Origin: an uncultured bacterium | Lineage (GTDB): Bacteria > Bacillota > Clostridia > Lachnospirales > Lachnospiraceae | Assembly: GCA_947651225.1 (NCBI GenBank) | Contig: CANSYK010000027.1 | Coordinates: 1 to 43,307, forward strand | Direction of reading: 5' to 3' | DNA: 43,307 bases | Part shown: positions 1 to 43,307 of the stretch, one piece after another | Numbering within the stretch: position 1 is the stretch's first letter | Layout of the letters: each line of letters starts with the position of its first letter | Position numbers and translations under genes: made by a program | Notes under the pieces: generated by a model | Databases searched by the model: none | Told to the model about the DNA's origin: nothing | Seen by the model: only the letters and a program-made list of their open reading frames with translations

Positions 1-118
1 GTGGGAGATTTGGCTCAAATTTAGGAGGTGTAGCGGGCTACATTGACTAAATTTGGGGCAAATATAGCGCAAAGTGGGGAGTGCAGATTGTGAGAATGAA
101 TTTTCTAACACGCCCTAG
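1..118. mobile_element. MITE-like element family B, right part (cut by window edge)
   Basis: These bases match, with few differences, the right two thirds of the complete family B element at 38609-38776, including the inner inverted repeat CTCAAATTTAG...CTAAATTTG and a terminal repeat near 101-118 (two changes from the other copies). The left end lies outside the window. No coding capacity is seen. Confidence 0.75.
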
Positions 119-137
119 TAACTACTATAACAATGAT

Positions 138-168
138 TAAAAAAGGGATGCATAAAATATGCATCCCC
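138..168 (-). terminator. Rho-independent terminator
   Basis: The arms GGGATGCAT (145-153) and ATGCATCCC (159-167) form a perfect 9-bp stem. On the minus strand it is followed by a run of T, as expected of an intrinsic terminator for the sugar ABC ATPase gene that ends at 212. Confidence 0.85.
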
Positions 169-211
169 TGTCTTATCCTCTATTACTAATATTACTAACT
201 ATGGCTCGTTA

Positions 212-1330
212 CTAATTTGTAATTGTCTTCTCAGACTCTCTGTCAAATACATGAATCTTGCTGGTATCAAGAGCAATCTTAATGGTATCACCAGGGCGTG
301 CTGTTGTACGTGGGTTCACACGAACTGTTACGTCCTTATCATGTCCTGCTACTGTCAGATACAAGAATACTTCCGCACCAAGCATTTCATAAACTCTGAC
401 AGTTGCTTCTACTACATTATCACCACCACCATTTACAAGTGCTTCATCATCCTTAATATCTTCTGGACGGATACCAAGAATAACATCTTTTCCAACAAAT
501 CCACCTTCAATCACTTTTGCTGCTTTTGCTTCTGGAAGAGCAACAGCATAAGAACCAAATTTAAGATTTACTCCATTACCACTCTTCTCTGCTTTACAGT
601 TAATAAAGTTCATCTGTGGAGAACCAATAAATCCTGCAACAAATACATTACATGGCTTTGTATAAAGGTCAAGTGGTGAAGCAACCTGCTGCATAATACC
701 ATCTTTCATAACAACGATACGTGTTCCAAGCGTAAGAGCTTCTGTCTGGTCATGCGTTACATAGATAATAGTAGCTTCCAATCTCTGATGGATTTTAGAA
801 ATCTCAATACGCATCTGTACACGAAGCTTTGCGTCAAGGTTTGATAAAGGCTCATCCATAAGGAATACCTTAGGCTGACGGACAATCGCACGTCCCATTG
901 CCACACGCTGTCTCTGACCACCGGATAAAGCCTTCGGCTTACGGTCTAAGAGCTGCTCAATATCAAGAATCTTAGCTGCTTCATGCACCATCTTATCAAT
1001 CTTTTCCTTTGGTGTCTTTCTCAGCTTAAGTCCGAATGCCATATTATCGAAAACTGTCATATGTGGATACAGAGCGTAGTTCTGAAATACCATTGCGATA
1101 TCTCTGTCCTTAGGCTCTACATCATTTACTAATGTGTTGCCAATCCACAACTCACCTTCTGAAATCTCTTCCAAGCCTGCAATCATACGAAGAGTTGTAG
1201 ATTTACCACATCCTGAAGGTCCTACGAAAATGATAAACTCCTTATCTGCGATCTCAAGATTGAAGTTCTTAACTGCCTGAAATCCATTTGGATAAGTTTT
1301 GTAAATGTTTTTTAAAGATAAACTTGCCAT
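212..1330 (-). CDS. msmX: Carbohydrate ABC transporter ATP-binding protein (MsmX/UgpC type)
   Basis: This 372-residue cytoplasmic ATPase powers sugar import with separate membrane and binding proteins. The sequence shows Walker A GPSGCGKST at about residues 37-45, a Q-loop (VFQNYALYPHM), signature LSGGQRQR near 136, Walker B VFLMDEPLSNLD, the H-loop in YVTHDQTEA, and a C-terminal TOBE/regulatory region from about 235. Length is typical of MsmK/MsmX/UgpC. The start follows TAGGAGG. It stands alone with no permease gene beside it, which fits the known family habit of one shared ATPase serving several sugar importers. The exact sugar cannot be told from sequence. The symbol is by family resemblance. 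Confidence 0.93.
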   Translation of the reverse strand: MASLSLKNIYKTYPNGFQAVKNFNLEIADKEFIIFVGPSGCGKSTTLRMIAGLEEISEGELWIGNTLVNDVEPKDRDIAMVFQNYALYPHMTVFDNMAFGLKLRKTPKEKIDKMVHEAAKILDIEQLLDRKPKALSGGQRQRVAMGRAIVRQPKVFLMDEPLSNLDAKLRVQMRIEISKIHQRLEATIIYVTHDQTEALTLGTRIVVMKDGIMQQVASPLDLYTKPCNVFVAGFIGSPQMNFINCKAEKSGNGVNLKFGSYAVALPEAKAAKVIEGGFVGKDVILGIRPEDIKDDEALVNGGGDNVVEATVRVYEMLGAEVFLYLTVAGHDKDVTVRVNPRTTARPGDTIKIALDTSKIHVFDRESEKTITN

Positions 1331-1575
1331 AGTATGTATCCTCCTACTATCAAATAATTTTTTTGAGTACCATCTGCCATAGTCCTCAACCTATTAAATA
1401 TAATACACCATAACAGACAACTTGACCATAGCATAAATTGACAAAGAAACATTTCTCCTTTTGTGCAAAGCGTATACTTTATTTTTTTTTCGTTCAATTC
1501 GCCATAAATCAGCGAAAAAATCACGAAAAATACTGTTCGATTTTACCAAAACACCCAAAACATCTATTCATCAAT

Positions 1576-2424
1576 TTATTCACTGATTTCCCGAAACCCT
1601 TCCCCCATAACCTCTCTTGCATCCTGAATAACAATAAATGCCGCCTTATCGATCTTTCTGACAATGCTTACAACTGACATAATCTGCCGTTTGCCTACCA
1701 CGCAAAACAAAATATTTTTCGATTTTTTTGTATACATCCCCTGTCCCTCTACACACGTTACGCCCCGCCCCATCTGCTGAATAATTGCATTACCAATTTT
1801 CTGGTGCTCCTCCGAAATAATCCAGATCTGCTTTCCCAGCCTCAATCCCGAAAGAATTTCATCCATTATCTTAGAAGAAATAAACACGGACACAACGGCA
1901 TATGCTGTTGTAAAAAAACCAAATACCATTGCCCCGGCAAGAATCACCATAGCATCCAACACAAAAAGAATCACAGCAACAGGATAGGATTTTAGCCAAC
2001 TCTGGATAATACTGCTCAGCAAATCCATTCCGCCAGTTGAGTACCCTGCGGCAAATACCAGTCCCAGGCCTCCCCCGGTCAGCGCACCGCCTGCCACAGC
2101 CGACAAAAAGTAATCTTTTTGTTCAATCGGGGCAACAGGAAGCATCAGCATGAAACCCGAAAAACACAGATTGGCAAAAAAGGTATATCCCAGATAGCCT
2201 TTTCCTTTCACAAAATATCCCAAAAGAAAAATCGGAATATTGGCAGCCAAATTCGTAATCCATACTGGAAATCCACCTTTTACAATATCTTGCGTCATTT
2301 CCTTGACCACAATAGCCAAACCAGCCACACCACCCATAACCATATTCATTGGTTCAAAAATAAAATTCACTGCCATTGCCATCATAAAAGTTCCAGCCAT
2401 AATCCGGATGATTTTCCAAGTCAT
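1576..2424 (-). CDS. YitT family membrane protein
   Basis: This is a 282-residue inner-membrane protein. About five or six hydrophobic segments fill residues 1-185 (the family's YitT_membrane/DUF161 region, with glycine-rich stretches such as GGALTGGGLGLVFAAG). A soluble DUF2179-like tail follows from about 215 (VTCVEGQGMYTKKSKNILFCVV). That architecture is characteristic of the YitT family, whose transport role is unsettled. The ATG start has AGGAG eight bases upstream. It is the only gene between the sugar ATPase and the wall-polymer genes, and no functional link to them is evident. Confidence 0.9.
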   Translation of the reverse strand: MTWKIIRIMAGTFMMAMAVNFIFEPMNMVMGGVAGLAIVVKEMTQDIVKGGFPVWITNLAANIPIFLLGYFVKGKGYLGYTFFANLCFSGFMLMLPVAPIEQKDYFLSAVAGGALTGGGLGLVFAAGYSTGGMDLLSSIIQSWLKSYPVAVILFVLDAMVILAGAMVFGFFTTAYAVVSVFISSKIMDEILSGLRLGKQIWIISEEHQKIGNAIIQQMGRGVTCVEGQGMYTKKSKNILFCVVGKRQIMSVVSIVRKIDKAAFIVIQDAREVMGEGFREISE

Positions 2425-2489
2425 TCTCCTGTCTCCTGACTATCTGTGAAAACCGATTGTTTTCCACTTCGCATTTCCACATTGCAATA

Positions 2490-2524
2490 ATAAAAGGATG
2501 ATAGCTTATTTTTTATCATCCTTT
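2490..2524 (-). terminator. Rho-independent terminator overlapping a gene end
   Basis: AAAAGGATGATA (2492-2503) pairs with TATCATCCTTTT (2513-2524). On the minus strand the first arm is the last codons of the glycosyltransferase gene (Lys-Asp-Asp), and the stem is followed by TTTTATTATT. It would end the glycosyltransferase transcript. Confidence 0.8.
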
Positions 2525-3264
2525 TGACTCTTTTCATCTATCTGATTATTATATTGCACAACTTTCTTTCGAAATATACGTGCCCGTACATCTTTTTTTA
2601 CAGATTGTTCTCTGACAATTTTATGATAAATTCCATCCAAACGCAATTTTTTAATCCAGCCTGGAATTTTCTTTTGCGGTGCCATAATCAGTTCCGCAAC
2701 ACCACCTATCCCAATGCAGAGCCTTGAGTTAAGCAATGGAACATGCTCCATAATCCATTCCTCCTGTGCCCCCGTTTCCAAATCTACTAAAAGTATATCT
2801 GGAACATGGCTGTTAATTTCGTTAACAATAGCTGCATCGTCCAGATTTTCCGTATACGTACAGAAGCCAACAATCCGCAATTCCGGCTGCATTCTCTTAC
2901 AGTACTCTGTCAACAGATACACATCTTTATCACTCTTTGAAACAATATAGATGGAACGATCCTCCTTTGTCAGCTTTTCTAATACCACACCAAAGCTCTT
3001 GCAACTCACCACCATATCTCCCGCTTTTAAAACATCAGCATGGTGTGCGCTTAATAGAGCTTCCTCTCCTGGCAAAAGCAAATCCGCCATATCAATTAAC
3101 TTCCTGTAATTCTCGTCCGCAACTGCCTGATTTAACAATTCTGTTGAGGCGAACAGGATAACCTGTGGTTTCTCATCTGTCAGGTATCCATTTATTTCTT
3201 TTATAAGAACATCATTCGATATCATATCGACGTCAATATCCATTATTTTAACCGATGCCTGCAT
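2506..3264 (-). CDS. WecG/TagA/CpsF family glycosyltransferase
   Basis: This 252-residue protein resembles the GT26 family, which moves an N-acetylmannosamine-type sugar onto a lipid-linked acceptor in teichoic acid or capsule synthesis. Visible family features are the N-terminal TELLNQAVADENYRKL block, the LLPGEE stretch, the mid-region VDLETGAQEEWIMEH (family pattern VALGxPKQE, here altered), GIGGVAELIMAP (family GVGGxFD-type loop) and the C-terminal KIPGWIKKLRLDGIYH. Several usually conserved positions differ, so donor and acceptor are uncertain. It lies downstream of the LytR-C gene with a 39-base gap, and both are probably one envelope-polymer operon. Confidence 0.8.
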   Translation of the reverse strand: MQASVKIMDIDVDMISNDVLIKEINGYLTDEKPQVILFASTELLNQAVADENYRKLIDMADLLLPGEEALLSAHHADVLKAGDMVVSCKSFGVVLEKLTKEDRSIYIVSKSDKDVYLLTEYCKRMQPELRIVGFCTYTENLDDAAIVNEINSHVPDILLVDLETGAQEEWIMEHVPLLNSRLCIGIGGVAELIMAPQKKIPGWIKKLRLDGIYHKIVREQSVKKDVRARIFRKKVVQYNNQIDEKSQKDDKK

Positions 3265-3303
3265 ATTGCCCTATCCTTTGCCATAGCAAGTCATTCATTG
3301 CTA

Positions 3304-4566
3304 TTAATTTGCATCTATAGTTCCCAGAATAATTTCAATATCATACCCCTCCGTCACGTCACCAACAACGAGTTCAGGATTATTGAAATATTGCTTTAAA
3401 TCCTCCCCCTGTCCCTTCTCTCTAACTTTAATTCTTGTTGTAGTCAATGTTTCTGTCATATAGTTTCCAACTTCTGGAACCGTATAGCCTTCACTTTCCA
3501 AAATCTGCTTCTTAGTAGAAGCCAGTCCTGCGATACGGCTTCCATTGAGTACATATATCTTTAAGCCTTTTGAACTAAGCACGTCCTCCTCTGCATCTGC
3601 GGGAGGGTTATCCGAAGGCGATCCTGTAATCATATTTACCGCAGTCAAATTCTGCGCTGCTGTGTATTTTTGTGTATTATTAGACAAATTTTTTAAAGCT
3701 TTTTTCGCTGCCTTTGTATCAACTTCAAATATTTTTCCATTATAAGTTCCTGGTATTCCCCAATAACGATACAACTCAATATCCATCTTCTCATAGGCTT
3801 CTACATATCCTATTTTATTATACTCTGTCAGATTGGAGGTTACTCTTTCATACTGTTCTTTAATGTACTCCGCAATCTTTTCTTCATCATGCCCTAAATC
3901 TCGTATCTGGTTTTTATAGGAATCACTTAACAGGGAAATTTTCATTTTTACCCGCAAAGTCGTGTTAGAACTTGGTGTAACTCCATCCGGCCCTGGCGTA
4001 TTATTTGCTGTACTCTTTGTTTTATATGCCACCTTTACACTTTGCTGAACATAATGACTCTTATATGTTTCCTCATCAATTGCAGTATAATAACTGATAT
4101 CCGTTCCAAGCATTTTCTCGAAAATCAGTACACCATAGCCATATGCATCATTTTCATCTGTGAAATACTGCTTCAGCTTTGAAACACGGATCACCTGTGG
4201 AATCTCCTGATTAATCTGACACAATTTTCGGTACATAACGGAAGGAATTGTGTAGTCTGTACGAACAGGAATCGTAACATAATCCATGTTGAATGTTTTC
4301 GTATTGCAGATTTCAAGCATAACATGTGTAATTTTGTTCTTATCATCCGATACATAAATCAGATTTTTTGAAATCTCATCTGTTGTTGCCTCATCAATAA
4401 TATCTTTCAAACTGTCTGCATCCGTACCACCATTCTCTTCTTCATTCGATAATACAGTATACGAAATTTTATAACTGGCAAATCCAACCCCTAATATCAC
4501 AACGATACAAATCAGCGATTTTAACAAACTTGTTAAAAACATCTTCAATACATTTTTTTTCTTCAT
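3304..4566 (-). CDS. LytR C-terminal domain protein with divergent LCP-like region
   Basis: This 420-residue envelope protein has one N-terminal membrane anchor (about residues 10-32) and a long extracytoplasmic part. Residues about 65-165 keep an LCP-like outline (HVMLEICNTKTFNMDYVTIP, then VRTDY where LCP proteins have PRDTY), but I do not see the usual early Asp/Arg catalytic pattern. Residues from about 325 form a LytR_C domain (IYVLNGSRIAGLA...LESEGY). LCP enzymes attach glycopolymers to peptidoglycan; this divergent version may be regulatory or structural. ATG at 4566 lies 7 bases after AAAGG; GTG at 4569 is an alternative. It is co-directional with the glycosyltransferase downstream. 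Confidence 0.75.
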   Translation of the reverse strand: MKKKNVLKMFLTSLLKSLICIVVILGVGFASYKISYTVLSNEEENGGTDADSLKDIIDEATTDEISKNLIYVSDDKNKITHVMLEICNTKTFNMDYVTIPVRTDYTIPSVMYRKLCQINQEIPQVIRVSKLKQYFTDENDAYGYGVLIFEKMLGTDISYYTAIDEETYKSHYVQQSVKVAYKTKSTANNTPGPDGVTPSSNTTLRVKMKISLLSDSYKNQIRDLGHDEEKIAEYIKEQYERVTSNLTEYNKIGYVEAYEKMDIELYRYWGIPGTYNGKIFEVDTKAAKKALKNLSNNTQKYTAAQNLTAVNMITGSPSDNPPADAEEDVLSSKGLKIYVLNGSRIAGLASTKKQILESEGYTVPEVGNYMTETLTTTRIKVREKGQGEDLKQYFNNPELVVGDVTEGYDIEIILGTIDAN

Positions 4567-4683
4567 CACAGTACCTTTCCCTCAACCTAAGTGCTTAAAC
4601 CCTTAAACCCAAAACATAAGACATATTATAGCAAAAAAAGAAATTCATGTAAAGTATCAGGTTTTCATGATATACTATTATTC

Positions 4684-4739
4684 GTTACTATTCACGGGTG
4701 GTTTTTCGCATGATGTTTAGAATAGCCGTGAATAGTAAC
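4684..4739. repeat. Family A hairpin repeat, full copy
   Basis: A 56-bp inverted repeat, with arms GTTACTATTCACGG and CCGTGAATAGTAAC and a centre reading TTTTTCGCATGATGTTTAGAA. It lies 41 bases before the SDR gene, so that gene's promoter must lie within or overlap it. An opposite-orientation copy is at 5564-5619. Confidence 0.9.
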
Positions 4740-4780
4740 ATCGATTGTACCTTATCATATAGAGAAAAGGAGAACACGCC

Positions 4781-5512
4781 ATGCCAAACAAAACTGCTGC
4801 CATTACCGGCTGTTCGCAGGGAATTGGAAAAGCAATTGCACTGAAATATGCACAAGAAGGATATGATGTAGCAATCTGTTGCCGCACCCAAAAGGAAATG
4901 CTCTATGAAGTAAAAAAAGAAATTGAAACATACCATGTAAACTGTCATGCATTTGTAGGAGATATGGGCCGCCCAGAAGATGTCAGTGCTTTCTTCACAC
5001 AAATCAAAGAAGAATTCCACCATCTTGACATTTTAATAAATAACGCTGGTATTTCCTATTTTGGACTGCTTCAGGAAATGACAGACAGAGACTGGGATAG
5101 GATTCTTTCTACCAATTTAAGTTCTGTCTTCTATTGCAGCAGACTCGCCATTCAAATGATGCTTCCCAAAAAAAGCGGAAAAATTCTCTCCATCTCTTCT
5201 GTCTGGGGTTGTACTGGTGCTTCCACCGAAGTTGCCTATTCTGCAACAAAGGGCGGAGTCAACGCTTTTACAAAAGCATTAGCGAAGGAGCTTGCCCCAA
5301 GTAATATCCAGGTAAACGCAATTGCCTGTGGTATGATTGATACCCATATGAACCAACATCTATCCAAGGAAGACATCAACAGCACTATTGAAGAGATTCC
5401 TGCGGGCAGGATGGGAACAACAGAAGAAGTAGCACAGCTTGCCTATGATATCAATCAAAAAAATAATTACCTGACTGGTCAGATAATTATTTTAGACGGG
5501 GGATGGATTTAA
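4781..5512 (+). CDS. SDR-family NAD(P)-dependent reductase (FabG/YmfI-like)
   Basis: This 243-residue cytoplasmic short-chain dehydrogenase has the cofactor motif TGCSQGIG at residues 9-16, NNAG near 87-90, the catalytic Ser in ISISSVWG and Tyr-Lys in YSATK, and a C-terminal GQIIILDGGW. Length and motifs are those of classical FabG-type reductases. The sequence style is close to proteins named elongation factor P 5-aminopentanone reductase (YmfI) in Firmicutes, but 3-oxoacyl-ACP reductase or another substrate is possible. AAAGGAG sits 8 bases before ATG. It is the only plus-strand gene between minus-strand neighbours and is bracketed by two inverted family A hairpins. Confidence 0.88.
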   Translation: MPNKTAAITGCSQGIGKAIALKYAQEGYDVAICCRTQKEMLYEVKKEIETYHVNCHAFVGDMGRPEDVSAFFTQIKEEFHHLDILINNAGISYFGLLQEMTDRDWDRILSTNLSSVFYCSRLAIQMMLPKKSGKILSISSVWGCTGASTEVAYSATKGGVNAFTKALAKELAPSNIQVNAIACGMIDTHMNQHLSKEDINSTIEEIPAGRMGTTEEVAQLAYDINQKNNYLTGQIIILDGGWI

Positions 5513-5518
5513 AGCCAA

Positions 5519-5542
5519 CAAACAAAAGCAAGCTTTTGTTTG
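5519..5542 (+). terminator. Stem-loop after SDR gene, possible terminator
   Basis: CAAACAAAAGC and GCTTTTGTTTG form a perfect 11-bp inverted repeat six bases after the SDR stop codon. No clear T run follows, so termination is only a possibility; the short spacing may simply stabilise the 3' end. Confidence 0.45.
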
Positions 5543-5563
5543 ACTCGTAACATACACAAAAAT

Positions 5564-5619
5564 GTTACTATTCACGACTATTCTAAACATTATGCGAAAA
5601 ACCAGCCGTAAATAGTAAC
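5564..5619. repeat. Family A hairpin repeat, full copy (inverted)
   Basis: A 56-bp copy in the opposite orientation to 4684-4739 (centre reads TTCTAAACATTATGCGAAAA). It lies between two convergent genes and ends seven bases from the stop codon of the cyclic-nucleotide-binding gene, so it could act as a two-way terminator. Confidence 0.9.
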
Positions 5620-5626
5620 ATAAAAA

Positions 5627-7945
5627 TTAATATTCTGTATAATAACGTTTTGTCGCAACAACCTCCTCTGGGACTTCCACACCGTCCTTTTCCCAGACAC
5701 GGAATCGCAGATCATATTCTTTTGCGTGCTTTGCCCGTTCTCTGCTAAAACGTGCCATCGCATCACGAAACATAGGCTGCTCACCTATCTTCTCACGAAT
5801 TTCTTTTGTAAACGGACAATACGTCGCAAGAATCTCACGCACTGGCTTGCTCAAAAGCAGGCCGCCCTGCGATTCATGGCGAATCCAATTTTCATAATCC
5901 AAAACAAAAACTTCCCTTGAATTGTTACGGCATTTCTGAATCTGCAGTTTCAATTTTTCCTTCTTGTCATCAGAAAGCTCTCTGTTTTTGCGGTAAAATT
6001 GAATAAAATCACAATACTCACTGGTAAGGGACTTCAACTGTATATTGTTCCATGAAGAACCTTGAATTGTACGGCAAAGTTCCCAGCGGAAACGCCCGAA
6101 CAGCTTTGTCATCTCACTGTCCAAATCGCCCTCCATAAAAATCGGAACTATAAATCTTCCCTTTGAATTTCTACGGCGCCCGCTCAATTCCTGCCACATA
6201 ACCGTTTTACTTCCATAAACCGGCATTGCGATAATATCAGGAAACACTTCTTCCTGAACGTACTCTTTGACAAACGGCCCTTCCACTCCATAAAGGCTTT
6301 CCCTGTAAAATACAGAATAATCTATATGAAGCAGGCGTTGAACCGCCGCATTTAACTTATCTTTTGACAAAAAGCTACGGTTAAGGGAACCTGAGCAAGA
6401 TTCCGTAAACAAAAATGGTACAAATGCTGTAATCTGCCCAAATAAAATACGATGATTTGTACGGAACATATTCTGAACCTCAAAAGAAAATTTCTCTTCA
6501 AGATTGCTTGACATTTCCTCCTGCTGCTCCTGCGTAATCTGCCCATTCTTCTTCATATCACGAAGGCTTTCATCGTAATCCATATCAAATTCACTCTTCG
6601 AAGGTTCTTTCTTTCCCTCCAGAACTAAAGTGAGCCATTCCTTCATATCATAAACAGCGCAGGCACCACCGCCAGAATCTGATCTGTCCAAAGCAACCAG
6701 TTCTCTTTGAATATTTTCAGAAATCAACTCTTCACTTAAAAGGCCATACCGTAAAAATAAATCTATAACAAGCGGGGTTTCCTCCCCAGACTGGTAATCC
6801 TTGAGAAATACATTCTGATAAAGCTCATAATACACCTTAATCAGATTTCTACGAAGATTTCTAGCATCCTCCTCTGTCGCATATTTATCTGAAAGCGCCA
6901 TAAAAGCATTTAGATCATCACGAAGAGCCGTTTCCTTCTCTTCCTCCAATCCGCCATAAGCAAGAATCTGATCCAAAGATCCCACCAAATCTGAAATATC
7001 AGCTTCTGCCCTGTCGCCAGAATCATCACTTCCTGACGACGCTGAACCGCCATTTAAAATATTCATATATGCTGTATCAATCGCATCATGGTCAACTCCC
7101 AATTCCACATCAGCACGCTTGCTTAACAAATTTTCCAGAGAATTTGTCCTGTCAATTACATCATCCAAAAGCGATGTCGCCTCTGAAACACTTTCCCCTG
7201 CTCTCTGAAGCATACCAGCCTGCTGAAGCACACTGGAGCAAAGGCTTCTCGCATCAACCACAAGGGGATTTGCAATCTTCTTCAAATATTGTGCATCTGC
7301 CCTGCACCGTTCCAACAAATTTCTGACCAAATAGACCTGCTCCAAAATATGATGAATCGTAATTGTGGCATTTGTTCCAAAATACGCCTTTTGTATCTCT
7401 GGTGAAAGTTCTGCGCAAGCACGATAATACTCAATCAGCTCTGTATTAAGTGCTTTCTTTTCCAGCTCTTTCATCTCCTCAATCGCACGAATCGGCATTG
7501 TCCTGGCACCTGTCCTCTTACCAATATCCAGATATCTCTGATAAGCATCACGAATAAATTTCCCTGTAATATCAGAACTTTCCTCCAACTCATCTAAAAT
7601 TTTAGAAAGTTCTCGAATATATTTGCTCAGGGTAGAAACCAGCAGAGGGGCATAATCCTTGTTTACCTTAATCAGTCCCCGAATCGCTGTCCCAAGGTTT
7701 GTAACCGGAAATGAATAGATGGCAAGATTCGTATCCGCCGTATAAGTCAGATTATATGTTTTGTTCAGTAAATCACACAGTCCCAGAAAATTGCCGGAAC
7801 CGACTACCAGATTAACTCCTTCCGCATGAATTTGCGCTCTTCCTTTAACAACCAGGCCAATTCCCGTTATATCATCTCCTTCTTCAAAGATGATCGTTCC
7901 TTTTCCCAACTGGTTGAGACTGTTCTTTTTTAATTCTGCTTTCAC
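5627..7945 (-). CDS. Large protein with N-terminal cyclic nucleotide-binding domain
   Basis: The protein is 772 residues from a GTG start at 7945, which follows GGAGG by 7 bases. An open frame continues upstream to 8044, but that stretch is the 3' part of the SRP RNA, so the longer start is rejected. Residues about 10-130 form a Crp/cAMP-type beta-barrel (GTIIFEEGDDITGIGLVVKG). The rest is mostly helical with an acidic Ser/Asp-rich linker near 310-325 (SASSGSDDSGDRAEAD); no enzyme domain, HTH or membrane segment is recognised. The function is unknown; the N-terminal domain suggests a nucleotide-sensing or scaffold role. Confidence 0.8.
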   Translation of the reverse strand: MKAELKKNSLNQLGKGTIIFEEGDDITGIGLVVKGRAQIHAEGVNLVVGSGNFLGLCDLLNKTYNLTYTADTNLAIYSFPVTNLGTAIRGLIKVNKDYAPLLVSTLSKYIRELSKILDELEESSDITGKFIRDAYQRYLDIGKRTGARTMPIRAIEEMKELEKKALNTELIEYYRACAELSPEIQKAYFGTNATITIHHILEQVYLVRNLLERCRADAQYLKKIANPLVVDARSLCSSVLQQAGMLQRAGESVSEATSLLDDVIDRTNSLENLLSKRADVELGVDHDAIDTAYMNILNGGSASSGSDDSGDRAEADISDLVGSLDQILAYGGLEEEKETALRDDLNAFMALSDKYATEEDARNLRRNLIKVYYELYQNVFLKDYQSGEETPLVIDLFLRYGLLSEELISENIQRELVALDRSDSGGGACAVYDMKEWLTLVLEGKKEPSKSEFDMDYDESLRDMKKNGQITQEQQEEMSSNLEEKFSFEVQNMFRTNHRILFGQITAFVPFLFTESCSGSLNRSFLSKDKLNAAVQRLLHIDYSVFYRESLYGVEGPFVKEYVQEEVFPDIIAMPVYGSKTVMWQELSGRRRNSKGRFIVPIFMEGDLDSEMTKLFGRFRWELCRTIQGSSWNNIQLKSLTSEYCDFIQFYRKNRELSDDKKEKLKLQIQKCRNNSREVFVLDYENWIRHESQGGLLLSKPVREILATYCPFTKEIREKIGEQPMFRDAMARFSRERAKHAKEYDLRFRVWEKDGVEVPEEVVATKRYYTEY

Positions 7946-7965
7946 TAAATTTCCTCCAAAAATAA

Positions 7966-8235
7966 AATCCGTGCATTCTGCGTTGTAGAAACTAAGACAA
8001 ACGTTACCAATGCTGTTAACTCGGCTCCGGCAACCTTGCGGCACACGAAATCACTTACTTAGTGCTGCTAGGTTCCCCTCCTGACACGGTTCATAAGGTT
8101 CCATTGCGCAAGACCAAAACGTCAACGCCACACACATTGGGCTGCTTTGCAATAATAACTCCGAAGCAGAACATCACCCCCGCTATAGCGGATTGCAGGT
8201 ACAGGGCACCGCTAACTCCCCAGCTAGCACGGAAT
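7966..8235 (-). ncRNA. ffs: Signal recognition particle RNA, large bacterial form
   Basis: Read on the minus strand, this holds the Alu-domain motif GCTAGCTGGGGAGTTAGC, the GGTGCCCTGTACCTGCAATC segment, and the domain IV hairpin GTCAGGAGGGGAACCTAGCA with its GGAA loop, just after ATGAACCGT. The termini pair through CCGTGC (8227-8232) and GCACGG (7969-7974). The size of about 270 nt and the Alu domain match the Bacillus/Clostridium SRP RNA rather than the short 4.5S form. It forms the core of the SRP with Ffh for membrane protein targeting. Ends are estimated from the promoter and the closing helix. Confidence 0.93.
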
Positions 8236-8241
8236 AACCTA

Positions 8242-8270
8242 ATTATAGCTTTCGTTTCCATAAGTGTCAA
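8242..8270 (-). promoter_or_regulatory. Consensus sigma-A promoter of the SRP RNA
   Basis: On the minus strand, TTGACA (8265-8270) and TATAAT (8242-8247) are both perfect and separated by 17 bases, placing transcription start near 8235, at the SRP RNA 5' end. Such a perfect promoter suits an abundant stable RNA. Confidence 0.92.
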
Positions 8271-8306
8271 GAGAATGGCAGTGAATAGTTCACGAAAATT
8301 TTTTAT

Positions 8307-8335
8307 TTGACACAAGCCAAAAAAAATGCTATCAT
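8307..8335 (+). promoter_or_regulatory. Sigma-A promoter of the radical SAM DNA repair operon
   Basis: TTGACA (8307-8312) and TATCAT (8330-8335) are spaced by 17 bases, 62 bases before the ATG at 8398. It diverges from the SRP promoter. A small palindrome GTGAATAGTTCAC (8281-8293) lies between the two promoters. Confidence 0.85.
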
Positions 8336-8353
8336 GATTCAAACAGATGTTCA

Positions 8354-8365
8354 GAACTTAAGTTC
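8354..8365. promoter_or_regulatory. Putative LexA/SOS operator
   Basis: GAACTTAAGTTC is a perfect palindrome with the GAAC-N4-GTTC core of Gram-positive LexA boxes, extending to AGAAC...GTTCT. It lies about 12-23 bases after the predicted transcription start, where repressor binding would block the DNA repair operon. The N4 centre differs from the commonest Bacillus form, so this is a motif-based inference. Confidence 0.55.
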
Positions 8366-8397
8366 TTCTCTAAGAAACAACGCTAGGAGGTATAACA

Positions 8398-9918
8398 ATG
8401 ATTTTTCAGGATCACGCAACCATCAAAGAAAAACTGGAAATTCTTTCCGATGCTGCCAAATACGATGTTGCCTGTACCTCCAGCGGAGTTTCCCGCAAAG
8501 GAAATAAAGGAGAAATCGGCAACACGGCAGCAAGTGGTATCTGCCATGCCTTTGGTGCAGATGGAAGATGTATTTCCCTTTTGAAAGTACTTTTTACAAA
8601 TGAATGTATTTATAATTGCAAATATTGTATTAACCGCTCTACAAACGACATACCAAGAGCAACCTTTACACCAGAAGAAGTCTGTACCCTGACAATTGAA
8701 TTTTACCGCAGGAACTATATTGAAGGGCTTTTTTTAAGCTCTGGAATTGTAGAATCACCTGATTACACAATGGAACTGGTCTGCCGCACGCTCCATGACC
8801 TTAGAACCCTCCACCGCTTTAATGGCTATATCCACTGTAAAGCAATTCCCGGAGCCTCCAGGGAACTGATTGAAGAAGCCGGCTGGTATGCAGACCGTAT
8901 GAGCATAAATCTGGAACTTCCAACAGCAAGGGGCCTGCAGGAACTTGCGCCAAATAAAAACAGAACAACAATATTAACGCCTATGCGCCAAATCCAAAAT
9001 GGAATGGCAGAAAGCAGGGCTATGCTTGGAATGAAGGGTGGAAACCAAAGTGCATACTGGTATACACAAAAAAGAACAGGACGTGCTCTGCCAGGTGAAC
9101 AAGCCACTTTGCACACCACCCAGAATTTATTTGGCCAAAAAAAAGCTCCCGAAAAACTTGCAGATAACTCATTAAAAGAAGCACAGACTGCTCCAGACAA
9201 CCTGATTTCCTCTTCCAACACTGGATTAACACAGTGGAAACACAGAGACATCAGCAGAGGATTTGTACCCGCAGGCCAAAGCACACAAATGATTATCGGA
9301 GCCACTGGAGAGAGCGATTATGAAATCATGGCAGTCACAGAAGCCCTTTACCAACGTTTTGACTTAAAAAGAGTATTTTTCTCTGCTTTTATCAACATTA
9401 ATCAGGATTCCTCCCTCCCGGCAGTCAATGGCCAGCCGCTTCTTAGAAGGGAACACCGCCTTTATCAGGCAGATTTTCTTCTGCGGTATTATGGCTTTCG
9501 TGCTGATGAACTGCTGACACAACAGCGGCCATTTTTTAACACCTATTTGGACCCCAAGTGCGATTGGGCGTTAAGCCATTTGGAACAGTTTCCTGTCGAA
9601 ATCAACACAGCGGACTTTAACACCCTGCTTCGTGTGCCAGGAATTGGAACAAAATCGGCACAACGTATCGTTGCTGCCCGGAGGACTGGAAAACTTGATT
9701 ATCATGCGTTAAAAGCAATTGGTGTTGTAATGAAACGGGCAATTTATTTTATTACCTGCAACGGACAGATGATGTATCACTTTTTGAAAATAGATGAAGA
9801 TTATATTACACGAAACCTTTTGGAAAATGATGTCGATGTGATGAAAGGTTTTGATGAAAAAGTAACCTATAAACAACTGACACTGTTTGATGATTCTGAT
9901 TATGAAGACACAAACTAA
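8398..9918 (+). CDS. Putative DNA modification/repair radical SAM protein (TIGR03916 type)
   Basis: This 506-residue protein has the radical SAM cluster motif C70-x3-C74-x2-C77 (CIYNCKYC) preceded by a conserved N-terminal block (DVACTSSG...GICHAF) and a C-terminal helix-hairpin-helix DNA-binding segment (LLRVPGIGTKSAQRIVAARR, about 409-428). It matches the family named rSAM linked to UDG, thought to act in DNA repair or modification. It is longer than I expect because residues about 205-275 look like an insert rich in Gln/Thr/Lys before FVPAGQSTQMI. AGGAGG lies shortly before the ATG. It forms an operon with the next gene, 56 bases downstream. The product is unproven. Confidence 0.88.
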   Translation: MIFQDHATIKEKLEILSDAAKYDVACTSSGVSRKGNKGEIGNTAASGICHAFGADGRCISLLKVLFTNECIYNCKYCINRSTNDIPRATFTPEEVCTLTIEFYRRNYIEGLFLSSGIVESPDYTMELVCRTLHDLRTLHRFNGYIHCKAIPGASRELIEEAGWYADRMSINLELPTARGLQELAPNKNRTTILTPMRQIQNGMAESRAMLGMKGGNQSAYWYTQKRTGRALPGEQATLHTTQNLFGQKKAPEKLADNSLKEAQTAPDNLISSSNTGLTQWKHRDISRGFVPAGQSTQMIIGATGESDYEIMAVTEALYQRFDLKRVFFSAFININQDSSLPAVNGQPLLRREHRLYQADFLLRYYGFRADELLTQQRPFFNTYLDPKCDWALSHLEQFPVEINTADFNTLLRVPGIGTKSAQRIVAARRTGKLDYHALKAIGVVMKRAIYFITCNGQMMYHFLKIDEDYITRNLLENDVDVMKGFDEKVTYKQLTLFDDSDYEDTN

Positions 9919-9974
9919 CGAACTGAAATATAAGAGCAAACAGACTGGCAAAAAAGGAGAGTTTTACTTTCATT

Positions 9975-10769
9975 ATGGATAAACCAACAAGAATCTATCA
10001 ATGTAATAATACCGTTGACGGAATTTTCAGCGCTGTTTATGACGCTGGGCTTTCCGGCTATGGACACCGTTTTATCCGCATACAACCCATACAGGCAGGC
10101 CAAAATGAAAATTATGAATTATTTGCGGAATATGTACAGGTAGAAACGGATTCTAAGAAGACAAAAAGCGTAATTGATGCAGTGCGGCAAAAAATTTCTG
10201 AAAAAGCATATCTCTTCATTATGAGTGCCGTTATCTCTGACTTTCCTGACAGAGGCGATGTTATCTACCAATTTGTTACTTATGGCTTTACACTTGGGGC
10301 AAAAGTGTGCAATGCACTGCAAATTCCCTGTGTTGACAGAATTTTTGCAATGAACCGTGCCGTACAAAATGAAACACATTTTTTTCGGGAATTCCTGCGT
10401 TTTCAAGAAGTGCAAAAAGACCCTTCCCTGCTGTTAGCGGTCATTGAACCAAGGCATCACATTATCCCATTATTGATGGAACACTTTGCAGACCGCTTTA
10501 TTGAGGAATGGTTTATTATTTATGACAAAACTCATCTGGAAGCCTCTTTCCACCAAAAAGGCGGAAACTGGGAAGTGTACCTTTTAACCCCAGAAAAGGC
10601 AAAAAAGCTAGAAGAATTATCAGAACAGAAAGAAGAGTATGTAGATCTGTGGAAAACCTTCTTTCACCAGATTGCTATTAAAGAAAGGACAAATAAAAAA
10701 CTACAGACCAGCATGCTTCCACTCCATTACCGTAAACATATGACAGAATTTCTTGAAGATAATCCATAG
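9975..10769 (+). CDS. TIGR03915 family putative DNA repair protein
   Basis: This 264-residue protein starts with TRIYQCNNTVDGIFSAVYDA, the typical opening of the family that always accompanies the radical SAM protein before it. Middle blocks include RFIEEWFIIYDKTH and the C-terminal ...TSMLPLHYRKHMTEF. In some bacteria this family is fused to a uracil-DNA glycosylase-like domain; here it is the short form with no fusion. Its biochemical role is unknown. The nearest Shine-Dalgarno (GGAG at 9956-9959) is 15 bases from ATG, unusually far, so translation may rely partly on coupling to the upstream gene. Confidence 0.88.
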   Translation: MDKPTRIYQCNNTVDGIFSAVYDAGLSGYGHRFIRIQPIQAGQNENYELFAEYVQVETDSKKTKSVIDAVRQKISEKAYLFIMSAVISDFPDRGDVIYQFVTYGFTLGAKVCNALQIPCVDRIFAMNRAVQNETHFFREFLRFQEVQKDPSLLLAVIEPRHHIIPLLMEHFADRFIEEWFIIYDKTHLEASFHQKGGNWEVYLLTPEKAKKLEELSEQKEEYVDLWKTFFHQIAIKERTNKKLQTSMLPLHYRKHMTEFLEDNP

Positions 10770-10841
10770 CCAAACAACCTACAGCAGCCGCCAAATGTAT
10801 ATGCAAGCATATCCACCTGGCTCATTGCTTCATAAGAATAA

Positions 10842-10860
10842 ATTTTCAAACACGCTCTAA
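10842..10860. repeat. Family B element end (solo)
   Basis: ATTTTCAAACACGCTCTAA matches one terminal repeat of the family B element with one change. On the minus strand its TTAGAGCGTGTTTGA encodes the last residues (Leu-Glu-Arg-Val) and the stop codon of the STM4013-type gene. No second end is seen nearby. Confidence 0.75.
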
Positions 10861-11664
10861 CCTGAAATGCTTATAAGGAACTGTATTCACAATTGGATGG
10901 TTAAACCCATGATAAAATAATCCATCCTCTCCATAACAAGTTCCGTGATCTGAACAGCAGATTACAAAAGTATCTCCTTTTTGCAGAAATGCCAAAAAAA
11001 GCCTTTCCAGTTCACTGTCTACATAACACAGGGCAGCTTTCTGACACTCTATGCTGTCCTTTTTCGCTCCTTCCAGATAGAAATGCACCGGATAATGAAG
11101 GGCAGAAATGTTGATATACATCATTATAAGCTGCCCCTGACAAGCTTTTCTTATTATATTTACCGCACAATTGATCTGATTCGCCGCAGAATCTCTTACT
11201 TTACAGCCAAAAGAAGGATTCCAAAAGCTGTGTTGAAAATAAGACGGCATAACTTTTCCAATTCCTGTCCTCTTATCAAAAAAACTCAAACCTCCAATGC
11301 AATAGGTTTCATACCCGGCTATTTCCAACCCCTGAACAAAAGTTGCTCCCTGGAAAGAATATGAACCTTTCGGTGCTTTTCTTCCCATACCAATATCTTC
11401 TGAAAAAAACAGAGTTTCCCGTTGCTTCATATTTCGTATCTCAACATCTACCGGAAAAAAACCAGCAAACATTGCCTGATGAGACGGATAAGTAAAATTG
11501 CCTGGCGCATGACACTTCCTCCAGTCACCAAACTGCGCCAGTATCGGCGTCTTTCCGCATTCCTGCTGTGCTACAGCCACATCATACCGCAAAGAATCCA
11601 GACACAAAAAAAGAATATTGCATTTTCCAACAATATCATTCATATCAATGCTGTTTATTTTCAT
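10846..11664 (-). CDS. STM4013/SEN3800 family hydrolase (alkaline-phosphatase fold)
   Basis: This 272-residue cytoplasmic protein has the sulfatase/phosphodiesterase-like pattern: LCLDSLRYDVA near residues 20-30, the nucleophile region FTYPSHQAMFAGFFP near 58-72, and metal-ligand region CCSDHGTCYGEDG...YHGFNHP near 235-260. It closely follows the STM4013 family, part of the conserved STM4011-STM4015 neighbourhood; its substrate is unknown. It lies 50 bases after the STM4014-type gene. The last four residues and stop are contributed by a family B element end, so the native C terminus may have been slightly altered, though all catalytic blocks are kept. Confidence 0.88.
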   Translation of the reverse strand: MKINSIDMNDIVGKCNILFLCLDSLRYDVAVAQQECGKTPILAQFGDWRKCHAPGNFTYPSHQAMFAGFFPVDVEIRNMKQRETLFFSEDIGMGRKAPKGSYSFQGATFVQGLEIAGYETYCIGGLSFFDKRTGIGKVMPSYFQHSFWNPSFGCKVRDSAANQINCAVNIIRKACQGQLIMMYINISALHYPVHFYLEGAKKDSIECQKAALCYVDSELERLFLAFLQKGDTFVICCSDHGTCYGEDGLFYHGFNHPIVNTVPYKHFRLERV

Positions 11665-11709
11665 CCCTGCCTGTCCTTATCAGAAACTGTCATTCCCCAA
11701 CTTGTTCAT

Positions 11710-11730
11710 TTAATTTATTTACAGTTCCTT
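11710..11730. repeat. Family C end repeat (21 bp)
   Basis: These 21 bases are identical, on the opposite strand, to 21439-21459 at the start of a family C element. On the minus strand they supply the last codons (Arg-Asn-Cys-Lys) and TAA stop of the STM4014-type gene. Confidence 0.75.
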
Positions 11731-12722
11731 ACTTCGCTACACATTTTCTGCATCATCTCTATTTGTCTTTTATAAATCCTGTTTTCATCATAAATATCCT
11801 GATAAATCAAATCACCCTGTCCATTGATTTCGATAATATACGGCTTCATTGTCCCCTTTTCCAACAGTACGTCAATTCCCGCCATAGAAAGCTGCGGAAA
11901 ACATTTCATCGCCTGTCCGCACACATTTTCCACATCAGCCATTGTCTGTTCAGAAAGTCCAAGCCGTTCCATGGCAAGTGGTGCATTGTTCAAATGCAAG
12001 TTTGTAACTGGCCCTTTTGACTGCCTTGCAAGCACATACTCCATTCTGCCAAACTGCCATACCACTCTTAAATCATAACTTTTCCCACAAAAAGAAGCTT
12101 TTGGATGCCACCGCTCCACAATTACTCCTAAAGACAAAACAGACTCCAAAAGCGGCTGAATCTCTTCCCGCCGTTCCAGGCGATACAATGTTTTCGTGTT
12201 AAATAGCGTTCCTTTTTGCAGACAGCAGGAGGCATAAAGAACCTCCCTGTTTTTTCCCGGAAACCGCCGGTATGCTACCACACCGGCGGCTCCAGAAGAA
12301 TATACAGGTTTTACAAAAACGGAAGAAACTTTTTGTTTCTCCATGATTTCATGCAGTTCTTCTATTGTCCTTACCTTGTCAGAAAGCAGTTCCGTCACAG
12401 AAACGTTATTTTTGATTAACGTCTTTTTACATTGTCCTTTATCCAGAACAGATAAAATTCCCTCAGGGGAATTCAGAAAACGACAATCTTCAGCCGATAA
12501 CTTCTCCAACTGTAACCGATAGCCTTCTAAAAGACCATTCATTTCAGACAAAACAGACTCCTTAAAGACAAAGGGATCAAGCTTTACCACATCATTCTGC
12601 CATACAGCACCATTTATCTTTTGCCACTCTACAAAATCAACTGGTATCCGCAGTTTTTTCGCTGCCATCAAAAAATATTCTGTCCGTTTTGAATTCTTTG
12701 CACCGACAAGTTTCACCCCCAT
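11715..12722 (-). CDS. STM4014 family ATP-grasp protein
   Basis: This 335-residue protein carries ATP-grasp features: the lysine loop VFVKPVYSSGAAGV (about 154-167), VERWHPKASFCGKSYDLRVV near 217-236 (ribose/Mg region), and metal ligands in AGIDVLLE...YIIEINGQGDL (about 285-310). ATP-grasp enzymes ligate a carboxylate to an amine or thiol through an acyl phosphate, often on peptides. It is the STM4014 member of the cluster and its ATG overlaps the STM4015 stop (TAATG), implying translational coupling. Its final residues come from a family C repeat. GTG a few codons in is an alternative start. Confidence 0.87.
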   Translation of the reverse strand: MGVKLVGAKNSKRTEYFLMAAKKLRIPVDFVEWQKINGAVWQNDVVKLDPFVFKESVLSEMNGLLEGYRLQLEKLSAEDCRFLNSPEGILSVLDKGQCKKTLIKNNVSVTELLSDKVRTIEELHEIMEKQKVSSVFVKPVYSSGAAGVVAYRRFPGKNREVLYASCCLQKGTLFNTKTLYRLERREEIQPLLESVLSLGVIVERWHPKASFCGKSYDLRVVWQFGRMEYVLARQSKGPVTNLHLNNAPLAMERLGLSEQTMADVENVCGQAMKCFPQLSMAGIDVLLEKGTMKPYIIEINGQGDLIYQDIYDENRIYKRQIEMMQKMCSEVRNCK

Positions 12723-13573
12723 TATTCTGTTAACATTGGATAACGGTATACTTCACCATCATATTCATCGTCTTCTTGCTGGTCATCTGTCCGAACATCC
12801 ATAGGCAGCTTGCCCAATTTCGCTACCATTTCATCGGAAAGATAATGATATTCCAAATCTACCTCTTTAATATTTTCAAAAGTAGGCAATTCTTTTAACA
12901 GAATTTCGCCACCTTTGTCTGTCAATGTACCATATGATAATGCCAGCTTTTTAATCTGCTTCATATATTTACTTTTTACAACAACTTCTGTAATTTCATC
13001 CTGTATTTCACTATCCATAATCCCCAATGTTTCTAACTTTGGAAAATCTGATTTTTCCAACAGATTTTTTATATCAGATACCTCCCCATCAAATCCATAA
13101 TCTTCCACTCCAATATAAAGCATCAGTTCTTCAAGATTTGGCAGATCCGCTTTCTCAATACTCTGAATGACTGAAACTGGCAGTCCCCCACAAATAATCT
13201 CAAGACTTTTCAGATTCGCATGCTTTATCACACCAAGCTCCAACCCCGTGCTTCCCTTAATCGTCAGCATTTCCAAACCCGGAAGCGCTGTCCAGAGCTT
13301 ACTGTAATCAGCCTGCTCAATCCAGGAAACCTCACATTCTTCATAGTCCATATCTCCAACAAACAAACTCTTCACATTGGCAAATTTTTCCTTATGCTCC
13401 ACAATTCCATCAATAATTGCCTGTGCACCATTGTCCCATGACTCGCCCCAGCATCCGATAATTACCTCTTCTAACTGTCGTAACTCTGGATCTGCAATAA
13501 TATCTGCAATCATAGTCTCTGCATTTTTTTCGTCAATGTCCTCCCAGGTATAAAAAAACTTTTTACTTTTCAT
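12722..13573 (-). CDS. STM4015 family leucine-rich-repeat protein
   Basis: This 283-residue protein is built of irregular leucine-rich repeats (PGLEMLTIKGS, ANLKSLEIICGG, PNLEELMLYIG, PKLETLGIMDS, KQIKKLALSYG, ENIKEVDLEYH). It contains the STM4015-like block FVGDMDYEECEVSWIEQADY. After the repeats comes an acidic tail ending DEYDGEVYRYPMLTE that is not leucine-rich. The chosen ATG (13573) follows GGAGG and a GGGGAG; upstream ATGs at 13600 and 13585 lie before or in the Shine-Dalgarno. It is the first gene of the STM4015-4014-4013 run. Role unknown; it may be a scaffold or the substrate of the cluster's enzymes. Confidence 0.85.
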   Translation of the reverse strand: MKSKKFFYTWEDIDEKNAETMIADIIADPELRQLEEVIIGCWGESWDNGAQAIIDGIVEHKEKFANVKSLFVGDMDYEECEVSWIEQADYSKLWTALPGLEMLTIKGSTGLELGVIKHANLKSLEIICGGLPVSVIQSIEKADLPNLEELMLYIGVEDYGFDGEVSDIKNLLEKSDFPKLETLGIMDSEIQDEITEVVVKSKYMKQIKKLALSYGTLTDKGGEILLKELPTFENIKEVDLEYHYLSDEMVAKLGKLPMDVRTDDQQEDDEYDGEVYRYPMLTE

Positions 13574-13703
13574 GGTACTCCCCATCCTCCTTCTCTTCAT
13601 TTTGATAAAACCAACTTGCTGACTTTACTTTTACCATAAATTCTAACATATCCTGATACTTCTGTCACTAAGGAATCGGTACAAAACGGTTTGTTTATCT
13701 AAC

Positions 13704-13722
13704 ACCAGCCTTAAATAGCAAC
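13704..13722. repeat. Family A half-repeat, degenerate
   Basis: ACCAGCCTTAAATAGCAAC resembles the ACCAGCCGTGAATAGTAAC arm of family A with three changes. It lies about 130 bases before the STM4015-type gene. Confidence 0.5.
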
Positions 13723-13804
13723 AACACATCTATTTTCCAGGAATATCAAATCTCTTATCAAAGCCAGTAAACCTAAATACGTCCATCACTTCACCTGTAT
13801 CATA

Positions 13805-13841
13805 AAGAAAACCCCCAAAGCAAAAAATATTGCTTTGGGGG
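13805..13841 (-). terminator. Rho-independent terminator of tRNA-Pro
   Basis: CCCCCAAAGCA (13812-13822) pairs with TGCTTTGGGGG (13831-13841), followed on the minus strand by TTTTCTTT. It lies about 50 bases beyond the tRNA 3' end. Confidence 0.9.
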
Positions 13842-13889
13842 CTGCCCCTGCCAAGGTTTGTCTGCACTCGCCTCTATAAAACCTTGTAA

Positions 13890-13963
13890 TCGGCGTGACA
13901 GGATTCGAACCTGCGGCCTCATCGTCCCGAACGATGCGCTCTACCAAACTGAGCCACACGCCG
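13890..13963 (-). tRNA. tRNA-Pro (anticodon CGG)
   Basis: On the minus strand the acceptor arms CGGCGTG and CACGCCG pair. The D-arm region is TGGCTCAGTTTGGTAGAGCG, the anticodon stem-loop is CATCG-TTCGGGA-CGATG with anticodon CGG, and the T-arm is GCAGGTTCGAATCCTGT. The discriminator is A and CCA is not encoded. A C1-G72 pair is typical of bacterial tRNA-Pro. It has its own terminator and lies within the gap that divides the STM4011-4015 genes. Confidence 0.95.
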
Positions 13964-14032
13964 AAGTGCATGACTATATTAGCACTATTTTCAAAAAATT
14001 TCAATAGTTTTTTCTTTTTAATATACAATGGA

Positions 14033-14061
14033 GTTACTATTCAGGTTACTATTCACGGCTG
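14033..14061. repeat. Family A half-repeats, tandem
   Basis: GTTACTATTCAG (14033-14044) is followed directly by GTTACTATTCACGGCTG (14045-14061), two left arms in tandem with no matching right arm. They lie immediately after the stop codon of the M15 peptidase gene. Another left arm lies upstream of that gene at 14748. Confidence 0.8.
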
Positions 14062-14068
14062 TTTTTTC

Positions 14069-14707
14069 TTATTTTAAATACTTTTTATTCATATACCCAG
14101 CACGCCCATCAGACAAGAGCACTTTGGCGTACCAGTCTTTAGTATACATCACCTTGACCTTTTTTCCATAGGCTACACGTTTGTAATTACCACCAAGCTT
14201 TGTTTTGTGCTTCCAGACAACAAGCCCCTTTTTAATATTCACCGTTTTTTTCCATGTCTTTTTAAAGTTATTTGGCTTACCATACTGTTTCTTTAATGCT
14301 TTCGTTGTACTTCCCCACTTTTTCAAATAAAAATGCGGAGTATCCTGGAATGATTTCCAGTCCCCACCCCATCCAAGGCCAATACTGGAAGACTTTGCAA
14401 TAGTAGCTACCTTCTTAAGTGTTGCTGTATCGTAAAGCAATTTGTTATCATTAATGGCAATATCGAAAGCAATCCCCCACATATGCTGACTGCTATATGT
14501 GCTTCCTTTCGCATTTGTTACTATATTTCCCGGCTCAGTTCTACCTTTGGCATATAATTTATTTTGGTATTTTTTAGTTCTAAATCCCTCTGTGATAATA
14601 AGATAAATCCCTTTTTTCTCACATGCTGTAAGCAACTTAGTGAGCTTATAATCTAACCATGGATGCAAAAGCGTTCTGTCAATTCTAATATCATGTTTCT
14701 TTGTCAA
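14069..14707 (-). CDS. M15 family peptidoglycan peptidase with C-terminal SH3-like domain
   Basis: This 212-residue protein has the M15 zinc peptidase pattern: SSQHMWGIAFDIA around residues 72-84 (H-x6-D ligands), GLGWGGDW and TPHFYL around 112-129, as in CwlK-type L-alanyl-D-glutamate or D-Ala-D-Ala peptidases. From about 155 an SH3b-like wall-binding domain follows (KKGLVVWKHKTKLGG...VLLSDGRAGYMNKKYL). No signal peptide is visible, as in many phage endolysins, which may be its origin. The start is TTG at 14707 with GGAG 7 bases upstream; the nearby ATG is out of frame and stops at once. Family A half-repeats stand on both sides. Confidence 0.87.
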   Translation of the reverse strand: MTKKHDIRIDRTLLHPWLDYKLTKLLTACEKKGIYLIITEGFRTKKYQNKLYAKGRTEPGNIVTNAKGSTYSSQHMWGIAFDIAINDNKLLYDTATLKKVATIAKSSSIGLGWGGDWKSFQDTPHFYLKKWGSTTKALKKQYGKPNNFKKTWKKTVNIKKGLVVWKHKTKLGGNYKRVAYGKKVKVMYTKDWYAKVLLSDGRAGYMNKKYLK

Positions 14708-14747
14708 TTCATTTCTCCTTTCTCATTCACCAATAACCTAATCCTCT

Positions 14748-14764
14748 GTTACTATTCACGGCTG
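14748..14764. repeat. Family A half-repeat
   Basis: GTTACTATTCACGGCTG is a left arm only, 41 bases upstream of the M15 peptidase gene and in the same orientation as the copy at 14045. Confidence 0.75.
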
Positions 14765-15183
14765 ATTTCTGAAATTAGTCAAACTCATTGTGCTTGCACA
14801 TAAGAAGTTGATTATTTTCTGATTGCAAAAAGCAATTTCCAAACACGCTCTATTATAAAACAACCTCTCTCTGTTCCATTCTTAATAGTAATATATGCTT
14901 CATAAGATACTTTGCCATATCTATTGCACATCTTTTTTCAAGCACGCTCTAAGCAGCGCTATCAATGAAATTATGTAAATCTCTAATCTTCTCAAAAATA
15001 ATCTTCCAACGCAAATCCTTAAGGATTTCTTAATATCTTTTTCGATAAAATAACCTCGTTACTTATCATAGCTGACTGATACACCGACCAATTACTTCCC
15101 CTCAGCCCAAACCCAGGATCATTGACTGATATAAAGGAGTATGCTTAAATAGTCAGCAGGAGTGTGTTTGAAAGGAGAAACAA
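14765..15183. other. Gene-free region with family B end remnants
   Basis: No plausible gene is seen. TTGCAAAAAGCAATTTCCAA onward to 14852 is one end of family B (30 bases with one change), and TTTTTTCAAGCACGCTCTAA at 14933-14952 is a second, weaker end. GTGTTTGAAA at 15163 is a still shorter match beside the Shine-Dalgarno of the ABC gene. A promoter for that ABC operon should lie here but I cannot place it with confidence. Confidence 0.55.
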
Positions 15184-15945
15184 TTGAAACATAGTATACT
15201 ATCCGCAAATGGATTGTGCAAAAGCTTTGCGCACAACGGAGGACAGGTTCATGTTCTTTCACAGGTTGATTTAGAACTTTATGAGAGAGATTTTACCGTA
15301 ATTATGGGGGCTTCCGGTTCTGGAAAATCTACACTGCTTTATGCTTTAAGCGGTATGGATCAAGCGACAGCGGGGCAGGTAATGTATGGAGGCGAGAATA
15401 TTGTCGATGCAGTTGAAAAGAGGCTGGCATCACTTCGGCACAGTGATTTTGGCTTTATTTTCCAACAAATGCATCTTGTCAGCAATCTGTCGTTATTAGA
15501 AAATATTGTGGTACCAGGCTATTTAAATAAGAAAGTATCTGTTAACCAAGTGAAAGCACGGGCAGAAGAGCTATTACAGATGATGGGGCTTTCCCATATC
15601 AAATCCCACCTGCCATCACAGGTTTCCGGTGGAGAGCAGCAAAGGTGCGCCATTGCCAGAGCAGTAATCAACAACCCAAAGCTTTTATTTGCCGATGAGC
15701 CGACCGGAGCACTGAATCGAAAAAATACAACCGAGGTTTTAAATCTTCTGACTGATTTAAATCAATCCGGGCAAAGTATTTTGATGGTAACACATGATAT
15801 CAGGGCAGCTTTACGGGCTACAAGACTTCTTTATCTTGAAGATGGAAAGATTGTCGGGGATCTGCCGCTGCCTGACTATAGCCTGGAAGAAGAAAAAAGC
15901 CGTGAAGCACAGGTAAATGCCTGGCTTTCAGCAATGGAATGGTGA
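15184..15945 (+). CDS. ABC transporter ATP-binding protein (MacB/LolD type)
   Basis: This 253-residue ATPase has Walker [10 protein letters not shown] at residues 42-50, Q-loop FIFQQMHLV, signature VSGGEQQR near 142, Walker [13 protein letters not shown] and H-loop THD. It belongs to the exporter group that pairs with FtsX-type permeases for peptides, antibiotics or lipoproteins. TTG start with AAAGGAG 6 bases before it. The permease starts 9 bases after its stop. The pair runs against its minus-strand neighbours and separates STM4011 from STM4015. Confidence 0.92.
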
Positions 15946-15953
15946 GGTGCAAG

Positions 15954-18299
15954 ATGGAAATATTTACTTTACTCAAGGCAAATATTCGTTATAAGAAAGG
16001 ATCTTTTATCAGTATCGTTCTTTTAATGATAATTATTGCAATGTCACTTACAACAATTTTAAGCGTAAAAGAAAACTGTAAAAACAGCCATGAGACTGCG
16101 CTGGATGAAGTAAACGCAGGTAACATAACTACCTTTATTAGTACAAGAAGGCTGACAGAAGAGCTTATTCATTCCGTGGAAAACCATCCTCTTGTTGAAA
16201 AAATGGAACGATATGCTGCAGTATGCACTGACGAGGCAGAGTCAGGGGAAAATTCTTATGGCAATCCATGGCTCATGACAAAATTGCGCAGCGGTTACAA
16301 ATTGTATAACGATGATTTGACAGCATCCGAAAAGGAAATGCCGTCTCTGAATCAGGGAGAAATCTATATTACACAAGGAGTTGCAACAAGACTGGAGTGC
16401 CAAAAAGGAGATACCATTAAAATTTCTACTATTGGCGGTAAATACAATTTTAAAGTCAGTGGAATTTTTGTAGAGCCAATGTTTGGTTCTTCTACGATTG
16501 GTTGGAAACAGTTGTTTATCAGCGATAAAGATTTTGAACAGATGTTAAAGGATTGTAAGGATAATGAAACCGAGGAGCATTATTCTGATTTTCAGATTGT
16601 TCAGCTATACAAAGAAAAAAACTGTAAACTTTCTGATGGCCAGTTCCGTCGAAAGCTGAACCTTGATACAGGAATTATAAATAATTCCTCCGGCTCTCTG
16701 ACAAGAGATATGTCCATACGATATACAAATATTTTTTCTGACATTATTTTGTCTGTGCTTATGGTGTTTGTTATCTTTTTGTTTATCATTGTGCTGATTG
16801 TTATGGGGCACAGTATTTCAACAGGAGTAGAAATGGAGTATGTGAACCTGGGTATTTTAAAATCACAGGGATTTACCAAAGGAAAAATCAGAACAGTCTG
16901 GTTTTTACAGTATTTTCTGGCACAGTTTACAGGAACCGTTATCGGAATGCTTCTAACTGCACCATTGATCCAGATGCTTGGAAATGTATTTCAACCGATT
17001 ACAGGAATTATAGCAGGAAAAGATATTTCCTTTTTGAAAATTAATCTGGTGATGCTTTCCACTTTGCTGATTTCAGGGATTCTGATTTTTACCATGACCA
17101 TAAAATTAAACAAAATTTCGCCTGTCAGAGCTATTTCCGGTGGACACAGCGATATTTATTTTGACAGCCGAATCAAAGCACCTGTCTGTAAAAAAGGACT
17201 TTTAGGAAGCCTTGCATTACGGCAGCTCACTTCCAGCAAACGGAGCTATATTGGAACAGTTCTTATTGTTTCCATTCTGGTCTTTTTTATGATGACAATA
17301 ACAATCCTTGGGAATATTGTGGACTCTAAATCAGCAGTAGAGGCTATGGGTGCTATCTATACAGAGTGTGATATAACGTTTCAGGATTATAATCCAGATG
17401 ACGAACTGTTAAAATCCATAGAAAAGGTAGTAGAAAAATATTCTCCAATAGAGAAGAGCTATTATATGTCTGGTATAGACTTATCTGTAAATGGTGAAGA
17501 AATCCACTGCCAGATACAAAAAAATCCAGAAGTCATAACAGCTGCCAAAGGAAGAGTCCCACTTTATGATAATGAAATTGCCATAACTGAGCTACTTGGT
17601 GAAGAACTGGATTTGAAGATGGGGGATGCGGTCACTGTTGCCTATATGGATAAAAAAGACAAGTATATCATATCGGGAATATACCAAAGTATGCAAGATG
17701 CAGGACTAGAATTTATGATGCCATTAACAGGGGCAGAAAAAATCGGAATTTCTTATATCACTTTTGCCAGATACAGCCTTTCCATTCCGGAAAAAGCCAG
17801 GGAAGTTACTGATGCACTAAATGATTCTTTTAGTGATATCCTTGTGGCAGAAAATGGAACCGAGGGTAATGTAATGGAGAATACTTATGTTATAGCAATT
17901 AATGTAATGAAGGGTGTCATTTTTTCCTTCTCCATTCTTTTTGCACTGCTTGTTGCGATGATGACATGCTCAAAGATATTTTTGCAGGAGAAAAAGGATA
18001 TTGGTATTTATAAAGCAATTGGTTTTACATCCGCACAACTCCGTTTACAGTTTGCATTCCGCTTTTTCATAATAGCTTTGGCTGGTTCGGTACTTGGCAC
18101 AATTTTGAGTATCACGTTGTCCAGACATCTCCTTAATATTGTTTTGCGGAAAATGGGCATTACTAATCTTGTCGCACGCTTCACAACAACTACTATTGTT
18201 GTCCCGGCCGCACTTATTTCTATCTGCTTCTTTCTGTTTGCTTACCTTGTATCAAGAAAGGTAAAACAGGTAGAAGTGTGGGAATTAATGACAGAGTAA
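15954..18299 (+). CDS. FtsX-like ABC transporter permease
   Basis: This 781-residue inner-membrane protein has an N-terminal membrane segment (about 16-36), a large outside domain (about 45-255), three segments in the FtsX region (about 265-385), then a second half with a segment near 430, an outside domain (about 455-640) and three segments to the C terminus. That doubled layout is common in MacB/BceB-like exporters. The start chosen is ATG 15954, 8 bases after the ATPase stop, with GAGGTG before it; an ATG at 15939 overlaps the ATPase end and has no good binding site. Substrate unknown; self-protection against a peptide is possible. Confidence 0.9.
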   Translation: MEIFTLLKANIRYKKGSFISIVLLMIIIAMSLTTILSVKENCKNSHETALDEVNAGNITTFISTRRLTEELIHSVENHPLVEKMERYAAVCTDEAESGENSYGNPWLMTKLRSGYKLYNDDLTASEKEMPSLNQGEIYITQGVATRLECQKGDTIKISTIGGKYNFKVSGIFVEPMFGSSTIGWKQLFISDKDFEQMLKDCKDNETEEHYSDFQIVQLYKEKNCKLSDGQFRRKLNLDTGIINNSSGSLTRDMSIRYTNIFSDIILSVLMVFVIFLFIIVLIVMGHSISTGVEMEYVNLGILKSQGFTKGKIRTVWFLQYFLAQFTGTVIGMLLTAPLIQMLGNVFQPITGIIAGKDISFLKINLVMLSTLLISGILIFTMTIKLNKISPVRAISGGHSDIYFDSRIKAPVCKKGLLGSLALRQLTSSKRSYIGTVLIVSILVFFMMTITILGNIVDSKSAVEAMGAIYTECDITFQDYNPDDELLKSIEKVVEKYSPIEKSYYMSGIDLSVNGEEIHCQIQKNPEVITAAKGRVPLYDNEIAITELLGEELDLKMGDAVTVAYMDKKDKYIISGIYQSMQDAGLEFMMPLTGAEKIGISYITFARYSLSIPEKAREVTDALNDSFSDILVAENGTEGNVMENTYVIAINVMKGVIFSFSILFALLVAMMTCSKIFLQEKKDIGIYKAIGFTSAQLRLQFAFRFFIIALAGSVLGTILSITLSRHLLNIVLRKMGITNLVARFTTTTIVVPAALISICFFLFAYLVSRKVKQVEVWELMTE

Positions 18300-18355
18300 C
18301 TAGCTGAAACTTGTTTGAAAATTCAGCCAGGCAAAAGCATTGGCATTTAATCACC

Positions 18356-19228
18356 TTAATAATACCTACTGTGCCAGTCAAAACCGGCTGGAATCCGAAA
18401 TGCAGGATAGGGCAGGAAAGAGCCGGGAACTACTTCTTTCCGGTTGCAGTAAGAAAGATAACAGCTGCACTCTTTTCTGCCGCAAACCATAGTTTTATCT
18501 GGTGCATTGTTATAATAAAAGTTTCCAATCGTTTGCCGGGTCAGATTACAATGGCGCATCGTCCCATCCGCTTCCACAAAACGATGATCCATACAAAGCG
18601 TCTCATCCGACTTATGATGAGAAAGCTCCATTTCAAAATAAGGATCTATCTCCAGAAATACCTTTTTTTCCGACATAGTATAAGCCCTGCCCAATCCGTC
18701 CATTTTATTTACCCAAAGATAGACAGAATCGAAAAGAGCATGACGCAGTTTCCTGATTATTGAAATATATTCTGGTACACCCACCACACCAACACAATAG
18801 GAAATTTTTTGTTTTGTCAACTGTCTGCACTGCTCTACAAACGCTTCAAGCGAAGTCATCTCCGGGTGAAAGGTTCCCCACAAGCGCAGCTTATCTATAT
18901 CTCCTCCCTGCCCTTTAAAACAGGAAAGCATCTGCTTTACTGGAAAACTGAAATTACTTTGAGCACCTACAGCGTCCAGATGTGCATTACAGCTCAATCT
19001 GGCAAGGCCTTCCCAATAGTAAGAATGAATCAACGCCTCACCATAGGGAACAATCTGCACAGCCCCCTGAACCATTTCCCCATCACAGGCATTTTCAACA
19101 AATCGAAAAAAAGCAGCTTTATCATTCTGTTCTTCACGCAAACTGCCTTTTTTTTTCGAGAAAGGGCAATAACTGCAAGAATAATTGCAGGATTTCAAAC
19201 TCCCCCGATAATACCATTGTCGCTTCAT
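18356..19228 (-). CDS. STM4011 family radical SAM protein
   Basis: This 290-residue enzyme has a radical SAM cluster motif C14-x3-C18-x2-C21 (CNYSCSYC) very near the N terminus, preceded by YYRGSLKSC as in the STM4011 family. A C-terminal cysteine-rich stretch (MRHCNLTRQTIGN, then CGRKECSCYLSYC) could bind a further iron-sulfur cluster, as in SPASM-like enzymes that modify peptides; this is inference. Its ATG overlaps the STM4012-type stop by 4 bases (ATGA), so the two are coupled. Reaction and substrate are unknown. It is convergent with the ABC permease. Confidence 0.88.
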   Translation of the reverse strand: MKRQWYYRGSLKSCNYSCSYCPFSKKKGSLREEQNDKAAFFRFVENACDGEMVQGAVQIVPYGEALIHSYYWEGLARLSCNAHLDAVGAQSNFSFPVKQMLSCFKGQGGDIDKLRLWGTFHPEMTSLEAFVEQCRQLTKQKISYCVGVVGVPEYISIIRKLRHALFDSVYLWVNKMDGLGRAYTMSEKKVFLEIDPYFEMELSHHKSDETLCMDHRFVEADGTMRHCNLTRQTIGNFYYNNAPDKTMVCGRKECSCYLSYCNRKEVVPGSFLPYPAFRIPAGFDWHSRYY

Positions 19229-20508
19229 TTTTTAAATCCTTCCATCTTTCTTCGCACATCAAATGATATTAATTGCGGACCTAAGCAGTCTGACAAAGAA
19301 ACCCCCTGCTCTGTCAGAGTAATAAAATCATTCGTTATTGTAACATATCCATTCTGTTCCCATTCTTCTATTACAGGAAAATCCTCCTGTACCCTTTTTG
19401 AAAAATGATTTCTATAATCTTTGCAGTTGATTCCTTTTCCAAAAAGAATATGCCGGATTACATATCTTCTCTTCTGCTCATCTGGCGATAAAAGAAAGCC
19501 ATGGGAAATTTGTAAATAATCTTTTGTTTGAAGATATGTATCCAAAATAGAACGACAATGTTCCTGTTTTACAGCATATGGCATACAAAAATGTAAATTA
19601 CCAATATAACTTCTTCCACCACAGCCAATTGATACCGTATTCCCAAATCCACAGGAGGATTCCGGGAGAGAAGCATCAGACGCTTTCACAAAACGGCGCA
19701 TAGAATGAGGCTGATATCCTTCTGCTTTTAAAAATTCTCTTACATGGCAATACATCGTATAGGCATCAGAAGAAGGTATGACATTTTTTTGATAAAGAGC
19801 CGTTTCTGGCTTTACATAAAGCGGATAGACAAAAAGCTCTTCCGGTTCAAAAGCAACTGCCTGTCTTAAAGAGTCAAGCAAACTGTCCGTTGTCTGTCCC
19901 GGAATTCCATAAATCAAATCAATATTTAAGCAGTCAAACGCCTTTTCTTTTATAGCATGCAACGCTCTTTTTGCAGATTCCACATCATGAAAACGGCACA
20001 AGGCGGCAAGCTCTTTTTCCTGAAAACTCTGGACGCCAATGCTGATTCGGCTGACCCCTTCATCTTCTAATATAGCAAGCTTTTCCAAAGTCGTCTGGTT
20101 TGGAGAAGTCTCAATAACCACAGAAGCGTTTTCTTTCAGCGAAAAATAATTTTTTGCCATAAAAAAGACTCTGCGAAGCAGGGAAACCGGTAAAATCAAA
20201 GGAGTTCCACCACCTAATGTCAAGTCTTGAAAAGATACTTGATCTGGCATCTTTTCAGAAAACTGTTTCGCATGACGTTCCATCGCATCAACATACTCCT
20301 GCATCACCTGCTCTGTCTGTCCGGCTACTGAAAATAAATTACAATAGCCACACCTGTACTGACAAAATGGGATATGAAAATAAAGGCTGTTTTCTGCCCT
20401 GCACAGATACGGGACATACTCTTTTAATTGGACATTCTTTAATGAAGCATATGCCGTTTTATGCGGGTAGCTGTACATATACTGCTGATAGGGATTTTCT
20501 ATCTGCAT
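19225..20508 (-). CDS. STM4012 family radical SAM protein (HemN-like)
   Basis: This 427-residue protein has the HemN-type motif YFHIPFCQYRCGYCNLF with C49, C53 and C56, then LTLGGGTPLIL, VVIETSPNQT, SIGVQSFQEKELAALCR and LIYGIPGQT, and a C-terminal winged-helix-like HemN_C region. HemN-like proteins include coproporphyrinogen dehydrogenase, heme chaperones and methyltransferases, but the STM4012 subfamily is defined by its neighbourhood and its reaction is unknown. AGGAGG precedes the ATG. First gene of the STM4012-STM4011 pair; the other three cluster members are 4.8 kb downstream on the same strand. Confidence 0.9.
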   Translation of the reverse strand: MQIENPYQQYMYSYPHKTAYASLKNVQLKEYVPYLCRAENSLYFHIPFCQYRCGYCNLFSVAGQTEQVMQEYVDAMERHAKQFSEKMPDQVSFQDLTLGGGTPLILPVSLLRRVFFMAKNYFSLKENASVVIETSPNQTTLEKLAILEDEGVSRISIGVQSFQEKELAALCRFHDVESAKRALHAIKEKAFDCLNIDLIYGIPGQTTDSLLDSLRQAVAFEPEELFVYPLYVKPETALYQKNVIPSSDAYTMYCHVREFLKAEGYQPHSMRRFVKASDASLPESSCGFGNTVSIGCGGRSYIGNLHFCMPYAVKQEHCRSILDTYLQTKDYLQISHGFLLSPDEQKRRYVIRHILFGKGINCKDYRNHFSKRVQEDFPVIEEWEQNGYVTITNDFITLTEQGVSLSDCLGPQLISFDVRRKMEGFKK

Positions 20509-20524
20509 AACTTCCTCCTAACCC

Positions 20525-20564
20525 ATGAAAAAATAACCGGTTCGTTTTTGTTTCGAACCGGTTA
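20525..20564 (-). terminator. Rho-independent terminator
   Basis: TAACCGGTTCG (20534-20544) pairs with CGAACCGGTTA (20554-20564), an 11-bp perfect stem followed on the minus strand by TTTTTT. It separates the hypothetical gene at 20598 from STM4012, so the radical SAM pair must have its own promoter or depend on read-through. Confidence 0.88.
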
Positions 20565-20597
20565 CAATATTACCAACAATATTATTCTTTACAGCTC

Positions 20598-21245
20598 CTA
20601 CATAAAACCATTCATAAGCTGACCTAACTGATAAGCCGGATCAAATTTCCTATACGTCTGTGCTGCCTTTAACTGCTCATCAGCATTATAATTTGAAGAA
20701 ATCGTTTTTGTATCTGTCTTCGTGTCTGTTGTCTTAGTAGACACCTCTTCTGTAATTGCAAAATCGTCTTCTGCAGTTCTTGTTGTCCCCTGGTCATTTG
20801 TCTGCAGATTTTCTTTCTCTGCCTGTGCCTTGCGAAGTGCCTTAATTTCTTCCAGCTTTTCATTCATAGCAGCGACCTGATCGCTGATAAAGGTATCCGT
20901 ATTTTTCTTATTCTTATAATCAGTTGATTTCAGGTAATCATTCTCTGTTCCAATCAAATGATTTACTCTACGGTACATAGCAAGAACATTTGACCCAGAT
21001 TCCTTCTGTGCATTCTGCATAGCCCCCAGATATTCACCCAAAGTATCCAGACGGGTTTGAGCCATATTCATTTTTCTAAGCAAACGCTCATTCTCAGCAT
21101 CATCTGCCTTTGTATCAGAAGTAAGCGCCGCTGCATTGATTGACTTTTTAAAAACATCTGACTGCTTTACAGCATTTGCCTTTTGATAATTCGTTGGTGT
21201 AATCACAGTGTCCGTATTTCTTGTAATGTTAAATGAAATTCCCAT
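20598..21245 (-). CDS. Hypothetical protein, coiled-coil rich
   Basis: I do not recognise this 215-residue protein. It has no signal peptide or membrane segment. Residues about 55-150 are charged and helix-prone (MNMAQTRLDTLGEYLGAMQN, then MNEKLEEIKALRKAQAEKE) and likely form a coiled coil; a Thr/Lys/Asp-rich low-complexity linker follows (STKTTDTKTDTKTISS) and a short C-terminal block YRKFDPAYQLGQLMNGFM. ATG 21245 is 8 bases after GGAGG; a TTG 15 bases upstream lies inside the Shine-Dalgarno and is rejected. A strong terminator follows it. Confidence 0.7.
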   Translation of the reverse strand: MGISFNITRNTDTVITPTNYQKANAVKQSDVFKKSINAAALTSDTKADDAENERLLRKMNMAQTRLDTLGEYLGAMQNAQKESGSNVLAMYRRVNHLIGTENDYLKSTDYKNKKNTDTFISDQVAAMNEKLEEIKALRKAQAEKENLQTNDQGTTRTAEDDFAITEEVSTKTTDTKTDTKTISSNYNADEQLKAAQTYRKFDPAYQLGQLMNGFM

Positions 21246-21376
21246 ATGGCTTCCCTCCAATCCGTCTGTCCGACAGTTTTATCTAAACACAAAAATAAAA
21301 TCCGTTTAATAACGTATATCTTATATATTATATCGGCTCAGTGAATTAGAAAATTTAGCCAATTTCGCTATTTTTT

Positions 21377-21421
21377 GTTACTATTTACGGATATTCTAAA
21401 AAATCATCCATAAATAGTAAC
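21377..21421. repeat. Family A hairpin repeat, short variant
   Basis: GTTACTATTTACGGAT...ATCCATAAATAGTAAC is a 45-bp variant with a shortened centre and compensating arm changes (TTTACGGAT against ATCCATAAA), so pairing is kept although the sequence drifts. Confidence 0.8.
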
Positions 21422-21438
21422 AATTTTTTACACCTTCT

Positions 21439-21594
21439 AAGGAACTGTAAATAAATTAAGGAACAAGCTGCGAAAAATGCCTTTTCAAGTGCAAAGAAAA
21501 AACATAGGCGATACAGGCATCAGCACGGCTTTTTGACCTGTGCAATCAAAGAAATAGACAAGCTAAGATGTAGCGTTATTTTTCTACAGTTCCT
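21439..21594. mobile_element. Family C MITE-like element
   Basis: About 156 bp bounded by AGGAACTGTA (21441-21450) and TACAGTTCCT (21585-21593 region), with no coding capacity. Its first 21 bases are identical to 11710-11730 on the other strand, and a smaller element with the same ends is at 34110-34162. Its right end supplies the TAG stop of the GH25 gene. Confidence 0.6.
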
Positions 21595-23332
21595 AAAATT
21601 TCAATTTTACCGTAGATGGAATATATCCTTCCAATGTCTTTGTGCCCTTACTATATTTTATATGATATACAATCGCTGTTGATTTAAAATAAGTACGCCC
21701 AACATAAGTAATCTTTGCAGACTTTGGAATAGAAGCTACCTCATTTCCACTCAGGCCAGGCGTCTCATACAGCTTTGTAGCCGTATTGACTGTCGCCTTC
21801 TTTCCTCCTGGTAAAGTTGAGACTGTTAGATATGTGTAACCACTGTAATACTTTACACCATCTACTATTTTATAAGCTCGAATCCTGTAAAAATATTCTT
21901 TGTCAGCTTTTAATGAAGTATTCTCCCATGTAGTCTTCGTACCCGCAACCGCTTTTACTTTTGTATAAGTCTTTCCATTATAGGTAGCTTTCCGATAAAT
22001 CTGATACTTTGTCGCCTGGTCATTCTTTGCCCAGGATAATGTGATTTTTTTTGTTCCAGATACTCCCTTAAAAGAAGTCACTTTTGGTGGAATAATTTTA
22101 AAAGTGGTACTTACCCTCCCTTTGTAATTTCCAGTGCCGACAGCAGTAATTGTTGCCATTCCGACCTCGGTATTTTCAGAATAAACCAGATTATAATTGG
22201 TTCCCTTTTTCAGTGTTTTCCCATCCAGCGTAAGTTTTGGAGCAGGAGTAATTGCCTTGCCTGTGTATGCCTTTGAAGCAACAGAAGCAAATTGGGCATT
22301 TTCTATTGTAACAGCATCTGGATTTTCATCCATATCTTCACTGGCATACCAGAAATTGCAGTCTACCTTACCAGAAATCCCATCAATTTTACCTGAACTT
22401 GTATATTGCCAAAATTCATACTTACCTGTATATGTCGTTTGGGAAGTATAATTTGCCAGCCATATTTTATAATTTTTCTCAAGAGCAGCACCGTCGATCA
22501 ATGTCGAGAGATCACTTTTATTGGCATAAACCATTGGTGTATACCCTGCCGCTTTAATAGTATCACAAAAAGCAGTACAATTTTTAGTTGCTGCCGATTT
22601 ACTGAGCTTTGCATTATATTTCCGCCCTGTCTTTACCCCTCCTACTGTTGTCGTTTCATAATCATACACAATTGGAAGCGTAATATCATAGTTTTTTGCC
22701 TTCTCTATACAATATTGTGCCTCTTCTTTTGCTTCACTGGTATTAATTGCTTCTGTATAATAGTAAAGCCCGACTTTTAGTCCTGCTGCAAGAGCGCCTT
22801 CCACATGCTTTTCAAAACAAAGATCAGCAGCAAGCGTACCGGCAGCGCCATACCCACGGTAACCAACGCGGACAAAAACAAATTCAATTCCATCAGCTTT
22901 TACCTTGTTCCAGTCAATCGTCGGCTGATAATAAGAAACATCAATCCCATTATAGATGTTCATTCCAGTATAAGTATTTGAGTGTGTATATTTAATTCCA
23001 GTATACGGATTTGCAGACTGACTGGCTGACTTTAAACTACGTCCATTTAAAATATTCATCGTATCATCAGAATCCTCCTGTGAATAAAGATGCCTGTCCG
23101 CTTCAGGGTCTCCCACCATAACAGAACGACCATTTACGGTAGCAGTCTCCGTCTTTGCAGATTCAGAAACCAGAGCTTTTGCGCTGCCCTGAACAGAATT
23201 CGCAACAATCCCTGTTATAAGAGCAGCAGATAATAATAAAGTAAGTATTTTTTTCCTCATATTCATATGCAAGGGCAGCCTGTAAATCACTTCCCCTTTT
23301 CCTTTCTTTTTAATAGTAACTTTTAATAACAA
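21593..23332 (-). CDS. Secreted GH25 lysozyme with Fn3 and SH3-like domains
   Basis: The protein is up to 579 residues. A signal peptide (MRKKILTLLLSAALITG...) starts about residue 26. The GH25 domain (about 125-330) shows GIDVSYYQPTIDW, FVRVGYRGYG, IVYDYETT and EFWQYTSSG, consistent with muramidase activity on peptidoglycan. After it come a bacterial Ig/MBG-like segment (APKLTLDGKTLKKGTNYNLV), a fibronectin type III domain (about 415-500) and an SH3-like end. Start is uncertain: TTG 23332 (AAAGGAG 4 bases away), GTG 23290 or ATG 23263/23257. The stop codon lies in a family C element end, so the original C terminus may have been different. Confidence 0.88.
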   Translation of the reverse strand: MLLKVTIKKKGKGEVIYRLPLHMNMRKKILTLLLSAALITGIVANSVQGSAKALVSESAKTETATVNGRSVMVGDPEADRHLYSQEDSDDTMNILNGRSLKSASQSANPYTGIKYTHSNTYTGMNIYNGIDVSYYQPTIDWNKVKADGIEFVFVRVGYRGYGAAGTLAADLCFEKHVEGALAAGLKVGLYYYTEAINTSEAKEEAQYCIEKAKNYDITLPIVYDYETTTVGGVKTGRKYNAKLSKSAATKNCTAFCDTIKAAGYTPMVYANKSDLSTLIDGAALEKNYKIWLANYTSQTTYTGKYEFWQYTSSGKIDGISGKVDCNFWYASEDMDENPDAVTIENAQFASVASKAYTGKAITPAPKLTLDGKTLKKGTNYNLVYSENTEVGMATITAVGTGNYKGRVSTTFKIIPPKVTSFKGVSGTKKITLSWAKNDQATKYQIYRKATYNGKTYTKVKAVAGTKTTWENTSLKADKEYFYRIRAYKIVDGVKYYSGYTYLTVSTLPGGKKATVNTATKLYETPGLSGNEVASIPKSAKITYVGRTYFKSTAIVYHIKYSKGTKTLEGYIPSTVKLKF

Positions 23333-23395
23333 AATGCTCCTTTATTTTACCAGAAATCCTTGAAAATAAGTGGCTTATTTGTGGCAAAAAAGGGC

Positions 23396-23914
23396 TTATT
23401 TCGTGTTACTTTTACAATATACCATTTGAAAGAAAGACAAAAAATCATTTTCAACTTCTTCCAGTCCTTTCACATTGTCATATATAAAATCATACTGATA
23501 GTTTTCCACATCATCATCCGCTGTATTATTCCACGCTTTCCTTGTATGATTTCTTCCATGAATCAACAAGGTAACACAATTTCCATTGATACTGTTTTTA
23601 AACTTGGATATTTCTTCTGGTTCCCTGATATGCACAAATAAAATTTCTTTGTCACTCTTTAAAAACTTCTGATATTGCTCCATAAGGTAAGTACGGGGCA
23701 AGTCATTGAACTCTACAAATAATTGCTTTAAATCAGCAAGAAATTTTCTTGATTTTTCGTTTTTTTCCCCATTCCAACCATTTTCAAGCGCAATTTTTTT
23801 AATCGGATCTACGGAAGATATATTCATTGTTTTATAATGCCTTCCCACAATATTACAAATGGTATCTTTTCCTACCCCACCACTTCCATTAATAATAATC
23901 ACCAATTGTTGCAT
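23396..23914 (-). CDS. P-loop nucleotide kinase-like protein
   Basis: This 172-residue protein begins with a Walker A GSGGVGKDT at residues 10-18, the form found in deoxynucleoside monophosphate and dephospho-CoA kinases, followed by SSVDPIKKIA and a LFVHIREPEEI segment that resembles the family's Walker B/LID region. Substrate cannot be told. ATG with GGAG 8 bases before. It is divergent from the NYN-domain gene and separated from the GH25 gene by about 60 bases containing no strong terminator. Confidence 0.75.
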   Translation of the reverse strand: MQQLVIIINGSGGVGKDTICNIVGRHYKTMNISSVDPIKKIALENGWNGEKNEKSRKFLADLKQLFVEFNDLPRTYLMEQYQKFLKSDKEILFVHIREPEEISKFKNSINGNCVTLLIHGRNHTRKAWNNTADDDVENYQYDFIYDNVKGLEEVENDFLSFFQMVYCKSNTK

Positions 23915-24070
23915 TTTTGTTTCTCCTATATATTAAATCAATACGGTTCCCTGAAATCACTTTGAATTATAACAATATAGTCCAAATTGTACCATAATGT
24001 TTAACGTTTTTCTATAACGAAGTTGCCATTCACTCTGTTTTCTGTGTTGTATGTAAAATCATATCTGACT

Positions 24071-24099
24071 TTGACCTTTTTTCATTTCTGTAATACTAT
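24071..24099 (+). promoter_or_regulatory. Sigma-A promoter of the NYN/PIN gene
   Basis: TTGACC (24071-24076) and TACTAT (24094-24099) with a 17-base spacer, 36 bases before the ATG at 24136. Confidence 0.65.
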
Positions 24100-24135
24100 A
24101 TATGAGACAGCACAGATACGTGAGGGGGAATTTTT

Positions 24136-24810
24136 ATGTTATTTCTAATTGATTATGAAAATGTCAGCAATCCTGGCATGAAAGGCAGTGAATATTTAGA
24201 TTCCGAAGATTATGTAATTTTATTTTACAGTGACGCAAAGAAGCATGTGGAACGCAGGGTACTTGATGCACTGACTTCCTCTGGCTGTACATATGAAATC
24301 TGTAAATTATGTAAAACCGGAAAAAATGCCCTGGACTTTTATATTGCCTCCAAACTTGGCGAGCTGATTGGAAGCGGATACGAAGGAATCCCTGTGATTG
24401 TCAGTAAAGACAGTGGTTTCCAGTCGGTACGGGATTATTGGGAAAAACGCTCACCTCACAAAAAAAGAATCATATTGTCCCAATGTATTGAAACTGGCAT
24501 TGTAAGCGGAAACGAAAATAACGAACGCACCAAAGAAATCAGAAAACTGCGGGAAAACTTAAACCTGGAAAAACACTACTCTGCCTATGCAGAACAAATG
24601 CGGATTAAGAATGTGCTGCAGAAACTATTTGAAGGTACAGAATATGAAACAATGACAGAAGAAATCCAGGGTATCCTTGAAGGGAAAGAGAAAAGTTCAA
24701 GAGTTATCTATCTAAGCAGCCTTCATCTGTTTGGCAGGAAAAACGGCCTGGCAATTTATAAAAAAATCAAAGACTGTGAAGAGCTTACATCGTCCCATTC
24801 CTGTGTGTAA
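24136..24810 (+). CDS. NYN/PIN-like domain protein, putative ribonuclease
   Basis: In this 224-residue protein the first 130 residues fit a NYN/PIN nuclease fold: LFLIDYENVSN (first acidic pair), ILFYSDA, CKTGKNALDFYIASKLGELI (second acidic site) and VIVSKDSGFQSVRDYW (third acidic site). Such domains cut RNA with a metal ion. Residues 140-224 form a charged helical tail (EIRKLRENLNLEKHYSAYAE) that resembles no domain I can name. It has its own promoter and stands alone, so toxin-antitoxin pairing is not supported. Confidence 0.78.
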   Translation: MLFLIDYENVSNPGMKGSEYLDSEDYVILFYSDAKKHVERRVLDALTSSGCTYEICKLCKTGKNALDFYIASKLGELIGSGYEGIPVIVSKDSGFQSVRDYWEKRSPHKKRIILSQCIETGIVSGNENNERTKEIRKLRENLNLEKHYSAYAEQMRIKNVLQKLFEGTEYETMTEEIQGILEGKEKSSRVIYLSSLHLFGRKNGLAIYKKIKDCEELTSSHSCV

Positions 24811-24814
24811 TATC

Positions 24815-24849
24815 AAAAAACAAAAGCGAGCCATAATAACGACTCGCTT
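24815..24849 (-). terminator. Probable terminator (minus strand)
   Basis: AAGCGAG (24824-24830) pairs with CTCGCTT (24843-24849) and is followed on the minus strand by TTTTGTTTTTTG. It fits the end of the DUF3877 transcript, or works two ways between convergent genes. Confidence 0.6.
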
Positions 24850-24926
24850 ATACTGGTACTCCGAACATCTTCCAGAGACAATTTCACCCATTAAACACCT
24901 ATTTCGACATATTTTTCACATAGATT

Positions 24927-25038
24927 GTTACTATTCATGGCTATTCTTAACATCATGCGAAAAACCATCCGGCTATGCCGTCTGGCGCTGCTCTTACGTG
25001 CAAGCACAACGAGTTTGACTCTAGCCGTGCATAGTAAC
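24927..25038. repeat. Family A hairpin repeat, composite with insert
   Basis: Outer arms GTTACTATTCATGGCT and AGCCGTGCATAGTAAC bound 112 bp instead of 56. The normal centre (ATTCTTAACATCATGCGAAA) is followed by about 50 extra bases. The last base of the repeat is also the last base of the DUF3877 stop codon. Confidence 0.8.
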
Positions 25039-25565
25039 TATAGTTCATTTTCTTTGAATCTCTCAAACGTTTCCCTAGTAAAGCGATGATACTGAAGTCC
25101 AAAATCATCTTCTTCAATGTAATAAACATAACCGTCAGGAATGCCATCTTGAAAATACACCGCCCATTCTTTTTCTTCCATCTTTTCAACAACAACATCG
25201 TTTGAAAATTCATAAAAAAGTTTTACAATGTCTTCTTTTTTGCCACCAGGCTTATGGATTTTCCGTACAAACGTAGCCATAAATGAACTAGCAGCCATAT
25301 TTTCATGGACATACTTTACGCCTTTTGCCGGAACGTCTATACAATATCGTCCTTTTTCCTGTGTTTCAGCAATTGTGATATCGCCAAATATTTCTGCCTG
25401 TGTCTGACAGAACAAAGCTATTTTTTCGGCCAGGTTACGATATTCTGCCCCTAAAAGTTCTAATAGAGTACTCTCAGGATAATATAGATGTATCGTTTTT
25501 TCCTGATATCCAAGTTTTATTTCACATTCTTTTATAGAATCACAAATGTTTGTTTTTAAGTCCAA
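25038..25565 (-). CDS. DUF3877 family protein
   Basis: This 175-residue cytoplasmic protein has the block ECEIKLGYQEKTIHLYYPES near residues 13-32 and a C-terminal DDFGLQYHRFTRETFERFKE. It appears to match DUF3877, a family of unknown function in Lachnospiraceae and relatives. Its start lies 26 bases inside the end of the MATE gene, implying coupled translation. Its stop codon directly abuts a family A hairpin. Confidence 0.7.
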   Translation of the reverse strand: MDLKTNICDSIKECEIKLGYQEKTIHLYYPESTLLELLGAEYRNLAEKIALFCQTQAEIFGDITIAETQEKGRYCIDVPAKGVKYVHENMAASSFMATFVRKIHKPGGKKEDIVKLFYEFSNDVVVEKMEEKEWAVYFQDGIPDGYVYYIEEDDFGLQYHRFTRETFERFKENEL

Positions 25566-26928
25566 TCGTATCCCTTCTTTCTGTTTTTCTGAAAATACGC
25601 ATCAAAGTAACAATAGCAGCTACCGCAAGAACAAACTCAGCAACAAATTGTGCATAAGCAAGCCCATATAGCGGGAACAGCCAGTTTAAAATGCAAAGTG
25701 CAGGAATTTCTAAAATTATTTTCCGAAGAATAGCAAAGACAAGTGCTGTCCGTCCCATACCACACGCCTGGAATACGCCAACCGCAATAAAATCCATACA
25801 AAGAAATATCATGCCAAGACAAAAACCCTTCTGGAAACGGTTGCCATAAGCAACGATAGAAAGCGATTTAATAAAAAGCGCTACCAATGGCTCTGCTCCA
25901 ATATAATATCCAACCGTTACGACTGCCATAAAGGAAAGAGAAATCTGCATGGAAAAAAAAATTGCCTTTTTCATGCGTGGGATATTTCCACTCGCATAGT
26001 TATAACTGACAAGCGGCATAATTCCCTGTGAAAAACCAAGCGCAATCTGCACAGGCACCATATTGATTTTTTGGACAATTCCCATTGCTGCCACAGCATC
26101 TGAACCAAAGGAAGCAGTGAAGTTATTCAGAATCGTCATTCCGGTAACATTTAAAAGATTCTGGATAGAGGCTGGTATTCCAACACTACATATTCCAACC
26201 AAAATAGTTTTATGAAACCGGAACATAGATGGGCGAACACAAACATACGTTTTTCCACGTTTGATAAATAATAATATAAAAAAATACAAACATGCTACAC
26301 AATTTGATAAAAAAGTAGCAAATCCAGCACCTGCAGCACCCATATCAAGCCCCCATGGAAGAATAAAAACAGGGTCCAGTATAATATTTAAAAGGCATCC
26401 GCTCATTGTTCCAATGCTTGCATGAAGAGAAGCCCCCTCAGCTCGCACCAGATATGCCAGAACTACATTTAAGATTGCGGGAGCAGCCCCAAAGGAAACG
26501 GTCCATTTCAGATATTCACCTGTTGCCGAAACAGTGGTCTGGTCTGCCCCCAGCATCGTTAACATCGGCTGTTGAAAAACAGTATATATCAGAGAAAAAA
26601 GCAGTCCACAGATTGCCGCACAATAAAATCCAAATGCAGAACTTCGATAAACCGTCTCATAATCTTTTCTGCCCAATGCACGGCCCATCATACTGGAGCT
26701 TCCTATACCAAAAAGGTTATTGACAGCATTAAACGCAAGCAGTACTGGCGCAGCAAGCGTAACTGCAGAATTTTCCACTGCGCTATTCAGCATTCCAACA
26801 AAATAAGTATCCGCCAGATTATAAATCACCATAACAAGTGAACTGATAATTGTCGGAACAGAAAGCGTCATTACCGCTTTAGGAATGGGGGTATCTTCAA
26901 ATACTTTAATATTCTGTGTGTTTTCCAT
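25540..26928 (-). CDS. MATE family efflux transporter
   Basis: This 462-residue inner-membrane protein has about 12 membrane segments and the two MatE repeats (about residues 20-180 and 245-405). Family features include the N-terminal PIPKAVMTLSVPTIIS, NLADTYFVGM, the mid-protein GIPASIQNLLNVTGMTILNN and SFGSDAVAAMGIVQK. MATE proteins export cationic drugs or metabolites using Na+ or H+ gradients. ATG 26928 follows GGAG by 8 bases; a longer reading from 27024 overlaps the promoter and is rejected. The next gene, DUF3877, overlaps its end. Confidence 0.92.
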   Translation of the reverse strand: MENTQNIKVFEDTPIPKAVMTLSVPTIISSLVMVIYNLADTYFVGMLNSAVENSAVTLAAPVLLAFNAVNNLFGIGSSSMMGRALGRKDYETVYRSSAFGFYCAAICGLLFSLIYTVFQQPMLTMLGADQTTVSATGEYLKWTVSFGAAPAILNVVLAYLVRAEGASLHASIGTMSGCLLNIILDPVFILPWGLDMGAAGAGFATFLSNCVACLYFFILLFIKRGKTYVCVRPSMFRFHKTILVGICSVGIPASIQNLLNVTGMTILNNFTASFGSDAVAAMGIVQKINMVPVQIALGFSQGIMPLVSYNYASGNIPRMKKAIFFSMQISLSFMAVVTVGYYIGAEPLVALFIKSLSIVAYGNRFQKGFCLGMIFLCMDFIAVGVFQACGMGRTALVFAILRKIILEIPALCILNWLFPLYGLAYAQFVAEFVLAVAAIVTLMRIFRKTERRDTIGLKNKHL

Positions 26929-26990
26929 AGCTTCAACTCCAATTTTTAGTGGCAGGCACCTGCTATTTACATTCTTTGACAGTATGGGAT

Positions 26991-27019
26991 ATTGTACCAT
27001 AAAGAAAGAATAAAGTCTA
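26991..27019 (-). promoter_or_regulatory. Probable promoter of the MATE operon
   Basis: On the minus strand TAGACT (27014-27019) and TACAAT (26991-26996) are 17 bases apart, 63 bases before the MATE start. The short inverted pair GCAGG/CCTGC near 26952-26963 lies in the leader. Confidence 0.5.
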
Positions 27020-27040
27020 TTCACTATTGCTTACCGCCCC

Positions 27041-27083
27041 CAAAAAACAACCTGCAATGTGATAAATAACATCACATTGCAGG
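27041..27083 (-). terminator. Rho-independent terminator
   Basis: CCTGCAATGTGAT (27051-27063) pairs perfectly with ATCACATTGCAGG (27071-27083); the minus strand continues TTGTTTTTTGG. It would end transcription arriving from the HTH gene or the gene remnant upstream. Confidence 0.85.
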
Positions 27084-27114
27084 TTATACCGTTAATTATT
27101 ATACATTTAAAACT

Positions 27115-27243
27115 TTAATCTGCAACCGGAATCCATAAATCCAAAGAAGTATTTTTTATCCGAATTCCTGCTACATCATTAAGATTAACAGGTGCTTCAA
27201 ACAACATCATCTTTGTATATGAATAATACCCTAATTCAATCCA
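27115..27243 (-). pseudogene. C-terminal remnant of an unidentified gene
   Basis: A 42-codon open stretch reads ...GYYSYTKMMLFEAPVNLND then VAGIRIKNTSLDLWIPVAD and a TAA. It has the look of the end of an extracytoplasmic or sigma-operon protein (pattern FEAPVNLNDVAGI). There is no start codon with a binding site, an in-frame stop lies just upstream, and a second frame (DFEGMESIISAFNGLN) seems to continue the protein, so a frameshifted, mostly deleted gene is likely. The rest of 27244-27379 shows nothing else. Confidence 0.4.
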
Positions 27244-27379
27244 TTAAATGCACTTATAATACTTTCCATGCCTTCAAAATCTGACAAGAATTATAAAAAA
27301 GCAAAAAAATTTTATAATGGCAAAAATATAAGAAACTATGAATGGTAATTCATAAAAAGAAGAAAGGGCCTATAGAATT

Positions 27380-27583
27380 TTATTCTATAGGCTCCTCCCA
27401 AAATAAATCATTTAGTGTTTTGTTTACCGCATGGCAGATAGCAATGCATAGGTTTATCGTGGGATTATAATCCCCTTTCTCAATTGCACTAATCGTTTGT
27501 CTGGAAACGCCAACTTCATTAGCAAGCTCCTGCTGGGACATATCCAGCGCTGCTCTTGCTGACTTTAATCGTAAATTCTTCAT
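27380..27583 (-). CDS. XRE-family HTH regulator (short, Cro/CopG-like)
   Basis: This 67-residue protein is almost only a helix-turn-helix: ARAALDMSQQELANEVGVSR then QTISAIEKGDYNPTINL. The short C-terminal ending NKTLNDLFWEEP is typical of the small YozG/YvaO-type regulators that sit next to a membrane protein gene. It begins 5 bases after the stop of the membrane protein gene, forming an operon; it probably controls that pair. Confidence 0.9.
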   Translation of the reverse strand: MKNLRLKSARAALDMSQQELANEVGVSRQTISAIEKGDYNPTINLCIAICHAVNKTLNDLFWEEPIE

Positions 27584-27588
27584 TTCTT

Positions 27589-28119
27589 TTATTTTTCCTC
27601 TTTCTCTTTACAAATATGTTTTACTACCATGACAAAGAAAAGCATAAGAACTAAAACGCCAACAAAAATATTGAGACAATTAACTGTCAACATACCATCT
27701 TCAATTAATACGCCCTGACAAAATCCCCGATATCCAACACCAAAATTTAAAAGAGCAATCAATACAAAGACAATTACAACACGTTTGGGATTTTCATTCA
27801 ATGAAAAATAACTTTCATTCCAGATGCAATATGCGCCATAAATGAAAACACCAAAAAGAATTCCAGCCAACATAAGTGCCGCATGTTCAATATATTGCCT
27901 TTTTTCTACGGAAATCAGAAAAGCAGCAGCCACATTGTAAAACATAAGCGAAAAAAAACCATATTTAAATCCAGTTCCACGTACAAGCTGTTGTCGTTCA
28001 TCATACCTGGATTTTAGGGAGTTGTCCGTTTTTGTATATTTTTTCATAACGAAAAGGAACAAAACTCCAATGATTGCAACAACTAAAGCTCCTAAAGCAA
28101 ATCCTAAATAATATTCCAT
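27589..28119 (-). CDS. Four-TM integral membrane protein paired with the HTH regulator
   Basis: This roughly 176-residue membrane protein has hydrophobic segments near 6-26, 50-68, 78-100, 115-135 and 145-165. A cytoplasmic loop carries SLKSRYDERQQLVRGTGFKYGF, a motif commonly seen in small Firmicute membrane proteins encoded with XRE regulators (DUF3796/DUF2178-like). Function unknown. ATG 28119 is 5 bases from GGAGG; upstream in-frame ATG 28131 and 28155 overlap the Shine-Dalgarno and a hairpin and are less likely. Confidence 0.75.
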   Translation of the reverse strand: MEYYLGFALGALVVAIIGVLFLFVMKKYTKTDNSLKSRYDERQQLVRGTGFKYGFFSLMFYNVAAAFLISVEKRQYIEHAALMLAGILFGVFIYGAYCIWNESYFSLNENPKRVVIVFVLIALLNFGVGYRGFCQGVLIEDGMLTVNCLNIFVGVLVLMLFFVMVVKHICKEKEEK

Positions 28120-28134
28120 AATGTCCTCCATTCT

Positions 28135-28153
28135 GCCGCCTTTGCCTGGCGGC
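28135..28153 (-). promoter_or_regulatory. GC-rich leader hairpin before the Shine-Dalgarno
   Basis: GCCGCC and GGCGGC pair around a 7-base loop, ending about ten bases before the GGAGG of the membrane protein gene. A very similar hairpin precedes the LuxR-type regulator at 39538-39552. Confidence 0.45.
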
Positions 28154-28290
28154 ATAAATAATATGTGAAAAAGTAATTTTTATAATTAACAATATATATT
28201 ATACACGATAAAATGTCAAATATATTTTACATAACATAAAAGATATTTTCATAACAAGAAAAGAAATAAAATCTATGTTATACTAAATCT

Positions 28291-28350
28291 GTTTGAAAAT
28301 TACTTTTTGCAAAGTGGAGAGTGCAGATTACAGGAAACTAACAGTTCCTA
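28291..28350. repeat. Family B remnant with family C end
   Basis: GTTTGAAAATTACTTTTTGC matches the left end of family B, then jumps directly to the internal right part AAAGTGGAGAGTGCAGATTA, so about 85 bases are deleted. ACAGTTCCTA at its end matches a family C terminus. It forms the leader of the response regulator gene; TATACT at 28280 may be its -10 box. Confidence 0.65.
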
Positions 28351-28364
28351 AAGGAGCAAAAATT

Positions 28365-29063
28365 ATGATGGTTAAAAAAAAGATATTAATCATAGATGAC
28401 GATGAGGATTTATCTCTTATTATTTCAGATATGTTAGAAAGCTATGGCTATGCAGCCAAGTGCGTACCAGACAGTGAGACCGCATTTCGGCTCCTTTCCG
28501 AAAATATATATCACCTTATATTACTGGATATTAACCTGCCGGATATGACCGGATTTGAGCTATGTCAGGAATTGCGGCGTGTGTCAACCGTTCCGATAAT
28601 TTTTGCAAGTGCAAGGACAAGTGAGACAGACCGCATTACAGGATTCGATATTGGCGGTGATGATTATCTTCCAAAACCCTATTCTATGAAGGAACTGCTT
28701 TCACGGATAAATGCATTGATTCGCCGCACTTATGGTTTTGAAAGGCAGGAAAAGGAGGTATCCTTTGGAAACGTAATGGTTAACATTACTGCCCGCTCTG
28801 TTTCAAAAGGTGGTGAGGAAGTTTCACTTTCATTGCGTGAGTTTGATTTGCTGGCGTATCTTTGTGAACATAAAAATACGGCCATCCCGAAAGACAGGCT
28901 ATTGTCTGAGGTGTGGGGAGCATTTTCCATGGTGGAAACATCAACGCTGACAGTACATGTCCGTTGGCTGCGTGAGAAACTGGAGGACAATCCCGCTAAG
29001 CCACAGTATATTAAAACAGTTTGGGGAGTGGGCTATATTCTGGAGGTGGCAAGTGAAGAGTAG
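28365..29063 (+). CDS. OmpR/PhoB-type response regulator
   Basis: This 232-residue protein has a receiver domain with acidic pocket DDDED (11-15), phospho-acceptor D55 in LILLDINLPD, Thr/Ser in FASAR, and Lys in YLPKPYS. A winged-helix DNA-binding domain begins about residue 130 (LSLREFDLLAYLCEHKN...SEVWG...TVHVRWLREKLED). ATG 28365 is 8 bases after GGAG; the frame is open upstream to 28293 through repeat sequence, but that has no binding site. The histidine kinase overlaps by 11 bases. Target genes are not evident; the divergent HTH/membrane pair and the downstream DUF4230 genes are candidates. Confidence 0.95.
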   Translation: MMVKKKILIIDDDEDLSLIISDMLESYGYAAKCVPDSETAFRLLSENIYHLILLDINLPDMTGFELCQELRRVSTVPIIFASARTSETDRITGFDIGGDDYLPKPYSMKELLSRINALIRRTYGFERQEKEVSFGNVMVNITARSVSKGGEEVSLSLREFDLLAYLCEHKNTAIPKDRLLSEVWGAFSMVETSTLTVHVRWLREKLEDNPAKPQYIKTVWGVGYILEVASEE

Positions 29064-30207
29064 GTTAATTGGTATAACGTTGTCTTTTGCGGCGGTTATC
29101 ATTATTATAACTGTCTGTTTTTCTGTTTCAAATCAAAGTAGCAATCCACAGGATATCCAGGCAGAACAGATTATAGCAGCAAATGAAATTGAACAGCTTA
29201 CACAAATGGGAAGGGTAGAGGAATCCGCAAAAAAAGCGGCTCAATTGCAACAGGCCATTCGTAAAGAAGTAAAAAAAGACAGCAGAAATGAGCAGGTTAT
29301 TTTTCTATGTATAATTAGCCTTATTTTTCTATGTTCTGTTTTTCTTTATATTTATTTTGCGATTCTGCGTCCATTTGACAAAATGAAGATATTTGCGGAA
29401 AAGATAGCACAAGGAAATTTCGAAATCCCTCTTAACTATGAGCGTTCTAATTACTTTGGTGAATTTACATGGGCATTTGACAGTATGCGCAGGGAAATTA
29501 CAAAAGCACGTTCCTGTGAGCGTGAGGCAGTGGCAAACAATAAGACGATTATTGCTACGCTTTCCCATGATATTAAAACGCCAATTTCTTCTATCAGGGC
29601 ATATGCGGAAGGATTGGAGGCAAATCTTGACGGAACCCATGAAAAAAGAATGAAATATCTCTCTGTCATTATGAGGAAATGTGATGAGGTTTCCAGACTG
29701 ACAAATGATTTATTTTTACATTCTCTTTCTGACTTGGACAAATTAAAAATCAGCATGGAAAAATTGGAATTAACTGCATTAATAGAAAATACAGTAAAGG
29801 AAATTGCGGCAGAACAGGACGATATTCATTTTCAAACTCCAAACTTTACAGTTTGGGTTGACGCAGACTGTAACAGACTGATACAAGCTACGGAAAATTT
29901 AATTAATAATGCCAGAAAATATGCCAAATCAGATATTGATATTTCAATGGCTTGTTTGGATGACATTGCAGAAATCCGTTTCCGGGATTATGGAAACGGG
30001 ATTCCTGACGAAGATATGCCTTTTATCTTTGATAAGTTTTATCGTGGAAAAAATTGCGGCAGGGAACAGGGTTCTGGCCTGGGATTATATATTGTAAAAT
30101 ATGTGGTAGAAAAGATGGGTGGAAAAGTATTGCTACATAATTACAGAGATGGTCTGGAAGCAGTTATTCAATTACCAATAAAAACATCCAAAAACATCTC
30201 TGTATAA
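29053..30207 (+). CDS. Sensor histidine kinase (HisKA/HATPase)
   Basis: This 384-residue membrane kinase has two membrane segments (about 6-26 and 82-102) enclosing a short outside loop of about 55 residues, a HAMP domain (about 103-155), the H-box LSHDIKTPISSIRAYAEG, N-box NLINNARKYAK, G1 FRDYGNGIP, F-box FIFDKFYRG and G2 GSGLGLYI. It starts with GTG at 29053, six bases after GGAGG, inside the end of the regulator gene. It forms a classical pair with that regulator. The small sensor loop gives little clue to the signal; envelope stress is possible. Confidence 0.94.
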   Translation: MKSRLIGITLSFAAVIIIITVCFSVSNQSSNPQDIQAEQIIAANEIEQLTQMGRVEESAKKAAQLQQAIRKEVKKDSRNEQVIFLCIISLIFLCSVFLYIYFAILRPFDKMKIFAEKIAQGNFEIPLNYERSNYFGEFTWAFDSMRREITKARSCEREAVANNKTIIATLSHDIKTPISSIRAYAEGLEANLDGTHEKRMKYLSVIMRKCDEVSRLTNDLFLHSLSDLDKLKISMEKLELTALIENTVKEIAAEQDDIHFQTPNFTVWVDADCNRLIQATENLINNARKYAKSDIDISMACLDDIAEIRFRDYGNGIPDEDMPFIFDKFYRGKNCGREQGSGLGLYIVKYVVEKMGGKVLLHNYRDGLEAVIQLPIKTSKNISV

Positions 30208-30260
30208 TATACCACTTCTAATCCCATCCATATTTCTCTTCCTACAGCACATCAGTTGAT

Positions 30261-30905
30261 CTACTCTTGATAACTCCACTTAATCTGATAATTTGTTTTT
30301 GAAATATCTCCCAATTGAGTAATATAATTTTCTATCAGATCTTTTGCCCTGTCTTGCGCACGTACTAACATGGCATCATCCTCAGCAAATTTCTTTTTGA
30401 TGTCTTCCTGTGCCGCTTTCACTGCCTCTGTCTGGTTATCCGGAGTAATTGGATTTTTATTAAATCCATCATCTTCTGAAATATAACTGTCCTCTGAAAA
30501 AGAATAGTCAGACAGCCCAAGCAGTTCTGCCTTTGGCACCGTTATTACTATCTGTTTGCCCTCCATTTTCATGCTTACTTTAGAAATATTAATTCCAAGC
30601 TTCGCAACACCGCTGTATTCAATCCAAAATTCCCGTTCCTTTTCACCCCAATGGGACAATCCCGTTCCTTTTTCTTTTGTTGATATTGCCACATTATGAT
30701 AATAACACTCCAACGTTGCAAGTTCACAGATAGATCTGATCTGTGAAAGATCCGGGGACTGTGCCTGTTCAGGTTCTGCCGATGCTTCTGCTGAATGTTG
30801 CGTTTCCTCTGCAACAGATGTTTTATCTTCTTTTTGATTGGAACATGCACATATAAAAACAACGAGCATACATAATATGCCAGATAACATTATTCTTTTC
30901 TTCAT
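30261..30905 (-). CDS. DUF4230 domain lipoprotein
   Basis: This 214-residue protein has a signal peptide and lipobox (MLVVFICAC-S), so it is probably anchored at the outer face of the membrane. An acidic linker (EETQHSAEASAEPEQAQ) precedes a DUF4230 domain from about residue 60: ICELATLECYYHNVA...GVAKLGINISKV...KQIVITVPKAELL. ATG 30905 has GGGAGG 7 bases upstream. Twenty-five bases before it ends the other DUF4230 gene, its paralogue, so both likely form one operon. The function of DUF4230 is unknown. Confidence 0.85.
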   Translation of the reverse strand: MKKRIMLSGILCMLVVFICACSNQKEDKTSVAEETQHSAEASAEPEQAQSPDLSQIRSICELATLECYYHNVAISTKEKGTGLSHWGEKEREFWIEYSGVAKLGINISKVSMKMEGKQIVITVPKAELLGLSDYSFSEDSYISEDDGFNKNPITPDNQTEAVKAAQEDIKKKFAEDDAMLVRAQDRAKDLIENYITQLGDISKTNYQIKWSYQE

Positions 30906-30930
30906 TTGTGTACCTCCCGGAAATTTACAA

Positions 30931-31581
30931 TCACTGAACAATCACCGTATATTCACTGTCAACCTGCTCTACCCACGGCACTACCAGTGCTTTTACAATG
31001 GCAATGGCGTTTTTTTCTGCCAGTTCCAAAAGGCTTTCCTCCTCACCGACTCTTTCTTTCAAATCTTTTTCACATAATTTAAACGCTTCCTGATGTACAT
31101 TTTCTGTCTCACTTTTCTTATCCTTGAAAATATATTTTAATGTGCCTGGATCAACGGTTTCTTCCTGAAAGACAATCTCAGGAATTGTAATGGTAATCAC
31201 TTTTTTCTTTTCGTCAACATCATTCACAAGCTTGCTAAAATCAATTCCCGCTTTTACTGTTCCCTCATAGGCAACATAATATTTAACGCTTTTTCCATCC
31301 CCACTATACGCCTTTGCAATTGCATTATAAATATAGTCTGCTGTTGACAATTCATTGATTTCAAAGACCTTGTCCAATGACGTTTTGCTGATTGTCGTCA
31401 CTTTCCCCTCTTCTCCTTCAATCAAATTTCCAGCAGAATTCAGGATTCTATCTGAAATGCTGCTTTGGCTTAGGACACTTTTTATCAGTATTAGCGCTAT
31501 AACCAAAAACAATAAAACAAAAAACCATTTCCTGTATCTCAACATTTTTATCATAATTTTATCATTGTCGTTAGACCCCAT
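30931..31581 (-). CDS. DUF4230 domain membrane-anchored protein
   Basis: In this 216-residue protein an N-terminal membrane segment (about 19-38, WFFVLLFLVIALILI) anchors an extracytoplasmic DUF4230 domain (VFEINELSTADYIYNAI...GTVKAGIDFSKLVN...KVITITIPEIV). It shares the domain layout of the following lipoprotein gene but has a transmembrane anchor rather than a lipobox. GGAGG is 4 bases before ATG. The two are tandem paralogues with different anchors. Confidence 0.85.
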   Translation of the reverse strand: MGSNDNDKIMIKMLRYRKWFFVLLFLVIALILIKSVLSQSSISDRILNSAGNLIEGEEGKVTTISKTSLDKVFEINELSTADYIYNAIAKAYSGDGKSVKYYVAYEGTVKAGIDFSKLVNDVDEKKKVITITIPEIVFQEETVDPGTLKYIFKDKKSETENVHQEAFKLCEKDLKERVGEEESLLELAEKNAIAIVKALVVPWVEQVDSEYTVIVQ

Positions 31582-31710
31582 TGTTCCTCCCTGTTTGTGC
31601 CAAATAATATAAAATTTTTCTTTTGCAACCGTCTACAAGGTCATTATATAACGTAACCATCTTTCCCGCAATCAAAATTTATGTATAAGAGAATAAACAG
31701 AGCGCCAATC

Positions 31711-31766
31711 GTTACTATTCACAGCTATTCTAAACATCACGCAAAAAACCAGCCGTGAATAGTAAC
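31711..31766. repeat. Family A hairpin repeat, full copy
   Basis: A 56-bp copy, orientation as at 5564. Directly beyond it GTAACCACC pairs with GGTGGTTTAC (to about 31785), adding a second small hairpin, and AGCGCC (31701-31706) with GGCGCC (31787-31792) could enclose both. Confidence 0.9.
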
Positions 31767-31809
31767 CACCAGCCAGGTGGTTTACTGGCGCCCTGTCAAC
31801 AAATACGCT

Positions 31810-32001
31810 CTAGCCTAAAGGCTGATCCATTTTCCCAATCTGGTTAATCAAAATTTCCATATCCTTTTTGGACTCTGCCTGCCTTGCCTGTTCTAACACC
31901 TTTTGCTGCTCCTCATCATTCATACCAGAGTAATTTTTCATGGCATTTTCATGCATTGCCAGTCCCAGTCCAAATCCAATTGGAATCCCCTCTGAAAGCA
32001 T
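31810..32001 (-). CDS. Small conserved-looking protein, gene end set by a family B repeat
   Basis: This 63-residue protein starts MLSEGIPIGFGLGLAMHENA and ends ESKKDMEILINQIGKMDQPLG; the middle NDEEQQKVLEQARQAESKKD looks like small unnamed Firmicute proteins. ATG 32001 is 6 bases after GAGGGGG; an open frame extends to 32079 but lacks such a site. Its TAG stop belongs to CTAGAGCG, a family B element end (31800-31814). Function unknown. Confidence 0.6.
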   Translation of the reverse strand: MLSEGIPIGFGLGLAMHENAMKNYSGMNDEEQQKVLEQARQAESKKDMEILINQIGKMDQPLG

Positions 32002-32180
32002 ACGATACCCCCTCATTGATCTTCCTGCAGCATTGTATATCTTACCAAACAACCCCTGTAAGCTTACAATACTGTTCAAACTTTAGTATGCTCTCTCATC
32101 TTCTTCTTTATGCCTGCACATTTTTTCCTATTTCTCCAATTGCACTGTCCAAAAAATCTCATTGTAGTAATTGTGGGAAT

Positions 32181-33776
32181 TTACGGTACCATTTTTACTA
32201 CTCTTGTTGCGATTTTATCCTGAAAATACTTATCATGCTCCACCACAAGCATTGTCGGCTGGTAACGCAAAATCAGATTTTCAATCTGCATTCTGGAAAA
32301 AATATCAATATAATTTAATGGTTCATCCCAGATATACAGATGTGCCCGCTTTAATAGACTTGCCGCAATCAGAACCTTCTTTTTCTGTCCCTCGGAATAA
32401 TCTGCCATATCCTTTTCAAATTGAACACGCTCCAAATCCAGTTGGCGAAGAATCGCTTTTAAAAGACTCTCATCTAACTCCCGTTCTTTACAAAATTCAC
32501 TAAGATTCCCCTTTAAAAATGAAGTGTCCTGATTAATATAAGAAATGACCATACCGCTGGCTATTGTTATTTCTCCTGTTTCAACCACGGTATCTGGCAG
32601 ACTTTCTAAATCCATTCTGCTATCCGCATCTTTTTGCAGTCCACCGCTATGGGACAAAATCGCCTTAATCAGACTGGACTTCCCACAGCCATTTTCCCCC
32701 TGTAAAAATACCCGTTCTCCCTGATTTAATTCAAAATTAAATTCTTGCAACACTATTTTTCTGTTGAAAGCGGTTCTATCCTTCACCTGCTTCTCTGGCA
32801 CCGAATAAGATAATCCATAATTTCTTGCAAGAATCCATCTTTCCTTGTGATGTTTTAACGGCATGATTTTTAAGTCGACAGGATGTTCAATATCCCAAAG
32901 CAGCCCCTCTTTTTGAGCGATCTCACGCTGCATCCGCTCTCCCATCTGCTTTACACGGCTCTGCATTTTCTTCGTTTTAGCGCCAATATAAGCCCGGGCG
33001 GCATTCCGGTCATGCTCCTTTACTGGATCAAAGCCAATTTTTGTCCTTTCATTCCTATCTGCCCAATTTGCCGCTCTGTCAGCCGCTTTTTTCAGTTTTG
33101 TAATTTCTTTATTGTGTTTTTCATTTTCACTTTGATGAAAAGCATCTGTCCGCTCTTTATTCAGCCACCAAGACGAAAAATTTCCATTCTGTATTTCAAT
33201 GGTATGGCGGTTTAGTACAAGAACATGGTCAATACAGGCATCCAAAAGGTTACGGTCATGGGATATCAGAATAAAGCTTCTCTTCTGACACAGATACTCC
33301 TTCACAATTTCTCTCGACATCTGATCCAGATGGTTTGTCGGCTCATCAATCAGCAAAAAATCATTTTCACCAGAAAATAAAACCGCCAGCATTGCCTTTG
33401 TCTGTTCTCCATGGCTCAGCGTCCCAAAAGGACGATATAACACCTCTGCTTCCAGTCCAAGCTTTTCCAGTTCACAAATAATGCGCCAAAATTCGCCCCC
33501 TGCTTTCCACTCCTCCAGAAAATCCGCACAGCACATCTCTTTCTGCCTGTCAGTAACCGGATATGGAAAATAGTCAAATACCACCGAAGCCGTAATTGCT
33601 CCCTGATACTCATATTTTCCTAAAAGCAGGTTCAGAAAAGTAGTCTTTCCCTTCCCGTTTCTTCCAATTAAACCAAGCTTCCAATCAGAATCAATATGAA
33701 AAGAAACATTTTCAAAAATATTCTGATAACTTCCCTCATAACAAAATGTTACATTTGAGACATTAATCTTTGACAT
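32181..33776 (-). CDS. ABC-F ribosomal protection protein (Lsa-like)
   Basis: This 531-residue protein has two ABC domains without membrane segments. First domain: Walker A GRNGKGKTT (about 37-45), signature LSHGEQTKAM, Walker B FLLIDEPTNHLD; then a long charged interdomain linker (about 195-300); second domain: GENGCGKSS, signature YSEGQKKKVL, Walker B YIWDEPLNYID. The opening (FENVSFHIDSDWKLGLIGRN, KYEYQGAI) is very close to the Lsa group, which releases lincosamides, streptogramin A and pleuromutilins from the ribosome. Whether it gives resistance here is inference. AAGGAG is 8 bases before ATG 33776. No leader attenuator was found. Confidence 0.9.
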   Translation of the reverse strand: MSKINVSNVTFCYEGSYQNIFENVSFHIDSDWKLGLIGRNGKGKTTFLNLLLGKYEYQGAITASVVFDYFPYPVTDRQKEMCCADFLEEWKAGGEFWRIICELEKLGLEAEVLYRPFGTLSHGEQTKAMLAVLFSGENDFLLIDEPTNHLDQMSREIVKEYLCQKRSFILISHDRNLLDACIDHVLVLNRHTIEIQNGNFSSWWLNKERTDAFHQSENEKHNKEITKLKKAADRAANWADRNERTKIGFDPVKEHDRNAARAYIGAKTKKMQSRVKQMGERMQREIAQKEGLLWDIEHPVDLKIMPLKHHKERWILARNYGLSYSVPEKQVKDRTAFNRKIVLQEFNFELNQGERVFLQGENGCGKSSLIKAILSHSGGLQKDADSRMDLESLPDTVVETGEITIASGMVISYINQDTSFLKGNLSEFCKERELDESLLKAILRQLDLERVQFEKDMADYSEGQKKKVLIAASLLKRAHLYIWDEPLNYIDIFSRMQIENLILRYQPTMLVVEHDKYFQDKIATRVVKMVP

Positions 33777-33869
33777 AAAACACACTCCTTCCAAAAAGTA
33801 TCTGCTGCCAAAAATTCTGCCTCTGCATCAACCGCCCTTTATATTTGAATTATCAGCTCTACATCAAGA

Positions 33870-33942
33870 ATAGCGCAAAGCATAGAGTGCAGATTATAAA
33901 AAACGGAAAGTTCCTAGAATGAATTTTCAAACACGCTCTAGC
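33870..33942. repeat. Family B right-half remnant
   Basis: ATAGCGCAAAG...GAGTGCAGATTA then GAATGAATTTTCAAACACGC and TCTAG match the right half of family B with an AAACGGAAAGTTCC insertion in the middle. No left half is seen. Confidence 0.7.
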
Positions 33943-33967
33943 TCGCTACAAACACGAAAACAACAAA

Positions 33968-34106
33968 AAAAGAGGGGATATGCAGATATCATCCACTTTT
34001 GGCAACATGATAACAATACAACAGAAATGGCTTTACCTTCGCTACCATTTCATTCCTTTTCATGTTTCAAAAGAAGATTATCTCCGCATATTTCCATCCC
34101 TCTTTT
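33968..34106. repeat. Long imperfect hairpin element (about 139 bp)
   Basis: Ends AAAAGAGGG and CCCTCTTTT pair, followed inward by GATATGC with GCATAT, CTTTTG..AACATGA with TCATGTTTCAAAAG, and an inner GAAATGG/CCATTTC. Almost the whole stretch can fold on itself. It may be another MITE type or a structured RNA. Short open frames here lack binding sites. Confidence 0.5.
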
Positions 34107-34109
34107 CAT

Positions 34110-34162
34110 TAGGAACTGTGATAACTAATTTAAACAACTCATTCTCTATTTACAGTTCCTTA
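34110..34162. repeat. Short family C element
   Basis: TAGGAACTGT (34110-34119) and ACAGTTCCTTA (34152-34162) bound 53 bp with no other content. It lies next to the long hairpin element and 54 bases from the stop of the Rpn gene. Confidence 0.6.
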
Positions 34163-34215
34163 GATTTGTATCAGTATAAAATTTTTCTTCGATTCTGTCA
34201 AGTCCCGTATTTAAG

Positions 34216-35187
34216 TTACTGCCAGTATTCTGTTACTTTTTCCTCTGATTCCTCTAAAGAAAAGTTATAATGATCCGCAACACGTTGGATTGTTTCCTGC
34301 AAAGAAAAGCCAACTTCTTGATACGTTTTAACAGCACCTTTAATTTCACCTGCAAGCTCACCCTCAAGTCTGCTATCCATTCTCATTTCTTCTATTGCTA
34401 CACACATATCTACCTCCTCCTTTCCTTCTGGATATTTTAATTTCGAATTAGTTGTAACATTGATTACCTCTGCCGCCTGCCGGTCTAAGTTTCGAAAATT
34501 TGAATCTGCCTGCGTCACTTCCTGTAGTTTAGTTTTGTCCTTTGAATATTTTATATACAGCATGACTTCTTTCAGACTTGTTTGAAACTCCTCTATCTCT
34601 TTCTCTGTCATCTGCCCTGGATCAATCAGATTGGCTTTATAATCAGTAACATACTGCATAACGGCTTCATCTGTTGTAGAATACATCTCTTTTAATGATA
34701 GAGGACCACTCCATCTTTCCGGTCCAAAATGTATGGTTAGTGTCACAACTGGGAGCAGCTTATCTGTCTTATAAAAGCCACTTAGATATTCTTCCGAAGA
34801 TGGCTCGTATTCCCTGTCTTCTTTATTTTTCTCTTTCCGCTTATGGGACTGTGCCGCTTCTGTTACCTGATGTGCCAGCTGCATGGCATCATAAACCATG
34901 TTCTTTACTGGCATAGCGTAATGTATGGCATTTTGCAGTTCGCTTCCCAAAATACAGTATGCTACATTTCCATCTGTTTTGGCCAGCTTTAATACATCTC
35001 TGTATTTCTGCTCCGGAACAGCCACACCTCCCTCACCATAAGGCAGAACGATCTCTGTTGTATCTAGTTCTGTCAATTTCTCTGGATTTATCACCTGTCT
35101 GCCATGATAAAGAAATTTATTGAAAGCATCCGCAAATATTGCCGGATCTTTCATATATTCTTTTGTAATGGTATCAATCTTTCCCAA
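34216..35187 (-). CDS. Rpn family recombination-promoting nuclease / putative transposase
   Basis: This 323-residue protein begins in the manner of the family (ITKEYMKDPAIFADAFNKFL), then ELDTTEIV, KYRDVLKLA, and the PD-(D/E)XK nuclease core ILGSELQNAIHYAMPVKNMVYDAMQLAHQV with the E-x-Q pattern. A long C-terminal part (about 195-323) is helical and ends in the repetitive GELAGEIKGAV region typical of these proteins. Such nucleases cut DNA and promote RecA-independent recombination in E. coli Rpn; activity here is inferred. Start is TTG 35187 after AAGGAG (11 bases). Three repeat elements lie directly downstream. Confidence 0.82.
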   Translation of the reverse strand: MGKIDTITKEYMKDPAIFADAFNKFLYHGRQVINPEKLTELDTTEIVLPYGEGGVAVPEQKYRDVLKLAKTDGNVAYCILGSELQNAIHYAMPVKNMVYDAMQLAHQVTEAAQSHKRKEKNKEDREYEPSSEEYLSGFYKTDKLLPVVTLTIHFGPERWSGPLSLKEMYSTTDEAVMQYVTDYKANLIDPGQMTEKEIEEFQTSLKEVMLYIKYSKDKTKLQEVTQADSNFRNLDRQAAEVINVTTNSKLKYPEGKEEVDMCVAIEEMRMDSRLEGELAGEIKGAVKTYQEVGFSLQETIQRVADHYNFSLEESEEKVTEYWQ

Positions 35188-35407
35188 AATATGTCATTCT
35201 CCTTATGTATTCTATGTATCTGGTAATCAGGAATCTTTATTATTCCAACTTTTTTCAAACACACTATAACCTTTGATGATAGTTATCTAACAAATTACTA
35301 AAAACCTGATACCTCATAATAATGTAATCATATAAATCATTTTACTATTTAATACGCAATTATTCAAGTATCTTTTACTCCCAAAAGAACGATTTTCAAT
35401 ATTAAAA

Positions 35408-35463
35408 GTTACTATTCACGGCTGGTTTTTCGCATGATGTTTAGAACAGCCATGAATAGTAAC
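35408..35463. repeat. Family A hairpin repeat, full copy
   Basis: A 56-bp copy with centre GGTTTTTCGCATGATGTTTA, ending two bases from the stop codon of the ABC permease gene. Same orientation as 4684. A composite copy lies on the far side of the three-gene ABC operon at 38466. Confidence 0.9.
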
Positions 35464-35465
35464 TA

Positions 35466-36569
35466 TTAAAATTCTGTCACATCTGCTTTACCCATAAGCC
35501 TTCCTTTGGACATTATCAGCGGAAGCGCGATAAGGACATCACATATGAGAAATCCTATAAATCCTATCTTGGATGAATATAATAAATACAATCCTTTTTG
35601 TTTATATAGCAATTCATTTATAAGATAGGTAAACAGGAAAGTAGCTGCAAATCCCATAAGACACGCAATAACATTCATAGATAACACTTCTGCTGCCACC
35701 TTTGCTTTTACTTCTTTTCCACTCCTTCCAAGAGCTCTATAAACGCCAAATTCATAAGTTCTTTTCAGATACTGGCCAGTAACAACAGAATTAATCGTAA
35801 CCGCCAGAACAACCGCAATAAGAATATCAATAACATAGAAAAGGACATAAAATACATAGAACTGCGGCAAAACTTCATCCCTTTCCGGCGCCGAAACCTG
35901 AACCTTTCTGTCCCCTGCCAGATTTTTTACATAATCATATAATTCTTCCCCTTCCATGGTATCACTGTATACATAAAGACGTCCCAGATTTTCATCGTCT
36001 TCATAAATATAAAATGTGCAAAAGCCTCCATCATCTATCATTGCATCTACTGTATACTCTCCATCAAGATTTTTATCAAAACTGTGGTCAACCTTATCCC
36101 CCAGTTTAATTCCCCTGTCTTTTGCAAAATCCTGACTTATAATCATACTTCTATGCTTACACTTTGAAAAATCTCCCTCTATGCCAAGATGGTCAAATAC
36201 CTCCTGCATATCCTGGACAGAATTGAATACATAAGACCATCCGCCCACATTAAGGTTAATCACTGTCCTATGCTGCATACTCAAAAATCCATAGGCAGAT
36301 GACATAACGAACTCAAGTTTATCATCCTTCTCTACAGCCTTTGTAAAATCTGCAAAATCCTTAAACTCTTCATCCGTACTTTGCAAACTTACCACTACCA
36401 GTTTATCTGAATACTCAAATTCCTTTTCAAAGGGATATAACACCGAGTGGATGTAATTGCCTGCAAGGAACATAAGGGTTGCCAAAAACATCATAAAAAT
36501 ACAAAGCACTGACCTCCCCCTATTTTCTTTCATATAATAAAATGCCGAAAATGGCTTTATGTTCTTCAT
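35466..36569 (-). CDS. FtsX-like ABC transporter permease
   Basis: This 367-residue inner-membrane protein has an N-terminal membrane segment (about 20-38), an outside domain (about 45-235) and three segments at about 245-265, 295-325 and 340-360 forming the FtsX domain (YEFGVYRALGRSGKEVKAK). It is one half of a split permease; the other half is the gene at 37276. Last gene of the operon, 34 bases after the ATPase, with its stop beside a family A hairpin. Confidence 0.88.
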   Translation of the reverse strand: MKNIKPFSAFYYMKENRGRSVLCIFMMFLATLMFLAGNYIHSVLYPFEKEFEYSDKLVVVSLQSTDEEFKDFADFTKAVEKDDKLEFVMSSAYGFLSMQHRTVINLNVGGWSYVFNSVQDMQEVFDHLGIEGDFSKCKHRSMIISQDFAKDRGIKLGDKVDHSFDKNLDGEYTVDAMIDDGGFCTFYIYEDDENLGRLYVYSDTMEGEELYDYVKNLAGDRKVQVSAPERDEVLPQFYVFYVLFYVIDILIAVVLAVTINSVVTGQYLKRTYEFGVYRALGRSGKEVKAKVAAEVLSMNVIACLMGFAATFLFTYLINELLYKQKGLYLLYSSKIGFIGFLICDVLIALPLIMSKGRLMGKADVTEF

Positions 36570-36603
36570 CTTTCTTCCTTTCTCCAGAGCATGTTTGAAA
36601 ACA

Positions 36604-37266
36604 CTATTTTACATTACTTAATTTTCCATCCCACATTTCTACAGTAATATCCACATCAGTAAGAATAGACCTGTCATGGGTTACTACAATAACCAACCTG
36701 TCCTCCGAATATTTTTTCAAAATCCTCATTACATTAAATGCATTTTCATGATCCAGTGATGCTGTCGGCTCATCCGCAAAGATAACCTTTGGATTATTTA
36801 TCATTGCTCTGGCAATGGCAACTCTCTGACACTGGCCTCCCGAAAGCTTTGAAGGACGCTTATTAAATTCTTTTTCCTTGAGCCCTAAAGCCAAAAGGTA
36901 TTCTGCCGCCTTATCCTTTAATTCTTTATCATTATCTGTCCCTGCGACAATCACATTATCCATGGCAGTCATATAGGGAACCAGATAATGCTTCTGAAAT
37001 ACAAAGCCAAATTCATTTCTTCTTAGAGTCTCCCTTTGCCTGTTGGAAAGTGCCGTAATTTCCTGACCATTATAGGTAATATTTCCTTCTGTAGGCGTCT
37101 TAAGAGTCGACATACAATACATAAGCGTACTCTTTCCACTGCCTGACGGACCTATAATCCCCACCAGCCCTGTATTTGGCAGCGTCAAGTCAAACCCATT
37201 TAAAGCATACATTTTCTCATCAGAATTCATATCATATATCATACTTACGTTTTTTATTTCAAACAT
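36604..37266 (-). CDS. ABC transporter ATP-binding protein
   Basis: This 220-residue ATPase of the MacB/LolD type: Walker A GPSGSGKST at residues 39-47, Q-loop FVFQKHYLVPY, signature LSGGQCQR near 142, Walker B VIFADEPTASLD, and H-loop THD. It is flanked by two FtsX-type permease genes, 9 bases after the first and 34 before the second, so the three make one exporter, likely for a peptide or lipid-linked antibiotic. Confidence 0.93.
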   Translation of the reverse strand: MFEIKNVSMIYDMNSDEKMYALNGFDLTLPNTGLVGIIGPSGSGKSTLMYCMSTLKTPTEGNITYNGQEITALSNRQRETLRRNEFGFVFQKHYLVPYMTAMDNVIVAGTDNDKELKDKAAEYLLALGLKEKEFNKRPSKLSGGQCQRVAIARAMINNPKVIFADEPTASLDHENAFNVMRILKKYSEDRLVIVVTHDRSILTDVDITVEMWDGKLSNVK

Positions 37267-37275
37267 ATCGTGCTC

Positions 37276-38436
37276 CTATTCTTCTATCCTGTCTATTGTT
37301 TTAATATTGTTGATGGTTACTGATATTGGTATCTGTAAAAGCCCTACAATTGCAACAAATGCTGCCAATATCCGAATCAGATGCTCTAGATCAAAATATT
37401 TATAAATAAGCCCCATAGGTTCCAACATAAAATTAGCAAAAGTAATCATTATTACGACTGTCACTACCGAACCGAGAATTATGCTTATTCCAAAAATAAG
37501 AAGCATTTCCCTCATTATCATTCCATAGGCCTCTTTCCTTCCAAAGCCTATGGATGTATATAGACAATACTCATTTACCCTGCTTCGCATAAATGATACA
37601 TAAGCCACAAGAATGGATGTTGCCAGAAATATTATTACTACAATAAGAATTGCAAGCAAAGCCGTATCAATCTGCTCTATCACATCTTCCGCATACTTCC
37701 TACCCCATTCCACAGAATCATAGATCGTATCATATTCTGTCGGAACAATCCCTATATCCTTTAACACCTTTGCCATGTCTGCATTTGCTTCATCACATAA
37801 AACAACGATGTACCAGCCAGAGTTTGTATATCCCCTGGGAGTTCCAACACAAGTCATATAATCCGATGCAAGCACACCAACCACCCTGAAAGTGTGACCA
37901 TAAGACGATTCATTGAAATACCCGCCTACCTTCATTTTCTTATTCTTCAAAACTTTTTCATCCACAAGTATCTCTCCATCCCCTTCGGGCATTCTTCCTT
38001 CTATCAGTTCTGCTCCCATGTGATTTACAAATTCCGGAATCTGTTCCTTTGAAAGCAGCGGAAAATCATATCCAATACCGCCAATTATCCCTTGATAATT
38101 AGCATATAATGCTTGAGTAAACACTGCATCACGAATTCCTTTATGCTTCTTTATATTGGCAATCATCTTATCTCTTGCCTTTTCTATTGCCAGGTTGTAT
38201 TCGTCATCCAAATTATAATCTTCTTTTTTCACTCCCATGGTATCAGGTGTAATCTCTAAATACGCCACCCTTTTCGGTTGTTCCAGAAAGAGCACCTTGA
38301 AACTCTCCTTCGTAGTCAAAAACAGAAAATGAATAATATACATCGTCATAAAGGTCAGCGATAATGCGACTATCATAACCCAGACCTGCTTTTTATTATT
38401 TCTGACAAATTTTAGTGCCGATAGTTTACCTTTCAT
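37276..38436 (-). CDS. FtsX-like ABC transporter permease
   Basis: This 386-residue protein has the same layout as the permease at 35466: membrane segment near 17-37, an outside domain (about 45-255), then three membrane segments with SFMRSRVNEYCLYTSIGFGR, and a C-terminal cytosolic tail. First gene of the ABC operon; AAGGAG before ATG. A composite family A hairpin and a complete family B element fill the 434 bases upstream, so the operon's promoter must be among or between those elements. Confidence 0.88.
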   Translation of the reverse strand: MKGKLSALKFVRNNKKQVWVMIVALSLTFMTMYIIHFLFLTTKESFKVLFLEQPKRVAYLEITPDTMGVKKEDYNLDDEYNLAIEKARDKMIANIKKHKGIRDAVFTQALYANYQGIIGGIGYDFPLLSKEQIPEFVNHMGAELIEGRMPEGDGEILVDEKVLKNKKMKVGGYFNESSYGHTFRVVGVLASDYMTCVGTPRGYTNSGWYIVVLCDEANADMAKVLKDIGIVPTEYDTIYDSVEWGRKYAEDVIEQIDTALLAILIVVIIFLATSILVAYVSFMRSRVNEYCLYTSIGFGRKEAYGMIMREMLLIFGISIILGSVVTVVIMITFANFMLEPMGLIYKYFDLEHLIRILAAFVAIVGLLQIPISVTINNIKTIDRIEE

Positions 38437-38465
38437 CTTGTTCTCCTTGTAATATGTATTATGAA

Positions 38466-38589
38466 GTTACTATTCATGGCTGGTTATTCAGAGGTGCTTC
38501 GGCCTGTGACGCTTGTTTAGCCTAGGCCGAAGCAGAGCGGAGACCAGATGTTTCTTCGCATGATGTATAGAACAGCCGCAAATAGTAAC
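38466..38589. repeat. Family A hairpin repeat, composite with inserted hairpin
   Basis: Outer parts GTTACTATTCATGGCTGGTT and CGCATGATGTATAGAACAGC match family A. The centre is interrupted by about 65 bases containing a second perfect inverted repeat, TGCTTCGGCCT (38495-38505) with AGGCCGAAGCA (38524-38534). Confidence 0.8.
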
Positions 38590-38608
38590 ATTCCGAAAGC
38601 ACAAAGCT

Positions 38609-38776
38609 GCTAGAGCGTGTTTGAAAATTGCTTTTTGCAAGATGTGCTTCTCACTTTGTGGAAGATTTGGCTCAAATTTAGGAGGTGTAGCGGGCTACAT
38701 TGACTAAATTTGAGCTAAATATAGCGCAAAGTGGGGAGTGCAGATTGTGAGAATGAATTTTCAAACACGCTCTAGC
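38609..38776. mobile_element. MITE-like element family B, complete copy
   Basis: This 168-bp element has 21-bp perfect terminal inverted repeats (38609-38629 and 38756-38776; core TAGAGCGTGTTTGAAAATT). Inside, CTCAAATTTAG pairs with CTAAATTTGAG around TGTAGCGGGCTACA, and TCTCACTTTGTG pairs with CGCAAAGTGGGGAG, so the whole unit folds into one long hairpin. No coding capacity. No target-site duplication is obvious. Confidence 0.82.
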
Positions 38777-38811
38777 TTTCATTTATATATATTATAACTT
38801 TTTTCACCACC

Positions 38812-38854
38812 AAAAAAGTGACTGCGGTCATATTATTCATATGACCACAGCCAC
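38812..38854 (-). terminator. Rho-independent terminator of the two-component operon
   Basis: GTGACTGCGGTCATAT (38818-38833) pairs with ATATGACCACAGCCAC (38839-38854) with few mismatches; TTTTTT follows on the minus strand. It shows that the kinase-regulator unit and the ABC operon are separate transcripts. Confidence 0.85.
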
Positions 38855-38870
38855 AAAAATAAAAAATATA

Positions 38871-39524
38871 TTATTTTTTGAGTTCCACTATAAGCTTCAC
38901 TCTGTCATGTATACCTGTCTTATCATATATATTAGATATATAATTCTTTACTGTCCCCTCAGAAATATACAACCGATCTGCAATCTGCCTGTTTGTAAGC
39001 CCCTCCGCCATAAGAGAACATATCTCCTTCTCTCTTTTTGTCATACCACCGGAAAAATCACAGAAATTATTATGGGTGCTATCATTTAAATCAGCACCCA
39101 AATTATGATTCATAAGAGATGTAATGCGTCCCATCACCTTCTGGTCTAATACGGTAATCCCACCCATAAGCTGATTGATCGCTCCTAAGATTACAGTCTT
39201 GCCACTGTCTTTCAGAAGATATCCATCTGCTCCGCCTACTATCGCTTCCGTAATATTCTTGTCATCATAAAATGTGGTTAATACTAAAATTTTAATCTTT
39301 GGATAATTTACTTTGATTTCTCTTATTAGCTCTATACCACCCATCCCCTTCATATTCAAATCCACAAGGGCTATGTCGCAGTCTTCGTTCCTGTCATCAA
39401 GTATCTTTATGGCAGCATTTCCATCATTCGCTTTCCCTATCACTTCTATATTATTTATGGACAATATAATTTCCAGACTATCCAAAAGAAGATTCTCATC
39501 ATCTACCAATAATACCTTATACAT
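38871..39524 (-). CDS. NarL/LuxR-type response regulator
   Basis: This 217-residue protein has a receiver domain with DDE at 8-10, phospho-acceptor D55 (IALVDLNMKG), and LLKDSG near 105; C-terminal LuxR helix-turn-helix MTKREKEICSLMAEGLTNRQ followed by IADRLYISEGTVKNYISNIY. ATG 39524 is preceded by GGGGG at 6 bases; an upstream in-frame start at 39566 overlaps the kinase end and a hairpin, and is rejected. It pairs with the kinase 31 bases upstream and probably controls the neighbouring ABC exporter. Confidence 0.93.
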   Translation of the reverse strand: MYKVLLVDDENLLLDSLEIILSINNIEVIGKANDGNAAIKILDDRNEDCDIALVDLNMKGMGGIELIREIKVNYPKIKILVLTTFYDDKNITEAIVGGADGYLLKDSGKTVILGAINQLMGGITVLDQKVMGRITSLMNHNLGADLNDSTHNNFCDFSGGMTKREKEICSLMAEGLTNRQIADRLYISEGTVKNYISNIYDKTGIHDRVKLIVELKK

Positions 39525-39537
39525 ATAAATCCCCCAC

Positions 39538-39552
39538 GCCGCCTTTGGCGGC
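39538..39552 (-). promoter_or_regulatory. GC-rich hairpin between kinase and regulator genes
   Basis: GCCGCC-TTT-GGCGGC is a perfect short hairpin between the kinase stop and the Shine-Dalgarno of the regulator. It might limit or protect translation of the second gene. Confidence 0.45.
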
Positions 39553-39555
39553 CCA

Positions 39556-40710
39556 TTATCCTTCATGCATAATCGACAACTCTACCATTCCCCTAAATCC
39601 ATTATCATTGACAAATGCTGTTTTTCCACCACATTTTTCTACATAAGAAATAATCTTTTTAATGCCAAATCCATTTTCAATCCTGCTCTTGCCATTTGAC
39701 AAATCGAAATCACTATTTCCATTGTCCAATACTTCTAGTCTTACATGGGCTATATCTCCTAAAAGAATCACTACGAATTCATCGGCATTGCCATGCTTCA
39801 CGCCATTTGTCAACATTTCCTGTAATGCCCCTGTAAGAAATACTGCATGGTCATGTGGTATTCTTATATCCTCCACAAGCTGTCCAAAGTTTTGATTCAC
39901 ACAAATATTTGTATCCATTACAAATTCATTTATAATATTTTCCATTTCACATTTCAAATCACCAGCTAATATCTCTACATCATCCTCATCTAAAACACGG
40001 ACAGCCCTTCTTATCGATTCCAGACTTCCATGAATACGCTCCCTGGCATCATTCATCCTCTTTCTGGCTTCTTCCGGTCTCACATCATAGAGTTCATCTG
40101 CTGCCTCCAATGTCATTATTGCAGCCGTTATAGAATGTCCCACACTATTATGAATATTTCTGCTGATATTTTCTCTCTCCACCAGCCTTGCATTTTTCTC
40201 TGCCATAAACCCTTGCATCACAAGCTGTTCATTTAATCTCTTCTCATGCATTTCACTAATATTAGAAGCTGTAAGTTTTTCATTTTCCTGCACTTTTCTT
40301 TTTTCTATACATTCCATCAGATAATATAACAGCATCAGAATCAAAAAAGCGGTTACCAAAAGTAAGTTTTTCACTATCCACATTGCAAGAGACATATCTT
40401 TATATAGAATCCATGCTGCTGTCAAAAACAAGCCCACGCCCAAGATTACCCGAACATATTCCCTGACCATTTTAAGAAGATAGAAAACGATAAACCCTGC
40501 AAATCCACCAGATAACACAGCAAAAATTGTCACCAGAATAAAATCTAAAACAAATAAGGCTTTACTCCTATCTTCCATAAAAGTTTCATAAGTTTTAAGT
40601 ACCATAAGCAAACCTGCCGCCACTATAAAAAGCCCCAAAAATCTGCTGGTAAACACACTTACAATTGTAAGCATTATAATGATTATATCATCCAAAATCG
40701 CATATGTCAT
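39556..40710 (-). CDS. NarL-type sensor histidine kinase
   Basis: In this 384-residue protein the N-terminal half has about five or six membrane segments (to residue 140) with little outside sequence, a helical linker, a HisKA_3 domain with ENISRNIHNSVGHSITAAIM (acceptor His of NIHN), and a HATPase domain with LQEMLTNGVKHGN, EVLDNGN and ENGFGIKKI. This resembles intramembrane-sensing kinases such as LiaS/DesK that detect envelope damage or peptide antibiotics. First gene of the kinase-regulator operon; its signal is unknown. Confidence 0.92.
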   Translation of the reverse strand: MTYAILDDIIIIMLTIVSVFTSRFLGLFIVAAGLLMVLKTYETFMEDRSKALFVLDFILVTIFAVLSGGFAGFIVFYLLKMVREYVRVILGVGLFLTAAWILYKDMSLAMWIVKNLLLVTAFLILMLLYYLMECIEKRKVQENEKLTASNISEMHEKRLNEQLVMQGFMAEKNARLVERENISRNIHNSVGHSITAAIMTLEAADELYDVRPEEARKRMNDARERIHGSLESIRRAVRVLDEDDVEILAGDLKCEMENIINEFVMDTNICVNQNFGQLVEDIRIPHDHAVFLTGALQEMLTNGVKHGNADEFVVILLGDIAHVRLEVLDNGNSDFDLSNGKSRIENGFGIKKIISYVEKCGGKTAFVNDNGFRGMVELSIMHEG

Positions 40711-40813
40711 ATTATTCCTTATCCATTCAAAACTTTTTTCATCTCTAAATTTATACTATTGTATCAAATTTTTCTATCGTTTTCATTTACTTTCTATGAT
40801 TTCTGAAATTATT

Positions 40814-40826
40814 CACAAATAGTAAC
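40814..40826. repeat. Family A half-repeat, degenerate
   Basis: CACAAATAGTAAC is close to the right arm end GTGAATAGTAAC. It lies between the HXXEE gene end and the kinase gene start. A matching left arm is not seen. Confidence 0.4.
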
Positions 40827-40895
40827 ATTTTGTCAGAATTCAACCTTTTCTCCCACATAAGGTGTTGACATAATTTTCAGTCACACTTTTAGCTT

Positions 40896-41381
40896 TTACT
40901 CAATATATTTATCGAAAAACTGATATAAAACAATACATAGCCCCATAGGCAAACCAAATAATACGCCACCAATCAATATACCTATAATTAACTGTGATAT
41001 AGAAAAACAATCTGACAAAAAATAATTTTTTAACCCTAGAATAGAATTAACAAGAAAAAATATTCCGCTTATCAAACCCGGAGATACTTTTCTGTCTTTG
41101 ATTGTACAGAAAAAATGATCTCCAAAATTTATAATTCCCCATATAAGTATCGCCACTCCAAAGCATACAAGCTGATTGTTAAATACATATAAAAATACGG
41201 ATATAAGAAGCATTGGATAGTAGATAAACAAATTGTTTGCCATCCAATGTCCATGTGTCATATGATAGGGCAGCCACTTGTGCTCATACATCCATTTGGG
41301 AAAATCTCCCATAGCCTCCTCAAATAAGTGGAATGGTAAATAAATCACCAAATTTAAATAAATAAAATTCATCATGCTCAT
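40896..41381 (-). CDS. HXXEE domain membrane protein
   Basis: This 161-residue inner-membrane protein with about four hydrophobic segments carries the motif HLFEE (residues about 18-22, in YLPFHLFEEAMGDFP) and a later HKWLPYHMTHGHW and NFGDHFF. That fits the HXXEE family, whose function is unknown. Its start overlaps the PadR gene's end by 4 bases (ATGA), so the two are co-translated and the regulator probably controls this protein. Confidence 0.8.
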   Translation of the reverse strand: MSMMNFIYLNLVIYLPFHLFEEAMGDFPKWMYEHKWLPYHMTHGHWMANNLFIYYPMLLISVFLYVFNNQLVCFGVAILIWGIINFGDHFFCTIKDRKVSPGLISGIFFLVNSILGLKNYFLSDCFSISQLIIGILIGGVLFGLPMGLCIVLYQFFDKYIE

Positions 41382-41917
41382 TTTTCTTCCCTTACTTTCT
41401 CTAATTCTTTTTCAAAGTTTTGTTCCCATTTTTCCAGCGTTTCCAAAAGCAACAATTGCTGTTCTAATATAGTCCGCCCAAATAGAGGAATATCCTTATG
41501 CCTTGGCAGCTGTTCCATAATCTGCATTTTAGTGTTTTGAATACTGTTTTTAATATTTGCCATACATTCATCAGCAAAACTTTCGTCAAGCAATGCCATA
41601 TTCACAATAACAGCATTAAAATCCAAAAAAACTCTGGTTTCAGCTAATGAATATGTAGTCATCAATTCTTTAAAGACTTCTTTTCCCTCTGGTGTTATCG
41701 TATACAATGTTTTTTCGGGCATATTGCCATTTTTAACCGTTTCACTGACAACATATCCCTTTGCTTCATATTGAACCACTTTTTTGTAAACCGTAAATGA
41801 ACCAATTTTAACCCACCTTGACAGATTTCTGGCTTCAATTTGCTTTTGTAAGTCATAAGCACTTTTAGGGCTTTGATATAATGATCCTAAAATAATTAAA
41901 TCAATTGTAGACATCAT
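41378..41917 (-). CDS. PadR family transcriptional regulator
   Basis: This 179-residue protein has an N-terminal winged helix typical of PadR (IDLIILGSLYQSPKSAYDLQ...SFTVYKKVVQYEAKGYV...TLYTITPEGKEVFKEL) and a C-terminal helical Vir_C-like dimerisation tail ending in KWEQNFEKELEKVREE. PadR proteins repress transporters or membrane protein genes and themselves. It is first in a two-gene operon with the HXXEE protein. A palindrome overlapping the -10 box just upstream is a good candidate for autorepression. Confidence 0.93.
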   Translation of the reverse strand: MMSTIDLIILGSLYQSPKSAYDLQKQIEARNLSRWVKIGSFTVYKKVVQYEAKGYVVSETVKNGNMPEKTLYTITPEGKEVFKELMTTYSLAETRVFLDFNAVIVNMALLDESFADECMANIKNSIQNTKMQIMEQLPRHKDIPLFGRTILEQQLLLLETLEKWEQNFEKELEKVREEK

Positions 41918-41943
41918 TCACCTCCATAGTTGTATAATACATT

Positions 41944-41977
41944 ACTGTATTATACAGTAGTGATGTAAATTTGTCAA
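41944..41977 (-). promoter_or_regulatory. PadR operon promoter with overlapping operator
   Basis: On the minus strand TTGACA (41972-41977) and TATAAT (41949-41954) are both consensus with a 17-base spacer. ACTGTATTATACAGT (41944-41958) is a perfect 7-base-arm palindrome centred on the -10 box, and TGTATAATAC is partly repeated just downstream at 41931-41941. Confidence 0.85.
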
Positions 41978-41989
41978 GTTTCTAAAAAC

Positions 41990-42005
41990 AGCCGTGAATA
42001 GTAAC
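41990..42005. repeat. Family A half-repeat
   Basis: AGCCGTGAATAGTAAC is an exact right arm of family A with no left arm, 12 bases upstream of the PadR -35 box. Confidence 0.75.
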
Positions 42006-42009
42006 ATAA

Positions 42010-42040
42010 CAAAAAAACAGGAAGACTTCATGCTTCCTGT
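42010..42040 (-). terminator. Rho-independent terminator of the fructosamine kinase gene
   Basis: ACAGGAAG (42017-42024) pairs with CTTCCTGT (42033-42040); a T run follows on the minus strand. Confidence 0.85.
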
Positions 42041-42080
42041 TAATTAGATACCACTATTGCAAATTCCTTTTTCCCAATAT

Positions 42081-43007
42081 CTACTTTGCTTCTGAATAAT
42101 AATCAATAATACGTTTCACTGACGGAAAATAGGAACGGCCAAACATATTCAAATGATTCAGCAAATGATAAAGATTATATAGATCACGCCGCTTTGCATA
42201 TCCGGGCTGTATTTCGGCAGCCTCTTTATAAGCATCATAAAAAGCTGGAGGAAAGCCGCCAAAAAGCTCTGTCATGGCAAGATCCGCTTCCGCATGTCCC
42301 ACATAAACTGCTGGATCAATCAGCCATGCTTTGCCATCATTTCCAGTAATCACATTTCCTGACCATAAATCACCATGCAGCAGCGATGGTTGCTCCGGTT
42401 CTACAAGAACCGTATCCAGCCGCTCCAACAACTTATCTGCTCTTTTTAGCTCTGTAGTATCAAAATAACCCGATGCACTTTCAAGCTGCGGTTTCAGACG
42501 GCAGTCACGAAAAAAGTGAATCCAACTGTTATGTACTATATTGCACTGGCAACGCATACCAATATAGTTATCATCTGTAAAGCCATAGGTTCCACCAGCC
42601 ACAAAACCTGACGTTTCTGCCCGGTGCATAGCGGCAAGCTGATGCGCAAAAGTTTCCCAATAATCTGAAATACGTTCTCCTTTTCTGATAAATTCCAACA
42701 GCAAAAAAGAACCACCTGTTTTATTTCTGTCTGTTCCACTGCAAAGAATGCGTGGTGTGCGAACTGCTCCAGCAGCCTCAATAGCCTGCAATCCTTTTAC
42801 TTCTGCTGCAAAAAAAGATTCCTTCACTCCCGTATTTGATTTCATAAAAAGATTGGTGCCATCCGTCAGCGTCAATCCATATGCTTCGTTAATATCGCCT
42901 CCGAATATCCTCTCCATTCGTGCAATTTTAACATTGCTTCCAAAAAACGAAACGATTGCATCTTCCAGAGAATCAAAATGCTGCTTTAATCCCACCAAAA
43001 ATACCAC
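42081..43007 (-). CDS. Fructosamine kinase family protein
   Basis: This protein of about 308 residues is of the fructosamine/ketosamine-3-kinase family, which phosphorylates sugar adducts on amines so that they fall off proteins. Visible are the N-terminal RIFGGDINEAYGL loop, LFMKSN (ATP lysine), LLLEFI hinge, catalytic LLHGDLWSGNV and AWLIDPAVYVGHAEADLAM (metal-binding Asp). Start is uncertain: GTG 43007 lies one base from GGAGG, TTG 42998 and GTG 42995 are better spaced. It overlaps the end of the DUF4253 gene, so the two are coupled. A terminator follows. Confidence 0.9.
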   Translation of the reverse strand: MVFLVGLKQHFDSLEDAIVSFFGSNVKIARMERIFGGDINEAYGLTLTDGTNLFMKSNTGVKESFFAAEVKGLQAIEAAGAVRTPRILCSGTDRNKTGGSFLLLEFIRKGERISDYWETFAHQLAAMHRAETSGFVAGGTYGFTDDNYIGMRCQCNIVHNSWIHFFRDCRLKPQLESASGYFDTTELKRADKLLERLDTVLVEPEQPSLLHGDLWSGNVITGNDGKAWLIDPAVYVGHAEADLAMTELFGGFPPAFYDAYKEAAEIQPGYAKRRDLYNLYHLLNHLNMFGRSYFPSVKRIIDYYSEAK

Positions 43008-43307
43008 ACCTCCGATTTTTCAAGACATACGGCAACCTCAGACAATGTATTTGTACTTGTAGACTGAAATACACGGTCTGGGCAAAACGCATAATGTTCT
43101 TTTGCAGCCTCAAGGCTGTCTGCCCCATTTAATTTATTTGGTGCATAAAATTCCATTACATCATGGGTAAAAACAGCAGGTATTGCACCATATTTCTCAA
43201 ACCAGTATTTGCAGACAGCTATCATATCTTCTGGCGGCGGGCAATCGTTCCAGCCTCCCAGCGGAACCCATGCAATTAATTCCCATGAATGTTTTACCGG
43301 AATTTTT
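42986..43307 (-). CDS. DUF4253 domain protein, C-terminal part (cut by window edge)
   Basis: The open frame runs off the window edge; the 106 visible residues include ELIAWVPLGGWNDCPPPEDM, CKYWFEKYGAIPAVFTHDVM and the C-terminal EVWYFWWD, which are typical of the DUF4253 family of unknown function. An internal Met at 43225 is not the start. Its stop overlaps the start of the fructosamine kinase gene. Confidence 0.75.
   Translation of the reverse strand, partial: KIPVKHSWELIAWVPLGGWNDCPPPEDMIAVCKYWFEKYGAIPAVFTHDVMEFYAPNKLNGADSLEAAKEHYAFCPDRVFQSTSTNTLSEVAVCLEKSEVWYFWWD

Follow-up and report, generated by a model that had tools for sequence, protein, structure and literature searches.

The window analyzed here is a stretch of 43,307 nucleotides from an uncultured Lachnospiraceae bacterium (contig CANSYK010000027.1), whose minus strand carries one member of each of the families STM4011 to STM4015. 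A previous reading made from the letters alone (hereafter the sequence-only reading) had announced these five genes, and all five open reading frames were found where it had placed them, each scoring above its curated NCBIfam cut-off. STM4012 (19225–20508; NF006067, 520 bits against a cut-off of 380) is a HemN-like radical-SAM enzyme, and its gene overlaps by ATGA that of STM4011 (18356–19228; NF038073, 283 bits against 200), a second radical-SAM enzyme with SPASM/twitch-like auxiliary-cluster cysteines. A spacer of 4.8 kb divides this pair from the remaining genes, so that the five are not contiguous. Beyond it lie STM4015 (12722–13600; 334 bits against 275), a leucine-rich-repeat (LRR) protein and our proposed carrier or substrate, whose family start is probably, judging from its homologs, an internal ATG; STM4014 (11715–12722; NF038074, 308 bits against 175), an ATP-grasp ligase whose gene overlaps the preceding one by TAATG; and STM4013 (10846–11664; NF038075, 353 bits against 250), a hydrolase of the alkaline phosphatase superfamily. 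The coupling claimed for the genes within each part therefore holds at the two overlaps but not between STM4014 and STM4013, which stand 50 bases apart without overlap. Likewise, the set is complete in that all five families are present, but the window STM4011 lacks the HAD domain that is fused to most of its homologs (57 of 81 distinct complete proteins).

Genes of the spacer

The spacer contains a tRNA-Pro(CGG) (13889–13964, minus strand), an endolysin-like M15 peptidase (14069–14707, minus strand; Pfam PF13539; PHROG endolysin, 6.7e-41) and an ABC ATPase with an FtsX-type permease, a pair of the LolD/FtsX type (15184–18299, plus strand) convergent with STM4011. Since none of these recurs at the clusters of relatives (the tRNA-Pro in 0 of 40 loci; neither M15 homologs nor permease homologs at the other clusters inspected), they probably do not belong to the system. 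It had been suggested that the M15 gene and the ABC exporter might be parts of it, in which case they could release and export the product. Their location between the two halves in the window would suit such a role, and in the nearest relative examined (G008; locus L140), where the cluster is also split, the ABC pair again adjoins 4011–4012; but this pair is encoded on the opposite strand and has a histidine kinase/response regulator pair beside it in that relative, which, together with the lack of recurrence, makes the suggestion very improbable. As for the spacer possibly being an element inserted at the tRNA-Pro, the 3′ end of this tRNA does not occur again in the window.

Among the 25 largest groups of cluster neighbors, with names read from the sequences, the most frequent were ABC ATPases, at 17 loci, and next MATE proteins, at 10, ahead of regulator-like groups, and neither a recurrent carboxypeptidase or protease for product release nor a recurrent exporter was found in these 25. 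A recurrent group of small ORFs, as a short RiPP precursor might form, was not seen among ORFs of at least 70 aa. No riboswitch hinting at the product was detected at the cluster in the window and eight loci; the FMN riboswitch of one locus (L061) sits beyond STM4011.

Distribution and arrangement of the cluster

That the five families occur together in distant bacteria was borne out, and the lack of co-occurrence named beforehand as a possible refutation did not appear. Of 299 Bacillota genomes, 6 have STM4015 above cut-off, and these very 6 also have STM4011 above cut-off. Among 576 confirmed stretches, the 80 best were compared: all five families share one locus in 65 of the 80 and follow the exact order 4015-4014-4013-4012-4011 in 61 of the 80, a grouping that is not due to chance. 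The homolog set is weighted toward Clostridia, and family annotations are found in records of Bacillota, Bacteroidota, Pseudomonadota (including Salmonella), Actinomycetota and Deinococcota, under the names ‘STM40xx family protein’, ‘hydrolase’ or ‘radical SAM protein’ and without a pathway. A DUF6745 protein and a protein of ∼100 aa recur beside the cluster in records of Actinomycetota, Deinococcota and Methylobacterium, and neither was found in the remaining loci scanned.

Searches of open-licence PMC literature turned up no account of what these five families do, and nothing on DUF6745 or on 2RA8/Q64V53; PMC3844500 and PMC2784778 each name one gene of the set in a table. The search against PADLOC models gave nothing for four of the proteins and, for STM4012, radical-SAM matches of partial length (PDC-M51A, E 1.6e-8; pVip, E 1.5e-4). 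With no full-length match, an anti-phage defense system has no support from PADLOC and was set aside.

Radical-SAM enzymes and hydrolases

The best PDB match of STM4013 is the nucleotide pyrophosphatase 2gsn (E 1.7e-7), and T58, which we take to occupy the place of the NPP nucleophile, is present in 73 of 73 rows; with Thr at this place throughout, a sulfatase of the FGly type is not favored. STM4012 matches HemN (1olt, E 3.4e-27) and NocN (9p2u, E 6.7e-19), and its CxxxCxxC motif is found in 74 of 74 rows. STM4011 combines a CxxxCxxC motif with further C-terminal cysteines, of which C212, C227, C249, C254 and C256 are each kept in at least 78 of 79 rows. Its sole PDB sequence match is SkfB (6efn, E 0.0012), a sactipeptide synthase, and the SPASM Pfam model, applied to five STM4011 homologs, scored above cut-off in one, below it in two and not at all in two, the window protein giving no match. 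Of the 57 HAD domains fused to STM4011, just 34 showed a DxDGT motif, so some of these domains may be inactive.

Fold of the STM4014 ligase

The predicted model of STM4014 (pLDDT 95) places its ATP-grasp fold closest to the LysX/ArgX/RimK clade, by a modest lead. In VIA-align the nine best matches were LysX, ArgX or RimK structures, with 3vpb and 5k2m as the top two; the lead over other ATP-grasp ligases is about 2 Z units for the best rows and is gone by ranks 9–11, where ArgX (22.6, rank 9), DcsG (22.4) and glutathione synthetase (22.3) are level; scores near 21 belong to the D-Ala ligases and inositol kinases that come next. Foldseek listed RimK and RimK-RpsF among the best matches, the Vip1 kinase at rank 8 and graspetide ligases at rank 11 and below. 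At the level of sequence the resemblance is faint: identity to RimK is about 15%, hhalign puts E203 of STM4014 two columns off RimK E178, the search of solved structures gave a best E of 0.023, and the protein stays far below the curated cut-offs of known ligases (RimK, 18.9 versus 143.4 bits; MptN, 25.4 versus 350; CofF, 23.8 versus 300). The GSWGR motif, which recognizes EDWGE in LysX/ArgX, was found in 0 of 99 distinct STM4014 proteins, and EDWGE itself in 0 of 126 STM4015 homologs, the window protein ending in PMLTE. A common fold is by itself no proof of function.

An invariant C-terminal glutamate in STM4015

The last residue was Glu in all 127 distinct STM4015 proteins examined, an observation that we report here as new. 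This Glu sits in a short motif preceded by a variable acidic linker, and in the window it closes the conserved last eight codons, YRYPMLTE (12725–12748, minus strand). In 118 tails the entropy was 0 at position −1 and 0.53 at −2, where Thr, Gly, Ser or Ala is found; positions −4 to −8 vary widely, and only Glu(−1) is invariant. The same 118 tails use GAA 87 times and GAG 31 times for this Glu, employ all three stop codons, and retain the residue in 17 cases in which STM4014 is not the next assigned gene, including 6 that lack any assigned gene downstream. This codon use indicates that the constraint acts on the protein, and a Shine-Dalgarno or overlap artefact as the cause of conservation was ruled out by the GAA/GAG mixture, the three stops and the persistence of Glu without a downstream STM4014. 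Going by record names, the terminal Glu is fixed in seven phyla: Bacillota, Bacteroidota, Fusobacteriota, Pseudomonadota, Actinomycetota, Deinococcota and Cyanobacteriota. LRR proteins scoring below the STM4015 cut-off (L045 and L046) do not end in Glu, a thin control, the two being mutually identical. The residues upstream of Glu are also conserved within clades, so the tail is at least additionally a recognition motif. Moreover, a fixed C-terminal residue is not unique to STM4015, since the accessory protein of ∼100 aa that is found in other phyla ends in Asp in 5 of 5 cases.

The rest of this protein of ∼290 aa adopts the LRR fold, contains a second highly conserved stretch, DMDYEECEVSWI, within its LRR part, and has no Cys at the positions on which 95% of 114 rows agree. 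At some loci tandem copies of STM4015 are present.

A proposed carrier-protein pathway

The earlier claim of a biosynthetic or protein-modification pathway is favored by this evidence and can be narrowed, stripped of the M15 and ABC genes, to a carrier or substrate with a C-terminal Glu and its ligase. We regard it as somewhat the better bet that STM4015 is a protein carrier or substrate whose terminal Glu is loaded by STM4014 and whose load is then remodeled by the remaining enzymes. The working part of STM4015 would be its tail with the final Glu; STM4014, with its LysX/RimK-like fold, would use ATP to activate a carboxylate of that residue and couple an amine to it, most probably an amino acid or a derivative of one. 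Remodeling of the group thus tethered would fall to the HemN-like STM4012 and the auxiliary-cluster enzyme STM4011, while STM4013, of phosphodiesterase/phosphotransferase type with its Thr nucleophile, and the HAD domain where present, could remove phosphate. The LRR protein may serve as a platform recruiting these enzymes, in a scheme like the amino-group-carrier-protein (AmCP) biosynthesis of LysW and LysX. The families, their co-occurrence, the invariant tail, the STM4014 fold and the conserved motifs are observed; from them we infer the ligation, the choice of carboxylate, the building block, the order of steps, the product and its release or fate.

A permanent modification resembling that of RimK, in which STM4014 adds one or more amino acids to the C-terminus of STM4015, the radical-SAM enzymes decorate this end and the modified LRR protein is itself the product (for instance a protein-bound cofactor or a regulator), with nothing released, would agree with the high ranks of RimK and RimK-RpsF and with the absence of a recurrent protease or exporter near the cluster. 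LRR domains of the kind found in STM4015 usually bind proteins, a further point in its favor. The frequent HAD domain and the phosphodiesterase-fold enzyme, however, suggest a phosphorylated small-molecule intermediate, for which decoration of a protein alone has no need, and we consider this alternative unlikely.

Somewhat less credence is due to a RiPP-like precursor, in which the last 6–10 residues of STM4015 would be the core on which the radical-SAM enzymes and STM4014 act, in graspetide-like or C-terminal fashion, and the LRR part a giant leader. The match of STM4011 to SkfB, the graspetide ligases lower in the Foldseek list and the tandem STM4015 copies, reminiscent of multiple precursors, speak for it; but with −2 and −4 to −8 variable and only Glu(−1) invariant, no other residue of the tail can be an obligatory modification site. 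If the tail were only a docking or sorting signal and STM4015 recruited enzymes acting on a free small molecule, a conserved C-terminus would be expected as well and the stretch in the LRR part could bind substrate or enzyme; yet a fixed Glu end in seven phyla beside a ligase with a Glu-using fold would then be a double coincidence, and such a role seems quite improbable.

Returning to the loaded carrier, we give an even chance to the wider proposal that STM4011–STM4015 constitute an unrecognized class of carrier-protein biosynthesis that spans several phyla. In it an LRR protein would be loaded by a LysX/RimK-fold ligase and would hold the molecule under construction at its C-terminal residue, on a carboxylate, while two radical-SAM enzymes and phosphohydrolases would turn the load into an amino-acid-derived metabolite or cofactor. 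If true, this would give a further way of making small molecules on the end of a ribosomal carrier, here with radical chemistry, next to those that use LysW-type proteins or pearlin peptides, and the STM4015 tail would be a handle for finding the product. The predicted covalent adduct made by STM4014 on the last Glu renders this orphan cluster testable by mass spectrometry.

Comparison with known systems

LysW and ArgW, as well as the Vzb22-type AmCPs of Streptomyces, resemble STM4015 in having a terminal Glu within a conserved C-terminal motif, and LysX/ArgX have the ATP-grasp fold of STM4014; LysX, ArgX and RimK attach amino acids to the final residue, a Glu, of LysW or of ribosomal S6. In the AmCP scheme as outlined in PMC9303977, later enzymes act on the tethered group. 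The LysW-type carrier is, however, a small zinc protein, unlike the far larger LRR protein devoid of conserved Cys considered here, its EDWGE/GSWGR pair has no counterpart in STM4015 and STM4014, and the other STM enzymes are of radical-SAM and phosphohydrolase types. RimK, the ribosomal protein S6 glutamate ligase, has the fold and several active-site residues in common with STM4014 and modifies a protein at its C-terminus, whereas the proposed substrate of STM4014 is an LRR protein whose gene accompanies those of radical-SAM enzymes. In the pearlin route to 3-thia-amino acids, as PMC9303977 outlines it, an amino-acid-derived group is built on a ribosomal carrier peptide with participation of a radical-SAM enzyme, and loading, according to the account in PMC9016710, is tRNA-dependent and performed by a PEARL; in contrast, no PEARL gene was assigned in the STM cluster. 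SkfB-type auxiliary-cluster and HemN/NocN-type enzymes have cysteine motifs and sequence similarity in common with STM4011 and STM4012, which would differ from them in acting on a group tethered to STM4015.

Finally, a solved relative of STM4015 exists in 2ra8 (Bacteroides fragilis Q64V53; 44% identity), a structural genomics entry labeled ‘uncharacterized protein’ with a longer N-terminus than the window protein. In its chain of 362 residues the tail, ...YPMITE, reaches its final Glu at residue 354, and the 8 residues that follow this Glu in the crystallized chain are presumably a purification tag.

Results and discussion

By their NCBIfam matches, all above the curated cut-off, five minus-strand genes of the window are assigned to the families STM4013 (10846-11664, AP-superfamily hydrolase), STM4014 (11715-12722, ATP-grasp), STM4015 (12722-13600, LRR protein), STM4011 (18356-19228, radical-SAM) and STM4012 (19225-20508, HemN-like radical-SAM). 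The sequence-only reading had described a divided cluster, and the two halves are indeed separated by 4.8 kb holding the elements it had named, namely a tRNA-Pro(CGG), an endolysin-like M15 peptidase and, on the opposite strand, an ABC ATPase/permease pair. The gene couplings it proposed hold for the ATGA overlap of STM4012 and STM4011 and the TAATG overlap of STM4015 and STM4014, but 50 bases lie between STM4014 and STM4013.

The five-gene set is a unit. Among 80 genome_contigs loci fetched with an STM4015 alignment, the best 80 of at least 576 confirmed stretches, all five genes occurred in 65, exactly in the order 4015-4014-4013-4012-4011 in 61, and the fetched stretch lacked STM4011 in 13. 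Genome-wide searches covered all of these 13 but L069, L104, L106 and L128. STM4011 was present above the cut-off elsewhere in the genome for eight of them and for the nearest fetched relative (G008), in a search positive for 18 of 18 genomes or records; it was not found in the relative G010, which shares its contig with the remaining locus, L075. STM4015 and STM4011 exceeded the cut-off in the same six of 299 Bacillota genomes, including the window's own, and these counts bear out the co-occurrence on which the sequence-only reading relied. STM4015 was present in 16 of 61 relatives and STM4011 in 14 of those 16, the exceptions being G010, whose contig ends just past STM4012, and G024, which is 65% complete. 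No genome of the Bacillota and relative samples carried STM4011 above the cut-off without STM4015, neither search gave a match above the cut-off in 14 control genomes, and an STM4015 match appeared in only 2 of 198 Bacteroidota genomes, the one above the cut-off being the centre of that sample. The system is therefore rare, patchy and kept whole. Apparent splits into two or more frames were seen for STM4012 in L141 (Eubacterium plexicaudatum), STM4014 in L088 and STM4013 in L116.

All 127 distinct STM4015 proteins examined end in a free Glu. At positions -2 to -8 the residues differ in type, which makes this Glu, and not a more extended core, the probable site of the chemistry. Amino-group carrier proteins use the gamma-carboxylate of a terminal Glu as loading site on the routes to lysine and arginine and to certain secondary metabolites (PMC9303977, PMC10433800). 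STM4015 is no LysW, as it has an LRR fold and neither EDWGE nor conserved cysteines; likewise STM4014, which fails the family cut-off and lacks GSWGR, is not a LysX or RimK by these marks. Its nearest structures are ligases that attach amino groups to a protein's terminus. Our claim is that the pair may work like LysW and LysX/RimK rather than belong to them.

The enzymes encoded alongside could act on a loaded group. STM4012 is HemN-like, matching 1olt (E 3.4e-27) and the methyltransferase NocN (E 6.7e-19) in the PDB, with CxxxCxxC in 74 of 74 alignment rows. STM4011 combines CxxxCxxC with five further near-invariant cysteines, its sole PDB profile match at E up to 0.1 being the C-terminal part of SkfB. 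STM4013 has conserved metal-ligand-like Asp/His residues and an invariant Thr at the position of the nucleophile of nucleotide pyrophosphatases. Because of the invariable Glu end, the ligase-like STM4014 and these radical-SAM and phosphohydrolase-type enzymes, the simplest and most likely reading is that STM4014 would load a building block on STM4015, where it would be modified in place and then either released, STM4015 being a carrier, or retained, STM4015 being a modified protein. Our searches of the open-licence PMC literature turned up no description of a function for these families.

A C-terminal HAD domain is fused in 57 of 81 distinct complete STM4011 proteins. Its GNxxxD- or GDxxxD-type motif occurs in 54 of the 57 and DxDGT in just 34, so a share of them may have diverged or lost activity. 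In Salmonella the HAD protein is encoded by a gene of its own, which overlaps STM4011; no HAD match was found in the window STM4011, nor a fused one in L057-L060.

The sequence-only reading had left room for the spacer genes as part of the system, an idea disfavoured by the comparisons. No M15 or permease homologue with >60% coverage appeared in 112 loci of varying length, in which all ABC ATPase matches had <40% identity, and tRNA-Pro was absent from all 40 relatives' loci checked, although different tRNA genes follow STM4011 within 130 bases in two of them (L060 and L077). In G008, the left-hand neighbours known from the window recur near 4013-4014-4015; 4012-4011 occupy a separate contig, flanked on one side by the ABC pair and on the other by homologues of the window gene at 20598 and of the GH25 gene. 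The ABC pair there follows homologues of the window response regulator (28293) and histidine kinase (28957) genes, a layout typical of stand-alone two-component/ABC modules. Given these absences and the company of the ABC pair in G008, we regard the spacer as most likely the result of a rearrangement rather than part of the machinery. Since the window-like order 4012-4011-4015 is also found uninterrupted in L127, a contig of Cetobacterium, and in L139, from a Bacteroidota genome, either direction of rearrangement is possible.

Several minor observations concern the surroundings. As in the window, a tRNA gene is found close to the cluster in a few relatives, with tRNA-Gln and tRNA-Ala within 130 bases after STM4011 (L060:13920-13993, L077:14224-14296) and tRNA-Gly before STM4015 (L060:8052-8124). 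Window 8398-10769 encodes a radical-SAM/helix-hairpin-helix protein, then a DUF4130 protein, whose homologues (88% and 85% identity) adjoin 4013-4014-4015 in G008 only, among the loci scanned. The GH25 lysozyme-type protein (21593-23332), with endolysin-like PHROG matches, is near STM4012 in G008 too. The start listed for ORF 5627-8044 falls within a bacterial large SRP RNA (7969-8232, minus strand), so the true start of this ORF is probably further inside.

STM4015 genes are tandem or multiple in L032, L033 and L034 (all genome G007), L065, L122, L128, L051, L052, L056 and L150; the five of G007 have diverged bodies and preserved [LM]TE ends. Apart from its tail, STM4015 is most conserved at DMDYEECEVSWI (13319-13354, block entropy 0.49), which falls in the block that the model predicts with least confidence (pLDDT 72) and is a possible functional surface. 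Bacteroidota-type STM4015 (L049, L137, L139) has an extra N-terminal stretch that presumably resembles a WGR domain. On a Streptomyces albidoflavus plasmid (L054:6998-8919), an STM4013-family hydrolase is encoded next to NUDIX and lasso-peptide B2 genes, and the stretch holds none of the other four families; a similar lone STM4013 is found in L152. In Methylobacterium, Deinococcus and Actinomycetota records (L050, L051, L052, L055, L056, L150, L151), the cluster is accompanied by a DUF6745 protein paired with a ~100-aa protein of pattern GExTGHxH...HEEH/HDEH...QREYxP, the last residue of which is Asp in all five counted.
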